NCBI GenBank assembly: GCA_021234155.1
Contig: JAJEKV010000280.1
Span: 248,001 to 312,000 of the forward strand
DNA from: Isoetes taiwanensis
Taxonomy: Eukaryota > Streptophyta > Lycopodiopsida > Isoetales > Isoetaceae
Length of the DNA: 64,000 nt
Direction of reading: 5' to 3'
In this document: piece after piece, positions 1-64,000 of the stretch
Layout of the letters: each line of letters begins with the position of its first letter
Position numbering within the stretch: position 1 is the first letter of the stretch
Notes under the pieces: generated by a model
Told to the model about the DNA's origin: nothing
Database searches by the model: none
Seen by the model: only the letters and a program-made list of their open reading frames with translations
Translations under genes and position numbers: made by a program

Positions 1-118
1 GCGGTGCGTGGGGCCATGTCAATGCTAGTCTAGAGGAGGCATCCGTGAATCGGGGGTTTGAGAAGCTATTTGGGCTGCGGGCTATCTTGATGATGGGTGT
101 CGATTCACGAGGCTAATT

Positions 119-905
119 TTGAAAGGAGGGAGCTTTTTTGGAATAAATCCACCAGATGTAGTGCTATCTGGGGCCTTCATAGCAAGAGGAAGAGTAGGGT
201 TAACAATACCGGAGCAATTGTTTAAGCTATTGTTTAATTCTCATATTTCCAATGCCATTCAAGATGGTTGGCTGGCTTCTAGGCCTGTGCCTTCTGAATC
301 TGCAGCATCTTCAAATGCTATGGCACACATTTTTAAACAGAAAGCAATAACAATCATACAGGAATACTTTCTGCCCGATGATATTTCAGAAGCCATTCAA
401 AAGCTTAGAGGATTTGGCTGCTTTAAATTTTCATGCAGTTTTTGTGAAAAGACTTGTCATGTTAGCTATGGATAGGAAGAATCGAGAGAAAGAGATGGCA
501 TCAGTTCTTTTATCAGCTTTGTATGCAGAAGTTATCCCAATAGATCAAATTGGTAAGGCCTTCACCATGCTTACTGTCTGCAGAAGATACTGCATTGGAC
601 ATTCCTGATGCTGCCAGCCAACTTGCATTCTTTCTAGCTCGGGCTGTGATTGATGATATTCTCAATCCTCTATACCTTGAGGAGATAAATGAAGAAAATG
701 ACGACTCCCTTGGTAGCAAAGTAGTGCGAACTGCTCAGTCTATCCTTTTTGCTCATCATGCTAGTGAACGAGCGCTACGATGCTCGTTCGGTAGTGCACC
801 CCGTTTTACTGGAAGTAGATGCTGTCTACCTCTTTGCAGCACATGTTGTCTACCTCTTGGCACCTCGGATTTTTTGTCTCATATATTCAACACAGATTAT
901 TGATA
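119..905 (+). pseudogene. MA3-domain translation regulator (MRF/PDCD4-like), frameshifted fragment
   Basis: Conceptual translation in three successive frames gives one complete MA3 domain. The parts are FKQKAITIIQEYFLPDDI (about 330-390), FVKRLVMLAMDRKNREKEMA then SVLLSALYAEVI (about 435-540), and SAEDTALDIPDA, FFLARAVIDDIL and LGSKVV (about 580-720). The frame changes near 400 and near 570. The second change lies in a CTGTCTGCAG stretch, so it could be a base-calling error. MA3 domains bind the helicase eIF4A. Plant proteins of this type carry several MA3 repeats and tune translation under stress and TOR signalling. Only about one repeat remains, and the coding match stops near 770 just after HHASERALRC. 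No intron is visible inside it. I read it as a pseudogene or detached exon. The family call is firm; the state of the gene is less certain. Confidence 0.72.
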
Positions 906-1564
906 TCTTAATTCCATTGATGGTCTAGTGATAATCTTTTAGAGTAACTTTATCGATAAGAGCCAGATTTACAGGTATGCAGCTGCCATCTCATGTCCAA
1001 AATATAGACTGCTGAAATTTTATAACTTCATTAGCAATTTGATTCATCTATTTGAGTGAACAAATGTTGGGTCGATTTAGATGCACTCCAATGAGTTGGG
1101 TTGATTTTATGGATTCTTGCTAGTATTACATTGTCATGCTGAGAAGTAATTTTTGCATCTCAGTTCAGTGCTGGGAGTGGTATTATGGTTGTCTGGTACT
1201 AGAGGTCCAAGAAACAGTTAAATATCGTCTTGGATTTTATGTTCTAAAAGATTTCATGTATAGTACAATTAGTTTTGATGTTGATAAAGGGCTAGGGGTA
1301 TTCCATGATGGTTTTCCATATCAGGCTATAACTAAGCTAAAAAGCTACTTCTAGAACACCCATTCCAATATTCTGATAGTGCCTGGCTTCTCCGGGACTA
1401 CATTTGCATGGAGTTGTCTACTGCAAAATATTGGACCCTATCTGTGATAGTTGCATTCGGCAATCCGTGTATCCTAAATATCTCCTTCAAAAAGAGTTTT
1501 GCTCTGTTGCTATTCTCTTTTCTGTTATTGGTATATATTGACTAGAACTCACTATTTATAGCAG
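906..1564. other. spacer without recognisable gene
   Basis: AT-rich sequence follows the MA3 fragment. The 72-codon open stretch at 1136-1354 has no recognisable motif or splice context, so I do not call it a gene. Confidence 0.5.
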
Positions 1565-1758
1565 CAGGAAGAGATTGAGAGTACGGATCAGAGTTCAAAA
1601 GAAGATTCCTTATCATCCTCAATATGTTTTTGATTGCCAACATCTGTTTCATTAAAGCAAGTTTCTTCACTGAAACCACAAAGCAAACAAGATTTAACCA
1701 GCAAGCATTTTGTTTATGGACTGAGCAGCGAGGAGATTCTAAGGAAAGATGCTAATAG
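1565..1758 (+). pseudogene. exon-like relic with one in-frame stop
   Basis: A stretch between an acceptor-like TATAGCAG and a donor-like AG/GTAATC reads open in one frame except for a single TGA near 1631. It begins QEEIESTDQSSKEDSLSSS and ends FVYGLSSEEILRKDANR. The composition is protein-like (charged, Ser-rich), but I recognise no family. It may belong to the decayed gene whose MA3 domain lies upstream, or be chance. Confidence 0.22.
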
Positions 1759-1979
1759 GTAATCTGCAATGCATAACTAAATTGTTCCTTCTCATCCTTG
1801 TCTCTATGTCATGTTTGAGCTTTGGTTTTAATAATAGCTATTATTTGCATTTAAATAAATTGTTTGTTCGATGTTTCCCATTTTAGAGCATAAATATGCA
1901 TTCGAAGCAAGCTATGCAAAAGTAATTTTTGTAGCCCTCTTATTGTCTTGAGCTGTTATCTCTTGAATTTGAGATTTAA

Positions 1980-2110
1980 TATGGCCGCCGCGAACATTTC
2001 TCTTTATCAAAATTATGCTAAGTCGAAATGATATCAATTCTGGACCTGTGAAAGCCAAAGCAATACCTATGCTTGAAGAGTTCGAACCTCCATATCTAAG
2101 CACACGTGCG
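1980..2110 (-). mobile_element. tRNA-like SINE, truncated copy 1
   Basis: On the minus strand a B-box-like GGTTCGAACTC (2078-2088) is followed by a body matching the copy at 58.99-59.21 kb. Shared blocks are TCCAGAATTGA, TTCGACTT and GAGAAATGTTCGCGGCGGCC (1983 onward). The A-box half and the distal arm of the terminal hairpin are missing. Shared order of B box, body and half hairpin supports one family. Confidence 0.5.
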
Positions 2111-2174
2111 TTCATTTACACAAACACCTCGATGAAATTTGCTTCATTTACACAAACACCTCGATGAAATTAGC
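2111..2174. repeat. two-copy direct repeat, 32-bp period
   Basis: A 29-bp block beginning TTCATTTACACAAACACCTC occurs at 2111 and again at 2143. It lies immediately upstream (in minus-strand terms) of SINE copy 1. Confidence 0.8.
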
Positions 2175-2537
2175 TCAAGAGAAATCGTAAACATGTGTGT
2201 GTTTGTATGGGCACAATGCAATTCCCCAAGTATGAGATGGACCTTTCCATTCGGTTCGTGAACTACCGATACAATAATTGGACCTCCATTTTAACCTCTC
2301 AATATACGCTTCTTAAACCATTTTGTAGTTCTTAGGACCATTTTGTAGCTCTAAGATGATCAAAGTAATGATTCTTTGAATATTTATTACAATCCATTAA
2401 ACTATTTGACATAAAAATAGCTGCCTTAACATTTCAGTGCATTGCATAAAACCTTGCTAGGGTTAATTTTTTTTTATATAGCCTTTAATAAGCACATAGT
2501 AAAAGTTGGTATCAATTTCAACTAGAGAAAATATCCA

Positions 2538-4166
2538 ATACTCAACCACGTATTTCTGTAGCAATTGCTAGACGGATAGTACTCAAGGAAATTTCATCTA
2601 TAGAATCAAACTTTTGCTTGTCTTGTACATCTAGTCGTGTATATTTGCCTGACTTCAACTCCTCCTCTCTCTTTTTTGCTTTTAGAAGCTGAATGCATTT
2701 GGAGAATCTCAAACAAATGCTATATATTTCCACTTAACAATTTCAACACTTAAAGAAAACAGCAAAAGCAACTTGTGTCGTGAGGAGGTAGAAAATAGAG
2801 TGTGCATGGGGCGAGATCTTCAGTGCATCACAAAAAAAAAACATGTATCCAATTGAAGGTAGTAGTAATAATGATATGCTAACCTGTTACTGCAAGACGG
2901 TCAATTGAGTTCTTAATTTGTTATTCCCATTCTTTTCATGTTCAAACGCCAACTTTAAACACCGATTCTAAGGGAAGGAAACAATGTTACATTTACTTTC
3001 CTTGCCTGGACAATATCAACATTTTCCAAAATGTTGTTAACCTACATATTTCATTCATGTGGTTTTGTTTTTTACTTATGAGACCATTAATATGAAAAAC
3101 TAGTGCAGTAAAGAACAGAAAATTCACGACGTTGTTAAAATTATCCATATTCTTTCCAAAAAGCTGATATTCTCTCTAAAGAGCATGGTTCTTGAAAATC
3201 TAAAAGGACAAATAAAAAATTGGACCATATAACTTGGATGCATGTATTGAATCTGCCATTTTATTGAGATCAAAGAAACAATTTATATGATGATAGGGTA
3301 GGCCTGCCTTTTTAAATAACTCCAGAATTTTCGCCTCACGAACATTGCAGCCTTCTCCATTAACTAGTACCTCTAAAAGATGCCTGTGTTTTGTATCCAT
3401 AAGAAATTCTTGCTAGTTAGATGCCAATGATTCTTAACATTTTGTAATGAAGACTTTACTTTAAATGCTTTAGCTCGGACTCTTGCAATTTTGATTTATC
3501 CTGTAACTCTCCCATTATTTTCTCCCGCAAGCAAAAACTAAGAAGGGTGTGAGAACATACTTGATGTAGTAGACACTTCCCTACTAATGGAATAAAATTT
3601 ATACTTCTGAAGGGCCTTCTTCCAATGGCGGCGGGCAATGATGGAAGCTTTCTTGGGAGTTATTTCCTTCTTGAGAGCCATTATGCTCAAACAATCTACA
3701 TAAATCGCCAAACATATAGTTAGCAAGACTTGGTTATAATAGATGCATTAAACACGAATGTTGGTTTTGGTCGCCAGAAATATAGTTCTTCAATTCTCAA
3801 AAGCCTCAACCCATTCCTTCATAATTTTGTTGCATTAAAATATGTTTATAGTCTCCCCAAATCATAGCCATTGCTTGCTGAACTTCAATCAATTAGTTGT
3901 CACTGCTTACAGTAGGAAACAGAGGAGAGGAGATTAAACATAAATGCGTTGCCGACCGAGATCGACAGGAATTCAGAATTTAGCAAAATGAAAAAGGGGC
4001 TAAAATAAATCAAGGGAGAGCGGATCGTAAAGACTTCTAGGGTTTGTTTATGACGGTCGAAATTGCCTTGCAAATCTTCATGCACAAGGCTCCAATTTGT
4101 TGATTTATATTGCCTTCTTTCCTCCTCTGCGCTGGTTTCCATTTTTCTCTGAAATTTTCCCCGCAT
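2538..4166 (-). other. possible multi-exon gene, minus strand, unrecognised
   Basis: Several short minus-strand open stretches have protein-like composition and splice-like borders. These are METSAEEERRQYKSTNWSL (start near 4139), MALKKEITPKKASIIARRHW (start near 3681), LREKIMGELQDKSKLQESEL (near 3520), EAKILELFKKAGLPYHHI (near 3310) and LKAKKREEELKSGKYTRLDV (near 2680). Together they could be exons of one charged, partly helical protein. Alternatively they are chance open stretches. I recognise no domain and cannot fix the joins. Transcript evidence would decide. Confidence 0.2.
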
Positions 4167-4169
4167 TCA

Positions 4170-6050
4170 CTGCCTCTTTGTTCGCAGAATAATTTATTTC
4201 CATGCTTGCGCGAACAGGAATGATGGTTCTAACTGATTAGAACAAATGGGCCAGGCCCAAATCCCTGTGCCGGAGTAAAGATCAGCTTAACCAAGATCAG
4301 TTGATCCTGCTTCATCATTTTTTAACCCGCTTGGACCTTTTCTTTTGTGGGTTTTTATTTTGGGCACCTTTTCTGCCCGGAGCTCAAAATACTCTGATCT
4401 TGGTGTTTCTTTTGGGCGCAAGATCTAGTTTTGTGATACACAGGTTGTCGGATGAGAAAAAATGCTTAAAGAAAACCTGTTTCGCAGGTTTAAATCTAGT
4501 GAAGCAGAAGTTTCAAAGACGGACATGGATTCAGCTTCTTGAAGGCGGTGCAGGCCTCAGTAACCAGCAGAGCATCATTTTCTCTTTTCTTTTCTTCTTG
4601 CAGAAAAAAGTCCGGGAAAAACATGCGTTAACGTTAGAATGCATGGCTTGCTGCCACGTGGGCGTTAGTATTGGACATAATAGATTATATATGTGTAGAT
4701 TATGGGGCTGTTATTTCTTGAATTTGACATTTCATATTATGTGTCAGACATGGGAAAGGACATTGGAAACTCATCCTACAAAGAAACCCTGATATCTTCC
4801 AAAACCGTTTTGAGGTACATTTTACTTCGTCTTCCCACTACAAAATCTTTGTCCGGGCTTTGTTGTCATTCTATTAATTATGTCAGGTCGATTTAAAAGA
4901 AAAATGGAAGAATATTGAAAGGGCTGAAAGCATTCTCCGGATTTCAATTGAGGTATTTGTTCCTACTAGATACCTTGATTCCAGGGATAGAATTTACCGA
5001 GACGGAACAGTACACAGGACGCTACATTGGGAACGAGCTTTGCTTTTGAAAGAATGTATCTATGTGTTGTAGACTCTGGGAATGTGTCTAGATGTTGCAG
5101 ACTCTAGGATGCGGCGTAGGACTTAGATGTACAATGACTCTTTTCTGCAGCCCATGAGAGGGCACAAAGGAATAAGCCCTTTCCATTTTTTATACTACAA
5201 ATGCACTGCAACAGAAGATGCTATACGTGGGGTAAAAGGGCTTGGTTGTTTCTGCAGTCAGTTGGTGTAGAGAATCGACAAACAAACTGCTTAATGAGAG
5301 TGCAATTTTCTCTTTGCCTGGAAATACACATTCATATCCATTATCCATTTGATACTAGAAATGTGTGCTTCTCTATAGAGAATCGGCAAACGAGCCCTGA
5401 GACCTACCAATATTGCAAATCTAGAGAAAGAGAATTGTTGCTTGCACATTTTGAACTTCAGTCTTGAAATGGCAACAGTATGTTCATGGTACCACATCAT
5501 GACTGGAAACTGATAGTAGCATATATGTCTCTTATCCCATTTGCCGTAAACCATGCTTCAGGATGCCCATCAAGTGTACCTCCATGTAAATGCAGCACAA
5601 TTGGAACTCCTCCAATTGGTGGATTTGTCATATTTAGAGTTCTGTCCACAACTGATAGATGGCATGTATCAGTTACGTAATTTTGCTAGCTGGTTCTAGC
5701 TACTTCTCTACGTATGGCTATAAATGCAGGGTCAGAATGCATAGCCAATGGTGCTAAATGCAGAGTGTTGTATTTGAAAGATCTCTGTGTAAATTCTACA
5801 CCATAAACACTATTGGTACTCCATTCAACATCGTAAGCTCAATCCTCAATAAGAAAAATTCGATGTACTTGTGATATTTTGTATGCTCCAAGAGTTAGAG
5901 AGAAATACTTGAAAAAGGTCTATATGGATAGGGACGGGAAAGCGGTCCATGAATTTCTCAAGAACAAGAGACAACTGGAGTTGCTAGCAAATAGATTGCA
6001 CATTCAACTACCCAATCCAACACATCATCAAAAAAGATAAGCATATAAAC
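4170..6050. other. spacer without recognisable gene
   Basis: I see no conserved domain on either strand. The longest open stretch (4301-4792) has no motif, and long runs of F, L and H residues suggest non-coding DNA. Confidence 0.5.
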
Positions 6051-6056
6051 TTATTG

Positions 6057-6082
6057 GATTACAAGAAATTTATCGCGGCGGC
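6057..6082 (-). mobile_element. SINE 3'-terminal fragment, copy 2
   Basis: A 26-bp block ending in ATTTATCGCGGCGGC is identical to 58,994-59,019, the terminal hairpin arm of the SINE at 59 kb. Nothing else of the element is visible here. Confidence 0.5.
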
Positions 6083-6236
6083 ACTCCAAGACACCCAGAG
6101 TTAAGAAACTTGTGTGAAATTGAAAATGGTTCGAAAGCAGCACCTGCACTAGCGTCAGATACGGTCTTGAGTTCATGATTGCAACATTCTAACAAAGTCT
6201 AGAATAATCTCATAACAAAAAAAAGCTTAATCAAGA

Positions 6237-6366
6237 AATTTCTATTGGAGTCTGGCCAAACTTAGTCATATAGGATCTCATAACAAAACGAAACTTAAAC
6301 AAGAATATTCTATTGGAGTCTAGCCAAACTGAGTCATATTCTATTGGAGTCTAGCCAAACTGAGTC
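6237..6366. repeat. short direct repeats (about 31 bp)
   Basis: The phrase TTCTATTGGAGTCTAGCCAA recurs at about 6308 and 6339 with a 31-bp period. A more diverged copy lies near 6238. Confidence 0.75.
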
Positions 6367-6710
6367 ACTTGTGCCAAAATAATACCCATGATCTTCCCAA
6401 TAACCCTGAATTTCTTTCTAATACCCAATATCTCATCTTGAGACCCAACATTTCAAAGTCCACCATACTATTTAACACCCACATTGTTTGTTTGAAATTC
6501 CATGTTATGTGTATCTAAAAGAACTATGAAAGAATAGCATAGATAGATGCATAGGCTAACAAAATTTCACAAGGTTTCAATCAGCGCAAATATAAGACCT
6601 AAGGTTGGCATAGAGGTTTGGGGATTTTGTTGTGCCTATTGTTATCAAATTAAGAGTGTGCTTGTCAAACGAATAAGAAAAATAGAGATGGTATTTTTAA
6701 CTCTCTCTCT

Positions 6711-9528
6711 CTCTAGACGTTGGATTTACACCAGACAGTTAAGAGTTGAAACAAGATAGTTAAGGAATAAGACATACTATAGTGAACTCATATGGTTGCT
6801 GGGTAGGATAAAACGGATAATATTCCTTCATTTGCAAAAAATTAATAGAAGAAAAAGCTAGGGAAAATTTGAGCACATCTGACTTCTCTAATATGCCTTC
6901 ATGGAGTAAGATTTGAAATCTTGGTATTTAAAGGTAAAGGATGAGTTGGAAAAATATGTTTTCATTTCTCCGTAACGCTAAGCACAAGTTCCCATGGGCA
7001 TATTTAAAGCATACTAATGCAATTTTAGATGGCTCTTAAATGCTGTGGTTGCCTCGTCTCAGACATAGGGCACATTGTAACCACGTTCTTCACGGAACTT
7101 GAGCCTTTGCTTAAAGACGGAACGTGCTAAGTTAATAATTGGTACTCAATGGCTTTCCATCTAAAACTTGGTCGTTGTATGCATATTATAGCTATTGGGT
7201 TAATAGAGAACTGTTTGCCTTTAGTTGGATGCTACAAATGCACAAACATGTGTTTGCCCCTAGTCCTTTCCCCTTAGTCGGATGCTTCAAATGCACAAAC
7301 ATATTTTGCCGGATGTGCAATTTTTGGTCAGAATAATCGAAACATTTTTTGAAAATGTATCTTGTCAAAATTTGTCGAAATTATATTGTCCAAGATAATG
7401 TATACATTTTTGACACGATTTTGCCCTAAAAACACCGTCGGATTTGTTGATTACGGCCTTCATACTCATCGATCCGGGCGCAGTTGATTATCTGTGGAAA
7501 CAAATCTTGCTATTATAGTCTACCATTCGGCTTGCAACAATCAGGTTATTTTCTTTCTTCTCTTGCGGATGTTATTCACGGGCTTTGATATTGCATGAAG
7601 CGGTCTTATAAAATGGATTGTAACTCTCCCTGCATGATTCGACCCTTCTCATGTGTCTTGTTTTGCCCTCTTAGTGGCACTAAGTTACGTATGGAGTAAT
7701 GAAGCGATTTTCTTCAATTTCCTTTGTGCAAACATGGCCTTAAGCTAATCAAGTTCTTGATGATTCCGAGTCTTCAAATCGGGTATGGTACACCAGCCCT
7801 TTCGTGTTGTGCGTTTAAATTATATTATGTTTGCAATGTAGAACTCTTGGCCGTTTAGATATTGTTGCCTTTGTATAATTATATGATCGGGGCTTTTGCA
7901 TAAACCGCATTTATAGGAAACCATTCTAAAACCTTCAGAAACAAGAACTTGACTTATGCATAATGTGTCTTTTCTACCATTTTTTGCGGAAATAAGCATC
8001 CCTGCTGGTCCGAAAGTTGAGGCACGACTTAATGCTTATGATTGATGTTTGCACTAACTCTCGATCCGATTGTTACATTGTTTGAGATCTAACCTTTGAA
8101 TAATTAATAACATGACCGACTAGCTCAAATCAATTTTCACATTATGACTTTTTGTATCGTCTAAGTTACATTTGTAACAGATCGGAATCATTCGATTTCT
8201 AGACATAACATAGAAACAACTTTTAGAGTCCCGATAGTAGATAATTTGCCGTATGAGTACAATCAATTAGATGCTCCATGGATATTTCAAGGGTTGCTTA
8301 TACGAAGCTATAGTTGGGTTTATTTACATGGATGTGATTTTCTTGGGACTTTTTTTTTGCATTCATAAATACAAAAAGGTTGGACATGGATAACAACCGG
8401 TTCTTTTGCACGACACGTAATGTCTGGTTGCAACCGACTTCGTTTGTTTGCTTTCTATGGATGCAGGTAAAGCAAAGGCCTTGACCTTTGATGTATTTGG
8501 ACAACGAAGTTGCCTTCTCGGAAGGGAGTAGAATTGTTCTCATGCAATGCGAATGTCAATTGTTATTTTTTTCCAAAGGAATACCTTTACGGTCACATTT
8601 ATTACAATCATCTTACATTTATTTAGTTAAGGTTTGGCTTCAATGGGTTTAGCTTTTGCTAAGGTGTTCTCGTCTCTCTCCCCCTCTCTCTCGTACTTTA
8701 GAAGTACCACCACCTATATTCCTTATTTGGAATATTGCCCTTTGAATCTTGATCTTAATACTTAAATGTAGATAGTGCTCTTGTTTCCAGGTTTATGACA
8801 TTGGAGCAGTTTTAAAGCTTTGACTAGGATTGGGTTTGGCAATGCCCTTCCTGCACCTATTCCCATTATTCAAAATTTTCGCTATAAAGAGAGGGTTCTA
8901 TTATTTGCTCCTGAGTCTAATTTCATAGCGTGTGATGACGTATTTATCCGAGAGAGATGCTTATGTGCTTGACTGACATCATGGAATTGTACTTTTGAAA
9001 TGCAAAAAAAATATTGAAAAGAAGATTCATGGGAGACTGTTTAATGTAGTTTTATTGACAACCTGCAAGAAGAGTAGCTTACAGTAATTGTTCCTATTAC
9101 CTTCACCTTGTTCCTACTTTTAAATTAGACTTACCAACATCTCAAAAGTTGCCTCATTCTCTCTTGACGAGTTCTTAATCCCTTTACACCTCTCGTGTCC
9201 TTGTACCCAAGTAGTAAACTTCTGCCTTCGATGCTATTGCTGTATCCAAAGCTAATATCCCTTTTGTCACTAACTGAACAATTGACTCTATATTTGCTTC
9301 TAAATATTACAGGTTATGGGCTTTGCCACCATTGATTTTTAGTATGCCAATTTTCATAGACTTATGGGCTTTGATCGGCGACTTGGGAGGAGGAGAAAAG
9401 AATTTTTGTTGCAGAAAAGCGTTGTGGGCTTGACTTACCCATCTGAGGATCAATTTACATAGTACCGGAACTGAGCCAACTTACACAGCAGGTCAGATTT
9501 GAGAAATATTGTGAAGTTGGAAAGGCAT
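6711..9528. repeat. 2.8-kb tandem unit, copy 1
   Basis: The unit starts CTCTAGACGTTGGATTTACA and recurs at 9529 and 12341 (periods 2818 and 2812). I found no recognisable protein domain. Compared with copy 2, the visible differences in the stretches I aligned are mostly small substitutions or indels where copy 2 has CAG or CTG: CAGG becomes CGGG, AAGTTCTGTATGG becomes AAGTTACGTATGG. A (CT)n-like tract lies just before the unit and another near 8675. Confidence 0.85.
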
Positions 9529-12340
9529 CTCTAGACGTTGGATTTACACCAGACAGTTAAGAGTTGAAACAAGATAGTTAAGGAATAAGACATACTATAG
9601 TGAACTCATATGGTTGCTGGGTAGGATAAAACGGATAATATTCCTTCATTTGCAAAAAATTAATAGAAGAAAAAGCTAGGGAAAATTTGAGCACATCTGA
9701 CTTCTCTAATATGCCTTCATGGAGTAAGATTTGAAATCTTGGTATTTAAATGTAAAGGATGAGTTGGAAAAATATGTTTTCATTTCTCCGTAACGCTAAG
9801 CACAAGTTCCCATAGGCATATTTAAAGCATACTAATGCAATTTTAGATGGCTCTTAAATGCTGTGGTTGCCTCGTCTCAGACATAGGGCACATTGTAACC
9901 ACGTTCTTCACGGAACTTGAGCCTTTGCTTAAAGACGGAACGTGCTAAGTTAATAATTGGTACTCAATGGCTTTCCATCTAAAACTTGGTCGTTGTATGC
10001 ATATTATAGCTATTGGGTTAATAGAGAACTGTTTGCCTTTAGTTGGATGCTACAAATGCACAAACATGTGTTTGCCCCTAGTCCTTTCCCCTTAGTCGGA
10101 TGCTTCAAATGCACAAACATACAGCTGCCAGATGTGCAATTTTTGGTCAGAATAATCAGAAACATTTTTGAAAATGTATCTTGTCAAAATTTGTCGAAAT
10201 TATATTGTCCAAGATAATGTATATATTTTTGACACGATTTTGCCCTAAAACACCGTCGGATTTGTTGATTACGGCCTTCATACTCATCGATCCGGAACAG
10301 TTGATTATCTGTGGAAACAAATCTTGCTATTATAGTCTACCATTCGGCTTGCAACAATCCAGGTTATTTTCTTTCTTCTACTGCCAGATGTTATTCACAG
10401 GCTTTGATATTGCATGAAGCGGTCTTATAAAATGGATTGTAACTCTCCCTGCATGATTCGACCCTTCTCATGTGTCTTGTTTTGCCCTCTTAGTGGCACT
10501 AAGTTCTGTATGGAGTAATGAAGCGATTTTCTTCAATTTCCTTTGTGCAAACATGGCCTTAAGCACTGAAGTTCTTGATGATTCCGAGTCTTCAAATCAG
10601 GTATGGTACACCAGCCCTTTGCTGTGTTAAGCGAAATTATATTATGTTTGCAACAGAACTCTTCTGGCCGTTTAGATATTGTTGCACTGTATAATTATAT
10701 GATCAGGCTTTTGCATAAACTGCATTTATAGGAAACCATTCTAAAACCTTCAGAAACAAGAACTTGACTTATGCATAATGTGTCTTTTCTACCATTTTGC
10801 GGAAATAAGCATCCACTGCTGGTCTGAGTTGCAGGCCTGACTTAATGCTTATGATTGATGTTTGCACTAACTCTCTGATCTGATTGTTACATTGTTTGAG
10901 ATCTAACCTTTGAATAATTAATAACATGACCGACTAGCTCAAATCAATTTTCACATTATGACTTTTTGTATCGTCTAAGTTCTGTTGTAACAGATCGGAA
11001 TCATTCCAGTTTCTAGACATAACATAGAAACAACTTTTAGAGTCCTGATAGTAGATAATTTGCCGTATGAGTACAATCAATTAGATGCTCCATGGATATT
11101 TCAAGGGTTGCTTATACCGAAGCTATAGTTGGGTTTATTTACATGGATGTGATTTTACTGACCGTTTTTTTTGCATTCATAAATACAAAAAAGGTTGGAC
11201 ATGGATAACAACTGGTTCTTTGCTACGACACCTGTAATACGGATTGCAACTGACTTCGTTTGTTTGCTTTCTATGGATGCAGGTAACAGCAAAGGCCTTG
11301 ACCTTTGATGTATTTGGACAACAGAAGTTGCCTTCTCAGAAGGGAGTAGAATTGTTCTGTCTGTCTGAATGTCAATTGTTATTTTTTTCCAAAGGAATAC
11401 CTTACGGTCACATTTATTACACTGTCTTACATTTATTTAGTTAAGGTTTGGCTTCAATGGGTTTAGCTTTTGCTAAGGTGTTCTACGTCTCTCTCTCCCC
11501 CTCTCTCTCGTACTTTAGAAGTACCACCACCTATATTCCTTGACTGGAATATTGCCCTTTGAATCTTGATCTTAATACTTAAATGTAGATAGTGCTCTTG
11601 TTTCCAGGTTTATGACATTGGAGCAGTTTTAAAGCTTTGACTAGGATTGGGTTTGGCAATGCCCTTCCTGCACCTATTCCCATTATTCAAAATTTTCGCT
11701 ATAAAGAGAGGGTTCTATTATTTGCTCCTGAGTCTAATTTCATAGCGTGTGATGACGTATTTATCCGAGAGAGATGCTTATGTGCTTGACTGACATCATG
11801 GAATTGTACTTTTGAAATGCAAAAAAAATATTGAAAAGAAGATTCATGGGAGACTGTTTAATGTAGTTTTATTGACAACCTGCAAGAAGAGTAGCTTACA
11901 GTAATTGTTCCTATTACCTTCACCTTGTTCCTACTTTTAAATTAGACTTACCAACATCTCAAAAGTTGCCTCATTCTCTCTTGACGAGTTCTTAATCCCT
12001 TTACACCTCTCGTGTCCTTGTACCCAAGTAGTAAACTTCTGCCTTCGATGCTATTGCTGTATCCAAAGCTAATATCCCTTTTGTCACTAACTGAACAATT
12101 GACTCTATATTTGCTTCTAAATATTACAGGTTATGGGCTTTGCCACCATTGATTTTTAGTATGCCAATTTTCATAGACTTATGGGCTTTGATCGGCGACT
12201 TGGGAGGAGGAGAAAAGAATTTTTGTTGCAGAAAAGTTGTGGGCGACTTACCCATACAGGATCAATTTACATAGTACCGGAACTGAGCCAACTTACACAG
12301 CAGGTCAGATTTGAGAAATATTGTGAAGTTGGAAAGGCAT
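9529..12340. repeat. 2.8-kb tandem unit, copy 2 (reference-like)
   Basis: This copy keeps CAG/CTG where copies 1 and 3 show varied substitutions, so it is probably closest to the true unit. Short exon-like stretches occur: one before 11,300 (AKALTFDVFGQQKLPSQKG, just after a TTTCTATGGATGCAG acceptor-like sequence), and one at the unit end reading VRFEKYCEVGKASLDVGFTP before a stop. These may be exon pieces of an unrecognised host gene trapped in the repeated unit. I cannot assign a family. Confidence 0.85.
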
Positions 12341-14306
12341 CTCTAGACGTTGGATTTACACCAGACAGTTAAGAGTTGAAACAAGATAGTTAAGGAATAA
12401 GACATACTATAGTGAACTCATATGGTTGCTGGGTAGGATAAAGCGGATAATATTCCTTCATTTGCAAAAAATTAATAGAAGAAAAAGCTAGGGAAAATTT
12501 GAGCACATCTGACTTCTCTAATATGCCTTCATGGAGTAAGATTTGAAATCTTGGTATTTAAAGGTAAAGGATGAGTTGGAAAAATATGTTTTCATTTCTC
12601 CGTAACGCTAAGCACAAGTTCCCATGGGCATATTTAAAGCATACTAATGCAATTTTAGATGGCTCTTAAATGTTTGTGGTTGCCTCGTCTCGGACATAGG
12701 GCACATTGTAACCACGTTCTTCACGGAACTTGAGCCTTTGCTTAAAGGCGGGCGTGCTAAGTTAATAATTGGTACTCAATGGCTTTCCATCTAAAACTTG
12801 GTCGTTGTATGCATATTATAGCTATTGGGTTAATAGAGAAGCTGTTTGCCTTTAGTTGGATGCTACAAATGCACAAACATGTGTTTGCCCCCTAGTCCTT
12901 TCCCCTTAGTCGGATGCTTCAAATGCACAAACATACGGTTGCCGGATGTGCAATTTTGGTCGAATAATCGAAACATTTTTGAAAATGTATCTTGTCAAAA
13001 TTTGTCGAAATTATATTGTCCAAGATAATGTATATATATTTTTTGACACGATTTTGCCCTAAAAACACCGTCGGATTTGTTGATTCACGGCCTTCATACT
13101 CATCGATCGAGGAGCAGTTGATTATCCGTGGAAACAAATCTTGCTATTATAGTCTACCATTCGGCTTGCAACAATCCGGGTTATTTTCTTTCTTCTCTTG
13201 CCGGATGTTATTCACGGGCTTTGATATTGCATGAAGCGGTCTTATAAAATGGATTGTAACTCTCCCTGCATGATTCGACCCTTCTCATGTGTCTTGTTTT
13301 GCCCTCTTAGTGGCACTAAGTTACGTATGGAGTAATGAAGCGATTTTCTTCAATTTCTTTTGTGCAAACATGGCCTTAATCGAAGTTCTTGATGATTAGA
13401 GTCTTCAAATCGGGTATGGTACACCAGCCCTTTCTTTGTGTTAAGCGAAATTATATTATGTTTGCAAATGAACTCTTACGGCGTTTAGATATTGTTGCCT
13501 TTGTATAATTATATGATCGGGCTTTTGCATAAAGCTGCATTTATAGGAAACCATTCTAAAACCTTGAAATAAGAACTTGACTTATGCATAATGTGTCTTT
13601 TCTACCATTTTCGCGGAAATAAGCATCCTTCTTCTCGTGGGAGTTGCGTGCCCGACTTAATGCTTATGATTGATGTTTGCACTAACTAACTCGATCGATT
13701 GTTACATTGTTTGAGATCTAACCTTTGAATAATTAATAACATGACCAGACTAGCTCAAATCAATTTTCACATTATGACTTTTTGTATCGTCTAAGTTACA
13801 TTTGTAACAGGTCGGAATCATTCAGGTTTCTAGACATAACATAGAAACAACTTTTAGAGTCACGATAGTAGATAATTTGCCGTATGAGTACAATCAATTA
13901 GATGCTCCATGGATATTTCAAAGGGTTGCTTATACGAAGCTATAGTTGGGTTTATTTACATGGATGTGATTTTCTTGACCGATTTTTTTTTTGCATTCAT
14001 AAATACAAAAAGGTTGGACATGGATAACAACTGGTTCTTTGCTTTCGACACTGTAATGTCTGGAGTTGCAACCGACTTCGTTTGTTTGCTTTCTATGGAT
14101 GCGGGTAACGGCAAAGGCCTTGACCTTTGATGTATTTGGACAACGGAAGTTGCCTTCTCGAGGAAGGGAGTAGAATTGTTCGTCAATGCATGCGAATGTC
14201 AATTGTTATTTTTTCCAAAGGAATACCTTACGGTCACATTTATTACCTTTGTCTTACATTTATTTAGTTAAGGTTTGGCTTCAATGGGTTTAGCTTTTGC
14301 TAAGGT

Positions 14307-14309
<3 letters not shown>
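12341..14309. repeat. 2.8-kb tandem unit, copy 3, truncated
   Basis: It follows copies 1 and 2 up to GCTAAGGTGTTCTC, where the other units continue through a short CT-rich stretch. Here a long (CT)n tract and a LINE take over, so about 0.85 kb of the unit is missing. It shows the same corruption at CAG/CTG sites as copy 1, but often with a different wrong sequence at the same site. Confidence 0.85.

Positions 14310-14394
<85 letters not shown>
14310..14394. repeat. (CT)n microsatellite
   Basis: An uninterrupted run of CT dinucleotides about 85 bp long. It lies where tandem copies 1 and 2 carry a short CT-rich tract, and so marks the left border of the LINE insertion. Confidence 0.95.
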
Positions 14395-16334
<1,940 letters not shown>

Positions 16335-16378
16335 GTTGTAGACTTGTTGTCTTAGCTTAAGTCTGCATCTCCTGTATA

Positions 16379-16677
16379 TCATTAGATAATGATTTCAATG
16401 ATTTTTTTGGTTTCATATTGTGATATTGTGATTATTTATTGTTGAAAACAGAGAGCAATGTATGCACCAAATATTTAAAAATTGAAAAAGGATCGAAGAA
16501 ATGTTAAAAATTGTCATCCAGTATTCTATATTTCATTAGATAATGATTTCCATGATGTGTGTGATGTCATATTGTGATTATTTATTGTTGAAAACAAAGA
16601 GCAATGTATGCACCAAACATTTAAAAATACAAGGGATCGAAGGAATGTTAAAAATTGTCATCCAGCATTCTATAAAT
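16379..16677. repeat. two-copy tandem duplication, about 154 bp
   Basis: Two diverged copies each begin ATTAGATAATGATTTC (16,381 and 16,535) and contain GAGCAATGTATGCACCAAA and GTTAAAAATTGTCATCCAG. There is no coding potential. Confidence 0.85.
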
Positions 16678-16679
16678 TA

Positions 16680-17700
16680 TTACATTTTAATCTTGATGCT
16701 TGATGCTTCACTACTAAGTTGTTACATTCTGCCCATAAATTGTTCCAAACTACATGTGTTCCATAAAGTACGATTCTGTCCAAATCAGAGGAAAAAACCA
16801 AAGTAGACGGTAAAATTCATAGCCAAATGCACAATCTTTGACGGGGATCAATGTTATAGAAGCTCCCTTAAATAGTACACACTTGACTTACAAATAAATA
16901 ATATACAGAACAAACAATAGAGCAAAAGCAACACACAATCTAACTACGGTGGTGTCTTTGGTGAGTGATTGCAAAAAAGTTACCATGGCCCTTTTCAAAG
17001 ATGTTGGCCATCGATTGGAAAAACAAAGAGGTTTGAAACGTTTACAAGTTGGAAAAACAAAGAGGTTTAAAACATTTACGCGTTCTCAAGTTATGCCTAG
17101 CAACGTCGGGCACCATAACTATGTATAATAAAACCTTTAACAACATTTTCATGCATGCCCATGTCCTCAAACAATATGGCCATGCATTATTCAACATAAG
17201 TTCGATTTAGACCCTTCAATACAACCTATACAAATTATCATTGACCATAGCTATATTGTTCTAACACAAAGTTGTAGATCTTGTAACTTACTTCCATATG
17301 GCTACCATATGGTTCTACAAGTTTTAGAAAGTCAAAGTTTGTACTTGGATACCAGCAGCAGAGGTATGCACAAAATCTTCTTTACTTAATGCTTAGTGAT
17401 GTCTTTAAACTCATCGGCTCTGTATAGGTTGTGGTAGATTGAAGATTGTGATGCTTAAACCTTCTCCATAAGCCAAGTATTTCCTTGAACCAGGGCTTGA
17501 ACTACACACTGATTGTAAGAACATGCTAGGGGTCTACTTTAATTTAAATATAGATTGCAAAAACATGACTTCACGGTTATATTTAGGCCCTACTCCACCC
17601 TCCAGCCATGGAGGGCAACCCTCTGTGCGCAGCACCTTGTTTGTTTCTTTTTTTTTCATTTTTTATTTTGATCTTAAATTATTATTTGTCCTAAATTATT
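16680..17700. other. spacer without recognisable gene
   Basis: AT-rich sequence without domains. A poly-T run of about 26 bp begins near 17,702. A short direct repeat (GGAAAAACAAAGAGGTTT) occurs near 17,017 and 17,050. Confidence 0.5.
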
Positions 17701-18000
17701 GTTTTTTTTTTTTTTTTTTTTTTTTTCCTAAAGTAGGCCAAGCTCAGCCCACAGAACAAGGCATTGACCATCGTCACGCCCCTTACACAGGGGGGCAACA
17801 GGCGAGGGCCTAACTGAAGACCATACCTGGCCTAACTATAAAAAAAACAACAACAAAAGGCCTAAAAACTAAGGAAAAAAAAAAACAAAAGGTTTTTGTG
17901 GGGCGAATTGGAAGGTTTGGCGCAGAAGATACCTTCTTCGTGGGGCAAAAACTGAAATACCGCGCCGCATATATATAAAAAACCGAGCGTCGCCAAAAAC

Positions 18001-18250
18001 TTGAGGTTAAAACGTCCAAACGTAACACCACGCGCCCGTTTTGCATGCGAAAAGGTGCATTCTGGCGTGCGAAAAATTTTTGCATACTGGCGAAGTTTTA
18101 AGCGTCGAAAACGCAGATTTGAATTTTGCGAAGCAAAACCATGCATTTCGCGTATGCGAAAATATTTTCGCGTACGCGATTCTGAAGGTTTCGCGTATGC
18201 GAATTTTTTTTTTCGGCCGGCGACCTTTAAATACGTTAAATACGTATTTT
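18001..18250. repeat. cluster of CG-rich near-palindromic motifs
   Basis: Variants of the near-palindrome TTTCGCGTATGCGAA recur at least five times within 180 bp, among them TTTGCATGCGAAAA, TTTCGCGTACGCGA and TTCGCGTATGCGAA. They are followed by an imperfect AAATACGTTAAATACGTATTT repeat. CpG is unusually dense for this AT-rich window. The open frames across it are by-products of the repeats. It could be a subterminal region of an unidentified transposon. Confidence 0.55.
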
Positions 18251-18429
18251 ATTAAAAAAGACGTATTTTTTAACTTTATACGTCAGGAATTTAGATTTCG
18301 TACGTACAGAACCTATCCCTATAATGCAGTATTACATCCTTCAGGCAAGCTTTCAGGTATTGGAAATCTAGATGCTTTCGGTAGAGCTAAAGTAATCAAG
18401 GCAGGAAGCAAAGGAAAATCATAGAAACT

Positions 18430-21212
18430 GTTAGACCTTGACTATAAATCTCCTCATCATTGGCCAAATTGGAGAGCAACCCAATTCCAACATCGCGACC
18501 TGTTCTGTCCGTGACAGATCGATTTTAAAACGTTTACTTATAATCCTGAGGTTTTATTCAGATCAGATCCTTGAGGAAGACTTGGACTGTGGCAGGCCAT
18601 GGGGCCTGTCATATTCCATCTATAGCAAAAGGCAGATTACTTATAGACAAGAAATGTGTATGAATCAAATCAAGAATGATTGAATATACACAGGTAGCAT
18701 CCATATGTAATGGATCCTATTCATAGCTTTAGCGAACACAATTTGTTTATACAATACAAATGAGAGTACGAAGTAGGGGTAGAGATAGAATAGTAACAAT
18801 AGTGATTGTGGATGTTAGAAGGATTTAGCAGAATCACATTAGTGAGGATATCAAGGATGTGGAGTGTGACATTCAGACGTATATCATAGTGGAAGATAGT
18901 TAGATATTCGTGCAAGATGAACGGAATGTTATAGGATAAGGTTTAAGAATAATCATAATGGCATGTTTGTACATAAAGGTATTGGGTCCGGTATGATCTA
19001 GCAGAGATAAGCGTCCAAGTTATCCCAATGGTTGGAGTTGCCTATCTTAGATACATCGTACTAAGGAATATGAAAAGAGTTTAAATCAGGAAAAATAGCT
19101 AGAGAAGTCTAACATATACGGTGATGCTACATTCATAAACATCCCAAGGATGGTTGGAATAGAATTGGAATAACAGACAATGGGAATCTGGCTCTATCCA
19201 AGGTTTGTGAATATCGATGAATTAAGCTAGCATTATAAGCTGAGAGAATCTATTGGGTTTTGGGAACAACAAGATGTATAAAATATCGCGTTCAATAATG
19301 GAAGAAGAAAAGGATGAGGACTTTGCCGATTATACCTTTAGGGATAACCGACAAGAGGGCAATACATAACCAGGTTTATAGAATAGAAGGGGTGAGATTA
19401 TATAGACCAACAGTCCATATATTGTAAGAGTTAGCCTACTCATGGGGAGCAATTCTAGACCCCGAAGTAAAGGCTGGAGGATCCCTTGCTTTGAGATACG
19501 CACCTCTTATGGAGTGTGATTTTGAGACTTTTAAGAAGGTAAGGAATCAGATAACCATATGGTGGTTGCGAACGAAGATTCAAACGAAAGGGTTTTAATG
19601 TCTCCATTTCATTATGAGGGGGGCAAAGATGAGAACATCTGAAACCGATCAAAAATTGAAGTTGACATGATAATTAAAAAAAAATAGGTTAATTGTGACA
19701 AAGCATGGTTGTTATTGGGGACACAAAGAATATTTAGCTGAAGAAGCCTTTAGAAAAGCTCTTCATGTGGGGTAATAGCCTTCGGAATTATGGCATAATC
19801 CCGTAGGGGAATCATAGTTTATGTACGGGCCTGGAGCAATATAAGGCACTAAGAAAATGGTTGAAGTACCTAGATACGCTATCAAAATGTAGGCAACATA
19901 TACCAATCCAATATAGAGTTGGCTACTGTCCATTTGGGAAGTCAGTGGCACGGCCACATTATAAAGGTATATAGGCAATGGGTTTTGTTTCAAAGAACTA
20001 CCAAGGTTACACTTTAGCCAAGTTAGAGCAGAGCTCTAGCATTTTGGAATGAGGATATATGTTTACTATGTGCGTACTATGTGCACATATGATAAACATC
20101 TCAGAGAGGTAATCTATGCAGCAACACGAGGAGAGAAAGATGAATGTACCCCATAGGTACCAATGAAGGGTTTGGGGTATGTCTGGAATGTGCAAACAAC
20201 AGTCAATCTGTTGCATGCTAAGGTAGGATGTTGTAGTTGGCACTTGGATAAAGCTTAAGATGATGGGGTTGAACAGTACAATAGTACAATTCCAAGATGG
20301 GTAGCGAATAGCAGTTACCTACTAGAAGTTCGAATGTGTCTTGCATAGACACCGAAGACTAGATCTCCAACATGGTCCATACCCGGATTAGGCAGAGGTG
20401 AATGCCATGGGTTACGTGGAGGTGTAAATTAGAACATACAGGGCTCGAACATTGATACAAGCCCAGTTTATATCAAATGTAGGTATTTTAAGAGGGCTCA
20501 CAAAATGCAAGGCAGACACCCTGATGATTCCAGGTAACTTACGATTCATACAAAGGCTCACTCGCTAACTTAGGCTATAACTATGGCTTAGATGAGGATG
20601 CCAAGTCATTTGGAATGCCACAATAGCGGCATAACGTCACGACAGAGAAACGTAATAACTAACATTTCTAGGGTGTACGACACGCTGAAACATAACCCCC
20701 AACGATATATGGGTTAACAACATAGGGGATTTTGGAAGCAACCTTAGAGATAAATTATTATATCATATGGCATAGAATAGCAACTTAGAAGCCACAAGAC
20801 GGTTAAAGAATACCTGAAGGAGTAAATGAATTGGTGACCCTACGGAATAAAATCCATAACCAAAGGGTGAACTCTATATGTTGTATCACGTGAAAAGGAT
20901 AACGAAAATTGACCATGGACATAGAAAGGTTATTAAGGAAGAAAAGGAGTGAAGGACCTTTGTTCGTGATATTTAGCAGCCCAGATGGGAAGGTTATTAC
21001 CTAACGTAAAGGGTGGTCTCTTTCTAACATGCAAAAATAGATTTTTGGCTTGAAAGACAGCAAGAGCGGAAAAGCTCTTTAAAGGTTTGGCACATGGCTT
21101 AGGGAAGAAGGCTTTCATTTCCTAGGACAACATGGTGGACTGAATTCACCAAGAACCTTTTTAGTAGGAGAGGCCTCTCTTGAGAGGTCTTTGAGTGGTA
21201 TTGTCCTTTGGG
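18430..21212. other. long spacer, no gene recognised
   Basis: No conserved domain or transposon end was found on either strand. One 55-codon stretch near 19,447-19,615 (AILDPEVKAGGSLALRYAPL...) looks protein-like but stands alone. I suspect a very old, decayed element but cannot identify it. The right edge is the ATATC target site of Copia-1. Confidence 0.45.
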
Positions 21213-21362
21213 ATATCTGAAGAGTTGATGTTCATATTATAATAACAGAATATTTTGACAGTGGCAGTTGGTTACAATGAGCACAAAAGGATTAATTGAT
21301 TGAACGGGATTTATAAAGCTCAAAGGCATCAAAGACAATGGATATTCAGCTGGACATATTGA

Positions 21363-21952
21363 GCTCAGAAATGTCTGGATGGATGAAAGACATCAGGGAA
21401 TGGGCAAGCAGATGGGGTGTGACGGATACCAATTGGCCGAATAATAAGTCGGACGCGAGAGAACTGTTGGAGAAACTTGCAGTAGAACACTTATGGGAAG
21501 CTCCAGGAAAAAAGATGATGTATTACAGGGCCAATGTGAACCAACAATTTGAATATGGGAGCCAAGCTTATTTGAATGCAGACATTCCGAGAGGACACAA
21601 ACAGATTGTTGCCAGGTACAGAACAGGCTCACACAGACTCGCAATTGAGACTGGTCGGTGGTCTAAAATCCCTGTTGAGGATCGTATTTGCAAGGTATGC
21701 GAAGAAAACCAAATTGAGGATGAGTACCATACGTTTATACATTGCACGGCATATCACCATATCAGGGAGCAGTTCAACATTCAAGTGGCTGATTTTCATT
21801 CACTATTGGCGCTATCACCTATGCGCTTGAGTTTATACATGAGAGCGGTGGATGCACATCGTTCTCTACTGTTGAAGTTGTAAAAGTTTTTCAGGCTCCA
21901 TGGTCTCTCGAGGCCCTACGTGAGCTAGACACATATTATTATTATTATTATT
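21363..21952 (+). mobile_element. LINE fragment with (ATT)n tail inside Copia-1 5' LTR
   Basis: The 7-bp sequence ATATTGA flanks the fragment (21,356-21,362 and 21,953-21,959) and is single in the 3' LTR. The fragment encodes only the C-terminal part of a LINE ORF: SGWMKDIREWASRWGV, RTGSHRLAIETGRWSKIP, then C-x2-C with EDEYHTFIHC. This domain matches those of the LINEs at 15.8 and 27.2 kb. Its frame is intact to the stop at 21,883. The 3' UTR reads GGCTCCATGGTCTCTCGAGG, followed by (ATT)n. It is a typical 5'-truncated insertion. Confidence 0.85.
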
Positions 21953-22196
21953 ATATTGAAACCTAAGGTTCGAGATCACAAGACCTAAGGTTCCTAAGGT
22001 TAACATTAAGGGAACCTATGGTTCTTATTAAGGTTAAAAGTTCAATGGTTATGTTTAAATGGTTAAACCTTATTGTTAACCATTGAGTATTCGCGGTCAA
22101 ATGCTGTTCAAACAGCTTGCACAGTTAATCTTAGAATGACGAAGCCGGAGGCGAAATGAGTGCCGATTCTACATGAGTCGGTGCCGATTAATCAAT

Positions 22197-22206
22197 CTAT
22201 AAAATG
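22197..22206 (+). promoter_or_regulatory. TATA-like box in Copia-1 LTR
   Basis: TCTATAAAAT lies about 280 bp before the end of the 5' LTR and is conserved (TCTATAAAAT, near 53,549) in the 3' LTR. Its position fits the U3/R border of a copia LTR. Confidence 0.4.
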
Positions 22207-22480
22207 TATACTGTGATCATGAAGTGTACTGGGCATTTTTCTGAAGACGGATCCATTCGAAATGGATGCCTGAGCTCTCGAAAGAAAACCTTGTATTTGT
22301 AATGGTTTGAAATATTTCAGTGCATTCACTTACCTTATTGCTATAAGTAATAAGCTTTAGCAATAGGAATTCATTGTGTAATTCATGTGCAAGATTTAAA
22401 TTGAACTTGTTATGGTTGAGGCTTGGCATTGATAATGAAAGGTGATATTCCTAAGGTTATTTACTAACAAATCTCAACAG

Positions 22481-22492
22481 TGGTATCAGAGC
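22481..22492 (+). promoter_or_regulatory. primer-binding site of Copia-1 (initiator tRNA-Met)
   Basis: TGGTATCAGAGC, one base after the 5' LTR, matches the standard copia minus-strand primer site complementary to the 3' end of initiator tRNA-Met. Confidence 0.9.
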
Positions 22493-22504
22493 ACAGGATT
22501 AACA

Positions 22505-22624
22505 ATGTCCAGCCATTTTGGAGCATCACCTTTAAGTGCAATTAAAGTGTATGAAGGTGGCCCTGGATTCCAGATCTAGAAGGAGCAGATGATGAATGTG
22601 TTGGAAAATGAAAATTTATGGGAA
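22505..22624 (+). pseudogene. Copia-1 gag, N-terminal fragment
   Basis: The ATG lies 12 bp after the PBS. The reading MSSHFGASPLSAIKVYEGG then hits an in-frame TAG at about 22,577. The downstream residues NVLENENLWE parallel the Copia-2 Gag (EVLEFENLWYL). The L1-like LINE interrupts it at LWE. The reading resumes after 24,649 as LLDDSNVSS until the foldback element begins. The capsid function is lost. Confidence 0.7.
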
Positions 22625-24634
22625 TTTCAATTTTCATGACTATTCTGAAAAATTCAAGGTCGACTGTCCTAATTAATGGGGAGTGCAGTCCCTTCTTCGA
22701 CATAAAAAGAGGAGTTAAGCAAGGATGCCCCCTGGCACCCTTCTTGTTTCTAATTGTCATGGAAGGTCTGTACAGTAACTTTCAAAAGCTTAGGAATCTC
22801 AATGAGATCAAAGGGCTCAAACTCCCCCCTAATCAAGAGATGGAGGATATTCTTAATGTTCATTTTGCAGATGACACTTTCCTTTTTATGAATCTGGACA
22901 ATCAATCCATCCAAGCTACACACAGCAGATTCTTGAAGACTTTGGAAGATGCTCAGGTTGTAACATCAATTCGGCCAAGACAAAGCTAATTTCAAGGGAC
23001 CAGACTAAGGGGGAGCAAGCATACAGGGCCTGTACAGATCAGATTAATCATCCGGTCAAAGCTCTGATTAAGCATTACATTGGGAGATGCCATCTTTTTG
23101 GGTGGAGAGGGCTTAAGATGCATCTCCCATTTAGTATTTTCTTTCCTTTCACCATCCCGAATTCCACCCCTCTGATTTTAAAGAAGTGGATCAGGGCGTG
23201 GTTCAAAGTCAAGGGCATGTATACTTGGAAGGAAGGCCTTTCTCAGGATCAGCCTATCTTCTGGAGTCCATCTCTTATTCTTGATGATCCCAACACATGC
23301 TTGGCCTCTCATTTCCCTACCCTCACTAAACAATGGACTAACAGGGGAATTGTTTTTATCAGGGATATTATCAATGGTTTCGACTATCATAGCTCGGTTT
23401 TATGTGATCTAGGGGAGGAGTCTGAGACCTTGTTTAATAGTATTATCCATAGACTTGATAATGGACAGTGGCACCATTCAGAAGATTTGTGGCATATAAA
23501 CGGATACAAGGGTTATAAGGTTAAAATGGCCTATAAATTCCTAAATAAGGATCAAGCCATAACAATCCATAGCAAATGGAACACTGATCCTTTGAGAATC
23601 AAAAGGAATCTCATATTTTTATGGAAGAGCCCGATCCACCCAAAAGTCAAAGCCTTTATATGGCAACTCTGGCACAAGGCTCTTGCAACAAACATGAAGA
23701 GATGGAGAATGAATATGGTGGATTCTAACATCTGTGTTCGATGTATGCAGGATCGGGAAGATGAGAATCACCTCTTTAGGAATTGTTTATGGGCTGAATG
23801 GACTCTGGAGTTAGCTGAGAGAGAGCTTGATTTGCCTCATCTTAGAATTATGTGCTCTATGGATTTCTTTCTTCCTGAGAACCCATCGAATTGGCGCATC
23901 TACCTTCTCCTTTGGAGAATGTGGAAAGGGAGAAATTCCCTGATCTTCAAAGAGGAAATTATTTGGCCTCAGGCTATTATTGAGCAAACCAAATATGATA
24001 TTAATTGGATTGAGGAGATCTTTGATACTCATAGTTGAACTCTATATATCTGTTTCTAACTTTACTTTGAATTTCTCAGGTAACATTCTGATACTGGTAA
24101 AGAGGCTGAAGTGGAGAAGAATCGACCTTCACTCTAACGCGCTGTGGCTTACTCAGTTTGGGGTCGAGATTCCAACAATTCATGAAGATGGATTATGCCA
24201 ATGTGACTGCGCCTGTAACACGGCTTATGATGCAAAAAGGCATATCCTATGCGGGGCTAAGGATAAAAAAGGAAGATTTAATCCGGGGAAAGCTCATTTA
24301 TGCAAGTGCCAATTCTGTCTATTCATACTGGCTACCAAAGGAATGGGGAGAAAAGACCATGCCGAGAATGAGCCCAAGAAAAGAAGATTTCTGGAATGAC
24401 CTCTCTCAGGATTCGGTCATATGAACTTTGATCCCATAACTTAAGAACTCTTTTGATGGTTTAGGCCTAAGATAGGCCTGAAAATTTTCTGATGCTTTTT
24501 TATGTTGAAGGGTCTAAACAACCAACCCTACCCAAACTGGTTGCCTTTTGTAAATATATATGTATATATACATATGTCGATATGTACACCTAAATCTATA
24601 TTAATACAAACACTAAGCCTTCAATTAAAAAAAA
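22625..24634 (+). mobile_element. L1-like LINE (zf-RVT), 5'-truncated, in Copia-1 gag
   Basis: A perfect 15-bp target duplication GAAAATTTATGGGAA (22,610-22,624 and 24,635-24,649) and a short A-rich tail bound it. RT motifs IKRGVKQGCPLAP and HFADDTFLF occur at 22.7-22.9 kb. The C-terminal ORF at 23,118-24,038 carries the zf-RVT zinc finger (ICVRCMQDREDENHLFRNC). Frames break between RT and the C-terminal part. It is a dead copy, but the long perfect TSD suggests it is fairly recent. Confidence 0.9.
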
Positions 24635-24676
24635 GAAAATTTATGGGAACTCTTAGATGATTCTAATGTTTCATCC

Positions 24677-25250
24677 AACATATAAAAATTAAATCCCCCA
24701 ACATATAACAACCAACACATAACAACCATTGACATTAACAACCAACACATAACTACCATTGACATTACTTAACACAACCATTGGGTCCAACACATTTAAA
24801 TTAAAATCCCCCTTAAACCCCCTTTGGTTTGGGTGCATATTCACACGGGGGGTGACTCCGGGCAACGAGAGCTGTTGGATAGGCATATTCATCCCTTATT
24901 CCTTAATCTATACCGTACGTAAAGTTCCTCGTTTGTGGGGTATGCAAGTACAAAATTTGCTATACTGTATAACAAGATTCGCAAAATACTATAAGTTTTC
25001 AAGCGGAATACTATATGGTGTTGATTTCGTACGTGCAAAATACAATTATGAGGGCTCTCGCTGCCCTACGTCACCCCCCGTGTGAATATGCACCCAAACC
25101 AAAGGGGGTTTAAGGGGGATTTTAATTTAAATGTGTTGGACCCAATGGTTGTGTTAAGTAATGTCAATGGTAGTTATGTGTTGGTTGTTAATGTCAATGG
25201 TTGTTATGTGTTGGTTGTTATATGTTGGGGGATTTAATTTTTATATGTTG
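24677..25250. mobile_element. foldback element copy 1 (long inverted repeats, conserved core)
   Basis: Arms of about 180 bp (24,677-24,858 and 25,069-25,250) are near-perfect inverted repeats ending ACATATAAAAATTAAATCCC. They contain CCCTTTGGTTTGGGTGCAT and CACACGGGG. The core between them starts CGAGAGCTGTTGGATA and ends TGCCCTACGTCACCC. Both parts recur at 62.5-62.9 kb. A GGCCCCTTCGGGGCC hairpin follows each copy on the right. It has no coding capacity, so it is a non-autonomous element of unknown superfamily. Confidence 0.75.
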
Positions 25251-26439
25251 GATGTTAATGGTTTGTGTTGCAAAAAAATTTTTTTTGGCCCCTTCGGGGC
25301 CTTAGGGACGTCACCCCCCTCCCCCCCGGTGTGACAAAAATTTTAGAATTCAAACCGGAAAAAACTAGAATTCATTTGAGGCTTTCATCACCTGTAGCTT
25401 TTGAATTTGATCACAATAAAACAAATAGAACATAAGTAAAAGTTACCAAAGGTAATGCATGATTCACCTTATGGTTCGATTAAAGTTCCAAACCTACAAT
25501 ATAAATGCATTCTTGTGGCCACTGTTTGACTGATCTGCGTGACATGGAAAAGGATGTGCATAAGAATCTGTTTGTTGATTGAAGCTAAAGGCTGGCTGCT
25601 ATGAACAATCCGGCAGCCAGAAATATCCAAGAGTTGGAAGCAAACAGGGGGCCTAAACTCTAAACTCTTTTTGAATCTGCAGCAAATCTTAGGAAGGAAA
25701 CAAAAGGGGGTTTTGCAGCACTACATTGTAGTATCAGGAAACCAATACCTTGTAAAAAAAAAACATTATGCTAACTGAAGAAACATTAAAAAACAAATAC
25801 CTTTGTAAGTGTGAGCAAAAAATCCATCTCGTGGTAGTAAAATCCACTCCGGCAATAAGAATCCAAGAGGGCAAGTACACATGCATATGCACACATGCAC
25901 ACACATGTACACATGCACATGCACTTGCACTTGCACTTGCATTTGCACATGCACAATACGCATGCACATGCATATACATGCACATGCACTTGCACTTGCA
26001 TTTGCACATGCACAATACGCATGCACATGCATATACATGCACATGCACATGAACATGCACATGCACACACATGCACATGCATGTGCACATGCACATGCAT
26101 GCACATGCGCAGTGTTCATGCACAAACACATGCAGAGAAAGACAACAACCCTCGGATTGTTCCAACCAACGAAAATCAACGGCCCATAAAGGGTGCACTC
26201 TAGAAATACTATTTAGTACACCTCAACGAATACAACAACGAAATCATAGAAAAACCATGTGAAAAAACGTATAAAAATCTAAAAGTAACCCTCTGTTATT
26301 GTGCTACATATTCAAGTGTGGTTGCAGGAAGAAGGGAGAGCAGCTCTTCTGACAGTGGTGCAACTGAAGGGTCTGGCCAAGATCAAAGAAGCTTATGCTA
26401 TTTCAACTAGCAAGGTAGGTAGGGGAAAGTAGAAATATG
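25251..26439. other. non-coding filler inside Copia-1 gag
   Basis: Between the foldback and the next gag fragment I recognise only the GGCCCC hairpin, G/C homopolymers near 25,310 and the ATGCAC repeat below. The open frames through the repeat (Cys/His/Met-rich) are artefacts of its period. Confidence 0.5.
25873..26120. repeat. ATGCAC-type microsatellite, largely alternating purine-pyrimidine
   Basis: About 245 bp built from CACATG, GCACTT and ATGCAC units, with a 60-65-bp higher-order repeat (ACAATACGCATGCACATGCA occurs twice). Most steps alternate purine and pyrimidine, favouring Z-DNA. All six frames stay open because of the 6-bp period, so the ORFs here are not genes. Confidence 0.9.
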
Positions 26440-26521
26440 GAAATATCTGTTGAAACACTTTTGAAGAAAAATCGTCCTCTCAAATTGATATCCTTGATAA
26501 GGAGCTTAGGAAATTAAAACT
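26440..26521 (+). pseudogene. Copia-1 gag, middle fragment
   Basis: The reading EEKSSSQIDILDKELRKLKL aligns with Copia-2 Gag (EAKSSSQIDVLEKQLKRLKL). It stops at the left edge of the minus-strand LINE and resumes at 29,201 with WEDDDLTKFFSKFDNIVADL. Confidence 0.75.
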
Positions 26522-29200
26522 TAAGGAAGGAAGGAAGGAAGGTTCTTTTATCGTCCGCGGAGGCCAATCGGCCTATGGGACCCAAATTACACGGTAAAGG
26601 CAAGCCCGTTGTTACTCTCGGATTAAAAACCCCCTTAGGAGGGAAAACCGCCACAGAAGAACAAATGGCTGGCGGTGGCACAAATATACATATATACACA
26701 TGAATTCCCGGCACCTCAGGTAGGCGCGCGGGGGTAGAGGTGAGTCCGCAGATCCAAAACCTCCTGGAGGTAGGAGCCAAGGGATCGAATCGATGGCGCT
26801 TGAGTAGCTTCGTCGCGGGGGCGCACCAGTCGCACCAAGAGAATGTAGCGAGCCCGGACCGACTATAGGTCGGACAGCTCGGAAGACATGGCTTTCATCC
26901 TCAACAATCCCCAGTGGGCAACACTGACAAAGCCTGTCCTGGCGCGACTCTCCAACCCACCGACCCGTCTCAAGCCGAAGATGGTGGGCCCCTGTTCGAA
27001 TGGACGCGATAATCCTGCGCTTCTTCATGGGCAACTGAGAACGCAGGTAGAGCTGTGCATCTCGAACCAGGGTGGGGTTTATGTGTTGTTTGTAGTGTGC
27101 CACCTTAACTTCGTTCGAGCATGGTGGTCCCTGAGCTTCCCCGTGAAACAAGAGTCCAAGTACCCCTCGGCCTATCCGCCGGGCTGCGTGTTGCACTGGA
27201 CGCACCTATGTGCGTCTACGTTCAGCCAGCGCCCATCGGGCTCTCTTTGTCCTTCCAACAAGCCCTGAGTCGTTGCGGGCTCATCGACACAGCGTAAGCC
27301 AAGTGCGGGAGCCGAGTGTCGCCCATATTGACCACCTTACGAAATAGACAATGTGCCTATCGAGGGGCGCATGCCGCAGGGGCATGAATCCCATCTCCCG
27401 CAATAAGATCCGATATGGGCGAGGGCTTGACACCAAGTGCCCGCGTCAAAAATGCCTTACGCACCTGCTCTAAGTCGTTCCAAGTCGCTAAAGACACCTG
27501 CGGGCCCCACACCTCGACCCCATACAAAAGAACCGGCTCGACGGTGCCGGAACAAATGTGTTGGTGGCCCGGTCATACGGCTACCGCCTGCGGACTATTG
27601 TTTTGCATTGCGCATGGTGCCTTCCAACCTGCGGTCACCCGGAAGGCTTAATGGATGCATCCCAATACATTGAGGGCGGAAATTCCACCCCCGTGTACTT
27701 GTGGCGGGTGTGACCTCTACCATCCGCCTCGATAAGTGGTGAGCCTTGAGGTGGCGATGACGCGGAGGAGGATATGAGGACCACCCTAGTCTTGGCCAGG
27801 TTGACCCACATGTCCGTCGCTTGGCAGAATGCAGGGCATCTAGGTGTGCCTGCATTCCCTCTAGTGTATGGGCCAAGAGGTCCACATCATCCGCATAGAT
27901 GAGCTGCCAGATGACCTGGTGCAAGAGCTGTATACCGTCCCCCCCTATTAGCAACTAGCCAGGCTTCCAACTGGTCAATGTAAAGTCCAAAGAGTGTGGG
28001 TGGGAGAGGACAACCTTGCCTACTCCAATGCTATCGGGCAAATGATCGCCCTTCCGGGTTGCATGCGGCTGTGCAGCTCTCGCACCGGTCAGATATCGCA
28101 TTTCGGCAGATCCATAGGGAGCCCCAAATGGTGCAATCTCGCCCACAACTTTTCCCGGGGGACTGTGTCGAAAGCCTTTGCAAAGTCCACAAAACAGCAG
28201 TATAGGTCCTCCCGACGGTTCCTGCTATCCTCGACCAGGGTCCTGAGTGTAAAGATGTGATCAATGGTCGAATGTCGGGGTCGGAAGCCTGCCTGGGTAA
28301 GTGCCCTGACTTCCGCTTGGCAAATATGAGCTGACCATGATGGTTTGGTAATTGGCTGGACAGTGTGGGTCCCCTGCCTTGTAGATCGGAACAACTCTGC
28401 TTGTGGTCCATGACCAGGGAAAACCCTCTTGCAAATACTGTTGAACAAGGCGGTCGGATCGGGCACCATGGGCTGTCCTGCCCACTTGAGCAACTCCGCT
28501 TGCAGGCCATTCAAGTTTGCCGCCTTTCCATTAGCCAGGCGTTGCAGCCCCTCTTCGACATCTTCTTCTGTGATCACCGGCGGTGGGCCATGTTGCGGGG
28601 GAATATTCGTCCGTGTTCCCGGGGGATCATAAAGCTGTTGCAGGTACTGCTCCCACTGCAATGCCATGATGTTCCCCGCAGTCGTGGCTGCTCGGCAGAG
28701 TACCCCCGCGCTTGAAAGCTCGGGTGGGCGCCCAAGAGGGGCGAACATCTCTCCCGGTGCCTTGCGGGTACCTTGCCTTTGTTTCCTTGAGGAAGGCACG
28801 GTAATGGCTGGTGGCCCGAAGCTCGGCCGGGTCCCGATCCACGATGAGGCCGGAGTGCACATTTGCATTCCTTACACTCAGCATCAAACCATCTGTTACG
28901 CGGGAAGGTTGCGGTCTCTGATCTCTGGCGTGGGGGAGGTCTCCCAAAGCATCTGTCTGCCCCTGCTCTGAGGAGCTCAACCAGCTGGTCGGTTTGCTGC
29001 TCCAGCGTGTGGGCCTGCAGAACTGTCGGGAGGGCTTCTGCGAGCATGTCAGCGTAACCCTCCGCCTGCTCATAATCCAAGCGCAACCGAGGTCGGCAAG
29101 GTACTGCTACTGAGGGGGCCATAGCGGCTGGCCAGGCCAGCCTCACATAGAGTGGGAGGTGATCTGAGTCGGCCTCCTCGTCCCGACTGTCCGTGCCGAC
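26522..29200 (-). mobile_element. GC-rich LINE (GRW-type), minus strand, in Copia-1 gag
   Basis: Read from 29,200 downward it starts at the very end of an APE-type endonuclease (SDHLPLYVRL), then RT: EEGLQRLANGKAA, a GFRPRHSTIDHI block, CCFVDFAKAFDTVPREKLW and LIYADDVDLLAH. The C-terminal domain has RTGAHHLRLETGRW with a Cys/His cluster (near 27.0 kb). The 3' end reads GGGTCCCATAGGCCG, then a (TTCC)n tail. It has many frameshifts and is 5'-truncated within the endonuclease. Its GC content is far above that of the flanking DNA. I found no clear TSD. Confidence 0.85.
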
Positions 29201-30028
29201 GTGAAATGGGAAGATGATGATCTTACTAAGTTTTTTTCAAAGTTTGATAACATAGTGGCAGATTTGGAGGGTGCTGGAGTATTCTTGACTGAACAAAAGA
29301 AACTATTGCATGCGGCTAGAGCTGTGGCAGGAAATAAACAATTGGCTACATTAATTAGGAATGTAGCCAAGACTAGGGAAGCAGCAGAAGAAATGATCAG
29401 GACAGAATTTGAGCAGCATAAGGTACTATCTGACTCTGATAATGATAATGTAGAGGTTCTATTTACGGCAAAAGGAAAGTATAGAGGAAATAATGCAAAT
29501 GAAATTAAAGGAAGGGGACAAATTGGCCCTTGCTATCACTGCAAGGCATAAGGTCATTTGAATGCCCTAAACTAAAGGAAGTGGAATGTTATAATTGTGG
29601 GGGTATGGGTCACTTTGCAAATAGGTGTGCCAGCAGCAAAAGGGGGAAAGGTAACAAAGGAAAGGGATCATACAAAGGTCGAGGAAAAGAAATTAAAAGA
29701 CAAAACTCAACAATGAATTTGACTCAAGAAGTAGAAGAAGAAGAAACAAGTGAGGAAGATGAGGATGCTGAGAGAGTAAACATCTCTGAAACTTGTGCTA
29801 TTTCTAGTAAAGAAACTAACACCTCAAATGATCTATTAATTTTAGATAGTGGCGCAGAGAAAACAGTGACAAGATCAGCAAAGCTATTGAAAAATAAAGA
29901 TGAAGGGAGGAGGGGATTTGTCAAACTTGGAAATGGAAAGCTTCAAAGTGTACAATGTGCTGGGGTTTTGGAGATATTTGATTTGGAAGGCAAAGCAGTA
30001 GAGTTAAAGGATGTCTTGTGTGTTAGTT
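29201..30028 (+). pseudogene. Copia-1 Gag C-terminus, zinc knuckle and protease
   Basis: Gag resumes after the LINE. A first CCHC knuckle is degenerate (CYHCKA, then a stop and a frame change near 29,549). A second is intact (CYNCGGMGHFANRC). A basic linker follows, then the aspartic protease signature DSGAEKTV at 29,845. The normal product packages RNA and cleaves the polyprotein. The frame breaks again at about 30,028, just after KDVLCV, where the family reads through into the integrase region. Confidence 0.85.
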
Positions 30029-31062
30029 AGGAATCTAATTTCCATCAGTCAACTAGTAGATATGGGATATACTGTCAATTTTGACAGGTCACAATGTACT
30101 ATCTTATTGGATAATGAAATCAAATTTTTTGGAAAAAGAGTTGGGAATCTTTTTGGACTAGATAATGATTGTCTACCAACAGTAAATGTTATTATGGCAA
30201 CTGATATCAGCACTTGGCATCAAAGATTATGTCATGTCAGCAATAAAAACATTGAACTGATGGTTAAACAGGGATTAATTGAAGCAAGAGAATGTAAAGA
30301 AAACATCAGGAGCTGCTATGGATGCATGATGGGAAAACACACAAGACTACCTTTCAAGAAATCACAGAAAAGAGCAAAAGGAATTCTGGATATTGTGCAT
30401 ACAGACCTTTGTGGACCTCTTACTGTGAGGAGTATTGGGGGAAAAAGGTATTTACCTTTATTGATGACTTTAGTCGAAGGACCAAAATTGCAAGCTTAAA
30501 AACAAAAGATGAGGCTTTTGAAGCTTTTAAAATTTTTTTAGCAGAAATAGAGCTCGAGACTGGGAAAAGAATTAAGTGCCTAAGATTTGACAGAGGAGGA
30601 GAGTTTATTTCTAGTGAGTTCAAAAAGTACTGCAAGATTAGAGGCATCAAAAGGCAATTGACATGTAGGTTCTCACCACAACAAAATGGTGTGGCAGAAA
30701 GGAAGAATAGAACAATTTTAAATGCTGTCCGAGCTATGCTTAAACACACTGGCTTGCCAAATTACCTCTGGGAAGAGGCAGCCCAAACAGCTGTAGAAGT
30801 TCAGAATATGCTACCATCTACAAGTATTAATGGTGCTCTACCAGAGAAACTTTGGTCTGAAATAACACCTAACTATGATAAGCTAAAAGTATATGGTTGT
30901 CTTGGATTTGTTCATGTTCCTAAGGAACAAAGGAAAAAGCTTGATGACAGGGCTAAAATTGGATATTTAGTGGGATATGATGAGCAATCAAAGGCCTATA
31001 GAATGTTTGATCCTACCAAGAAAAAAATAATGATCAGCAGGGACGTAACCTTTGATGAATGA
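30011..31062 (+). pseudogene. Copia-1 GAG-pre-integrase and integrase core
   Basis: The pre-integrase zinc-binding region reads TWHQRLCHVSNKNIELM...CYGCMMGKH. A +1/-1 change near 30,440 leads to the catalytic core. Its D,D,E residues are visible as FIDDFSRR (30,463), LRFDRGGEF (about 30,587) and NGVAERKNR (about 30,690). The C-terminal part ends DPTKKKIMISRDVTFDE. The role is insertion of cDNA into the genome. Two frame breaks make it inactive, though every catalytic residue remains. Confidence 0.88.
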
Positions 31063-31182
31063 ATATCAAGTTTACAAGGACCATAAGACATTTGTTACTG
31101 CAGCAAAGCAAAAGCAAGAAAAGGGGCAAAAGGAAAATACAATATCATTGATGATGATGACAGTGATACTAACTATGTTAAC

Positions 31183-32537
31183 TTGCAGGGGCCTGAAGCA
31201 ATTGATGCACAAGCAGATGAAGATGCCTCTAATCAAGAAACAAGTGAAGAAGTACTGCAGGATACAAATGCAAATGTGCAACATGGAAGAAGAAGAGGCA
31301 TTCAAATTCTACAAGATGAAGCAAAGGTAAATTCTGAATTATATAGGAGAGATGCATCTGGAAAAAGTAGAAGACTAAAACAAAATTCTACTGAAATAAA
31401 CTTGATTGAAATACTAGCCATGATAGATTTTGAAGTGCCTAAGACCTTTGATGAGGCAATAAAGGGAAATGATCCAAAAAAATGGAAAATAGATATGGAA
31501 GAAGAACTGAATGCATTTAAGGGCACTGAGACATTTGAGTTAGCTGATTTGCCTGAAGGGAGGAAAGCAATAGGGTGCAAATGGATTTATAAGATCAAAC
31601 AGGGAACAAAAGAGCATTCTGTGAAATATAAAGCCAGATTAGTTGCACAAGGCTTCACTCAAAAAAAGGGAATTGATTATGAAGATACCTTTTCTCCCAA
31701 AGTAAAAATGGCGAGCATAAGGATGTTATTAGCAATGGCAAATACTAAGGATCTTGAAGTACACCATATGGATGTCACCACAGCCTTTTTCAATGCCAAA
31801 TTAGTAGAAGATATTTACATGAAACAACCCCCTGGCTTTGAGCAAGGGAGAGATAAAGTATGGAAGTTGAAAAGGGCTGTATATAAGTTAAAACAATCAC
31901 CCAGACAATGGTATATATGCATGAATAATTATCTTAAAGAACAAAGATTTCATAGACTAAAGAATGATGGCAACCTATATTTGTTTAAGGAAGGTTCAGA
32001 TTTCTGCTACATTGCATTGTATGTTGATGATAACATAATGGTCAGTAGCAATTTGTTCATACTGCAGAAATGTAAAGATATCTTGAAGAAGAGATTCAAA
32101 ATGACAGACTTGGGAGAATTAAAAAGATTCTTAGGCATAGAAGTTTGCAGAGATAGAAACAGGAAAATTATGACACTTTCCCAAGGGTTGAACATAGCTG
32201 GAGTATTGAAAAGATTTAGGATGGAAGAATGCAAGGCTGTCAAGACACCTATGGTACCAGGGAACAAATTGTCAAATGAAGATAGTCCAAAAACTAAAAA
32301 GGAGAAGCTAGAAGCTGATAAGTTGCCTTATCGAGAATTAATTGGTTGTTTGCTATATTTGGCTAATTGTACTAGGCCAGATATTTCATATGCAGTAAAT
32401 ATTTTGAGCAGATACTGTCACAATTATGGAACAATGCATTGGCAAGCTGCAAAAAGAGTGGTTAGATATCTCAAAGGGACTATTGATTATGGTATTAGAT
32501 TTGACTCAGAAAATGTAGAATTACAAAGCTACTGTGA
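31183..32537 (+). pseudogene. Copia-1 reverse transcriptase
   Basis: A long uninterrupted frame carries GCKWIYKIK, KARLVAQGFTQ, HMDVTTAFFNA and the catalytic LYVDDNIM (YVDD at 32,020). It then runs into the connection domain (PYRELIGCLLYLANCTRPDI, KRVVRYLKGTIDYGIRF) and stops where the LINE splits RNase H after LQSYC. It has few in-frame lesions, so Copia-1 is not ancient despite the many insertions. Frame breaks near 31,060-31,180 separate it from integrase. Confidence 0.9.
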
Positions 32538-34079
32538 ATGGATGAATCGAGGCACAAAGTGGAAGATTATTCTCCACAGGTATCCACCAACAAGGAGCAC
32601 TCAGCTGATGACATGCAACAAGATCAATCTGAAATAGGGTCCGTATTGTCTCCCATGACTCCAGCAAGCCTTTCAAAAAGGGAGAGGCATTAGGAAAAGG
32701 GCATAGCTGATAAAAGAGACTCCAAGGAAGAAGCGGTTTTAATGACGCTTTCCCAAAAGGAACACAATGTGCAAGTGACTGCTTCACCAACCGCACTCCA
32801 GGTGAGTCAACCATATCCTTAAGGATCCTCCAAATGAATTTAGAAATGAGAATCTTACTCTGCAAATAAAAGTCTGTCATACCCAAACCACCTGCAAATT
32901 TTGGCTTGGTGCATTTGGACCATGCAACCTTGACCACAACATGCTCCTCAGTCCCATAAGGGCATAGGCCATATAGACATGGGAATTACTTAGCACATGC
33001 TTAGCAACAGTTATTCGCGCTGGCAGAGAGAGCTTAGCAGTATTCCACCAAAACAAATGCTTACGCAACCCTTCAATGATAATATCCCAAGCATCAGAGG
33101 TAGAAATATGAATACCCACAGGTATACCAAGAAGTTTAGTAGCCTTCCCATGAGGAAGCACCTTCCAAGGAAAATCCGCAACACAAGAAGGCGCTGGAGG
33201 TTAGCAGGAATCTTGACAGTTGCGGCATGGTATGATTCTGGCCAGTTAGCGACATGGCAAATCTTTCAAACAAAATTCTCACTGTCTCGATGGGACAGAT
33301 CTATTTGGCAAAAGGTTGCTAGTACTCTGCCATTGGTTGCTCCAGAGGCTATTGAAGGCTGCATGTGGGTTTTCCACCAGAGTATTCACGAGCATAGGCT
33401 TGTGAATTCTATGTATAGGCTGCTTGTCAATAGTGATATCCTTCCGCCATCCACTAGGTGGTCCCTTCAGCTTTCACCTCCTAATTGGAGACGTATGTGG
33501 ACTTGGGCTTGGGATAAACTACTCCATCCTAAGGTGGTTGTGCTTTCGTGGCAGATTCTTCACAGATGCCCTCGTGTGAACGTGCTTGTCCCCAGATTTG
33601 ATCCTCGAGTGTCAGCACTCTGCCCACTGTGCAAGCAAAGGGATGAGACCATTGAGCATTGTTTCTTTTTATGTGTTCATCTCCAGCCTGTTTGGTCTTG
33701 GTTTGCTTCGGGCCGTCTATCCCGGATTCTTGGAATAAGTTATGAGCCAAGCATTTCATTTGGCATCGGGTTGGTTGTTGTGGTCCATCCGGGCCTTGAA
33801 GACCGTTTGTCTTTTCGGGGTTTGGATATTCCTCCTGCAGTTGTCCTCCAGGACGCACAAGCTAGAATCGTTAAGGCTTACCATTGCTCTTCGCTTGCTC
33901 CTGCCAAGCGACAGTTGATATTTGAGTCCTATTTGAGTGTGTTGTCTTATGCATAGGCTGGTGGTTCTACTCAGTGGATCATGATTATCCTCTGAGACTT
34001 TATTCCCGCCTCTGCATTTGTATTTTGCTTTTGCTTGGTGTTTCAATAAAGTTTGTCGTCCTTCAAAAAAAAAAAAAAA
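32538..34079 (+). mobile_element. L1-like LINE with 5' inversion (twin-primed) in Copia-1 RNase H
   Basis: The 8-bp target duplication TACTGTGA (32,530-32,537 and 34,080-34,087) bounds it. The right part (about 33,180-34,079) is in plus orientation: RRWRLAGILTVAAWYDS, then zf-RVT CPLCKQRDETIEHCFFLC, then AATAAA, GTCCTTC and poly-A. The left part (32,538-about 33,178) is the same element reversed: GIPVGIHISTSDAWDII...KFAGGLGMTDFYLQSKIL...ASIHPFT. In the related LINE at 56 kb the segments SVHPLT and RWRAVGVL are contiguous. The break is therefore a 5' inversion without much loss, as made by twin priming. Confidence 0.92.
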
Positions 34080-34436
34080 TACTGTGACTCAGATTGGGGT
34101 GGTGACCCCGATGAAAGAAAATCCACCTCTGGTTTCATTTTAATGTTGGGAGGTGGTCCAATTTCATGGAAGTGTAAAAAACAACATGCTATTGCACTAT
34201 TTTCAGCAGACGCTGAATACTCAGCTACAACACTGACAGCCAAGGAAATTATATGGAGCAGGAGACTGTTGAATGAGCTGGGAATGAATAAAAAAGATCC
34301 TTTGATCTTAAACTTAGATAGTACAAGTTGTATAGCAATGACAAAGAACACTATATTGCATGAAAGAACTAAGCATATAGAGTTGGAGATGCACTTCATT
34401 AGGGATTTGGTAAACAGAAATGTTATACAGGTTTAG
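34080..34436 (+). pseudogene. Copia-1 RNase H, C-terminal part
   Basis: Translation resumes directly after the LINE as YCDSDWGGDPDERKSTSGF. RNase H residues are visible as DSDW, SADAEY and LDSTSCIAM. It ends with KHIELEMHFIRDLV and a stop at 34,434. About 60 bp more of degenerate coding DNA (QLADILTKPL) follows before the PPT. The enzyme degrades the RNA strand during cDNA synthesis. It is split from its N-terminal part by 1.5 kb of LINE. Confidence 0.88.
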
Positions 34437-34539
34437 TACATACATACAGGTCAACAATTGGCTGATATTCTTACTAAACCCTTGACATAGATCAAATACA
34501 GTCAGTTAAGAGATAAGATAAATTGCAGGATTATAATAT

Positions 34540-34549
34540 GAAGGGAGAG
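34540..34549 (+). promoter_or_regulatory. polypurine tract of Copia-1
   Basis: GAAGGGAGAG abuts the start (TGAAGAG) of the 3' LTR, the expected plus-strand priming site. Confidence 0.85.
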
Positions 34550-34806
34550 TGAAGAGTTAATGTTCATATTATAATAACAGAATATTTTGACAGTGGCAGT
34601 TGGTTACAATGAGCACAGAAGGATTAATTGATTGAACATGATTTATAAAGCTCAAAGGCATCAAAGACAATGGGTATTCAGCTGGACATATATTGAAACC
34701 TAAGGTTCGAGATCACAAGACCTAAGGTTCCTAAGGTTAACATTAAGGGAACCTGTGGTTCTTATTAAGGTTGAAAGTTCAATGGTTATGTTTAAATGGT
34801 TAAACT
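34550..34806 (+). repeat. Copia-1 3' LTR, part 1
   Basis: Matches the 5' LTR from TGAAGAGTT to AAATGGTTAAAC, including the uninterrupted LINE-1 target (GGACATATATTGAAACC) and the CCTAAGG cluster. Copia-2 interrupts it. Confidence 0.9.
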
Positions 34807-35485
34807 TGAAGAATTTATGGTCATGTCATAGCAGTTTATACTACTGCCATCAATTTTGAAGATAGAAGTTCAGAACTGTAACATTGCTATAAATTAAAGT
34901 TGCAGAGCAGTTTACATGACCATAATCATGGTTGTGTGATCATGAGCATACTATCTGAAGGGGCTATAAGTTGAACCTATATCTATCTGAAAGGGTCGAA
35001 AAAAAGGTTGATGCAAAAATATTATTAGGGATGATTGTTATGACCCGAATGGTTGGCATGCAATGGTCTTAGATAAGGGCCTTTTATTTTTAAGAAGGTC
35101 TTATCTATTTGAGGTTAAAATTAGTATTGTTATTCTCGGTCCAATGCCTTAGTGGCATGAAAAACACAGGACCTTCAAAGTTTCCATTCCGGCTACAGTA
35201 GGTGAGCTCGGTCCGGCTAATCGGCCGGATCAACAAATAAAATAAGTAGTATGTTATTTGATTAGGTAGATCGCCAGGGAAAAGCATTGTTGCAGCCGCT
35301 GTATACTGATGCTTGGGCTATCGAAGTTGAATATGATATTTCATTGCTACAGTACTTTAGCCTTTGAATTTCATTGACATTGTTTGTTATATTTCTAATG
35401 GTTGCCATTGTCAATGTTTAAATTTGTTTCCAACTAGATCTTGTGCTAGTGCAAATAATCTGTATTGCCTAGTCAAATCCGTTCA
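34807..35485 (+). repeat. Copia-2 5' LTR
   Basis: Starts TGAAGAATT and ends GTTCA just before the PBS. A TATA-like CTATAAATT lies at 34,887. It lacks a 27-bp segment (TTAAAACAAAGCATCTC region) present in the 3' LTR near 52,900. Confidence 0.93.
34887..34895 (+). promoter_or_regulatory. TATA-like box in Copia-2 LTR
   Basis: CTATAAATT is conserved in both LTR copies (also near 52,381). Confidence 0.35.
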
Positions 35486-35486
35486 T

Positions 35487-35498
35487 TGGTATCAGAGC
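35487..35498 (+). promoter_or_regulatory. primer-binding site of Copia-2 (initiator tRNA-Met)
   Basis: TGGTATCAGAGC, one base after the 5' LTR, is identical to the Copia-1 PBS. Confidence 0.92.
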
Positions 35499-35509
35499 TA
35501 CAGGTAATC

Positions 35510-36868
35510 ATGTCTACAAGATTTGGAGCTAATCTTCTCAATGCTATAGAAGTTTTCAAAGGGGAAGGAAGTTTTCAAGTTTGGAAACAAAGCATCAGGG
35601 AAGTTCTTGAATTTGAAAATTTGTGGTATCTAATTGATGAAAAGGCTGTTAGACGTACCACTTCAAATGTTAGTGCAGCAAGTGTTAATGCAGGGGGAAC
35701 TAGTGCAAGTTCAACCTCTGAAGGTTCAACTGTTGGTGGAGGTTCTGTGAATGCTAGAGCTAGTACTGAGGTAATTGATGAAAGCTTGAACAATATGGAA
35801 GCTCAAGCTATTATCTCATGTAAGGTTGGAACAACAATCAAATTGAAATTAAGGGGACTGTCACCAAGGGAGATGTGGCAGTATATGATTAAAAACTATG
35901 AGGCAAAATCGTCCTCTCAGATAGATGTCTTGGAGAAACAATTGAAAAGGCTTAAGCTATATGACAAAGAAGGTCTGACTGAATTTCTTGAAAAGTTTAA
36001 CTCTATTGTGGCAGGCTTAGAAGGAGCAGGCAATGTGCTGACTAAAGAATATCAAATTCTAGCAATTGCAAGGTCAGTATCACATGATTCTCATCTGGCC
36101 ATCTTGTTAAGGAATGTAGCTCGAACAAAAGAGGATGCTATAAGAATGATCAGAACAGAGCTGGAGCAAAGAAGTGGAGCTGATGAACAAACAACAAAGG
36201 TGTTGTATACAGGGAAATGCAAAGGAAAAAAGGGGAACACTTCAGGTAAAGGAAAAATTGGACCATGTTATCATTGTGAGAGTTATGGTCATTAGAAAAA
36301 TGACTGTCCTAAACTAGGAAGAGAAATTATATGTTACAATTGTGAGGGCAAGGGACATTTGGTTGTGAATTGTCCAAGTCCTAAAGGCGGATCTACTAGA
36401 GGCAGAGGAAGAGGAAGAGGAGTTAACAACAGGGGTAGAAATCTTGGTAGAGGCAAGGACATTGGAAGAGAAAAACCAGAACTGAATCTTGCACAGGAAA
36501 CTAGCAGTGATGAACAAGAGCCCAATGAGGATGATGAGGTATATAATTTTCAGTTGAATGCTTTGCAAACTAAAACCAATGATTCAAAATTATTAATTAT
36601 AGATTCGGGAGCTGAGAAGACAGTAACTTGTACTCCAAAAATTCTGAAAGATTGCCAAGGAAAAGGAGGAGGACACGTCCAACTAGGAAATGGTCATTGC
36701 CAAGAAATTGAAGATAGTGGCATGCTCGAGCTTTTTGATCTACAAGGAAAAATAATAGAATTAAAAGATGTACTTTGTGTTCCAGGACTTGTTAGGAATT
36801 TGATCTCAGTTTCTCAGCTGGTAGTTATAAAGTTGTCTTTGAAAGACTGCATTGTAAAGTTCTCATGA
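35510..36868 (+). pseudogene. Copia-2 Gag and protease
   Basis: The ATG is 12 bp after the PBS (MSTRFGANLLNAIEVFKGEG). The capsid region is followed by two CCHC knuckles: CYHCESYGH-stop-KNDC and CYNCEGKGHLVVNC. The in-frame TAG at 36,293 stands where the family usually has Trp (TGG), a single G-to-A change, and the frame continues beyond it. An RG-rich linker (RGRGRGRGVNNRGRNLGRG) precedes the protease DSGAEKTVTC (36,602). The frame ends at 36,868 after a shift near SQLV. One point change and one shift are the only lesions. Confidence 0.9.
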
Positions 36869-37083
36869 ATAATGAAATTCGGTTTGTTGGAAAACGTGTT
36901 GGAAATCTTTTTGGCTTGAATGCTGAACATCTTATACCAAGTATTAATGTAGTTACATGCTCATCTATTAAAACATGGCATGAACGATTATGTCATGCTA
37001 ACTCCAAGATCATAGAACTTATGAGCAAGCAGGGTTTGATTAATGCACAAGGAAATGAGGATGCCTTTTAGGCAAATACAGCA
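36865..37083 (+). pseudogene. Copia-2 GAG-pre-integrase, split by element A
   Basis: The reading FVGKRVGNLFGLN...TWHERLCHANSKIIELMSKQG corresponds to the zinc-binding pre-integrase region. A shift near 37,055 leads to GCLLGKYS, where element A interrupts. Translation resumes at SRLPFKKSWKRAKG at 42,335. Confidence 0.85.
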
Positions 37084-37113
37084 GGGTGAAAGTATGCTGG
37101 TGGGTGGCAAAAG
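37084..37113 (+). repeat. element A left TIR
   Basis: GGGTGAAAGTATGCTGGTGG followed by GTGGCAAAAG pairs with the right end. It runs directly into a perfect 24-bp palindrome (37,111-37,134, centre GTCCGGAC). Next come inverted 15-mers CGCTTAAAGCACCCC (37,152-37,166) and their complement (37,183-37,197). Confidence 0.93.
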
Positions 37114-37272
37114 CATGCGTCCGGACGCATGCTTATAGCAGGGTTTTAGCCCGCTTAAAGCACCCCTGCTTTTGCTTAATTTGGGGTGCTTTAAGCGTAA
37201 CTGCCCGTCATTTTTTTTACGCCCTTCATGTACTAACACGTCCACCTCACGAATGAACCGTTAGGATAATGA

Positions 37273-40200
37273 TTGTGGGTTTTTGGCTGGATTTTTCAGC
37301 GAAAGTGGTGTGGTAGTACGTTGCAAATTGGATTACCGTCATGGGCGCGAAAATTCTCCCTCCAATTCAATTATCCTCCCTCTCGGGGAATTTCATGGCG
37401 CCCTCGATACCGCCTGGAGGCAATCACGCGTTTAGCATTGGATTTTCGGCCCGATGAATCCCAATCTGATGTTCCAAATTTGTTGGATGTCAATCCAACA
37501 CAGAAATATCACGTGAAGATCCGGTTTCCTCACGCAATTTACAAGAAATTGGATGCAGAGAAAGAGAGAATACGATTAAGGAATAAGATGAAAAGAGCGG
37601 TTGAGCGGGGAGGATCCCGAGCATGAGACTTGAGGCAAGAAATAGCCAAGCAAGTAGTTGATTACTTCAATAAGCTCACCAAAAAGCATTCACGGAACTC
37701 AAGGCTGATGTGATGAAGAGGGTGGTTCATCACCAACTAAAATGGAAATCTCGAGAACACGGACTTTTGCCAAATCCAAAGGAGTGCAAGGCGCGGGAGT
37801 GCTGCTCAACAACTTGAAACAGACAATGGCAGCCACAAAGAGGCAAAGGAACCATGATATTTGGAGAGCCAGAACCTCAACACTTGTGATGGCTTCTTCC
37901 ACAAATTCGAGATGCAATTCCACTATGGCAGGGCTGTTAGGTACATCTATTTCTTGTCTTCATGCCCGTGGCTTCTTCATGCTTTCAAGTGCTTGTATCT
38001 ATTTGAGTGATCTTTGGCTGGGATATGTTCATTGATACATGTGCAATATTTCTTATGATAGGTTGCATGAGGTCAACAATTGCAACCGCTTTGATTAAGG
38101 AAATCGGAAGCCTTCCTTGAAATGGTCCGTGGTCCGCTTTCCAAAAGAGGTTGAGGTCGCGATTCTCTCACCCGCTTTGCAAGCAAAGCATAACAGACTC
38201 GAAAGAAAACGCCAGAGTCTCTCCTTGCAAGAAAGATGTTGTGAACACCGTTGTTGGAGAGTCGGGGCTTCAATTTCTTATCCCTTGCACCTTCGGAGGT
38301 CACACAGTGTATAAGTTTCCATACAAACTTTTTTTTTACGCTATTTCTAACCAAAGGCCACCATTCAATTTGCGAGCTATATCAACAATACAAAAGGGAC
38401 ATCCCGAACACCCTGTTTGCTTAAAGGCTTCGAGAAGTTGAAGCCTATTTATGTGAAGAAAGTATCGAAGGGAAACCTGTTGTTGCATATACCATATGAA
38501 GTTGGAGTATGCGAGGGTAGCACTTCAATGCATTAAGGTCAACAAAAAACGGATTCCATGGTGAAGAGTGCAAGTGCACCCGCGAGGTCTGTGGACTGGT
38601 GAGAAGTGTCGGCCAGCCAACATACGTGATGACTCAACTTGGCCGAGCTCGGAGGGTCGTGGGTTTGCAACAAGAGCGAGGGTGAAGAATGGGTATAAAC
38701 ATGACCGATGATGCGGACATGTCGGCGTGGCACGAAAAGTCTTCCTATATGTCCAAGAGAAAGAGAGAATCACGAAGTTCTTGCTTGAATGGAAGACGTT
38801 TGAAAAGGTAATACTCTCTTTATTGTTTGGTTGAAGCATGCTGATATGTCTTTGTCATGCTACCGACCATCGCTTTTGTGCTTTCAACTTGGCTTGATCT
38901 TCTTTTTTTTATGCTACTGACGGACCTTGTTACTGATTCCTGGAGACGAAGAAGCTGATGGAGTTGCGACTGCGTTACCAAAGGAAGTGCAGTGTGGCAA
39001 AGAAAGAAAAGATCTAATGCCACCAAGAAGGGAAACCAAAGTAAGAAGTCCAAGGTAGCTGGTGGGACACTCCCTGAAGCTGCAGCACAAGCTGAGAAGA
39101 ATGGAAACAAAAGTAAGAAATCCAAGGCAGCTGGTAGGACACAGCCTGAAGCTGCAGCACAAGTTGAGAAGAAGGGAAACAAAAAGTAAGAAATCCAAGG
39201 TATTTGGTGGGACCACGACTGAAGGCCGCAAACACAAGATGAGACCTCAAATGGCAAGGGGAAAAAAGAAAGGACCAAAGCGGTTCTTAGATTGTCTTAC
39301 AAGAGAACGGCGGTGAAGGCTTTCATTTCATATCGTGTTCCACGTTGAAGATATTCGTGTCACACAATTACGGGGGCTAGGTGGCGAGGCCATGCAATTC
39401 AAGAGTTGCTTGGACAATATCCAAGATGGCACCATTGTTTACGTAATTGATTTTCTTTGAGATTCTGACATCAAAATACAAAGGGAGGTTCAAAGCCAGC
39501 ATTGGCACAATGACCAAATAACAATTCTCGTCCACATCACGTATAGGATGGACAGCAGCTCTGGGATCAGAAAGCTATTGAAGGAAACCCATTTTTACTT
39601 GAGTGATGACAAGATTCATGACACTCTTTTTGTGCAACACTGTCTTAGAAAGCACAATTCATGGCTAGTATCAAATGGTGTAGAATTCTCCAGGCATATA
39701 GTTTGGTCAGATGGTTGTTCTAGCCAATTCAAATCTGCCCGACCATTCTATTTCCTACCAAGATATCACCACGAGCTAGGGAAGGAAATAATATGGAATT
39801 TCTTTGGGACAGCCCATGGTAAGGGGAGAGCCACGATGGGCAAGGGGCAGTCCTCAAAGGGGCATTCACTAGAGAGCGACTCAAGTATGATGGAGTGAGA
39901 TTTAGGGGTGCTGCTGATGCCTGTGAATTCGCTATGAGTTGGAATGAAGGTGCCAGCAACGGGGACATCAAGAGGTAATATGCTTTCATCTGCATTCATC
40001 TGCTTTTAACGTGCTTTCATCTGCTTCACAAAGTGCTTTTATCTGCTTTTATCTGCTGTGTAATGCTGTAATGTGCCTCTGTACTGTATGTGAACTGCAA
40101 TAGTTGTTGCTGGCTTTTTGCAGGCACTTTTGGTTCATTGGAAAGGATGATGTTGATAGGACGTAACCCGGGCTGGACGTGTGCGAGGTAGAAGGGACGA

Positions 40201-40470
40201 AGGAAATACACAAAGATCGGGACATACTTGGCCAAATCAAGCACAAAGGGTGGCTCATAGAGGTTTAAGTTGTTTCGTGGTAACTGTTTGAAAGGAAACC
40301 GGTCATCTTGTGTGAACAAGCGAGAGGTTAAAGAATTGGAAATATGTTACTCTAAAGCCAGAAAAGTCTACTGGTGAAGGTACTGAAGACGAAATCGATG
40401 AGGCATTTTTTGAAGGTGATGGAGAATGGCTTAGTGGAAACATAGAGGAAGGTGATAACTTTGCTGTTGT
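37273..40470 (+). pseudogene. element A transposase-like gene (DF..N / SDGC..QFK / HGKG family)
   Basis: From the C-terminal half backwards the reading is clear: VIDF at 39,443 (catalytic-type Asp at 39,449), REVQSQHWHNDQITILVHI, DDKIHDTLFVQHCLRKH, VWSDGCSSQFKSARPFYF (Asp at 39,710), WNFFGTAHGKG (His at 39,815). After a frame change comes DGQGAVLKRAFTRERLKYDG. An intron with perfect borders (39,975-40,123) joins GDIKR to HFWFIGKDDVDR. The C-terminus is acidic (DEIDEAFFEGDGEWLSGNIE). I know this motif series from uncharacterised plant and animal proteins. The spaced acidic and His residues suggest a DDE-type enzyme, which is inference. Upstream pieces (37.27-39.3 kb) are exon-like, with a Lys-rich repeat. 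Several frameshifts and one TGA are present. Confidence 0.7.
39024..39215 (+). repeat. 72-bp coding tandem repeat in element A
   Basis: About 2.5 copies encode KSKVAGGTLPEAAAQAEKNG-like units of 24 residues, giving a Lys/Ala-rich linker before the catalytic-type domain. Confidence 0.8.
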
Positions 40471-41245
40471 AGACTTGTGTCCGGGGGTCCTTTTACTAAG
40501 AGGTGTTTTGACATGCTTCCTTTTCCTGTTGATATCTGGAGTTGTAGCTACCACCTCATCTAGGTCAATTGTCTCAACTATTTGTTTGTGTGCTGCCCCA
40601 GCATGTAAGGGTTCCTGCTTGACTGTCTTCCCCAATTCCTCCACTAAGCCTGCTGGAACTGTTTCTGAGCATTCGAGGCAGTGTGTCTTCTCCATAAGCA
40701 AACTCAGGCAGCTGACATGATATACGTGGCCACATTTCAGCTTCAGACTTAGGGTGTAATCATCCTGGAATGCCAGCCCGCATGTGGAGCATCGCTCCTC
40801 ATCTCCAATTGGCAACCTGAATGTCACAGGATAGATGCTCACAAGCTGGCCAGCTCTCCTTGTAAGTTCCCTAAGCCTGTTGAGATTCTGTAAATGCTGC
40901 TTGGCTTTTGCAAGTTGCACTTCAGTGTTTGCAACCTCAGCAGCTATAGTGGCCACCTGTTGAACTATCCCCTCATCTATTGGGCCACCCCCATTTCAAC
41001 AAGGGCTTTGAGCATGTACTTCGCCATGTCTTTCTCTCTCCAAGCTCGGTAGCTCGGCAGAGGCACCAAGCATCGGGACCTGCGGATCGCTTGAAGACGT
41101 AAGATGTTGTCTTTAATTTTCGCAATTTCTCTTTACGAAGCCAAGAAGAAAGCTCCCTTAGCTTTGGGGACTGGACAACTAGCTCCTTCTTGGAGACTAA
41201 ATCGGCCCCTCGCTGCGTGTCTAGGGTTTCTGCAAATCTTTGCAT
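40303..41245 (-). pseudogene. element A RING-H2 zinc-finger protein gene
   Basis: Minus-strand ORF 40,956-40,303 holds a textbook RING-H2 finger: C56, C59, C75, H77, H80, C83, C93, C96 counted from the first Met (CSTCG, KCGHVYHVSC, HCLEC). A coiled-coil-like stretch (EVQLAKAKQHLQNLNRLREL) precedes it and a basic tail (INRKRKHVKTPLSKR) follows. Another frame (41,245-40,973) continues upstream (MQRFAETLDTQRGADLVSKK...), so a frameshift or intron near 40,970 joins them. RING-H2 proteins are usually E3 ubiquitin ligases. The last 50 codons are antisense to the transposase C-terminus, so the true end may lie earlier, near 40,480. A role in transposition is inference. Confidence 0.68.
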
Positions 41246-42304
41246 AGGACTTCAGGCGTGATATGTTCTCCCCATAAGGCGTGTAAGTTTGTTGGGCGAT
41301 GCAAAGCTCTAATGGGCGGCCACCCTTCTAATTTAATACGGTGCCTCCTGGAACCGGCCTTTACGCTATGCTTTCAAGTCGCCGTGGTTTCTTGAGATTT
41401 GCCGGCCTCGCCCCGCTTCTTCTGGAGCAACTTGCTGCGGTTCACTTTTAACCTTCTTTGCTTGTAGGCTCTACTCTTTCTTTGAATCGCCGCCCAATTA
41501 ACCTTGAACTTCGTGGATCCCGCTTTGCTCGAGGCGGTTATTGAATGCAAATAGGTATGATAATCGTCTTTCTAACTTCTCTCGTTTCTTCAACCCGTCC
41601 GGGTATATTTTGCTCGAAGCTCTATTAGAGCTTCTTCGTGCCTCGGCCTCACCTTGTCAATGGAAGTTTTGCCGGGAATGACCCCGTTGGTATCCCAAAC
41701 TTCATTGTACTGGCTGCGAAAATGAGGTCTGCTCGAAATTGAGAGGGATGGCCCTCGTTTGGCATTCGCATACGCATGGAAGTCTTCTTCGGTTCGGCAA
41801 TCAGCCAGTCCGGTCTTAAGGGAACGCGTTTCCGCCTGGAAGAATGCAAGAAAATCGAATTAACCGTGGTTGAACCCTAAACCCATTGAAATTTTGTTTT
41901 GTTGCTTTTGCTTACCCGGATAATGGGTTCCGTTGGAATTATCGCTTGAGGTAGGCGGATCAATCACCTTCTTTACCATGGTTGATCTGTTTGTATAAAG
42001 TGGAAATCGAAAAAGCATAAATTAGCGGGTTGCTTGGCCGAGGAGTAGAAAGTTGGGGAATAGAGATTTGGAAAAACACAAAATTGAAAGTTCGATTCGT
42101 TTGTCTAGTGGTTCCAGTTTGCGGGGTCGCTTTCATTCTTGGAGGCGGCAAGCAGGGTAATGATTGTATAAGCGGGCACAGGCTAGGCGAATAGACGGGC
42201 AGAATATAGGTGGTACTATATAGGTGAAGGGTGGGAAAAAAATGTATGACGGGTGGGAAAAAATGTATTTTGGGTCTTTGGTCTTTGGTCTTTGGGGTCG
42301 GCGT

Positions 42305-42334
42305 TTTTTGCTACCCACCAGCATACTTTCACCC
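42305..42334 (-). repeat. element A right TIR
   Basis: The reverse complement reads GGGTGAAAGTATGCTGGTGG then GTAGCAAAAA. Just inside lies a GGTCTTT triple repeat (about 42,277-42,297) and two GGGTGGGAAAAA(A)ATGTAT blocks. Confidence 0.93.
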
Positions 42335-43368
42335 AGCAGGCTCCCTTTTAAAAAATCTTGGAAAAGAGCCAAGGGATTGCTAGATCTTGTGCACACTGAC
42401 CTTTGTGGGGTCTCTAAATGTAACCAGCATGACTGGGATGCATTATTTTATAACATTCATAGATGACTTTAGCAGGAGGACAAAAGTGTACTGTTTAAGA
42501 ACAAAAGATCAGGCATTTGAAGTGTTTAAACAGTATTTAAATGAAGTTGAACTTGAAACAGGAAGAAAGATCAAATGCTTACGTTCAGACAGAGGTGGAG
42601 AGTATTTGTCTAATGAATTGAAAGCTTATTGCAAAAACACGGGAATCAAAAGACAGTTAACATGCAGGTTCTCTCCTCAACAGAATGGTATTGCTGAGAG
42701 GAAAAATCGTACCATTCTAAATGCAGTAAGGAGCATGTTGAAATATACAGGGCTGCCTAATTTCCTTTGGGATGAAGCAGTCAGAACTTCAGTGTATGTA
42801 CAAAATCTTTTACCTTCTAGCAGCCTTAATGATGCTGTGCCTGAGATGTTATGGAAAGGTAAACTTTCAAATTATGATCTATTAAAAGCCTATGGATGCC
42901 TAGCCTTTACACATGTACCTGAAGATTTAAGAAGGAAGCTAGATGACAGGGCATACATTACCTACTTAGTTGGCTATGATGATCAGTCCAAAGCTTATAG
43001 ACTTTATGATCCGAAAAAAGAGGAGAATTCTTATAAGTAGGGATGTTGTGTTTGATGAAACACAATACTACAAACAAATTCCAAAGGTAAATCTGCATGA
43101 TGATATATCAAAGGGGAAACAGTATTTTGAAGAAACTGAAAATGGAACACAAATACAAGATGATACATCTGAGGGGAAATTTCATGAACCAAAGGTTCAT
43201 TTTCACATAGATGATATAGAAGATGATTGCAAAATGACTAATACCTTTACATCTTCTAAGTATGTGCAGTTTGAACATGAAGATCCCAATCAAAACAAAT
43301 TGGTGACAGAACAAAGAAAAAGGAGAACTGAAGTTGAGAAATTACAAGAAAATGTTGAAGATCAACAA
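42335..43368 (+). pseudogene. Copia-2 integrase
   Basis: After element A the reading resumes SRLPFKKSWKRAKGLLDLVH. The D,D,E core is FIDDFSRR, LRSDRGGEY and NGIAERKNR, followed by FTHVPEDLRRKLDDRAY. Frame changes occur near 42,400 and 43,015; after the second it continues RRILISRDVVFDET. It ends in an acidic, poorly conserved linker at VEDQQ, where element B inserts. All three catalytic residues are kept. Confidence 0.88.
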
Positions 43369-43660
43369 GGCACCCAAAAATTTAACCACTACCATAAACC
43401 ACTGAAAAACCACTATAGATGTGGTTTTTAATGCTAAGAATTTCATTCTTAATAAAAACCACGTAGCATAGTGGTTTTCATAACTAGTACGTGGTTATTC
43501 ATGTTGATTTTTTCTTATAGTGTGGTTTATTAAAACCGATATTAGTTTACTACATGGTTTTCTAGCATTAATGTTGGTCATTCATGTTGGTTTCTAAGAT
43601 AGCATGGTTTATTAAATCGACATTGGTTTGTAGCATGGTTTTTCAACACCACTATAAGTA

Positions 43661-43843
43661 TGGCAATGGTTATTTATGTTGGTTTCTATTGTTATATTGC
43701 TTAGAGAAGTTGAAATAATTTATGGTGTGGTGTTTTATGGCAATGGTTATTTATGTTGGTTTCTATTGTTATATTGCTTAGAGAAGTTGAAATAATTTAT
43801 GGTGTGGTGTTTTATACTATCTATCTATCTATCTATCTATCTA
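43661..43843. repeat. 77-bp direct duplication plus (CTAT)n in element B
   Basis: A block starting TGGCAATGGTTATTTATG (43,661 and 43,738) is exactly or nearly duplicated. A (CTAT)6-7 microsatellite follows at 43,817-43,842. Confidence 0.9.
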
Positions 43844-44099
43844 ATTGCCATGATGGTTATTCATGCTAGTTTTTTATTATCACAATGTATTTTATAGACT
43901 AGTTGTGGTTTTGTGGCATGGTTTTTAATACTGAGTTAATTATCATGGTAATGACTCATAGATATTACCGAAAAAGATGTGGTTATCCGTAGTGGTTACT
44001 CATAAGGAACCCAAAAACCAATTGCCATAATTAACTGCTATCAAACCACTATAGATATGGTTCAGACTTTATTTAAATATCAAGCAAATGAGTAAATGT

Positions 44100-47000
44100 C
44101 CAAATACAAAGGCATCTTTTTTAATTTGTCACTCTTTAGTTTTTTGTAATTTGTTTTGAAAACCAGCATGCAATAGTGCTTTTCAACTCTTCTTCATTTC
44201 ATGTGGTTCCCCCTCCTATCTTTCATGACAATGTGGTGGTTAAAGTAAAGTTGTTGATAAACTCAGGAGAGGGAAAATCCCGATAATGAGATATGAAATT
44301 CCCTTTTTAGGCAATTTAAAATAATTTTAATCATGTATATAATTGGGAGGAGTCAGTACCCTAGGGGTGGTGTGGTTATGAACACCCCCATGCACCATTA
44401 GAGTCAAACAAAACATTCATGGATGTTACATGTGGCAACTTCTAGTTATTCAATTTTGTTCTATTGCAATAGTATAGTATTTTTCTAAAATTGAGTACGC
44501 ATATAAAAGTGCAAACATTGGCATGGCTCTATCATGTGCCAAATATTGGTTGACTATGCTTAGATGCATCAATTCACATTTTTTATCAAGCCCATATGGA
44601 AATTTGCCTCAGGAAAAAGCAAACTTAGATGCACTAATGAAGTTAAACGATGAAGACTTCTTGCCTCATTTAATTTCTTAAACTCCATTTGTTGGTGGTT
44701 CCTTTTGCCAGAACAGATCTTTGTTTTGTTTATTCAAAGCTAATCAGCAGGATGTTGCCAACAGATACGCCCCTTGCTTTACTTGACAAAATATTATATA
44801 GTTTGAGGTTTGTTTTATAAAGTGAGACCTTTATGGACATATTGTCTAAGTTTGCACATGATCTAGAGCTTTTACAAGGTTCAAACCCTTGGAGTTCAGT
44901 TTTGCTATAGAATGTCTAGGTGGAAATCTATTTACATGCGAAATTGGCAATGGGATAGGACTCTAGGAGATGCAACCAGGAAGAGAGATATAAGGAGGAT
45001 TCTTGACATTGTTCCTTTTGTTGTGATATCCAAGTAGTGTCTTCAAAGATCTTATGAATGAATAATCTCTTCAAACAAAAAGATCTCATATTCAACATTT
45101 TGTTTCATACGAATGTACATTTAGAGGTTGAAATGTAGAGGCGGAAATGATGTGCATATTCCAATTATACTTGAAGACGCTTCCGTAATGACATCGAGTC
45201 AACTTATGGCATATCCTTAATAGAAATTTTTAATTACAAAAACTGAAAGCTGGATGGTTGATATATCTAACAACACCATAAAAATTGCTTCTAGGAATGC
45301 TCTATTATGGTTTTAAACAAGGAAGTTTAGATTTTTGTATCACGTTTTTCATGACATGAGCATGAATTTGGGGAACACAAATTTGGTCCAAATGTTTTCT
45401 TTCTTGATTGTTTTTTGGATCAACTTCATTCATAACATGGCTGCTCCTGGTCATAGTAAGCATCTTCATTGTTGTTTTATTTATAGATGGTATCCCTCGC
45501 ATATTTTTTCAAACCCCCATGAATGGCTTCCATATGCCTGTCAATTCATAATCTTTGCATCTGTACTAGGTGTGCTTTTGATGAGTAAATTTCTGATCTA
45601 GCTCAACCTTCTGAAGAACCTCCATAGACTGAGCTTTGGTTGGGCATTAAGGGTACCTTCCGGATGAATGTAGGCCATTGTTAAGACAAAATTCACAAAT
45701 GTAGCTTTGCTTCGCACACCAAATCATCTTTCAATGTTTGAGCAACACAACAGAGCTTAACTCTTGAAAGCAACAGCCAAGCAAAGAAAATGATAATTGA
45801 GAGAAGAAAAAACTCATGGAAAACAATGTTTATATGGCTTTAGACAGGAAATCCTAGGTCTAACATGCTTCATGAACAAAAAATGCTTATGATGTCACAA
45901 TTGGAAGAAAAATGGCAAGAACAAAAAGAGCGAGGGAGGTACATTTAAAAAGATCAGGGGCTAGCCTAGAAAACAATAGGAATGATGCGCATGACATGGT
46001 AGATAGATGAGAGGATCCGGCGATGTTTTTGCTGGCTGCTAAATGTTATATTGACAGGCTCCAAAAGATGGATGGCCTTAAGTCAAGCTTGATACAGATC
46101 ATCACCAAGGTTGGAGGCTGCTTACATGCAAGCGGCTGTACGGTGGATTTTTTATTTGCAGCAAATATGTCGAGTCTTGTTTTCATAGGGATTAGACTGG
46201 AGCAGGGATTTCGTTTCAATAAGGCAATGTTTTTTTTTTATTGAAGTCGGTATATTTATATTAAAAGAAGTATAAAGGTACAGAAAAAAAACTTTTTACA
46301 GGGAAGTTTAACCCGAGAATAGATAGGAGGGTGAGGACACCTCCTAGCTATTATATGACACAAAAATTATAGTACTTATAACAAAATTAGATAGAAATAT
46401 GTCTATTAAAAGTTCAGGGTGAGATATTTCTGACTGATCCATCGGATACTAATTTCCTTTTTTAGTAACAGGATCTGAGATTCAAATTAATGGTCTTCCT
46501 CCCTTTCCCCTTAACAGAAATGCTCAGGGTACAGAATACGCATCCGCAAGACTCCGCTTTCGACATATTATATCTTCCCTTAGCATCTTTGGCCCTGCAT
46601 ATTGAAGCTCTCCTGATATCCATGTTCTGATCACAACAGCAATCGCATGTACAAGGTTCTTCGTGCCCGAGAACATTTGGTGATGCAAAAACTCTGGTCC
46701 ATTCTTTGTTATCTAGATTTTATTGTCCTTTGGCTATGATTTAGAATTAGAACAAGTTTTCTCCTCAGCTTTGGCAGTGGCAGTTTTAATTTAAAATAGA
46801 AGCCAATAGGAAATCCCCACGTCACATTTTGTCGTTCATCCCTCTTTAGTTGTGGTAGCTGCATTGCATAACTTGTATTATTTTTGTTGTTGCCGTGGTA
46901 TTTTCATGCTTTCGGCCAATATTGCTTGGTAGAATAAAATTTCAACGACAATAGGAAGAATGCACGGTTTAAAATAGCTAATTAGTGGTTTTGTGGTTGG

Positions 47001-47100
47001 CTTATTGGAAGTTTTTAAAGTAGAAGATGCAGCAATTTCAAACAAATTTATGTTAGTGCCTTGAAACTATGAGGCCACATCATTTTGAAATCCGAGCTTA
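44100..47100. other. element B interior, no gene recognised
   Basis: No conserved domain was found on either strand. A T-run with TTGAAGTCGGTATA at 46,229-46,260 resembles the minus-strand 3' end of a zf-RVT LINE, but no target duplication confirms it. The open frame 45,335-45,601 is hydrophobic and unrecognised. Confidence 0.4.
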
Positions 47101-47115
47101 TTAAAAATACAGCTA

Positions 47116-47330
47116 GTGGAAATCCGAGCTTAAGTACTAGGTAATTGCCAGGAGGAGGGGCATTCTGCGCTGTAAAGGCACCAGCGGCCCCGTCAAATGA
47201 GGCGGTGCACGAGTGGCAGAGCCGCGAGTGCACCGCCGAGTTTGGCGGCGCCGCCGGTGCCCTTTACAGCCGGAATGCCCTGACTCATGGCAATTACCGG
47301 ACGTAATGACCAGTACCTTTAAATTTCCAC
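47116..47330. mobile_element. small GC-rich foldback (MITE-like)
   Basis: Arms of about 75-95 bp are inverted: TAATTGCCAGGAGGAGGGG, TGTAAAGGCACCAGCGG on the left; the complement with ATGGCAATTACCGG and GGTGCCCTTTACAGCC on the right. The centre holds a further GGCGGTGCAC/GTGCACCGCC pair. Part of the outer arm (AAAGGTACTGGTCATTACG) recurs at 48,012. Confidence 0.6.
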
Positions 47331-48329
47331 TCCTCTGCTTTGATCCGACAAATCCTTTGCATGAATGGAAGCTGGCCAGATGAAATTTTGTTGTTCAATC
47401 TTCAAAAAAATAGTTGGTTTATGTGATCTTCCAAGATCAAGGAGCGGCTATAGTGAAGAACGTAAATTTTTGAAGAACCGTTTTTGAAGAACCGCTCCTG
47501 CCCAGATGAAATTCTTTGTTAAATCTTCCAAGCTCAAGAAGCAGCCACAGTGAAGAACTGACCAGAGATGCAAACTGGTTATAACTGAAGCCTTCAATAG
47601 TTGCCCTTGTTCTGCTGTATTTTAAACCTATTCAAACCTATTCTTGCCCTGTTTTAAACCTACTCAAATAAAGAACCCTGAGCAAAAAAATTCCCAAATT
47701 TGAGACCGAACCGAAGAGGAAATTACATGAACGAAGCAATCATGGAAAAGAGACGGATCATGGATCGACTGCAGCGGATGCCCGGATTATGCCAGCGACC
47801 ACCAATGATCCGGATTATGCCTGGATGAACAGCTGCAGCGGATGCCCAGATTATGCGCAAGAGGCGTTGTAGAATCCGTGGCTGAGCTGTTGTGCACACA
47901 CTACCGTTGTTACTATTCCAAAAAGGCTCTGTAGGAGAGACAAGCGGCGCCGCTCTGCAGAACCTGGACAAAATTACATCATATAATTTCAATATAATAA
48001 TGGCATAATTTAAAGGTACTGGTCATTACGTATACCTAGGTTACCACTCAAACAACTACATGCTTAAATTTTGAAAAATGCGTGAAAACAAATTTAACTA
48101 GTCTAAAACCCAAATATGGAAGTCATCAACGGCTACGATTGTGATCTACTGCTTTCTATGGAAAAGGGGGGAAGAGAATTCAAAGGGACTAATGAGGCGG
48201 CAAACCCTCATTGAGGCAGCGCCTCCAGCCATCAGGGCAAGTAAAAACCTTCAGAGCTCCCTGCGGCGTCTTCAAAGCAAGCAAAGACGGAACCTTGGGG
48301 CGAATTTTCATTGCCGGCTTCCGCCAGAG

Positions 48330-48429
48330 ATGGATTTCATTGCCGCCTCAAGCCAGAGATGGATTATTTTGTTTCGTTTGTTCTTCATTTTTTTTCTGTT
48401 TCTTTCAGGTGTCGCAGACTCTGAGAGAG
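48330..48429 (+). other. possible first exon with signal peptide inside element B
   Basis: An ATG opens MDFIAASSQRWIILF, then a hydrophobic run FRLFFIFFLFLSGVA and a polar ADSERG. It meets a donor-like AG/GTATG at 48,430. The pattern fits a secretory signal peptide. If real, it may be a host-gene 5' exon captured by element B. I cannot identify downstream exons. A short exon-like piece near 49,371-49,433 is a weak candidate. Confidence 0.25.
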
Positions 48430-50450
48430 GTATGTTTAGCTTGCTCCTCTTTATTTTATTACGTCCTTTTGTTTTCGTTCCACGGCTCATACTTTTCTTT
48501 CATTGAACTGAAATGAAATGACAGATAGTAAAGTGGATTAAAATATCCCTTTCACGGAGTTGAGTTTTTGATTTACCTGGTTTGGGCGCAACACGTGTCC
48601 GAGGAAAGGAAAGCCGCTTGCTTGGTTGTCGAGGTATGGGAATAATATCAAGCCCTGATATATCATCGATCTTTCTCATATGTATTATTCTCTCACCTTT
48701 CCATACCGCGCATAACCCATCTCATCGAAGGCTTCAAAACCTTTTCTTTTGACTCAAGCTTTGATGCGTGAATATCTCCACCGAGAGCCGATGTATCGGA
48801 AGAAGGCTAGCAAGCGTATCGAGGAAGAAGGTTAGGGGAAAAATTCATGTTAGCCCATCCTAGCTAGGACATATTTTTTCCTGAAATGAGAATGCTTTAT
48901 AGCCTTGGTTTCTAGTACTTTTAAGCGCATGCATTCAATGCACCGGTTGCGATCATCAATAGGTTATCAAGAACATTCCGCTGCAATGACAGATTATGCA
49001 TTATACTGGATAGAAGTGTTCATTCTCACGTGGCTTGCATCTTATTCATGTTTGATAATCCAACTGTAAACGGGCCTCATTTTGTGATGCAACTACTTTG
49101 GGCTTGCTAAATCGATCTGCAACTTTACCTTGAGGTTATCCTTACTACTCTTGCTATTTGGTTCTTCCCTTTTATTTCCCTTTTTCTTGGCTCTTTTTAT
49201 ATTGCGGAGGTATAAGAAGGAAATCCAAAGACCAACTTGTGAAACTACAGTTTTGGCGAATGGAAGCTCATGCTGATTGAGGCAGGTAGGACCTTCCAAG
49301 TCTAGCTCTATTTGTTATGCCATTTATTTAGCTAATGTTTATAAGCAGGGTTGCTTTGTTTGTTATGCAGGAGATCTTGGTCGGCATCTGGAGACAGACT
49401 ACGAATAATGCTTGCTAAAGTCAGCAGGTCTGGTAAAGTTTCATTGACGCCCTATTTTGCTACTTCAATGCTAAGCTAGACCCTTGCTTTTTGACACACT
49501 ATTTTCTCTCCTTTCTACTCTTCCAGCTATGGCAATAGGCAAATACCTCATCCAGGGTAGTTCAAAGCTAGGAATATGCGTGGAATAATCTCCACATTGA
49601 ATACAGTAGGTGCAATCTGCGGGGCCTTGTCGCATCGCCACAGGGAATTAGAGGTGATCCAAATAGAGGTGATCTGTTTAAGTTGGATTAATATGTGATC
49701 CATTTGAGCTGTATTAATATATGTTTGATGTTTGAGTACTTAAATACAAATGCAAGGTCATTACTTCCTATGCTGGATGTCTGCTATTTGATATAAATTT
49801 ACATTGTACATATTTCTTTTTAAAAATAGATTTGTCATTGTTTTGTTTATATGAGTTTTGGAATGGGGGTTCAAATCCCCTTGCTCCCTGATTTGTGTTG
49901 CTATTGAGGAGCAGTTGAGGAAAGCAAATATAGTGACATAGTTGGAATACGTACTACAAAACGTGAATGATTTGTTTTGTTTAGTTCACAAAACCTGAAA
50001 TGCTTCAAATAACAAAACGTTGTTAGCTATCATTATTAAACATGAAATGCTTCAACCAACAGAACATTATTAAACATGAAATGCTTCGAACAACAAAACA
50101 TTGTTGGTTATCATACTGGTTTACTAATGATAAACATGAAGCTAATACATAACAAAACCATACATATTTAGGACAAACAATTACTATAAATAATCATAAT
50201 TTGCATCTAATGCATTGCGAACCATGTGCATTTACCATGACATTTAGCCATGCTAGTATACCACAACAATCAACCACATTATATTTTCACATAAATAGAG
50301 CACTATATTAAACCACATCCATAACAACACTATATTAAACCTCATCCACAACCATCATGTTATACCACATGCACAAGCCATACCCTTAAACACTATAATG
50401 TACCACATCAACTTACCAACATGTAATACCACTTTAACAAACTCTACAGA
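48430..50450. other. element B right half, no gene recognised
   Basis: AT-rich sequence. From about 50,200 the ACCACAT/ATGGTTTT motifs of the right subterminal region become dense. Confidence 0.4.
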
Positions 50451-50629
50451 GAAACTATTTGCAATTACCATGTCATAATACCATCATAACAAACCTTACA
50501 AGAGAACCCATTAGTTTAGTCACATATGGTTTTTAATGATATCAACCCACAAACATGCATTGGTTTTCTAGAATAGTTTTCTAGTCATAACCATGGGAAA
50601 AACCATGCAGTGTTATAATTTTGGGTGCC

Positions 50630-52287
50630 TTATTTGGGAGAGATGTATATGGCAGAAGTAAAAGATTAGCAGGCCAAAGAGGTGAGTTACATGACCTGTT
50701 TGAAATTTTAATGCTCTCTGACTTTAAGGTACCTAGAAATTATTCAGAAGCAATAAATGCCATTGATAAAGACAAATGGATTAAAGCCATGGAAGTTGAA
50801 ACGGCCTCTTTTAAAAGAACTGAGACATACGAGCTCACAAATATGCCAGAAAATAGAAATGTTGTTGGCTGCAAATGGCTTTATAAAATTAAAACAGGAG
50901 CAGATGGTATTACACCCAAATATAAGGCTCGCCTTGTGGCCCAGGGATTTTCACAGAAAAAGGGAGAAGACTATGAGGAGACCTTCTCACCTTTAGTTAA
51001 AATGAATAGTATCAGGATGCTTTTATCCATTGCAAATGCGAAAGACCTAGAGATACATCATATGGATGTAAGTACATCATTTTTGAATGCAAAATTGGAG
51101 GAAGAAATATACATGAGACAGATCCCAGGTTTTGAAGAAGGTAATGACAAAGTTTGGAGATTGAACAGGGCTGTGTATGGTCTTAAACAATCTCCAAGAG
51201 AATGGCATAAATGCATGGACACTTACCTCAGAGAACAAGGCTTCTGCAAACTCAAAAATGATGGCAATTTGTACAAATTTCAGGCTGGAGATGATTGGTG
51301 CATAATAGCACTATATGTTGATGACAATATCATGATCTCAAAGGGGCTAAAAGTTTTGGATACATGCAAGCAAATTCTGAACCAAAGGTTTCAAATGACA
51401 AATTTAGGGGAATTAGCAAAGTTCTTGGGAGTTGAGGTTCACAGGGACAGGAAAAATAAGAAACTAACGCTAACACAAAGTGGACAGATAGACTCAATGT
51501 TGGAAAGGTTCAGAATGAAGGATTGCAAGATTTGCAAAACCCCTGTAGTACCAAGAAGAAAGCTCTCCATGCAATTGTGTCCAAAAACAGACATAGAAAG
51601 AAATGAGATGGAAAATATTCCGTACAGATCTCTGGTTGGTTGTTTAGCATATGTTGCTAACTGTTCTAGGCCTGATATAGCATCCATTGTTAACATGTTG
51701 AGCAGGTACTTAAATAATCCAGGGAAGGAGCATTGGATTGCTGCCAAGAGAGTGCTCAGATATCTTAAAGGAACAATGCGCTGTGGAATGATCTTTAGCA
51801 CAGAAGATCTAAAGCTTAATGCTTACTGTGATGCTTACTGGGGAGGAGACTTAGACAATAGGAAATCCACCTCTGGCTATATGATATTTTTGGGTGGTGC
51901 TCCTGTGGCATGGAAATGTAAAAAGCAAGGCTCCATTGCAATGTCCAGTGCTGAAACAGAGTATGCTTCAGCAACTCTAACTGCAAAAGAAATAGTTTGG
52001 GAAAGATTAGACTAATGAATGCGCTTGAAATTATGCAGGATCAGCCTACACTACTATGGTATGATAATACAAGCTGTATAGCAATGTCCAAGGATCCAGT
52101 GCTACATGAAAGATCAAAACACATTGATCTGGAACTGCATTTTATAAGGGAAGTGGTAGGGAAAGGAATGATCAAGCCTATCTATGTAAACACAGAAAAT
52201 CAGTTGGCTGACATTCTAACAAAAGCTCTTCCAGAATACAGGTTTGTTTCACTCAGACAAAGAATAAATTGTACTGCTATGACATGA
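50630..52287 (+). pseudogene. Copia-2 reverse transcriptase and RNase H
   Basis: One frame runs from LFGRDVYGRSKRLAG through GCKWLYKIK, KARLVAQGFSQ, HMDVSTSFLNA and the catalytic YVDD (51,314) into RNase H (YCDAYWGGDLDNRKSTSGY, AMSSAETEYASATLTAKEI). It breaks at 52,015. The remainder (LLWYDNTSCIAMSKD, KHIDLELHFIREVV, QLADILTKALPEYRF) follows in another frame to 52,287. Apart from that one shift near 52,000, the RT is intact. Confidence 0.92.
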
Positions 52288-52295
52288 AGGGAAAA
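52286..52295 (+). promoter_or_regulatory. polypurine tract of Copia-2
   Basis: GAAGGGAAAA directly precedes the 3' LTR. Confidence 0.85.
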
Positions 52296-53001
52296 TGAAG
52301 AATTTATGGTCATGTCATGATCATAGCAGTTTATACTACTGCCATCAATTTTGAAGATAGAAATTCAGAACTGTAACATTGCTATAAATTAAAGTTGCAG
52401 AGCAGTTTACATGACCATAATCATGGTTGTGTGATCATGAGCATACTATCTGAAGGGGCTATAAGTTGAACCTATATCTATCTGAAAGGATAAAAAAAAA
52501 GGTTGATGCAAAAATATTATTAGGGGTGATTGTTATGACCCGAATGGTTGGCATGCAATGGTCTTAGATAAGAGGCTTTTATTTTTAAGAAGGTCTTATC
52601 TATTTGAGGTTAAAATTAGTATTGTTATTCTCGGTCCATTAGTGGCATGAAAAACACAGGACCTTCAAAGTTTCCATTCCGGCTACAGCAGTGAGCTCGG
52701 TCCGGCTAATCGGCTGGATCAACAAATAAAATAAGTAGTATGTTATTTGATTAGGTAGATCGGCAGGGAAAAGCATTGTTGCGGCCGGTGTATACTGATG
52801 CTTGGGCTATCGAAGTTGAATATGATATTTCATTGCTACAGTACTTCAGCCTTTGAATTTCATTGACATTGTTTGTTATATTTCTAATGGTTGCAATAGT
52901 TAAAACAAAGCATCTCTATTCCATTGTCAATGTTTAAATTTGTTTCCCACTAGATCTTGTGCTAGTGCAAATAATCTGTATTGCCTAGTCAAATCCGTTC
53001 A
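52296..53001 (+). repeat. Copia-2 3' LTR
   Basis: Same limits as the 5' LTR (TGAAGAATT...CCGTTCA). Extra segments relative to the 5' copy are a short duplication near 52,317 and 27 bp near 52,898. Confidence 0.93.
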
Positions 53002-53013
53002 AAACCTTATTGT

Positions 53014-53420
53014 ATATCCTGGTGCTTCATGTATATCCTGGTGCTTGGCCGCTCGTACGGCAGCAAGCCTTGCATCTGTGCGTGGCTTGGTTGGTGTGGT
53101 TGATTTGGAAGCGGCGGCGGTTGTGGATCTTTCAGGGGATTCAGCAGCCTGCAGCCTCTCTGATTCCTCGACTCAGGTACAAGCTATTTCAAAGCTTTTT
53201 GGTGTTCCCGGGATTAGTAGAGCGGAAGTTTTCCATTTGGCGGGACTTCTTGGGTGTGGTAGATGGTGATGGCGGTTTATCTGTGCCAGAGAGTTGCGGT
53301 TTGTTGTGGAGTGTCGGTATCCTTTGTCTCTTTGGGGCAGTTCTCCTTCCTCCTCACTTGCTTTGTAACATTACCATTCTTTTAATATATTGCTGACAAA
53401 GTTCTTCAAAAAAAAAAAAA
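53014..53420 (+). mobile_element. short 5'-truncated LINE beside Copia-2
   Basis: The duplication AACCTTATTGT flanks it (about 53,003-53,013 and 53,419-53,429). The intact site is seen in the 5' LTR of Copia-1. It ends GTTCTTC followed by poly-A. It carries only 3' UTR-like sequence, with a 5' tandem duplication (GTATATCCTGGTGCTT twice). Confidence 0.85.
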
Positions 53421-53712
53421 CCTTATTGTTCACCATTGAGTATTCGCGGTCAAATGCTGTTCAAACAGCTTGCACAGTTAATCTTAGAATGGCGAAGACG
53501 GAGCCGAAATGGGTGCCGATTCTATATGAGTCGGTGCCGATTAATCAATCTATAAAATATATACTGTGATCGTGAAGTGTACGTGCATTGTTCTGAAGAC
53601 AGATCCATTCGAAATGGATGCCTGAGCTCTCAAAAGAAAACCTTGTATTTGTAATGGTTTGAAATATTTCAGTGCATTCACTTACCTTATTGCTATAAGT
53701 AATAAGCTTTAG
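53421..53712 (+). repeat. Copia-1 3' LTR, part 2
   Basis: Matches the 5' LTR from CCTTATTGTT to AAGCTTTAG, including the TATA-like box. Thirteen bases of LTR are missing at its right edge, where the purine block starts. Confidence 0.9.
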
Positions 53713-54657
53713 AGAGAAAGAGTAAGGAGAAAAAGGGAAAGGAAAAAGGGAACAGAAAAATGGTGAGGGAATGGAATAGAAGGAGAGCGAAAAATGGCGT
53801 GGGAAAAAGGAAAGGAAAAAGAAAAAGAGAGGGGAAAATGGAACCGGGAAAAGGGCACGAGAAAAAAGGGGAAGAGCAGGGGGAAAAGGGGAAAAGGGAT
53901 GCGAAAAAAAGGATGAAAAGGAAGGGGAAAACGGCTTGGGAAAAAGGGAAAGGGGAAATGGGTGATGAAAAGAGAAAAAAGAACGGATAAATGGCATGAA
54001 AAAGGGAAAGAAAAAAGGGCAAAGAAACAGAAAGAGGGAAATGGAGGAAAAAGGGCACCGAGAATAGAAAAAGAGGGAAAAGATGAGAAAAAGAGGAAAA
54101 GGGAAGGGGAAAATGGAGACAAAAAGGGTTCAGAGACGGAAAAGGGAAAAAGGGTATAGGCGAGGGGAAAAGAAAAAGAAAAAGGGAAGGGGATGTAAAA
54201 GGGAACTTGCAAAAAATGATACGAGAAAAAGGGGAAGGGGGAATGGGCACGAGGAAAATAGATAAAGGGAAGGCAAAAAGAGCATAAGAAAAGGAAAAGG
54301 GCAAAGAAGAAGGGAAAGAGGAAAAGGATGGGATAAAGAGGAAAAGAGGTACAAGACAAAAGAGGAAGAGGGAAATGGAGTTGAAAAGGGCAAGTGAAAA
54401 AGAAATGAAGAAGAAAACGAAAGAGAAAAAGGGCACGATGAAAAGGAGAAGAGGGAAAAGGGTGGAGAAAGAAGTTAAAAGGGGAAAGGAAAAAGTCTAT
54501 CATGGAAGCAAAAAGGGAAAAATGGAAAGGGGAAAAGAGAAGGGAAATGCAAGGGGAAAAGGGACGTGGAAAAAAAAAAAGAAGAAAAGAAAAGGAAAAA
54601 GGGAAGTATATAGGAAAATGAGGAAAAAAGAAAAGAAAAAGGGTAAAAGTGGATAGA
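53713..54657. repeat. 0.94-kb polypurine tract
   Basis: The plus strand is almost wholly A and G. It is a degenerate minisatellite of GGGAAAAGG-type words with recurring GGGCACGAGAAAAAG variants spaced about 25-60 bp apart. The long Phe/Pro/Ser frames on the minus strand and Lys/Glu frames on the plus strand are by-products. It may form triplex DNA. Confidence 0.92.
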
Positions 54658-54721
54658 GTAAATAGCAAAGGGAAGGGAAAATAATGTCGAATACTTTAAC
54701 AATGGAGTGCTTTTGAAACGA

Positions 54722-54865
54722 GTAGTTTTAGGGATCTTAAAATTACTTGTGGAAATTTTGAGTTGACCTAGTGGTCCACGAGCAACGGAACCACGAGTGA
54801 CGCTGCCAGGTCTGCTCAAAATTTCCACAAGAAATTTTACAGGTCCCTAAAATTCTTCGACGAAA
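54722..54865. repeat. imperfect inverted repeat
   Basis: Arms of about 60 bp around 54,785 share TTGTGGAAATTTTGAG and TTTTAGGGA(T/C)CT with their complements on the right. It is perhaps a small foldback element. Confidence 0.65.
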
Positions 54866-55632
54866 TTTTAACTAGCTTGAAATTTAGCCCATTCTTGAGT
54901 CTTTTTTGCTTTAGAAAGTTCGATTGGTCTCAGATTTTGATGAAGTCTAGGCATAATAAAGCAGCAGGCCCGAGCTTGGGTGCAGTATTAGAGGCTGGTA
55001 CACACCAAAGATCAACAAATCGATTGAAAGATGAAATAGAAATACAGATCTGTAGAAGTTTTTGCTCTTATTTGATTTTTGTTTCTCACTGCTGCAGCCA
55101 GATTCAAGCTGAAGATTTCTGGCTGCATAAAACAAACAAAAGCAATTAAGCTCTGTTTATAGTCGTCGATGTCCTAAATCTAACCTTCTGAGAAAAAGAA
55201 TGGCCGATCTGATATTGGAGAAGCCTTCAATTCTAGCGAGCTTGAGAGCTTCTTCGCTGTGCAGAATCAAGTTGAAACAAAGGGCGTTCGTTGTGTAGAT
55301 TCAGAACAGGAGGTCACGCCACCCAAAAACTTTAACATAGCATGAAGTCACCAAAGGTTTTCTTATTCAAAAACATAGTGAACAAGGCCAAAATTTCAGG
55401 GGGGTTGAAATTTCAGATTATTGATGTTGTCTTCTCTCATTGCTATAGTGTAACATTTACATGTTCTCACCTTATGCTTAGGAACGCTGGGCACAATTTC
55501 TAGTGCTAAACTAAAATTATATATTCTAACTTTCCATTAGTTTTAACAAATTAACCCTTTTATAATAGGCGTGGACCAAAAATCATGGCCAACCAAATGT
55601 CCCTTTAGCTATCCATCTGTTTGCATCACTGT

Positions 55633-57209
55633 TCCTTTTTTTAATAAACGTGGACCTTTATTACTTAAAAGAATACAAAGAGTACATGGGGGAATCAAAA
55701 CCCAGTGGAGAAGATGTCCACTAGAGCAACACTACCCATCACATAGCAAAGAATACATATCACCAGGAGCACAACTGTATGTTATGAGTAAGTCAGAATC
55801 TGAAGATATCGCTCTCAAATGACACTCTTGACGTCATCCTTTAAGGAGAGCACTTGTACGCCTTTACAATGCAACTACAAGCATCACTAAGCACTTGTGT
55901 GTTTGAAAAGATCTGTCATTTGAAGATGAGGAGATTTTGTCTCTTCCAGATGGACCAAATGATCCAAGCAGATGCTAAGTGGAAAGCCATCTTTGCCAAC
56001 TTATCCCAAGAACTAGATTGACAATAGGACCTGCTGGCTATTCAAATCACAATGAAAAAGGCTCAAAAGCCACTGGCAAGCAAGCCGAACATAGTGACAG
56101 AAGAAAAAGCAGTGCTCAATTGTCTCATTTCTCTGCATGCAAAGAGGGCAGATCACAGAGACTTCTGGATGAAATCTATGAACAACAGCGTTTACCCGCA
56201 TGCATCTATGAATGATCTGCCACCATAAGATAGATAGCTTAGGATGGAGCAATTTATCCCATACCCATCGCCAAACTGCTTTCCGATGAGGCTCAGGAAT
56301 AACTAAAGACCACTTTGGCGATGGAGGTAACACTTCAGGATGAAGTAGGACCACATACATCGAGTGCATCAGGTGCTTAACACTGCCATGAACCACCCAG
56401 AGCCGGGGAGCCACGTCTTGTAGATGTGGAGGAAGAGTAGCAGCTACTTTTTCCCAAGTGCTATGGTCCCAATGAAGGAGGAGGAACTTCAATCCGAATT
56501 CATTCCACGTCAACAATCTTATCTCGTTATACCATGCAGATACTATGAGCACTCCCACTGCTCGCCATCGATGTTGCGTCAATGGATGGACAGAAGAGAC
56601 CAGGGGACAATCCGTCTGGCCGTCACCCAAAGGGATCCACCAGCAACTGGCTGTAGGATCTGTGTGGGCCATCGGATAGAATTGAAACAAAGTGCACACA
56701 GTCTCCCAAGCAGCTAGCAATCCCTTGAGGAAAAGAGAGGCATTAGGATATGGAGAAAGTGGATAGAACAATGCCCATAGGAGGAGTGGCTTAATGGATG
56801 GAGAGCCAAAGGAAATGCACATCTGTAAAGACTGATGAATGAGACACAGGCCTAGGGAATTATCATCATTATTTAGAGTCCGCCATATGAACTTAGAAAT
56901 CTCTGTAGAAGAAAGTGAATCATCCCCAGTCCCCCACAAAGTTTTAATGCACTTTGCCCAACTAATTTTAACATCAGCTCCTTCTTCAGTGCCACCTCAG
57001 ATAAAGTTCCTGACAGTACGAACAATGAGCTACATCTTTGTCTACGGTGCCAGCAAGATGGATGCCATATAAACATGTGTACTACTCAGAACTGACTTTA
57101 ATACAGTTACGTGGCCAGCCATGGATAATTTAGCCGTGGACCACCAGAACAAATGCCTTTCCAACCTCTTAATAATAACATCCCATGTGTCTCTAGGTGA
57201 GAGGTGATG
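55633..57209 (-). mobile_element. L1-like LINE (zf-RVT), minus strand, 5'-truncated
   Basis: A 17-bp target duplication TCTGTTTGCATCAYTGT (55,616-55,632 and 57,210-57,226, one difference) bounds it, with a T-run at the left as the reversed poly-A. On the minus strand it reads DTWDVIIKRLERHLFWW, GGLGMIHF, KFIWRTLNN, SVHPLTQHRWRAVGVLIVSA and zf-RVT CPLCMQRNETIEHCFFFC. It is the same family as the twin-primed LINE at 32.5 kb and truncated at nearly the same 5' point. One long frame (56,939-56,013) is intact. Confidence 0.9.
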
Positions 57210-57226
57210 TCTGTTTGCATCATTGT

Positions 57227-58306
57227 AGTTATTTGCTATTCAATCTGTCAATATAGTTGCCTGCCAACAATAAAATTTGAACCTAGGCTTTAACATAATT
57301 TAAAGTCCTTTTTTCGGTTTTTTTATCCCTTCCCGTTTCATTTGATCGATTGGGTAGTTCGAAATCGGCTCCAATCCAACTTTGCACAAAACCACTCTAA
57401 TATAGTAGAATAACAAGGGCTTTTCATCTAAATTGCATCGAGCACTATAATTTTCGAAATGGGTCTATTTCAATTTAACCAAAACCAAAGACTATTCAAG
57501 CATAAAGAACCAAAAAACTAGAGTGAATGGTGAATATCTTCAAATTGTGAGTTGAGATTTCTCTCAGATGTTCAAACAAACTACTGGACCGGATATAGAT
57601 CCAGACCAAGGATTGTAAGAAAGGGGGTGAAATTTGGGGCAGAAACTAAGAATTTTTGCTGTCAGATCTAAGTTCGGCGAAGGAGTCAAGACGAGCAAAG
57701 TCTACAGCAAGCTTAAAGGATTAGAAAGCCAAGAAGGCGATTTGTATCATTTCTGATACATTTTATTGTAGGAGTTATGAGGGATTTGTGCTGAAAGCCA
57801 TAAATATGGAGGATTTGGTTTATCTGCGAAATAAAAAGCTTGTTCCATTTGTTTATTCCATCTAATTCAAGCATCTGGCGACTTGTAATCCCCATATTTA
57901 TCACATGGTCTGCATCTGATGAAATGGGTTACAAACGTTCAACGATCATCTCAAAATTGCTTCCACTCCTTCGTATTTTTCTACCAAAGTGGCCCAGTAT
58001 TCATGCAAATAATAAGAGCTTTCCAAAAAAAACCTTACCTCTCCATTTATCCCTGAGCAGACTGATCATCTGCTTCAAAATTCGGCCTACCTGCATTTTT
58101 AACCGGAGCATGAGTTGCATCTATGCAACCAGGCAGCATAGAGTAAAAAATAAATAAAAGCAAACCAACTTCAGCACGGATCTATTCCCTATCATCAATA
58201 TAAGTTTATCTTGTTGTACTTATATCATAGTTACGAAACACGACCGTTTCGACCGCGGCCCACGGCTACCACGGTTTTTTGGAAGACCTCGTGTCGAACA
58301 CGGCCG
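57227..58306. other. spacer inside the composite insertion
   Basis: No gene recognised. The right edge (58,238-58,306) is GC-rich with an imperfect inverted pair, ACACGACCGTTTCGACCG against CGAACACGGCCGTTGTG, possibly the end of an unidentified element. Confidence 0.4.
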
Positions 58307-58412
58307 TTGTGTAATTCATGTACAAGGTTTAAATTGAACTTGTTATGGTTGAGGCTTGGCATTGATAATAAAAGGTGATATTCCTAAGGTTATTTACTAA
58401 CAAATCTCAACA
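58307..58412 (+). repeat. Copia-1 3' LTR, part 3 (end)
   Basis: Matches the 5' LTR from TTGTGTAATTCATG to CTCAACA and is followed at once by the target duplication ATATC. Confidence 0.92.
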
Positions 58413-58990
58413 ATATCCATATAATCCCTTAGAATATGTAAGTTTATTTGTGGAACTTAATGACGTTTAGGCACTAAAGTAATGGTTCGAAACACTTTGC
58501 GCCAACCATATCTAGATACCCTAGAAGGAGATGACTATGCAACAATGGTTGGATGTCATTAGACCGTTACGGTAGAACAAATCTAGAAGAAGATAGGCCA
58601 TCGTCAATTTGACAGGCGTGTGACAGAGAGAATTAATCATGGCCATATAAGCGGTGAAGTTTGGCACAAAATAATACTAAAGCTCGTACTCTAGATAAAG
58701 TAGAGTAAAGTATTGACATCGCTGTGGGGGTTTCAACACAAGCAATCACTATGTATGTAACGCACCTAGGGGGTTGAGGGGCAAGTTAATGTTTTTTTTA
58801 AGTCTTAACCCTAGGGTAGGAATATTTAGTTATGGAGAATAGCAATGGTTGGGAAATAAGGTAAATATGGAATTCATACTATGGTATATTAGATATTTGA
58901 TGCAATACGGGATTTGAGTTAGAATAGCGAAGCTAGGAATAGGAAGATTTTTACTATTAGTAGGAAAGGGGAGGATATTTTCCTTAACTT

Positions 58991-59210
58991 TATGATTACA
59001 AGAAATTTATCGCGGCGGCCTTACGGCCGCCGCGAACATTTCTCTTCTCCAACTACTGTAAAAAGAATTTTTGTGCCAAGTCGAATAGTTCTCAATTCTG
59101 GACAACCTTTGAATGTGAAATAACATGCAGGAGTTGAACCTGCACAATTGCCATTTGTTTTATGCCCGTATGATAGATAGGTGCTATACCACCAGATCTG
59201 CACATGACAC
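58991..59210 (-). mobile_element. tRNA-like SINE with GTAA-loop terminal hairpin, full copy
   Basis: On the minus strand an A-box-like AGATCTGGTGGTATAGC (from 59,199) and a perfect B box GGTTCAACTCC (59,140-59,130) form a Pol III promoter with normal spacing. A body of about 85 bp follows. The 3' end is a hairpin: CGCGGCGGCC, loop GTAA, GGCCGCCGCG (59,034-59,011). An outer GAAAT/ATTTC pair and then CTTGTAATC enclose it. Related copies lie at 1,980 and 6,057. A SINE is the best reading; a tRNA pseudogene fused to a hairpin element is the alternative. Confidence 0.62.
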
Positions 59211-59219
59211 CACACAAAG

Positions 59220-60538
59220 ACATGCAGCCTCTACCTTTTCCTTTAGCACATCAAACCACTTTAGGTTTCTTAAGCCAATATTTCTTGCAAATCCAATTCT
59301 GACCCCGCGTCTCGCAAAAGGATAGAACCATCGCATTTTTAGGCTATAAGATGAAAAAGCTTATGCATTTTGTTCCCTTGTGGGAATTGCCTTCTCTTTT
59401 TCTTGTTACGTTTTAAGAATGGAACATAAGGAACTTCGAAAACCAGTAAGATTCATCCCGAACAATTTTCTCCAAAGAAGGGCAAGATTTTGCATAGTAA
59501 TCGTATTGAAACTGAGCCAAGATGGGCAGGTTAAATACGCAAAATGCGACTATGAAATAGGCTACGAGCTTGGCGCAGGTGGCCATGGCAGATCCATGTG
59601 AAAGTGGAGCGAAGCCCCGATTAAATAGTGCTCATGCCTTACAATAGGTGACTTTTTTACTGTGCTTGTTAAGGATTGTTACGGCTTGCTCAAAGCCGGC
59701 TTGGGGGAGTGGCTCAGGTTCCACGTGTCGGGGAATAATATTTTCTAAAAGGTTGCCAATGGTAGTTTTTAAATATGTTATCTGGGTCTAGGTAGATAAT
59801 TAATGGTTAAGTTATGAACCATTGGGTTATAACAAAAGCTTTAAAATAGTGGCTGATAACGGGCTGCGTGTCCAAACAGCCGAAACCTGCCCAAATCGTA
59901 ACAGGAGCCAAGAAAGGTTCCCGGATCGTGTGATAAAAGGCCGATCCGCTCAGCAATCATTAGAATCTCGAGAGATAATTAGATGAATCGTAGATATTTA
60001 CGGCGTTTACCTTTTTAACGTGATATTTTCATTCCTTAAAGGCGCATCCAGGAAATAGTTGTCTCTTCCTTATAAACATAACTATTTACCTTATTCAAAT
60101 CGAGTTCCGGCCGAGAGCTTGGGAGATCTTACGCTCGGCCGCAATTAGAGTTGATCAAGCTTGTCTTAAGTTTAAGTTCTTCATTGTGATTCAAAAGGCA
60201 AGATAACGTGGCCTTGCCACGCGTTGGCGTGAGATTGGATCAAGAAGCAAGCGCCGTAATTGTCGCGAGGCCTAAGGAGTCGAAAAAAAAAAAAGGACAG
60301 AGAAGCCGCATTCACGAAGATAAACCAAAGCAGATGAATTAAAGAACCTGGATTCTTCATTGCTTCCTCAGAATTTCAAAGTTCAGAGACAATTGGCCGC
60401 CATAGCTTTGCGTTTCTCTTGGGGCCCTTGAATCTCGAAAAGCGTAACCGAATCATCGGTTCAAAGGCGTTGTCGGGGATTTTTTCTCCGTAGCTATATT
60501 GGCATCGTGGCTTCTATCTTGTCTTGAGTATTAAAACA
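59220..60538. other. spacer with possible LTR-like segment
   Basis: About 59,700-60,250 has LTR-like composition (CTTATAAACATAA TATA-like box near 60,069, GC-rich 3' part), but I found no partner, PBS or target duplication. It may be a solo LTR or a promoter region. The frame 59,380-59,601 ends KCDYEIGYELGAGGHGRSM and is unrecognised. Confidence 0.25.
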
Positions 60539-61153
60539 ATGCAGGTGAATATGCTTCTAAGCAGTAACTCCAATTACACAGAATCAAAGACAGGCGACAT
60601 ACCTTATTTCAACCAGCGCGCTGTGTATGAAGCATCTCCCGGTGAGTGAATGAACTGAAAAACTTTGTGCAATCCAAGCCTATTTATACATAAAAAAAAC
60701 CACAAAACGATTTACACGTATAACCGGAACTCGTCTGCAGACTGTGGCAACCCTGCCATGCTAGAATCTTCAGAGATTGGCCAGATCTGCAGCGGAGAAT
60801 CAGCAGCCCGATCTTAAATGCCATCCTTATCCTTATCGACACGTTTAGCATTTCAACGACACATGACATCCCAACAAATTTTGTTTTTCGATTTCATTTT
60901 TTACGGCCTTTTTCTTTGTTTCTCTATTTTTTCCCCCCGGAAATACGTGGCAGGAATCAACAGAATATGCTAAATGCATCTTCCCCCTAAGAATTATATA
61001 TGTTAAGATAATGTAATAAAAGGAAAAACATTTTTTTGTATGAAAATTTCAGAAGTTCTGCCTGCACCTTCAAGCCTAGATAGAGAAGAGAACAACCGGA
61101 ACTGGTGGGTTAATCCGGAGCCAGACTTTGAAGTCTGTTGTACCATGATTTGA
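60539..61153 (+). CDS. candidate two-exon gene for a 67-residue protein with CaaX-like C-terminus
   Basis: Exon 1 (60,539-60,641) starts MQVNMLLSSNSNYTESKTGD and ends at a textbook donor CCCG/GTGAGT. Exon 2 (61,053-61,153) follows the acceptor AAATTTCAG and stays in frame to a TGA. The protein is polar (PYFNQRAVYEASPEV, EENNRNWWVNPEPDFEV) and ends CCTMI, a possible prenylation box CTMI with an adjacent Cys. I recognise no family. The support is the shared frame across good splice sites and a clean stop. There is no transcript evidence, and more exons could exist upstream. A minus-strand 62-codon frame (61,395-61,207) lies just downstream. Confidence 0.38.
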
Positions 61154-61572
61154 AAGCTTGTGCTTTCTTTGCAAAGGAAATCATGACAGACTAAGCCTCT
61201 CCTGTTTTATTTCTCCAGAAAAGGATTTTCCTTGAACTCAAACCTCTGCCGTAATCTACGCTGATGCCGCTTTGCCATCTCTGTTTTTCCTCCAGAATGT
61301 TTTAGATTTGGGTCTCGGTTGCAGATCATTCCATCTAAAGTTTCCTCAAGCTCTACAGTCTTGAAGATAGAGCACACCCTAGAACGGCCTCTCATACTTC
61401 TATTCCAGCATTGCGCGGCCTTCTGACCCCGATTCCATCAATCCGGCATGATCCCTTGCCATTTTGACGTGTTCTGATCCTGCGTTGCCAGTCCGGCCTT
61501 CTTTTCGCGCAATAGGTTTCTTACCGTTCTTATTTATATTTGACTTTAAAGTCATTAAAACATCCACTAGTC

Positions 61573-61622
61573 TAGATGATTAAGGATTAGAGCTATTAGT
61601 TCAGAGACTTGGGTTCGAATTC
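61573..61622 (+). mobile_element. tRNA-like Pol III promoter, probable SINE head
   Basis: AGATGATTAAGGATTAGAGC resembles a tRNA D-arm/A box. GGTTCGAATTC (61,612-61,622) is a good B box followed by GGC. The sequence between the boxes is shorter than in a full tRNA. It differs from the hairpin SINE family. The 3' end is not defined. Confidence 0.45.
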
Positions 61623-62146
61623 GGCTGAGAACCCAACTTTTGTCTAACCTTCTCTTTTTAACCTTATGATGTTATATTGCTCCTTACACATATACTGAGT
61701 TATTCTGCATAGGGTTTGTAAATAATGATTGTCGAAGCGTTTTCTTTTATTACATTTTACTAGTTATGGTGCCCGGCGTTGCCAGGCTTAGTAACAATGT
61801 GAAGACGTGGTTGTTTCATAGTTGGTTAGAATAGACAGTTTGGCTTGGAGGGCAAGGATGACACAGAGGAATTTAGGATTCATTGACATAGAGTTCAATA
61901 TATAGATTCTATATATGTGGTATTTGGGAATTTAAACTTGATTATGTTATATTGGAACAAGTAAGTACTCAAAACCTAATGTCGAATTTGAATGTACTTT
62001 ATAATTGCTTCAAATCGTTGATCCTAAGTATATAATTTGAAAATTGCAATAAGGAGGGTAGTAAAGCAAATAAAACATTATAGATAAGTACGAAATGTCC
62101 AAGCAATCTTCTCTAACGTTGGTTTAGGGTATGCTAACTCTATCAC

Positions 62147-62249
62147 CCTTTTTCTTTTTTTCCTTTTTTTTTTTTGAAGGACGAAAGCCAAGAAGTTTAT
62201 TAATCAGAGAAAAAGTACAAAATTTACATGTCTCATGTAACTGTGTAAG
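62147..62249 (-). mobile_element. 100-bp LINE 3' end, minus strand
   Basis: The target duplication ACTCTATCAC (62,137-62,146 and 62,250-62,259) flanks a T-run and GAAGGACGAAAGCC...AAGTTTATTAAT. Its complement matches the 3' end (AATAAA...GTCCTTC, poly-A) of the LINE at 34.05 kb. It is an extremely 5'-truncated insertion. Confidence 0.82.
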
Positions 62250-62509
62250 ACTCTATCACTTTGTTTCTTCCAAATATTGTTGCTTGGCATGGAGGTAGTT
62301 CTTAGAGTTGGCCCTTCTAGCGAATGTGTTGAAATACTTAAGATGCTTTGATGAGTCTAGTAATTAAAATTGGTCTAGAATATGCTACACCAATATCAAA
62401 GTCCCTTACATTGCTCAATTTTGCTCCTCTTTAGGAGAGAACGGTGGGTAGCATGGGCGGATTTTGTGTGGAATCCCCCCGCCCCCCCTCCCCCGGGGGT
62501 GGGGGCCCG

Positions 62510-62935
62510 ATTTGAAGTGTGTGTAATAGACCAAACCATTACATAACACAAACCATTACATTCCACACTTAAAAATAAAATTCCCCCTTAAACCCCTTTG
62601 GTTTGGGTGCATCGAGAGCTGTTGGATAAACATATATGCCCTTTATTCCTCGATCTAGACCGTACATAGAGACCCTCATTTGTGTGGTATGCGTGTACAA
62701 GTTTTGGTATACTGTATAACACAGTTTGCAAAATACTATAAGATTTGAGGCAATGTACTATATGTTGTTGATTTTATACATGTATAATATGATTTTAGGG
62801 GCTCTCATTGCCCTACGTCACCCCGTGTGAATATCCACCCAAACCAAAGGGGGGTTAAGGGGGGATTTTATTTTTAAGTGTGGAATGTAATGGTTTGTGT
62901 TATATCTAAAAAAAGTTTGGCCCCTTCGGGGCCTT
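62510..62935. mobile_element. foldback element copy 2
   Basis: Shorter arms (about 62,528-62,610 and 62,826-62,910) share CCCTTTGGTTTGGGTGCA with copy 1, but their outer parts differ (ATTACATTCCACACTT). The core CGAGAGCTGTTGGATA...TGCCCTACGTCACCCC is clearly the same as at 24.86-25.07 kb. The right side again has GGCCCCTTCGGGGCC. Confidence 0.75.
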
Positions 62936-63510
62936 CAACAAATCAAAGGGCCTGAATGTAATGAATTGTATTTATTTTAAAAAAATTTGGGTCTTGGTTG
63001 CTTATTATAAACCAAGTCGTTGGCATATCTTTTTGAACATGCAACACAACATGGTGAATAGTCTGGGGCACATTCCTTTGCAAGAGGTTTGCCAATACTT
63101 CTGAAATGCTTATACCTAAAACTGAGATTGAAGACAGTGTTTATGAAACTTTAGCAATACGCATGTAATGCCTTTGCACTACAGACCAAAATCTTGGCAC
63201 AAATCATCTTCATGATGTGCATATATGGTATAAGAACATCCGCAACAAAAATTTGACCGGATTTGAAAGATAAACCAATGGATACTTCTATCGCAAGGCA
63301 TCAGAAAAGCTTATCTGAGCAGGTTTATATGTAATCAGACCATTCAAGATCAAACTCATAAATCTAACAAAGACAATGAGAAATATAATAAGATGAAATC
63401 AAGATTATCCATAATTTTGCCAATTTCAAGATCTGTGGCATGAACCAGCAAATATAACTACAAGCTTTGTATCACAGTTACAGAAATCTTTCATTGCACT
63501 TTGTGGCATA
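62936..63510. other. spacer without recognisable gene
   Basis: AT-rich sequence with no domains, repeats or transposon ends seen. Confidence 0.5.
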
Positions 63511-63512
63511 AA

Positions 63513-63971
63513 CTATCTAATGTGTTTTATTTTACTGCGAGCAAAAGTAAAAAATAAACATCTTATTTTTGTGGAAGCCTTTTTGGAGCAAAACTTCACA
63601 ATATGATTCGAATAGGAAGCAGTCATTTGTTGGTTTCTTTCCTGGAACTTTGAGAGGATGCTGGCTGGGATAGGCCTGCAACAAATTCTTAATGCCATAG
63701 ATTAAAGGAAAGGATTTGGGTCCAATAGTTACCTCGTTGAAATCGACATGGGCTGTTGTGAATCTTGTTGGTCAGCAAATACCCAGGGGTTTGAGCTGCC
63801 ATGGTGCCGCCACAGTTGAATGCAGATGACGAGAAAGATAGTAAAGGCTTCTCTTTGGCTTTTGCAATAGCCCAACACTCTTAGAATCTGCTTTGTGCAG
63901 TCAGAATCCCATGCAAGCAACAAAACCATCTGCAAACTCGGATAAGCCAAGTCAAGCTGCTTCAAATCCAT
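63513..63971 (-). other. possible exon pair at window end, minus strand
   Basis: An open stretch (63,971-63,733) follows an acceptor-like TGTGACAG and ends at a donor CAACGAG/GTAACT. A second stretch begins after TTTGTTGCAG at 63,675 and stays in frame (PIPASILSKFQERNQQ) to a stop at 63,513. The implied intron is only 57 bp, short for a plant. No family is recognised, and the gene, if real, starts beyond the window. Confidence 0.2.
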
Positions 63972-64000
63972 CTGTCACATTAGGGACAATCATTTGAAAG

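Follow-up and report, generated by a model that had tools for sequence, protein, structure and literature searches.

The window analysed here is a stretch of 64,000 nucleotides from Isoetes taiwanensis, and at positions 37084-42334, with exact boundaries, it contains an element in which a transposase-like gene on the plus strand faces a RING-H2 gene on the minus strand. The locus raises the question of whether these genes belong to one mobile unit and, if so, what the RING protein does for it. To our knowledge, few eukaryotic transposons carry genes acting on the host protein-modification machinery, and a RING protein kept under selection in a mobile element would be a direct handle on transposase stability or silencing escape. 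Because the element has a high copy number and two diverged RING alleles in one genome, the question is testable.

Comparison of the two arms placed the terminal inverted repeats (TIRs) at 37084..37112 (plus strand, GGGTGAAAGTATGCTGGTGGGT...) and 42306..42334 (minus strand). The 30-bp TIRs of the preliminary description are present, but their length is 29 bp, of which 28 match between arms; they begin with GGG, so that the element termini are GGG...CCC. The target site duplication (TSD), read from the sequence, is AGCA at 37080..37083 and 42335..42338. A 6-bp TSD, which is possible from the window copy alone, was ruled out by other copies, since perfect 4-bp TSDs of variable sequence were found in all 11 two-ended relatives (TSD scoring covered 12 of the 20 loci, these 11 plus L024 at a looser match, and the window). 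The insertion into a Copia element was also confirmed as precise: when the flanks were joined around one AGCA, they aligned across the junction to the second Copia of the window (67% identity, 427/633 columns), and the nine best empty sites in the genome (81-90% identity; 40 scored of 472 candidates) cross the junction over 314-328 bp. A 24-bp perfect palindrome at 37111..37134 extends into the left TIR. It is unchanged in 10 of 12 aligned copies, the two others showing an insertion (L025) and a base change (L029), and it is a possible transposase binding site.

A search with the left 317 bp of the element gave 728 candidates; of 40 that were scored, 39 match at 93-97%, besides the window itself. 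Twenty other loci were picked by transposase score alone, and gene presence in them was defined by tblastn at E 1e-4, some matches lying in broken frames. Transposase pieces occur in all 20 loci, and on the strand opposite the transposase the RING domain was detected in 17, the N-terminal domain of the RING protein in 18 and a NIF/FCP1-like domain in 19. The proposed combination of transposase-like and RING-H2 genes in one TIR element therefore recurs among the relatives picked by transposase score, and lack of the RING gene, which would have spoken against the pairing, is confined to three of the 20 loci; the NIF/FCP1-like gene is a second accessory gene beyond RING in the same element family. 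Chance TIRs or open reading frames are ruled out by the copy number, the two-ended relatives and the shared gene content. The ten two-ended loci without large deletion are 7,581-8,004 bp long, L025 is 5,797 bp, and the frames are broken in most copies. RIP-like hypermutation was rejected, as C>T is just mildly higher than T>C per base (0.0204 vs 0.0155; counts 428 and 457; 15 copies). No relative was found in viral contigs, where one scan gave 600 pattern matches with none confirmed and three scans gave zero matches. L048, the sole match in genome contigs, is probably due to chance: read in the frame of the match, the residues after it are unlike the family and the preceding stretch ends after 37 residues.

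The window copy is shortened and broken, not intact. It is without about 2.5 kb equal to L029 positions about 3379-5880, and the deletion junction lies at 40467..40472, where two alignments to L029 overlap by 6 bp. With this segment the copy has lost roughly half of the last transposase exon, the end of the RING protein and the whole NIF gene; the latter was missed in the preliminary description because the window copy had lost it. On the plus strand, the transposase is left as a frame-broken remnant of the N-terminal exon(s) (37395..37935, resembling the frame of L029 between element positions 184 and 930, with approximate limits set by eye), a remnant of a Cys/His-rich exon (38378..38810, two pieces, best 40% identity), a frameshifted core exon with VIDF, SDGCSSQFKS and HGKG (39425..39974, located by motifs and tblastn), a predicted GT...AG intron read from the sequence (39975..40123), and the start of the C-terminal exon (40124..40471), which is truncated by the deletion to 114 of 219 residues. 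All motifs described earlier are present, but they do not form one continuous protein: the VIDF frame meets a stop, and the DG that follows HGKG falls in another frame.

The plus-strand gene is probably a transposase. Three Asp lie within its conserved motifs (motif order judged by eye), and comparison among family members at 5 of the 20 loci gives the core a dN/dS of 0.13-0.45. Searches of Pfam and PDB with the core yielded nothing significant, DDE profiles matched it no better than chance, and integrase and MULE profiles gave no match; those to DDE_3 (E 0.094, one of nine members) and UAE_UbL (four of nine members, best E 0.084) were below any threshold and were discarded. The AF2 single-sequence model of the core had a pLDDT of 34.5, too low to show an RNase H fold or to serve a fold search. 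A codon-phase scan of an 18-copy alignment gave one scan window above chi-square 9, too weak for exon definition.

A RING-H2 finger has the C3H2C3 ligand spacing, and in the window copy the domain lies at 40633..40812 on the minus strand with all eight ligands (C-x2-C-x15-C-x1-H-x2-H-x2-C-x9-C-x2-C). The convergent RING-H2 reading frame proposed earlier is thus complete in its finger, but about 165 bp of its C-terminal end are antisense transposase sequence: the 230-aa stop-to-stop frame (40306..40995, minus strand) covers the RING and some of the presumed coiled coil, and the internal deletion brought in the part at about 40306-40470. A remnant of the N-terminal domain was found by tblastn in two pieces at 41455..41834 on the minus strand. 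In L035 the RING protein is a single 623-aa open frame, and L019, L029, L035 and L037 have the stop of its frame in nearly the same position. By eye, the protein consists of a conserved N-terminal domain, a probable coiled coil, the RING and a charged tail.

Two diverged right-half alleles exist within the genome, with dS of about 0.7-1.9. Between them, dN/dS is 0.04-0.10 for the N-terminal domain (7 of 20 loci used) and 0.19-0.28 for the RING half (6 of 20 loci used), values that, like those for the transposase core and for NIF, are tilted toward low ratios because only open-frame loci were used and poorly aligned columns were removed. Such ratios between diverged alleles indicate that purifying selection acts on the RING protein as a component of the element, so that its gene seems to do work there instead of being carried along by accident. 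The stronger conservation of the N-terminal domain is also what would be expected if the protein had a structural role beside the transposase, as its second subunit for DNA binding or end bridging, and if its RING served as a zinc assembly fold and not as an E3 ligase. The RING match is also atypical, the zf-RING_2 score being below the Pfam gathering cut-off of 27.3 bits (21.5 in the window, 20.8 in L029 and 14.2 in L035). All eight ligands are kept in the window and in 7 of 17 relatives, and across 18 rows their conservation does not exceed that of the other positions (79% vs 81%). However, eight ligands in canonical RING spacing are kept in both alleles (that of L035 and the common type), which exceeds what a generic zinc fold needs, and we consider a structural partner the less probable role.

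In L029, the NIF/FCP1-like gene encodes a HAD phosphatase domain (PF03031, E 4.5e-20, 72.4 bits vs a cut-off of 21.8); no clear start of its frame was seen in the fuller copies inspected, and it may be a gene of its own or share one spliced gene with RING. NIF/FCP1-like phosphatases have the catalytic motif D-x-D-x-[TV]. In the element, the first motif reads D-[IV]-N-G-V in 17 of 19 loci (it is missing in L025 and split by an insertion in L035), and IWSAS and VDDS are found in 12 and 13 of the 19, respectively. Catalysis by the NIF protein is doubtful, because D-x-N-G replaces D-x-D. Its dN/dS of 0.34-0.88 comes from close copies only (5 of 20 loci used) and is a weak measure. The many NIF domains of the genome (150 scored of 3261 candidates, some belonging to the element itself) raise the possibility that RING and NIF were taken from the host and ride along as passengers that do nothing for the element, and one of these domains, L050, has the same D-x-N-G type motif and 30% identity to the element NIF. 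However, this identity is the highest among ten other NIF places (L039-L044, L049-L052), so no recent capture from the ten can be seen. The presence of both genes in most loci and the allele comparison, which shows the RING protein under purifying selection, also stand against passengers, a reading already disfavoured and in our judgement improbable.

On balance, we favour the reading that the window holds an internally deleted, non-coding copy of a three-gene cut-and-paste transposon whose RING and NIF proteins act on the host or on the transposase. Its fuller relatives, of about 7.6-8.0 kb, have three gene regions, for a probable multi-exon transposase and, on the facing strand, for the NIF/FCP1-like and RING-H2 proteins. 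The plus-strand protein would be a DDD-type transposase, using the D of VIDF, the D of SDG and the D of HGKGxxDG, and would make a 4-bp staggered cut. The RING protein may be a nuclear factor using E2-dependent ubiquitin transfer, which would most likely serve to clear or modify the host's silencing factors at the element or to set the transposase level; the earlier suggestion that it could protect the transposase or blunt silencing is of this kind. The NIF protein may share these host or transposase targets. More tentatively, the family could represent a transposon lineage that encodes a counter-defence pair directed at host silencing, one ubiquitin-ligase-like and the other HAD phosphatase-like, with the RING module exchanged between transposase backbones; we think this rather unlikely.

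Several known superfamilies do not fit: Ginger has TG...CA termini and an integrase core, whereas the termini here are GGG...CCC and no integrase profile matched; MULEs have 7-12 bp TSDs, whereas those here are 4 bp; and none of the 11 TSDs is the TTAA used by piggyBac and Kolobok. By TSD, TIR and motif type, Sola fits best, a likeness by description only. In excerpts of the source, Sola elements have a DDD transposase, 4-bp TSDs, TIRs of 11-1124 bp and lengths mostly of 2-9 kb, and occur in some plants (PMC10741241); a Sola2 element is described whose 4-bp TSDs are AT-rich and whose transposase has 888 aa, and Sola2-Fanzor chimeras indicate that Sola elements can carry other genes (PMC3627910, in part). 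The present element shares the 4-bp TSD (here without fixed sequence) and multi-kb size with room for other genes, its three Asp in conserved motifs appear by eye to be in a matching order, and its 29-bp TIR and 7,581-8,004 bp length are within the ranges given in those excerpts. There is accordingly about an even chance that it is an ordinary Sola transposon, with its accessory genes catalogued before under one of the Sola families in a repeat database. However, RING and NIF genes are not among the Sola features in those excerpts, and the titles and abstract openings surveyed mention no element pairing them with such a transposase.

RING fingers in transposon proteins have a precedent, as one Phytophthora MULE is tabulated with a C3HC4 ring finger (PMC6446971, in part), and VANC is described in excerpts as a transposon-encoded anti-silencing protein (PMC6446971, PMC10398659, PMC5735166). 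MULE/VANDAL elements with vanB, vanC or mudrB are, in these accounts, likewise DNA transposons with extra genes, but here the TSD is 4 bp, no MULE profile matches, and a separate RING gene faces the transposase together with a NIF gene. Similarly, accessory genes mark lineages in Kolobok (KolX, a RecQ helicase and nucleases, one RecQ being on the complementary strand; PMC9587614, in part), but Kolobok uses TTAA while the TSDs here vary. The element NIF shares a significant full-domain match with the NLI-interacting-factor-like (FCP1/SCP) phosphatases of PF03031, from which its first motif differs (D-x-N-G), and it has about 24% identity to L039, the top-scoring NIF gene of the genome.

The DNA transposon copy at 37084–42334 in the window is bounded by 29-bp terminal inverted repeats (TIRs; 28/29 bp match), and AGCA adjoins both ends. 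It is inserted in a Copia element with LTRs at 34807–35485 and 52296–53001 (pair identity 92.6%). The insertion is precise, as the preliminary description had stated, because the joined flanks, with one AGCA, align across the junction both in the second Copia of the window (427/633 columns identical) and in the nine best genome matches (81–90% identity, junction spanned in 314–328 bp; 301-base query, 40 scored of 472 candidates). The integrase region of a second Copia in the window (30344–31059) is 68.8% identical to that of the insertion-bearing Copia. Elsewhere in the window, 6710–14336 is internally repetitive, with two overlapping 4.8-kb stretches that are 95% alike and about 2.8 kb apart.

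The window copy by itself allows a target-site duplication (TSD) of either 4 or 6 bp. Twenty further loci (ranks 2–21 of the transposase-domain search, chosen by score only) were surveyed, with up to 6 substitutions allowed in end detection. Both ends were detected in 11 loci, all of which have perfect 4-bp TSDs (TTAT, AACT, ACTT, GAGT, ATAA, GTAT, TATA, AGAA, AATT, TGGG and ACTG; A or T at 33/44 bases). The remaining nine comprise six with a single detected end and three with neither; a looser setting recovered the second end and TACA/TACA in L024. The inner edge of the left TIR carries a perfect 24-bp palindrome, which 10 of 12 aligned copies retain unaltered. These ends are of the cut-and-paste type, and the family has spread: the left 317 bp is matched at 93–97% by at least 39 scored places besides the window (40 scored of 728 candidates), and the RING and transposase copy counts are lower bounds, since each query reached 150 scored places (of 427 and 6347 candidates, respectively).

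The plus strand of the relatives has N-terminal, Cys/His-rich, core (VIDFAENY, SDGCSSQFKS and HGKGEHDGQG in their alignment) and C-terminal exons, the last of them preceded by a GT-AG intron, with splice sites placed by eye. The minus strand holds a 348-aa frame with a NIF/FCP1-like phosphatase domain (NIF; PF03031, E 4.5e-20) and a RING-protein frame, open over 623 aa in locus L035, for which a short first exon, also seen by eye, likely lies upstream. By tblastn (E 1e-4; several matches are pieces in broken frames), transposase pieces were found in 20/20 loci, NIF in 19/20 (absent from L022), the RING domain in 17/20 (absent from L022, L025 and L036) and the RING-protein N-terminus in 18/20 (absent from L022 and L036), with all accessory-gene matches on the strand opposite to the transposase core. 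The pairing of transposase and RING genes first noticed in the window thus recurs in loci chosen by transposase score. In L034 the Cys-rich exon is itself inverted. Within the transposase, a Lys-rich 72-bp tandem repeat (window 39025–39241; SKKSK in open copies) directly precedes the core, and its unit number varies among loci.

Compared with the L029 copy (7,751 bp), the window copy matches only positions 1–3378 and 5881–7751, so about 2.5 kb is absent from it, comprising roughly half of the final transposase exon (114/219 residues left), the NIF gene and the RING protein tail. In the RING frame of the preliminary description, the C-terminal end consists of antisense transposase sequence; the transposase motifs are present in a broken core, where a stop comes after VIDF and HGKG is out of frame with DG. 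On balance, the window element is probably a deleted copy of a three-gene transposon (transposase, NIF and RING), with the roles proposed below included; the selection of open frames for the dN/dS counts slightly lowers our confidence in it. Indels of 1–2 bp are numerous between copies and may reflect decay or assembly error. The pairs L026/L027 and L029/L031 show 107 and 103 gaps, mostly 1–2 bp, and 320 and 329 mismatches, each over about 7.6 kb; the two LTRs of the Copia pair in the window differ by 14 mismatches and 4 gaps over 673 bp. Among 40 gap contexts displayed for one copy pair, many are non-homopolymer.

In the transposase–NIF half, L025, L034 and L035 are 79–98% identical to the common type in 250-bp steps (except in steps 1 and 2 of L034, which fall in its inverted left region), while their right half is 59–80% identical to the common type and 79–96% among themselves, rising to 83–86% against the common type at 7001–7250, the conserved N-terminal domain. 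The switch point lies at about 4.75–5.0 kb of the element, between the NIF and RING genes. Judged from the alignments of these three loci against L029, it is as if the RING gene had been exchanged as a module, with two diverged right halves, each made up of the RING gene and the right end, on one transposase–NIF half.

All eight RING ligands are present in the window and in 7/17 loci. Across these 18 rows the ligands are kept no better than other positions (79% vs 81%), because frameshift causes most of the loss, and the RING scored under the Pfam gathering score in 3/3 copies. In NIF, the first motif D-[IV]-N-G-V is present in 17/19 loci, IWSAS in 12/19 and VDDS in 13/19. NIF matches are very numerous in the genome (PF03031 search, 150 scored of 3261 candidates). 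The element NIF is about 24% identical to the top-scoring of ten other genomic NIF places and 30% to the best of them, L050 (context unknown), which has the same motif type. Two of these places, L049 and L051, have D-M-N-G-V-L-L type matches and may belong to other mobile families.

Rates were calculated with a Nei–Gojobori script on aligned frames from loci with open frames only (RING 6, N-terminus 7, NIF 5, core 5 and C-terminal exon 5, of 20). Columns in which local identity was low were dropped; both choices bias dN/dS toward low ratios. The RING protein is under selection. Between the two alleles of the right half, its N-terminal domain has dN 0.05–0.085 and dS 0.8–1.9 (ratio 0.04–0.10) and the RING half a ratio of 0.19–0.28 at dS 0.74–0.91, from non-independent pairs in which few loci represent the rarer type (L035, plus L025 for the N-terminus). 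Inside one allele, the ratios are 0.04–0.30 and 0.20–0.76, respectively. The transposase core has 0.13–0.45 at dS 0.04–0.14. The ratios of NIF (0.34–0.88, from close pairs only) and of the C-terminal exon (0.12–1.13) say little.

The core had no above-chance Pfam match and no significant PDB match, and its single-sequence structure model (pLDDT 34.5) was useless. HGKG-type proteins occur in animals. The transposase would be a DDD enzyme. The RING protein, with basic stretches in its tail seen by eye, may be nuclear and target either silencing factors or the transposase, and the NIF protein might work together with it.

Sola, as described in PMC10741241 and, for Sola2, in PMC3627910, is the best-fitting candidate superfamily on TSD, TIR and motif order. 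A limited literature search of titles and abstract openings found no element with the same gene set. A ring finger is tabulated for one Phytophthora MULE in PMC6446971, so the presence of a RING in a transposon is not in itself novel. For transposon-coded anti-silencing, one precedent is VANC of VANDAL elements, as presented in PMC6446971, PMC10398659 and PMC5735166.
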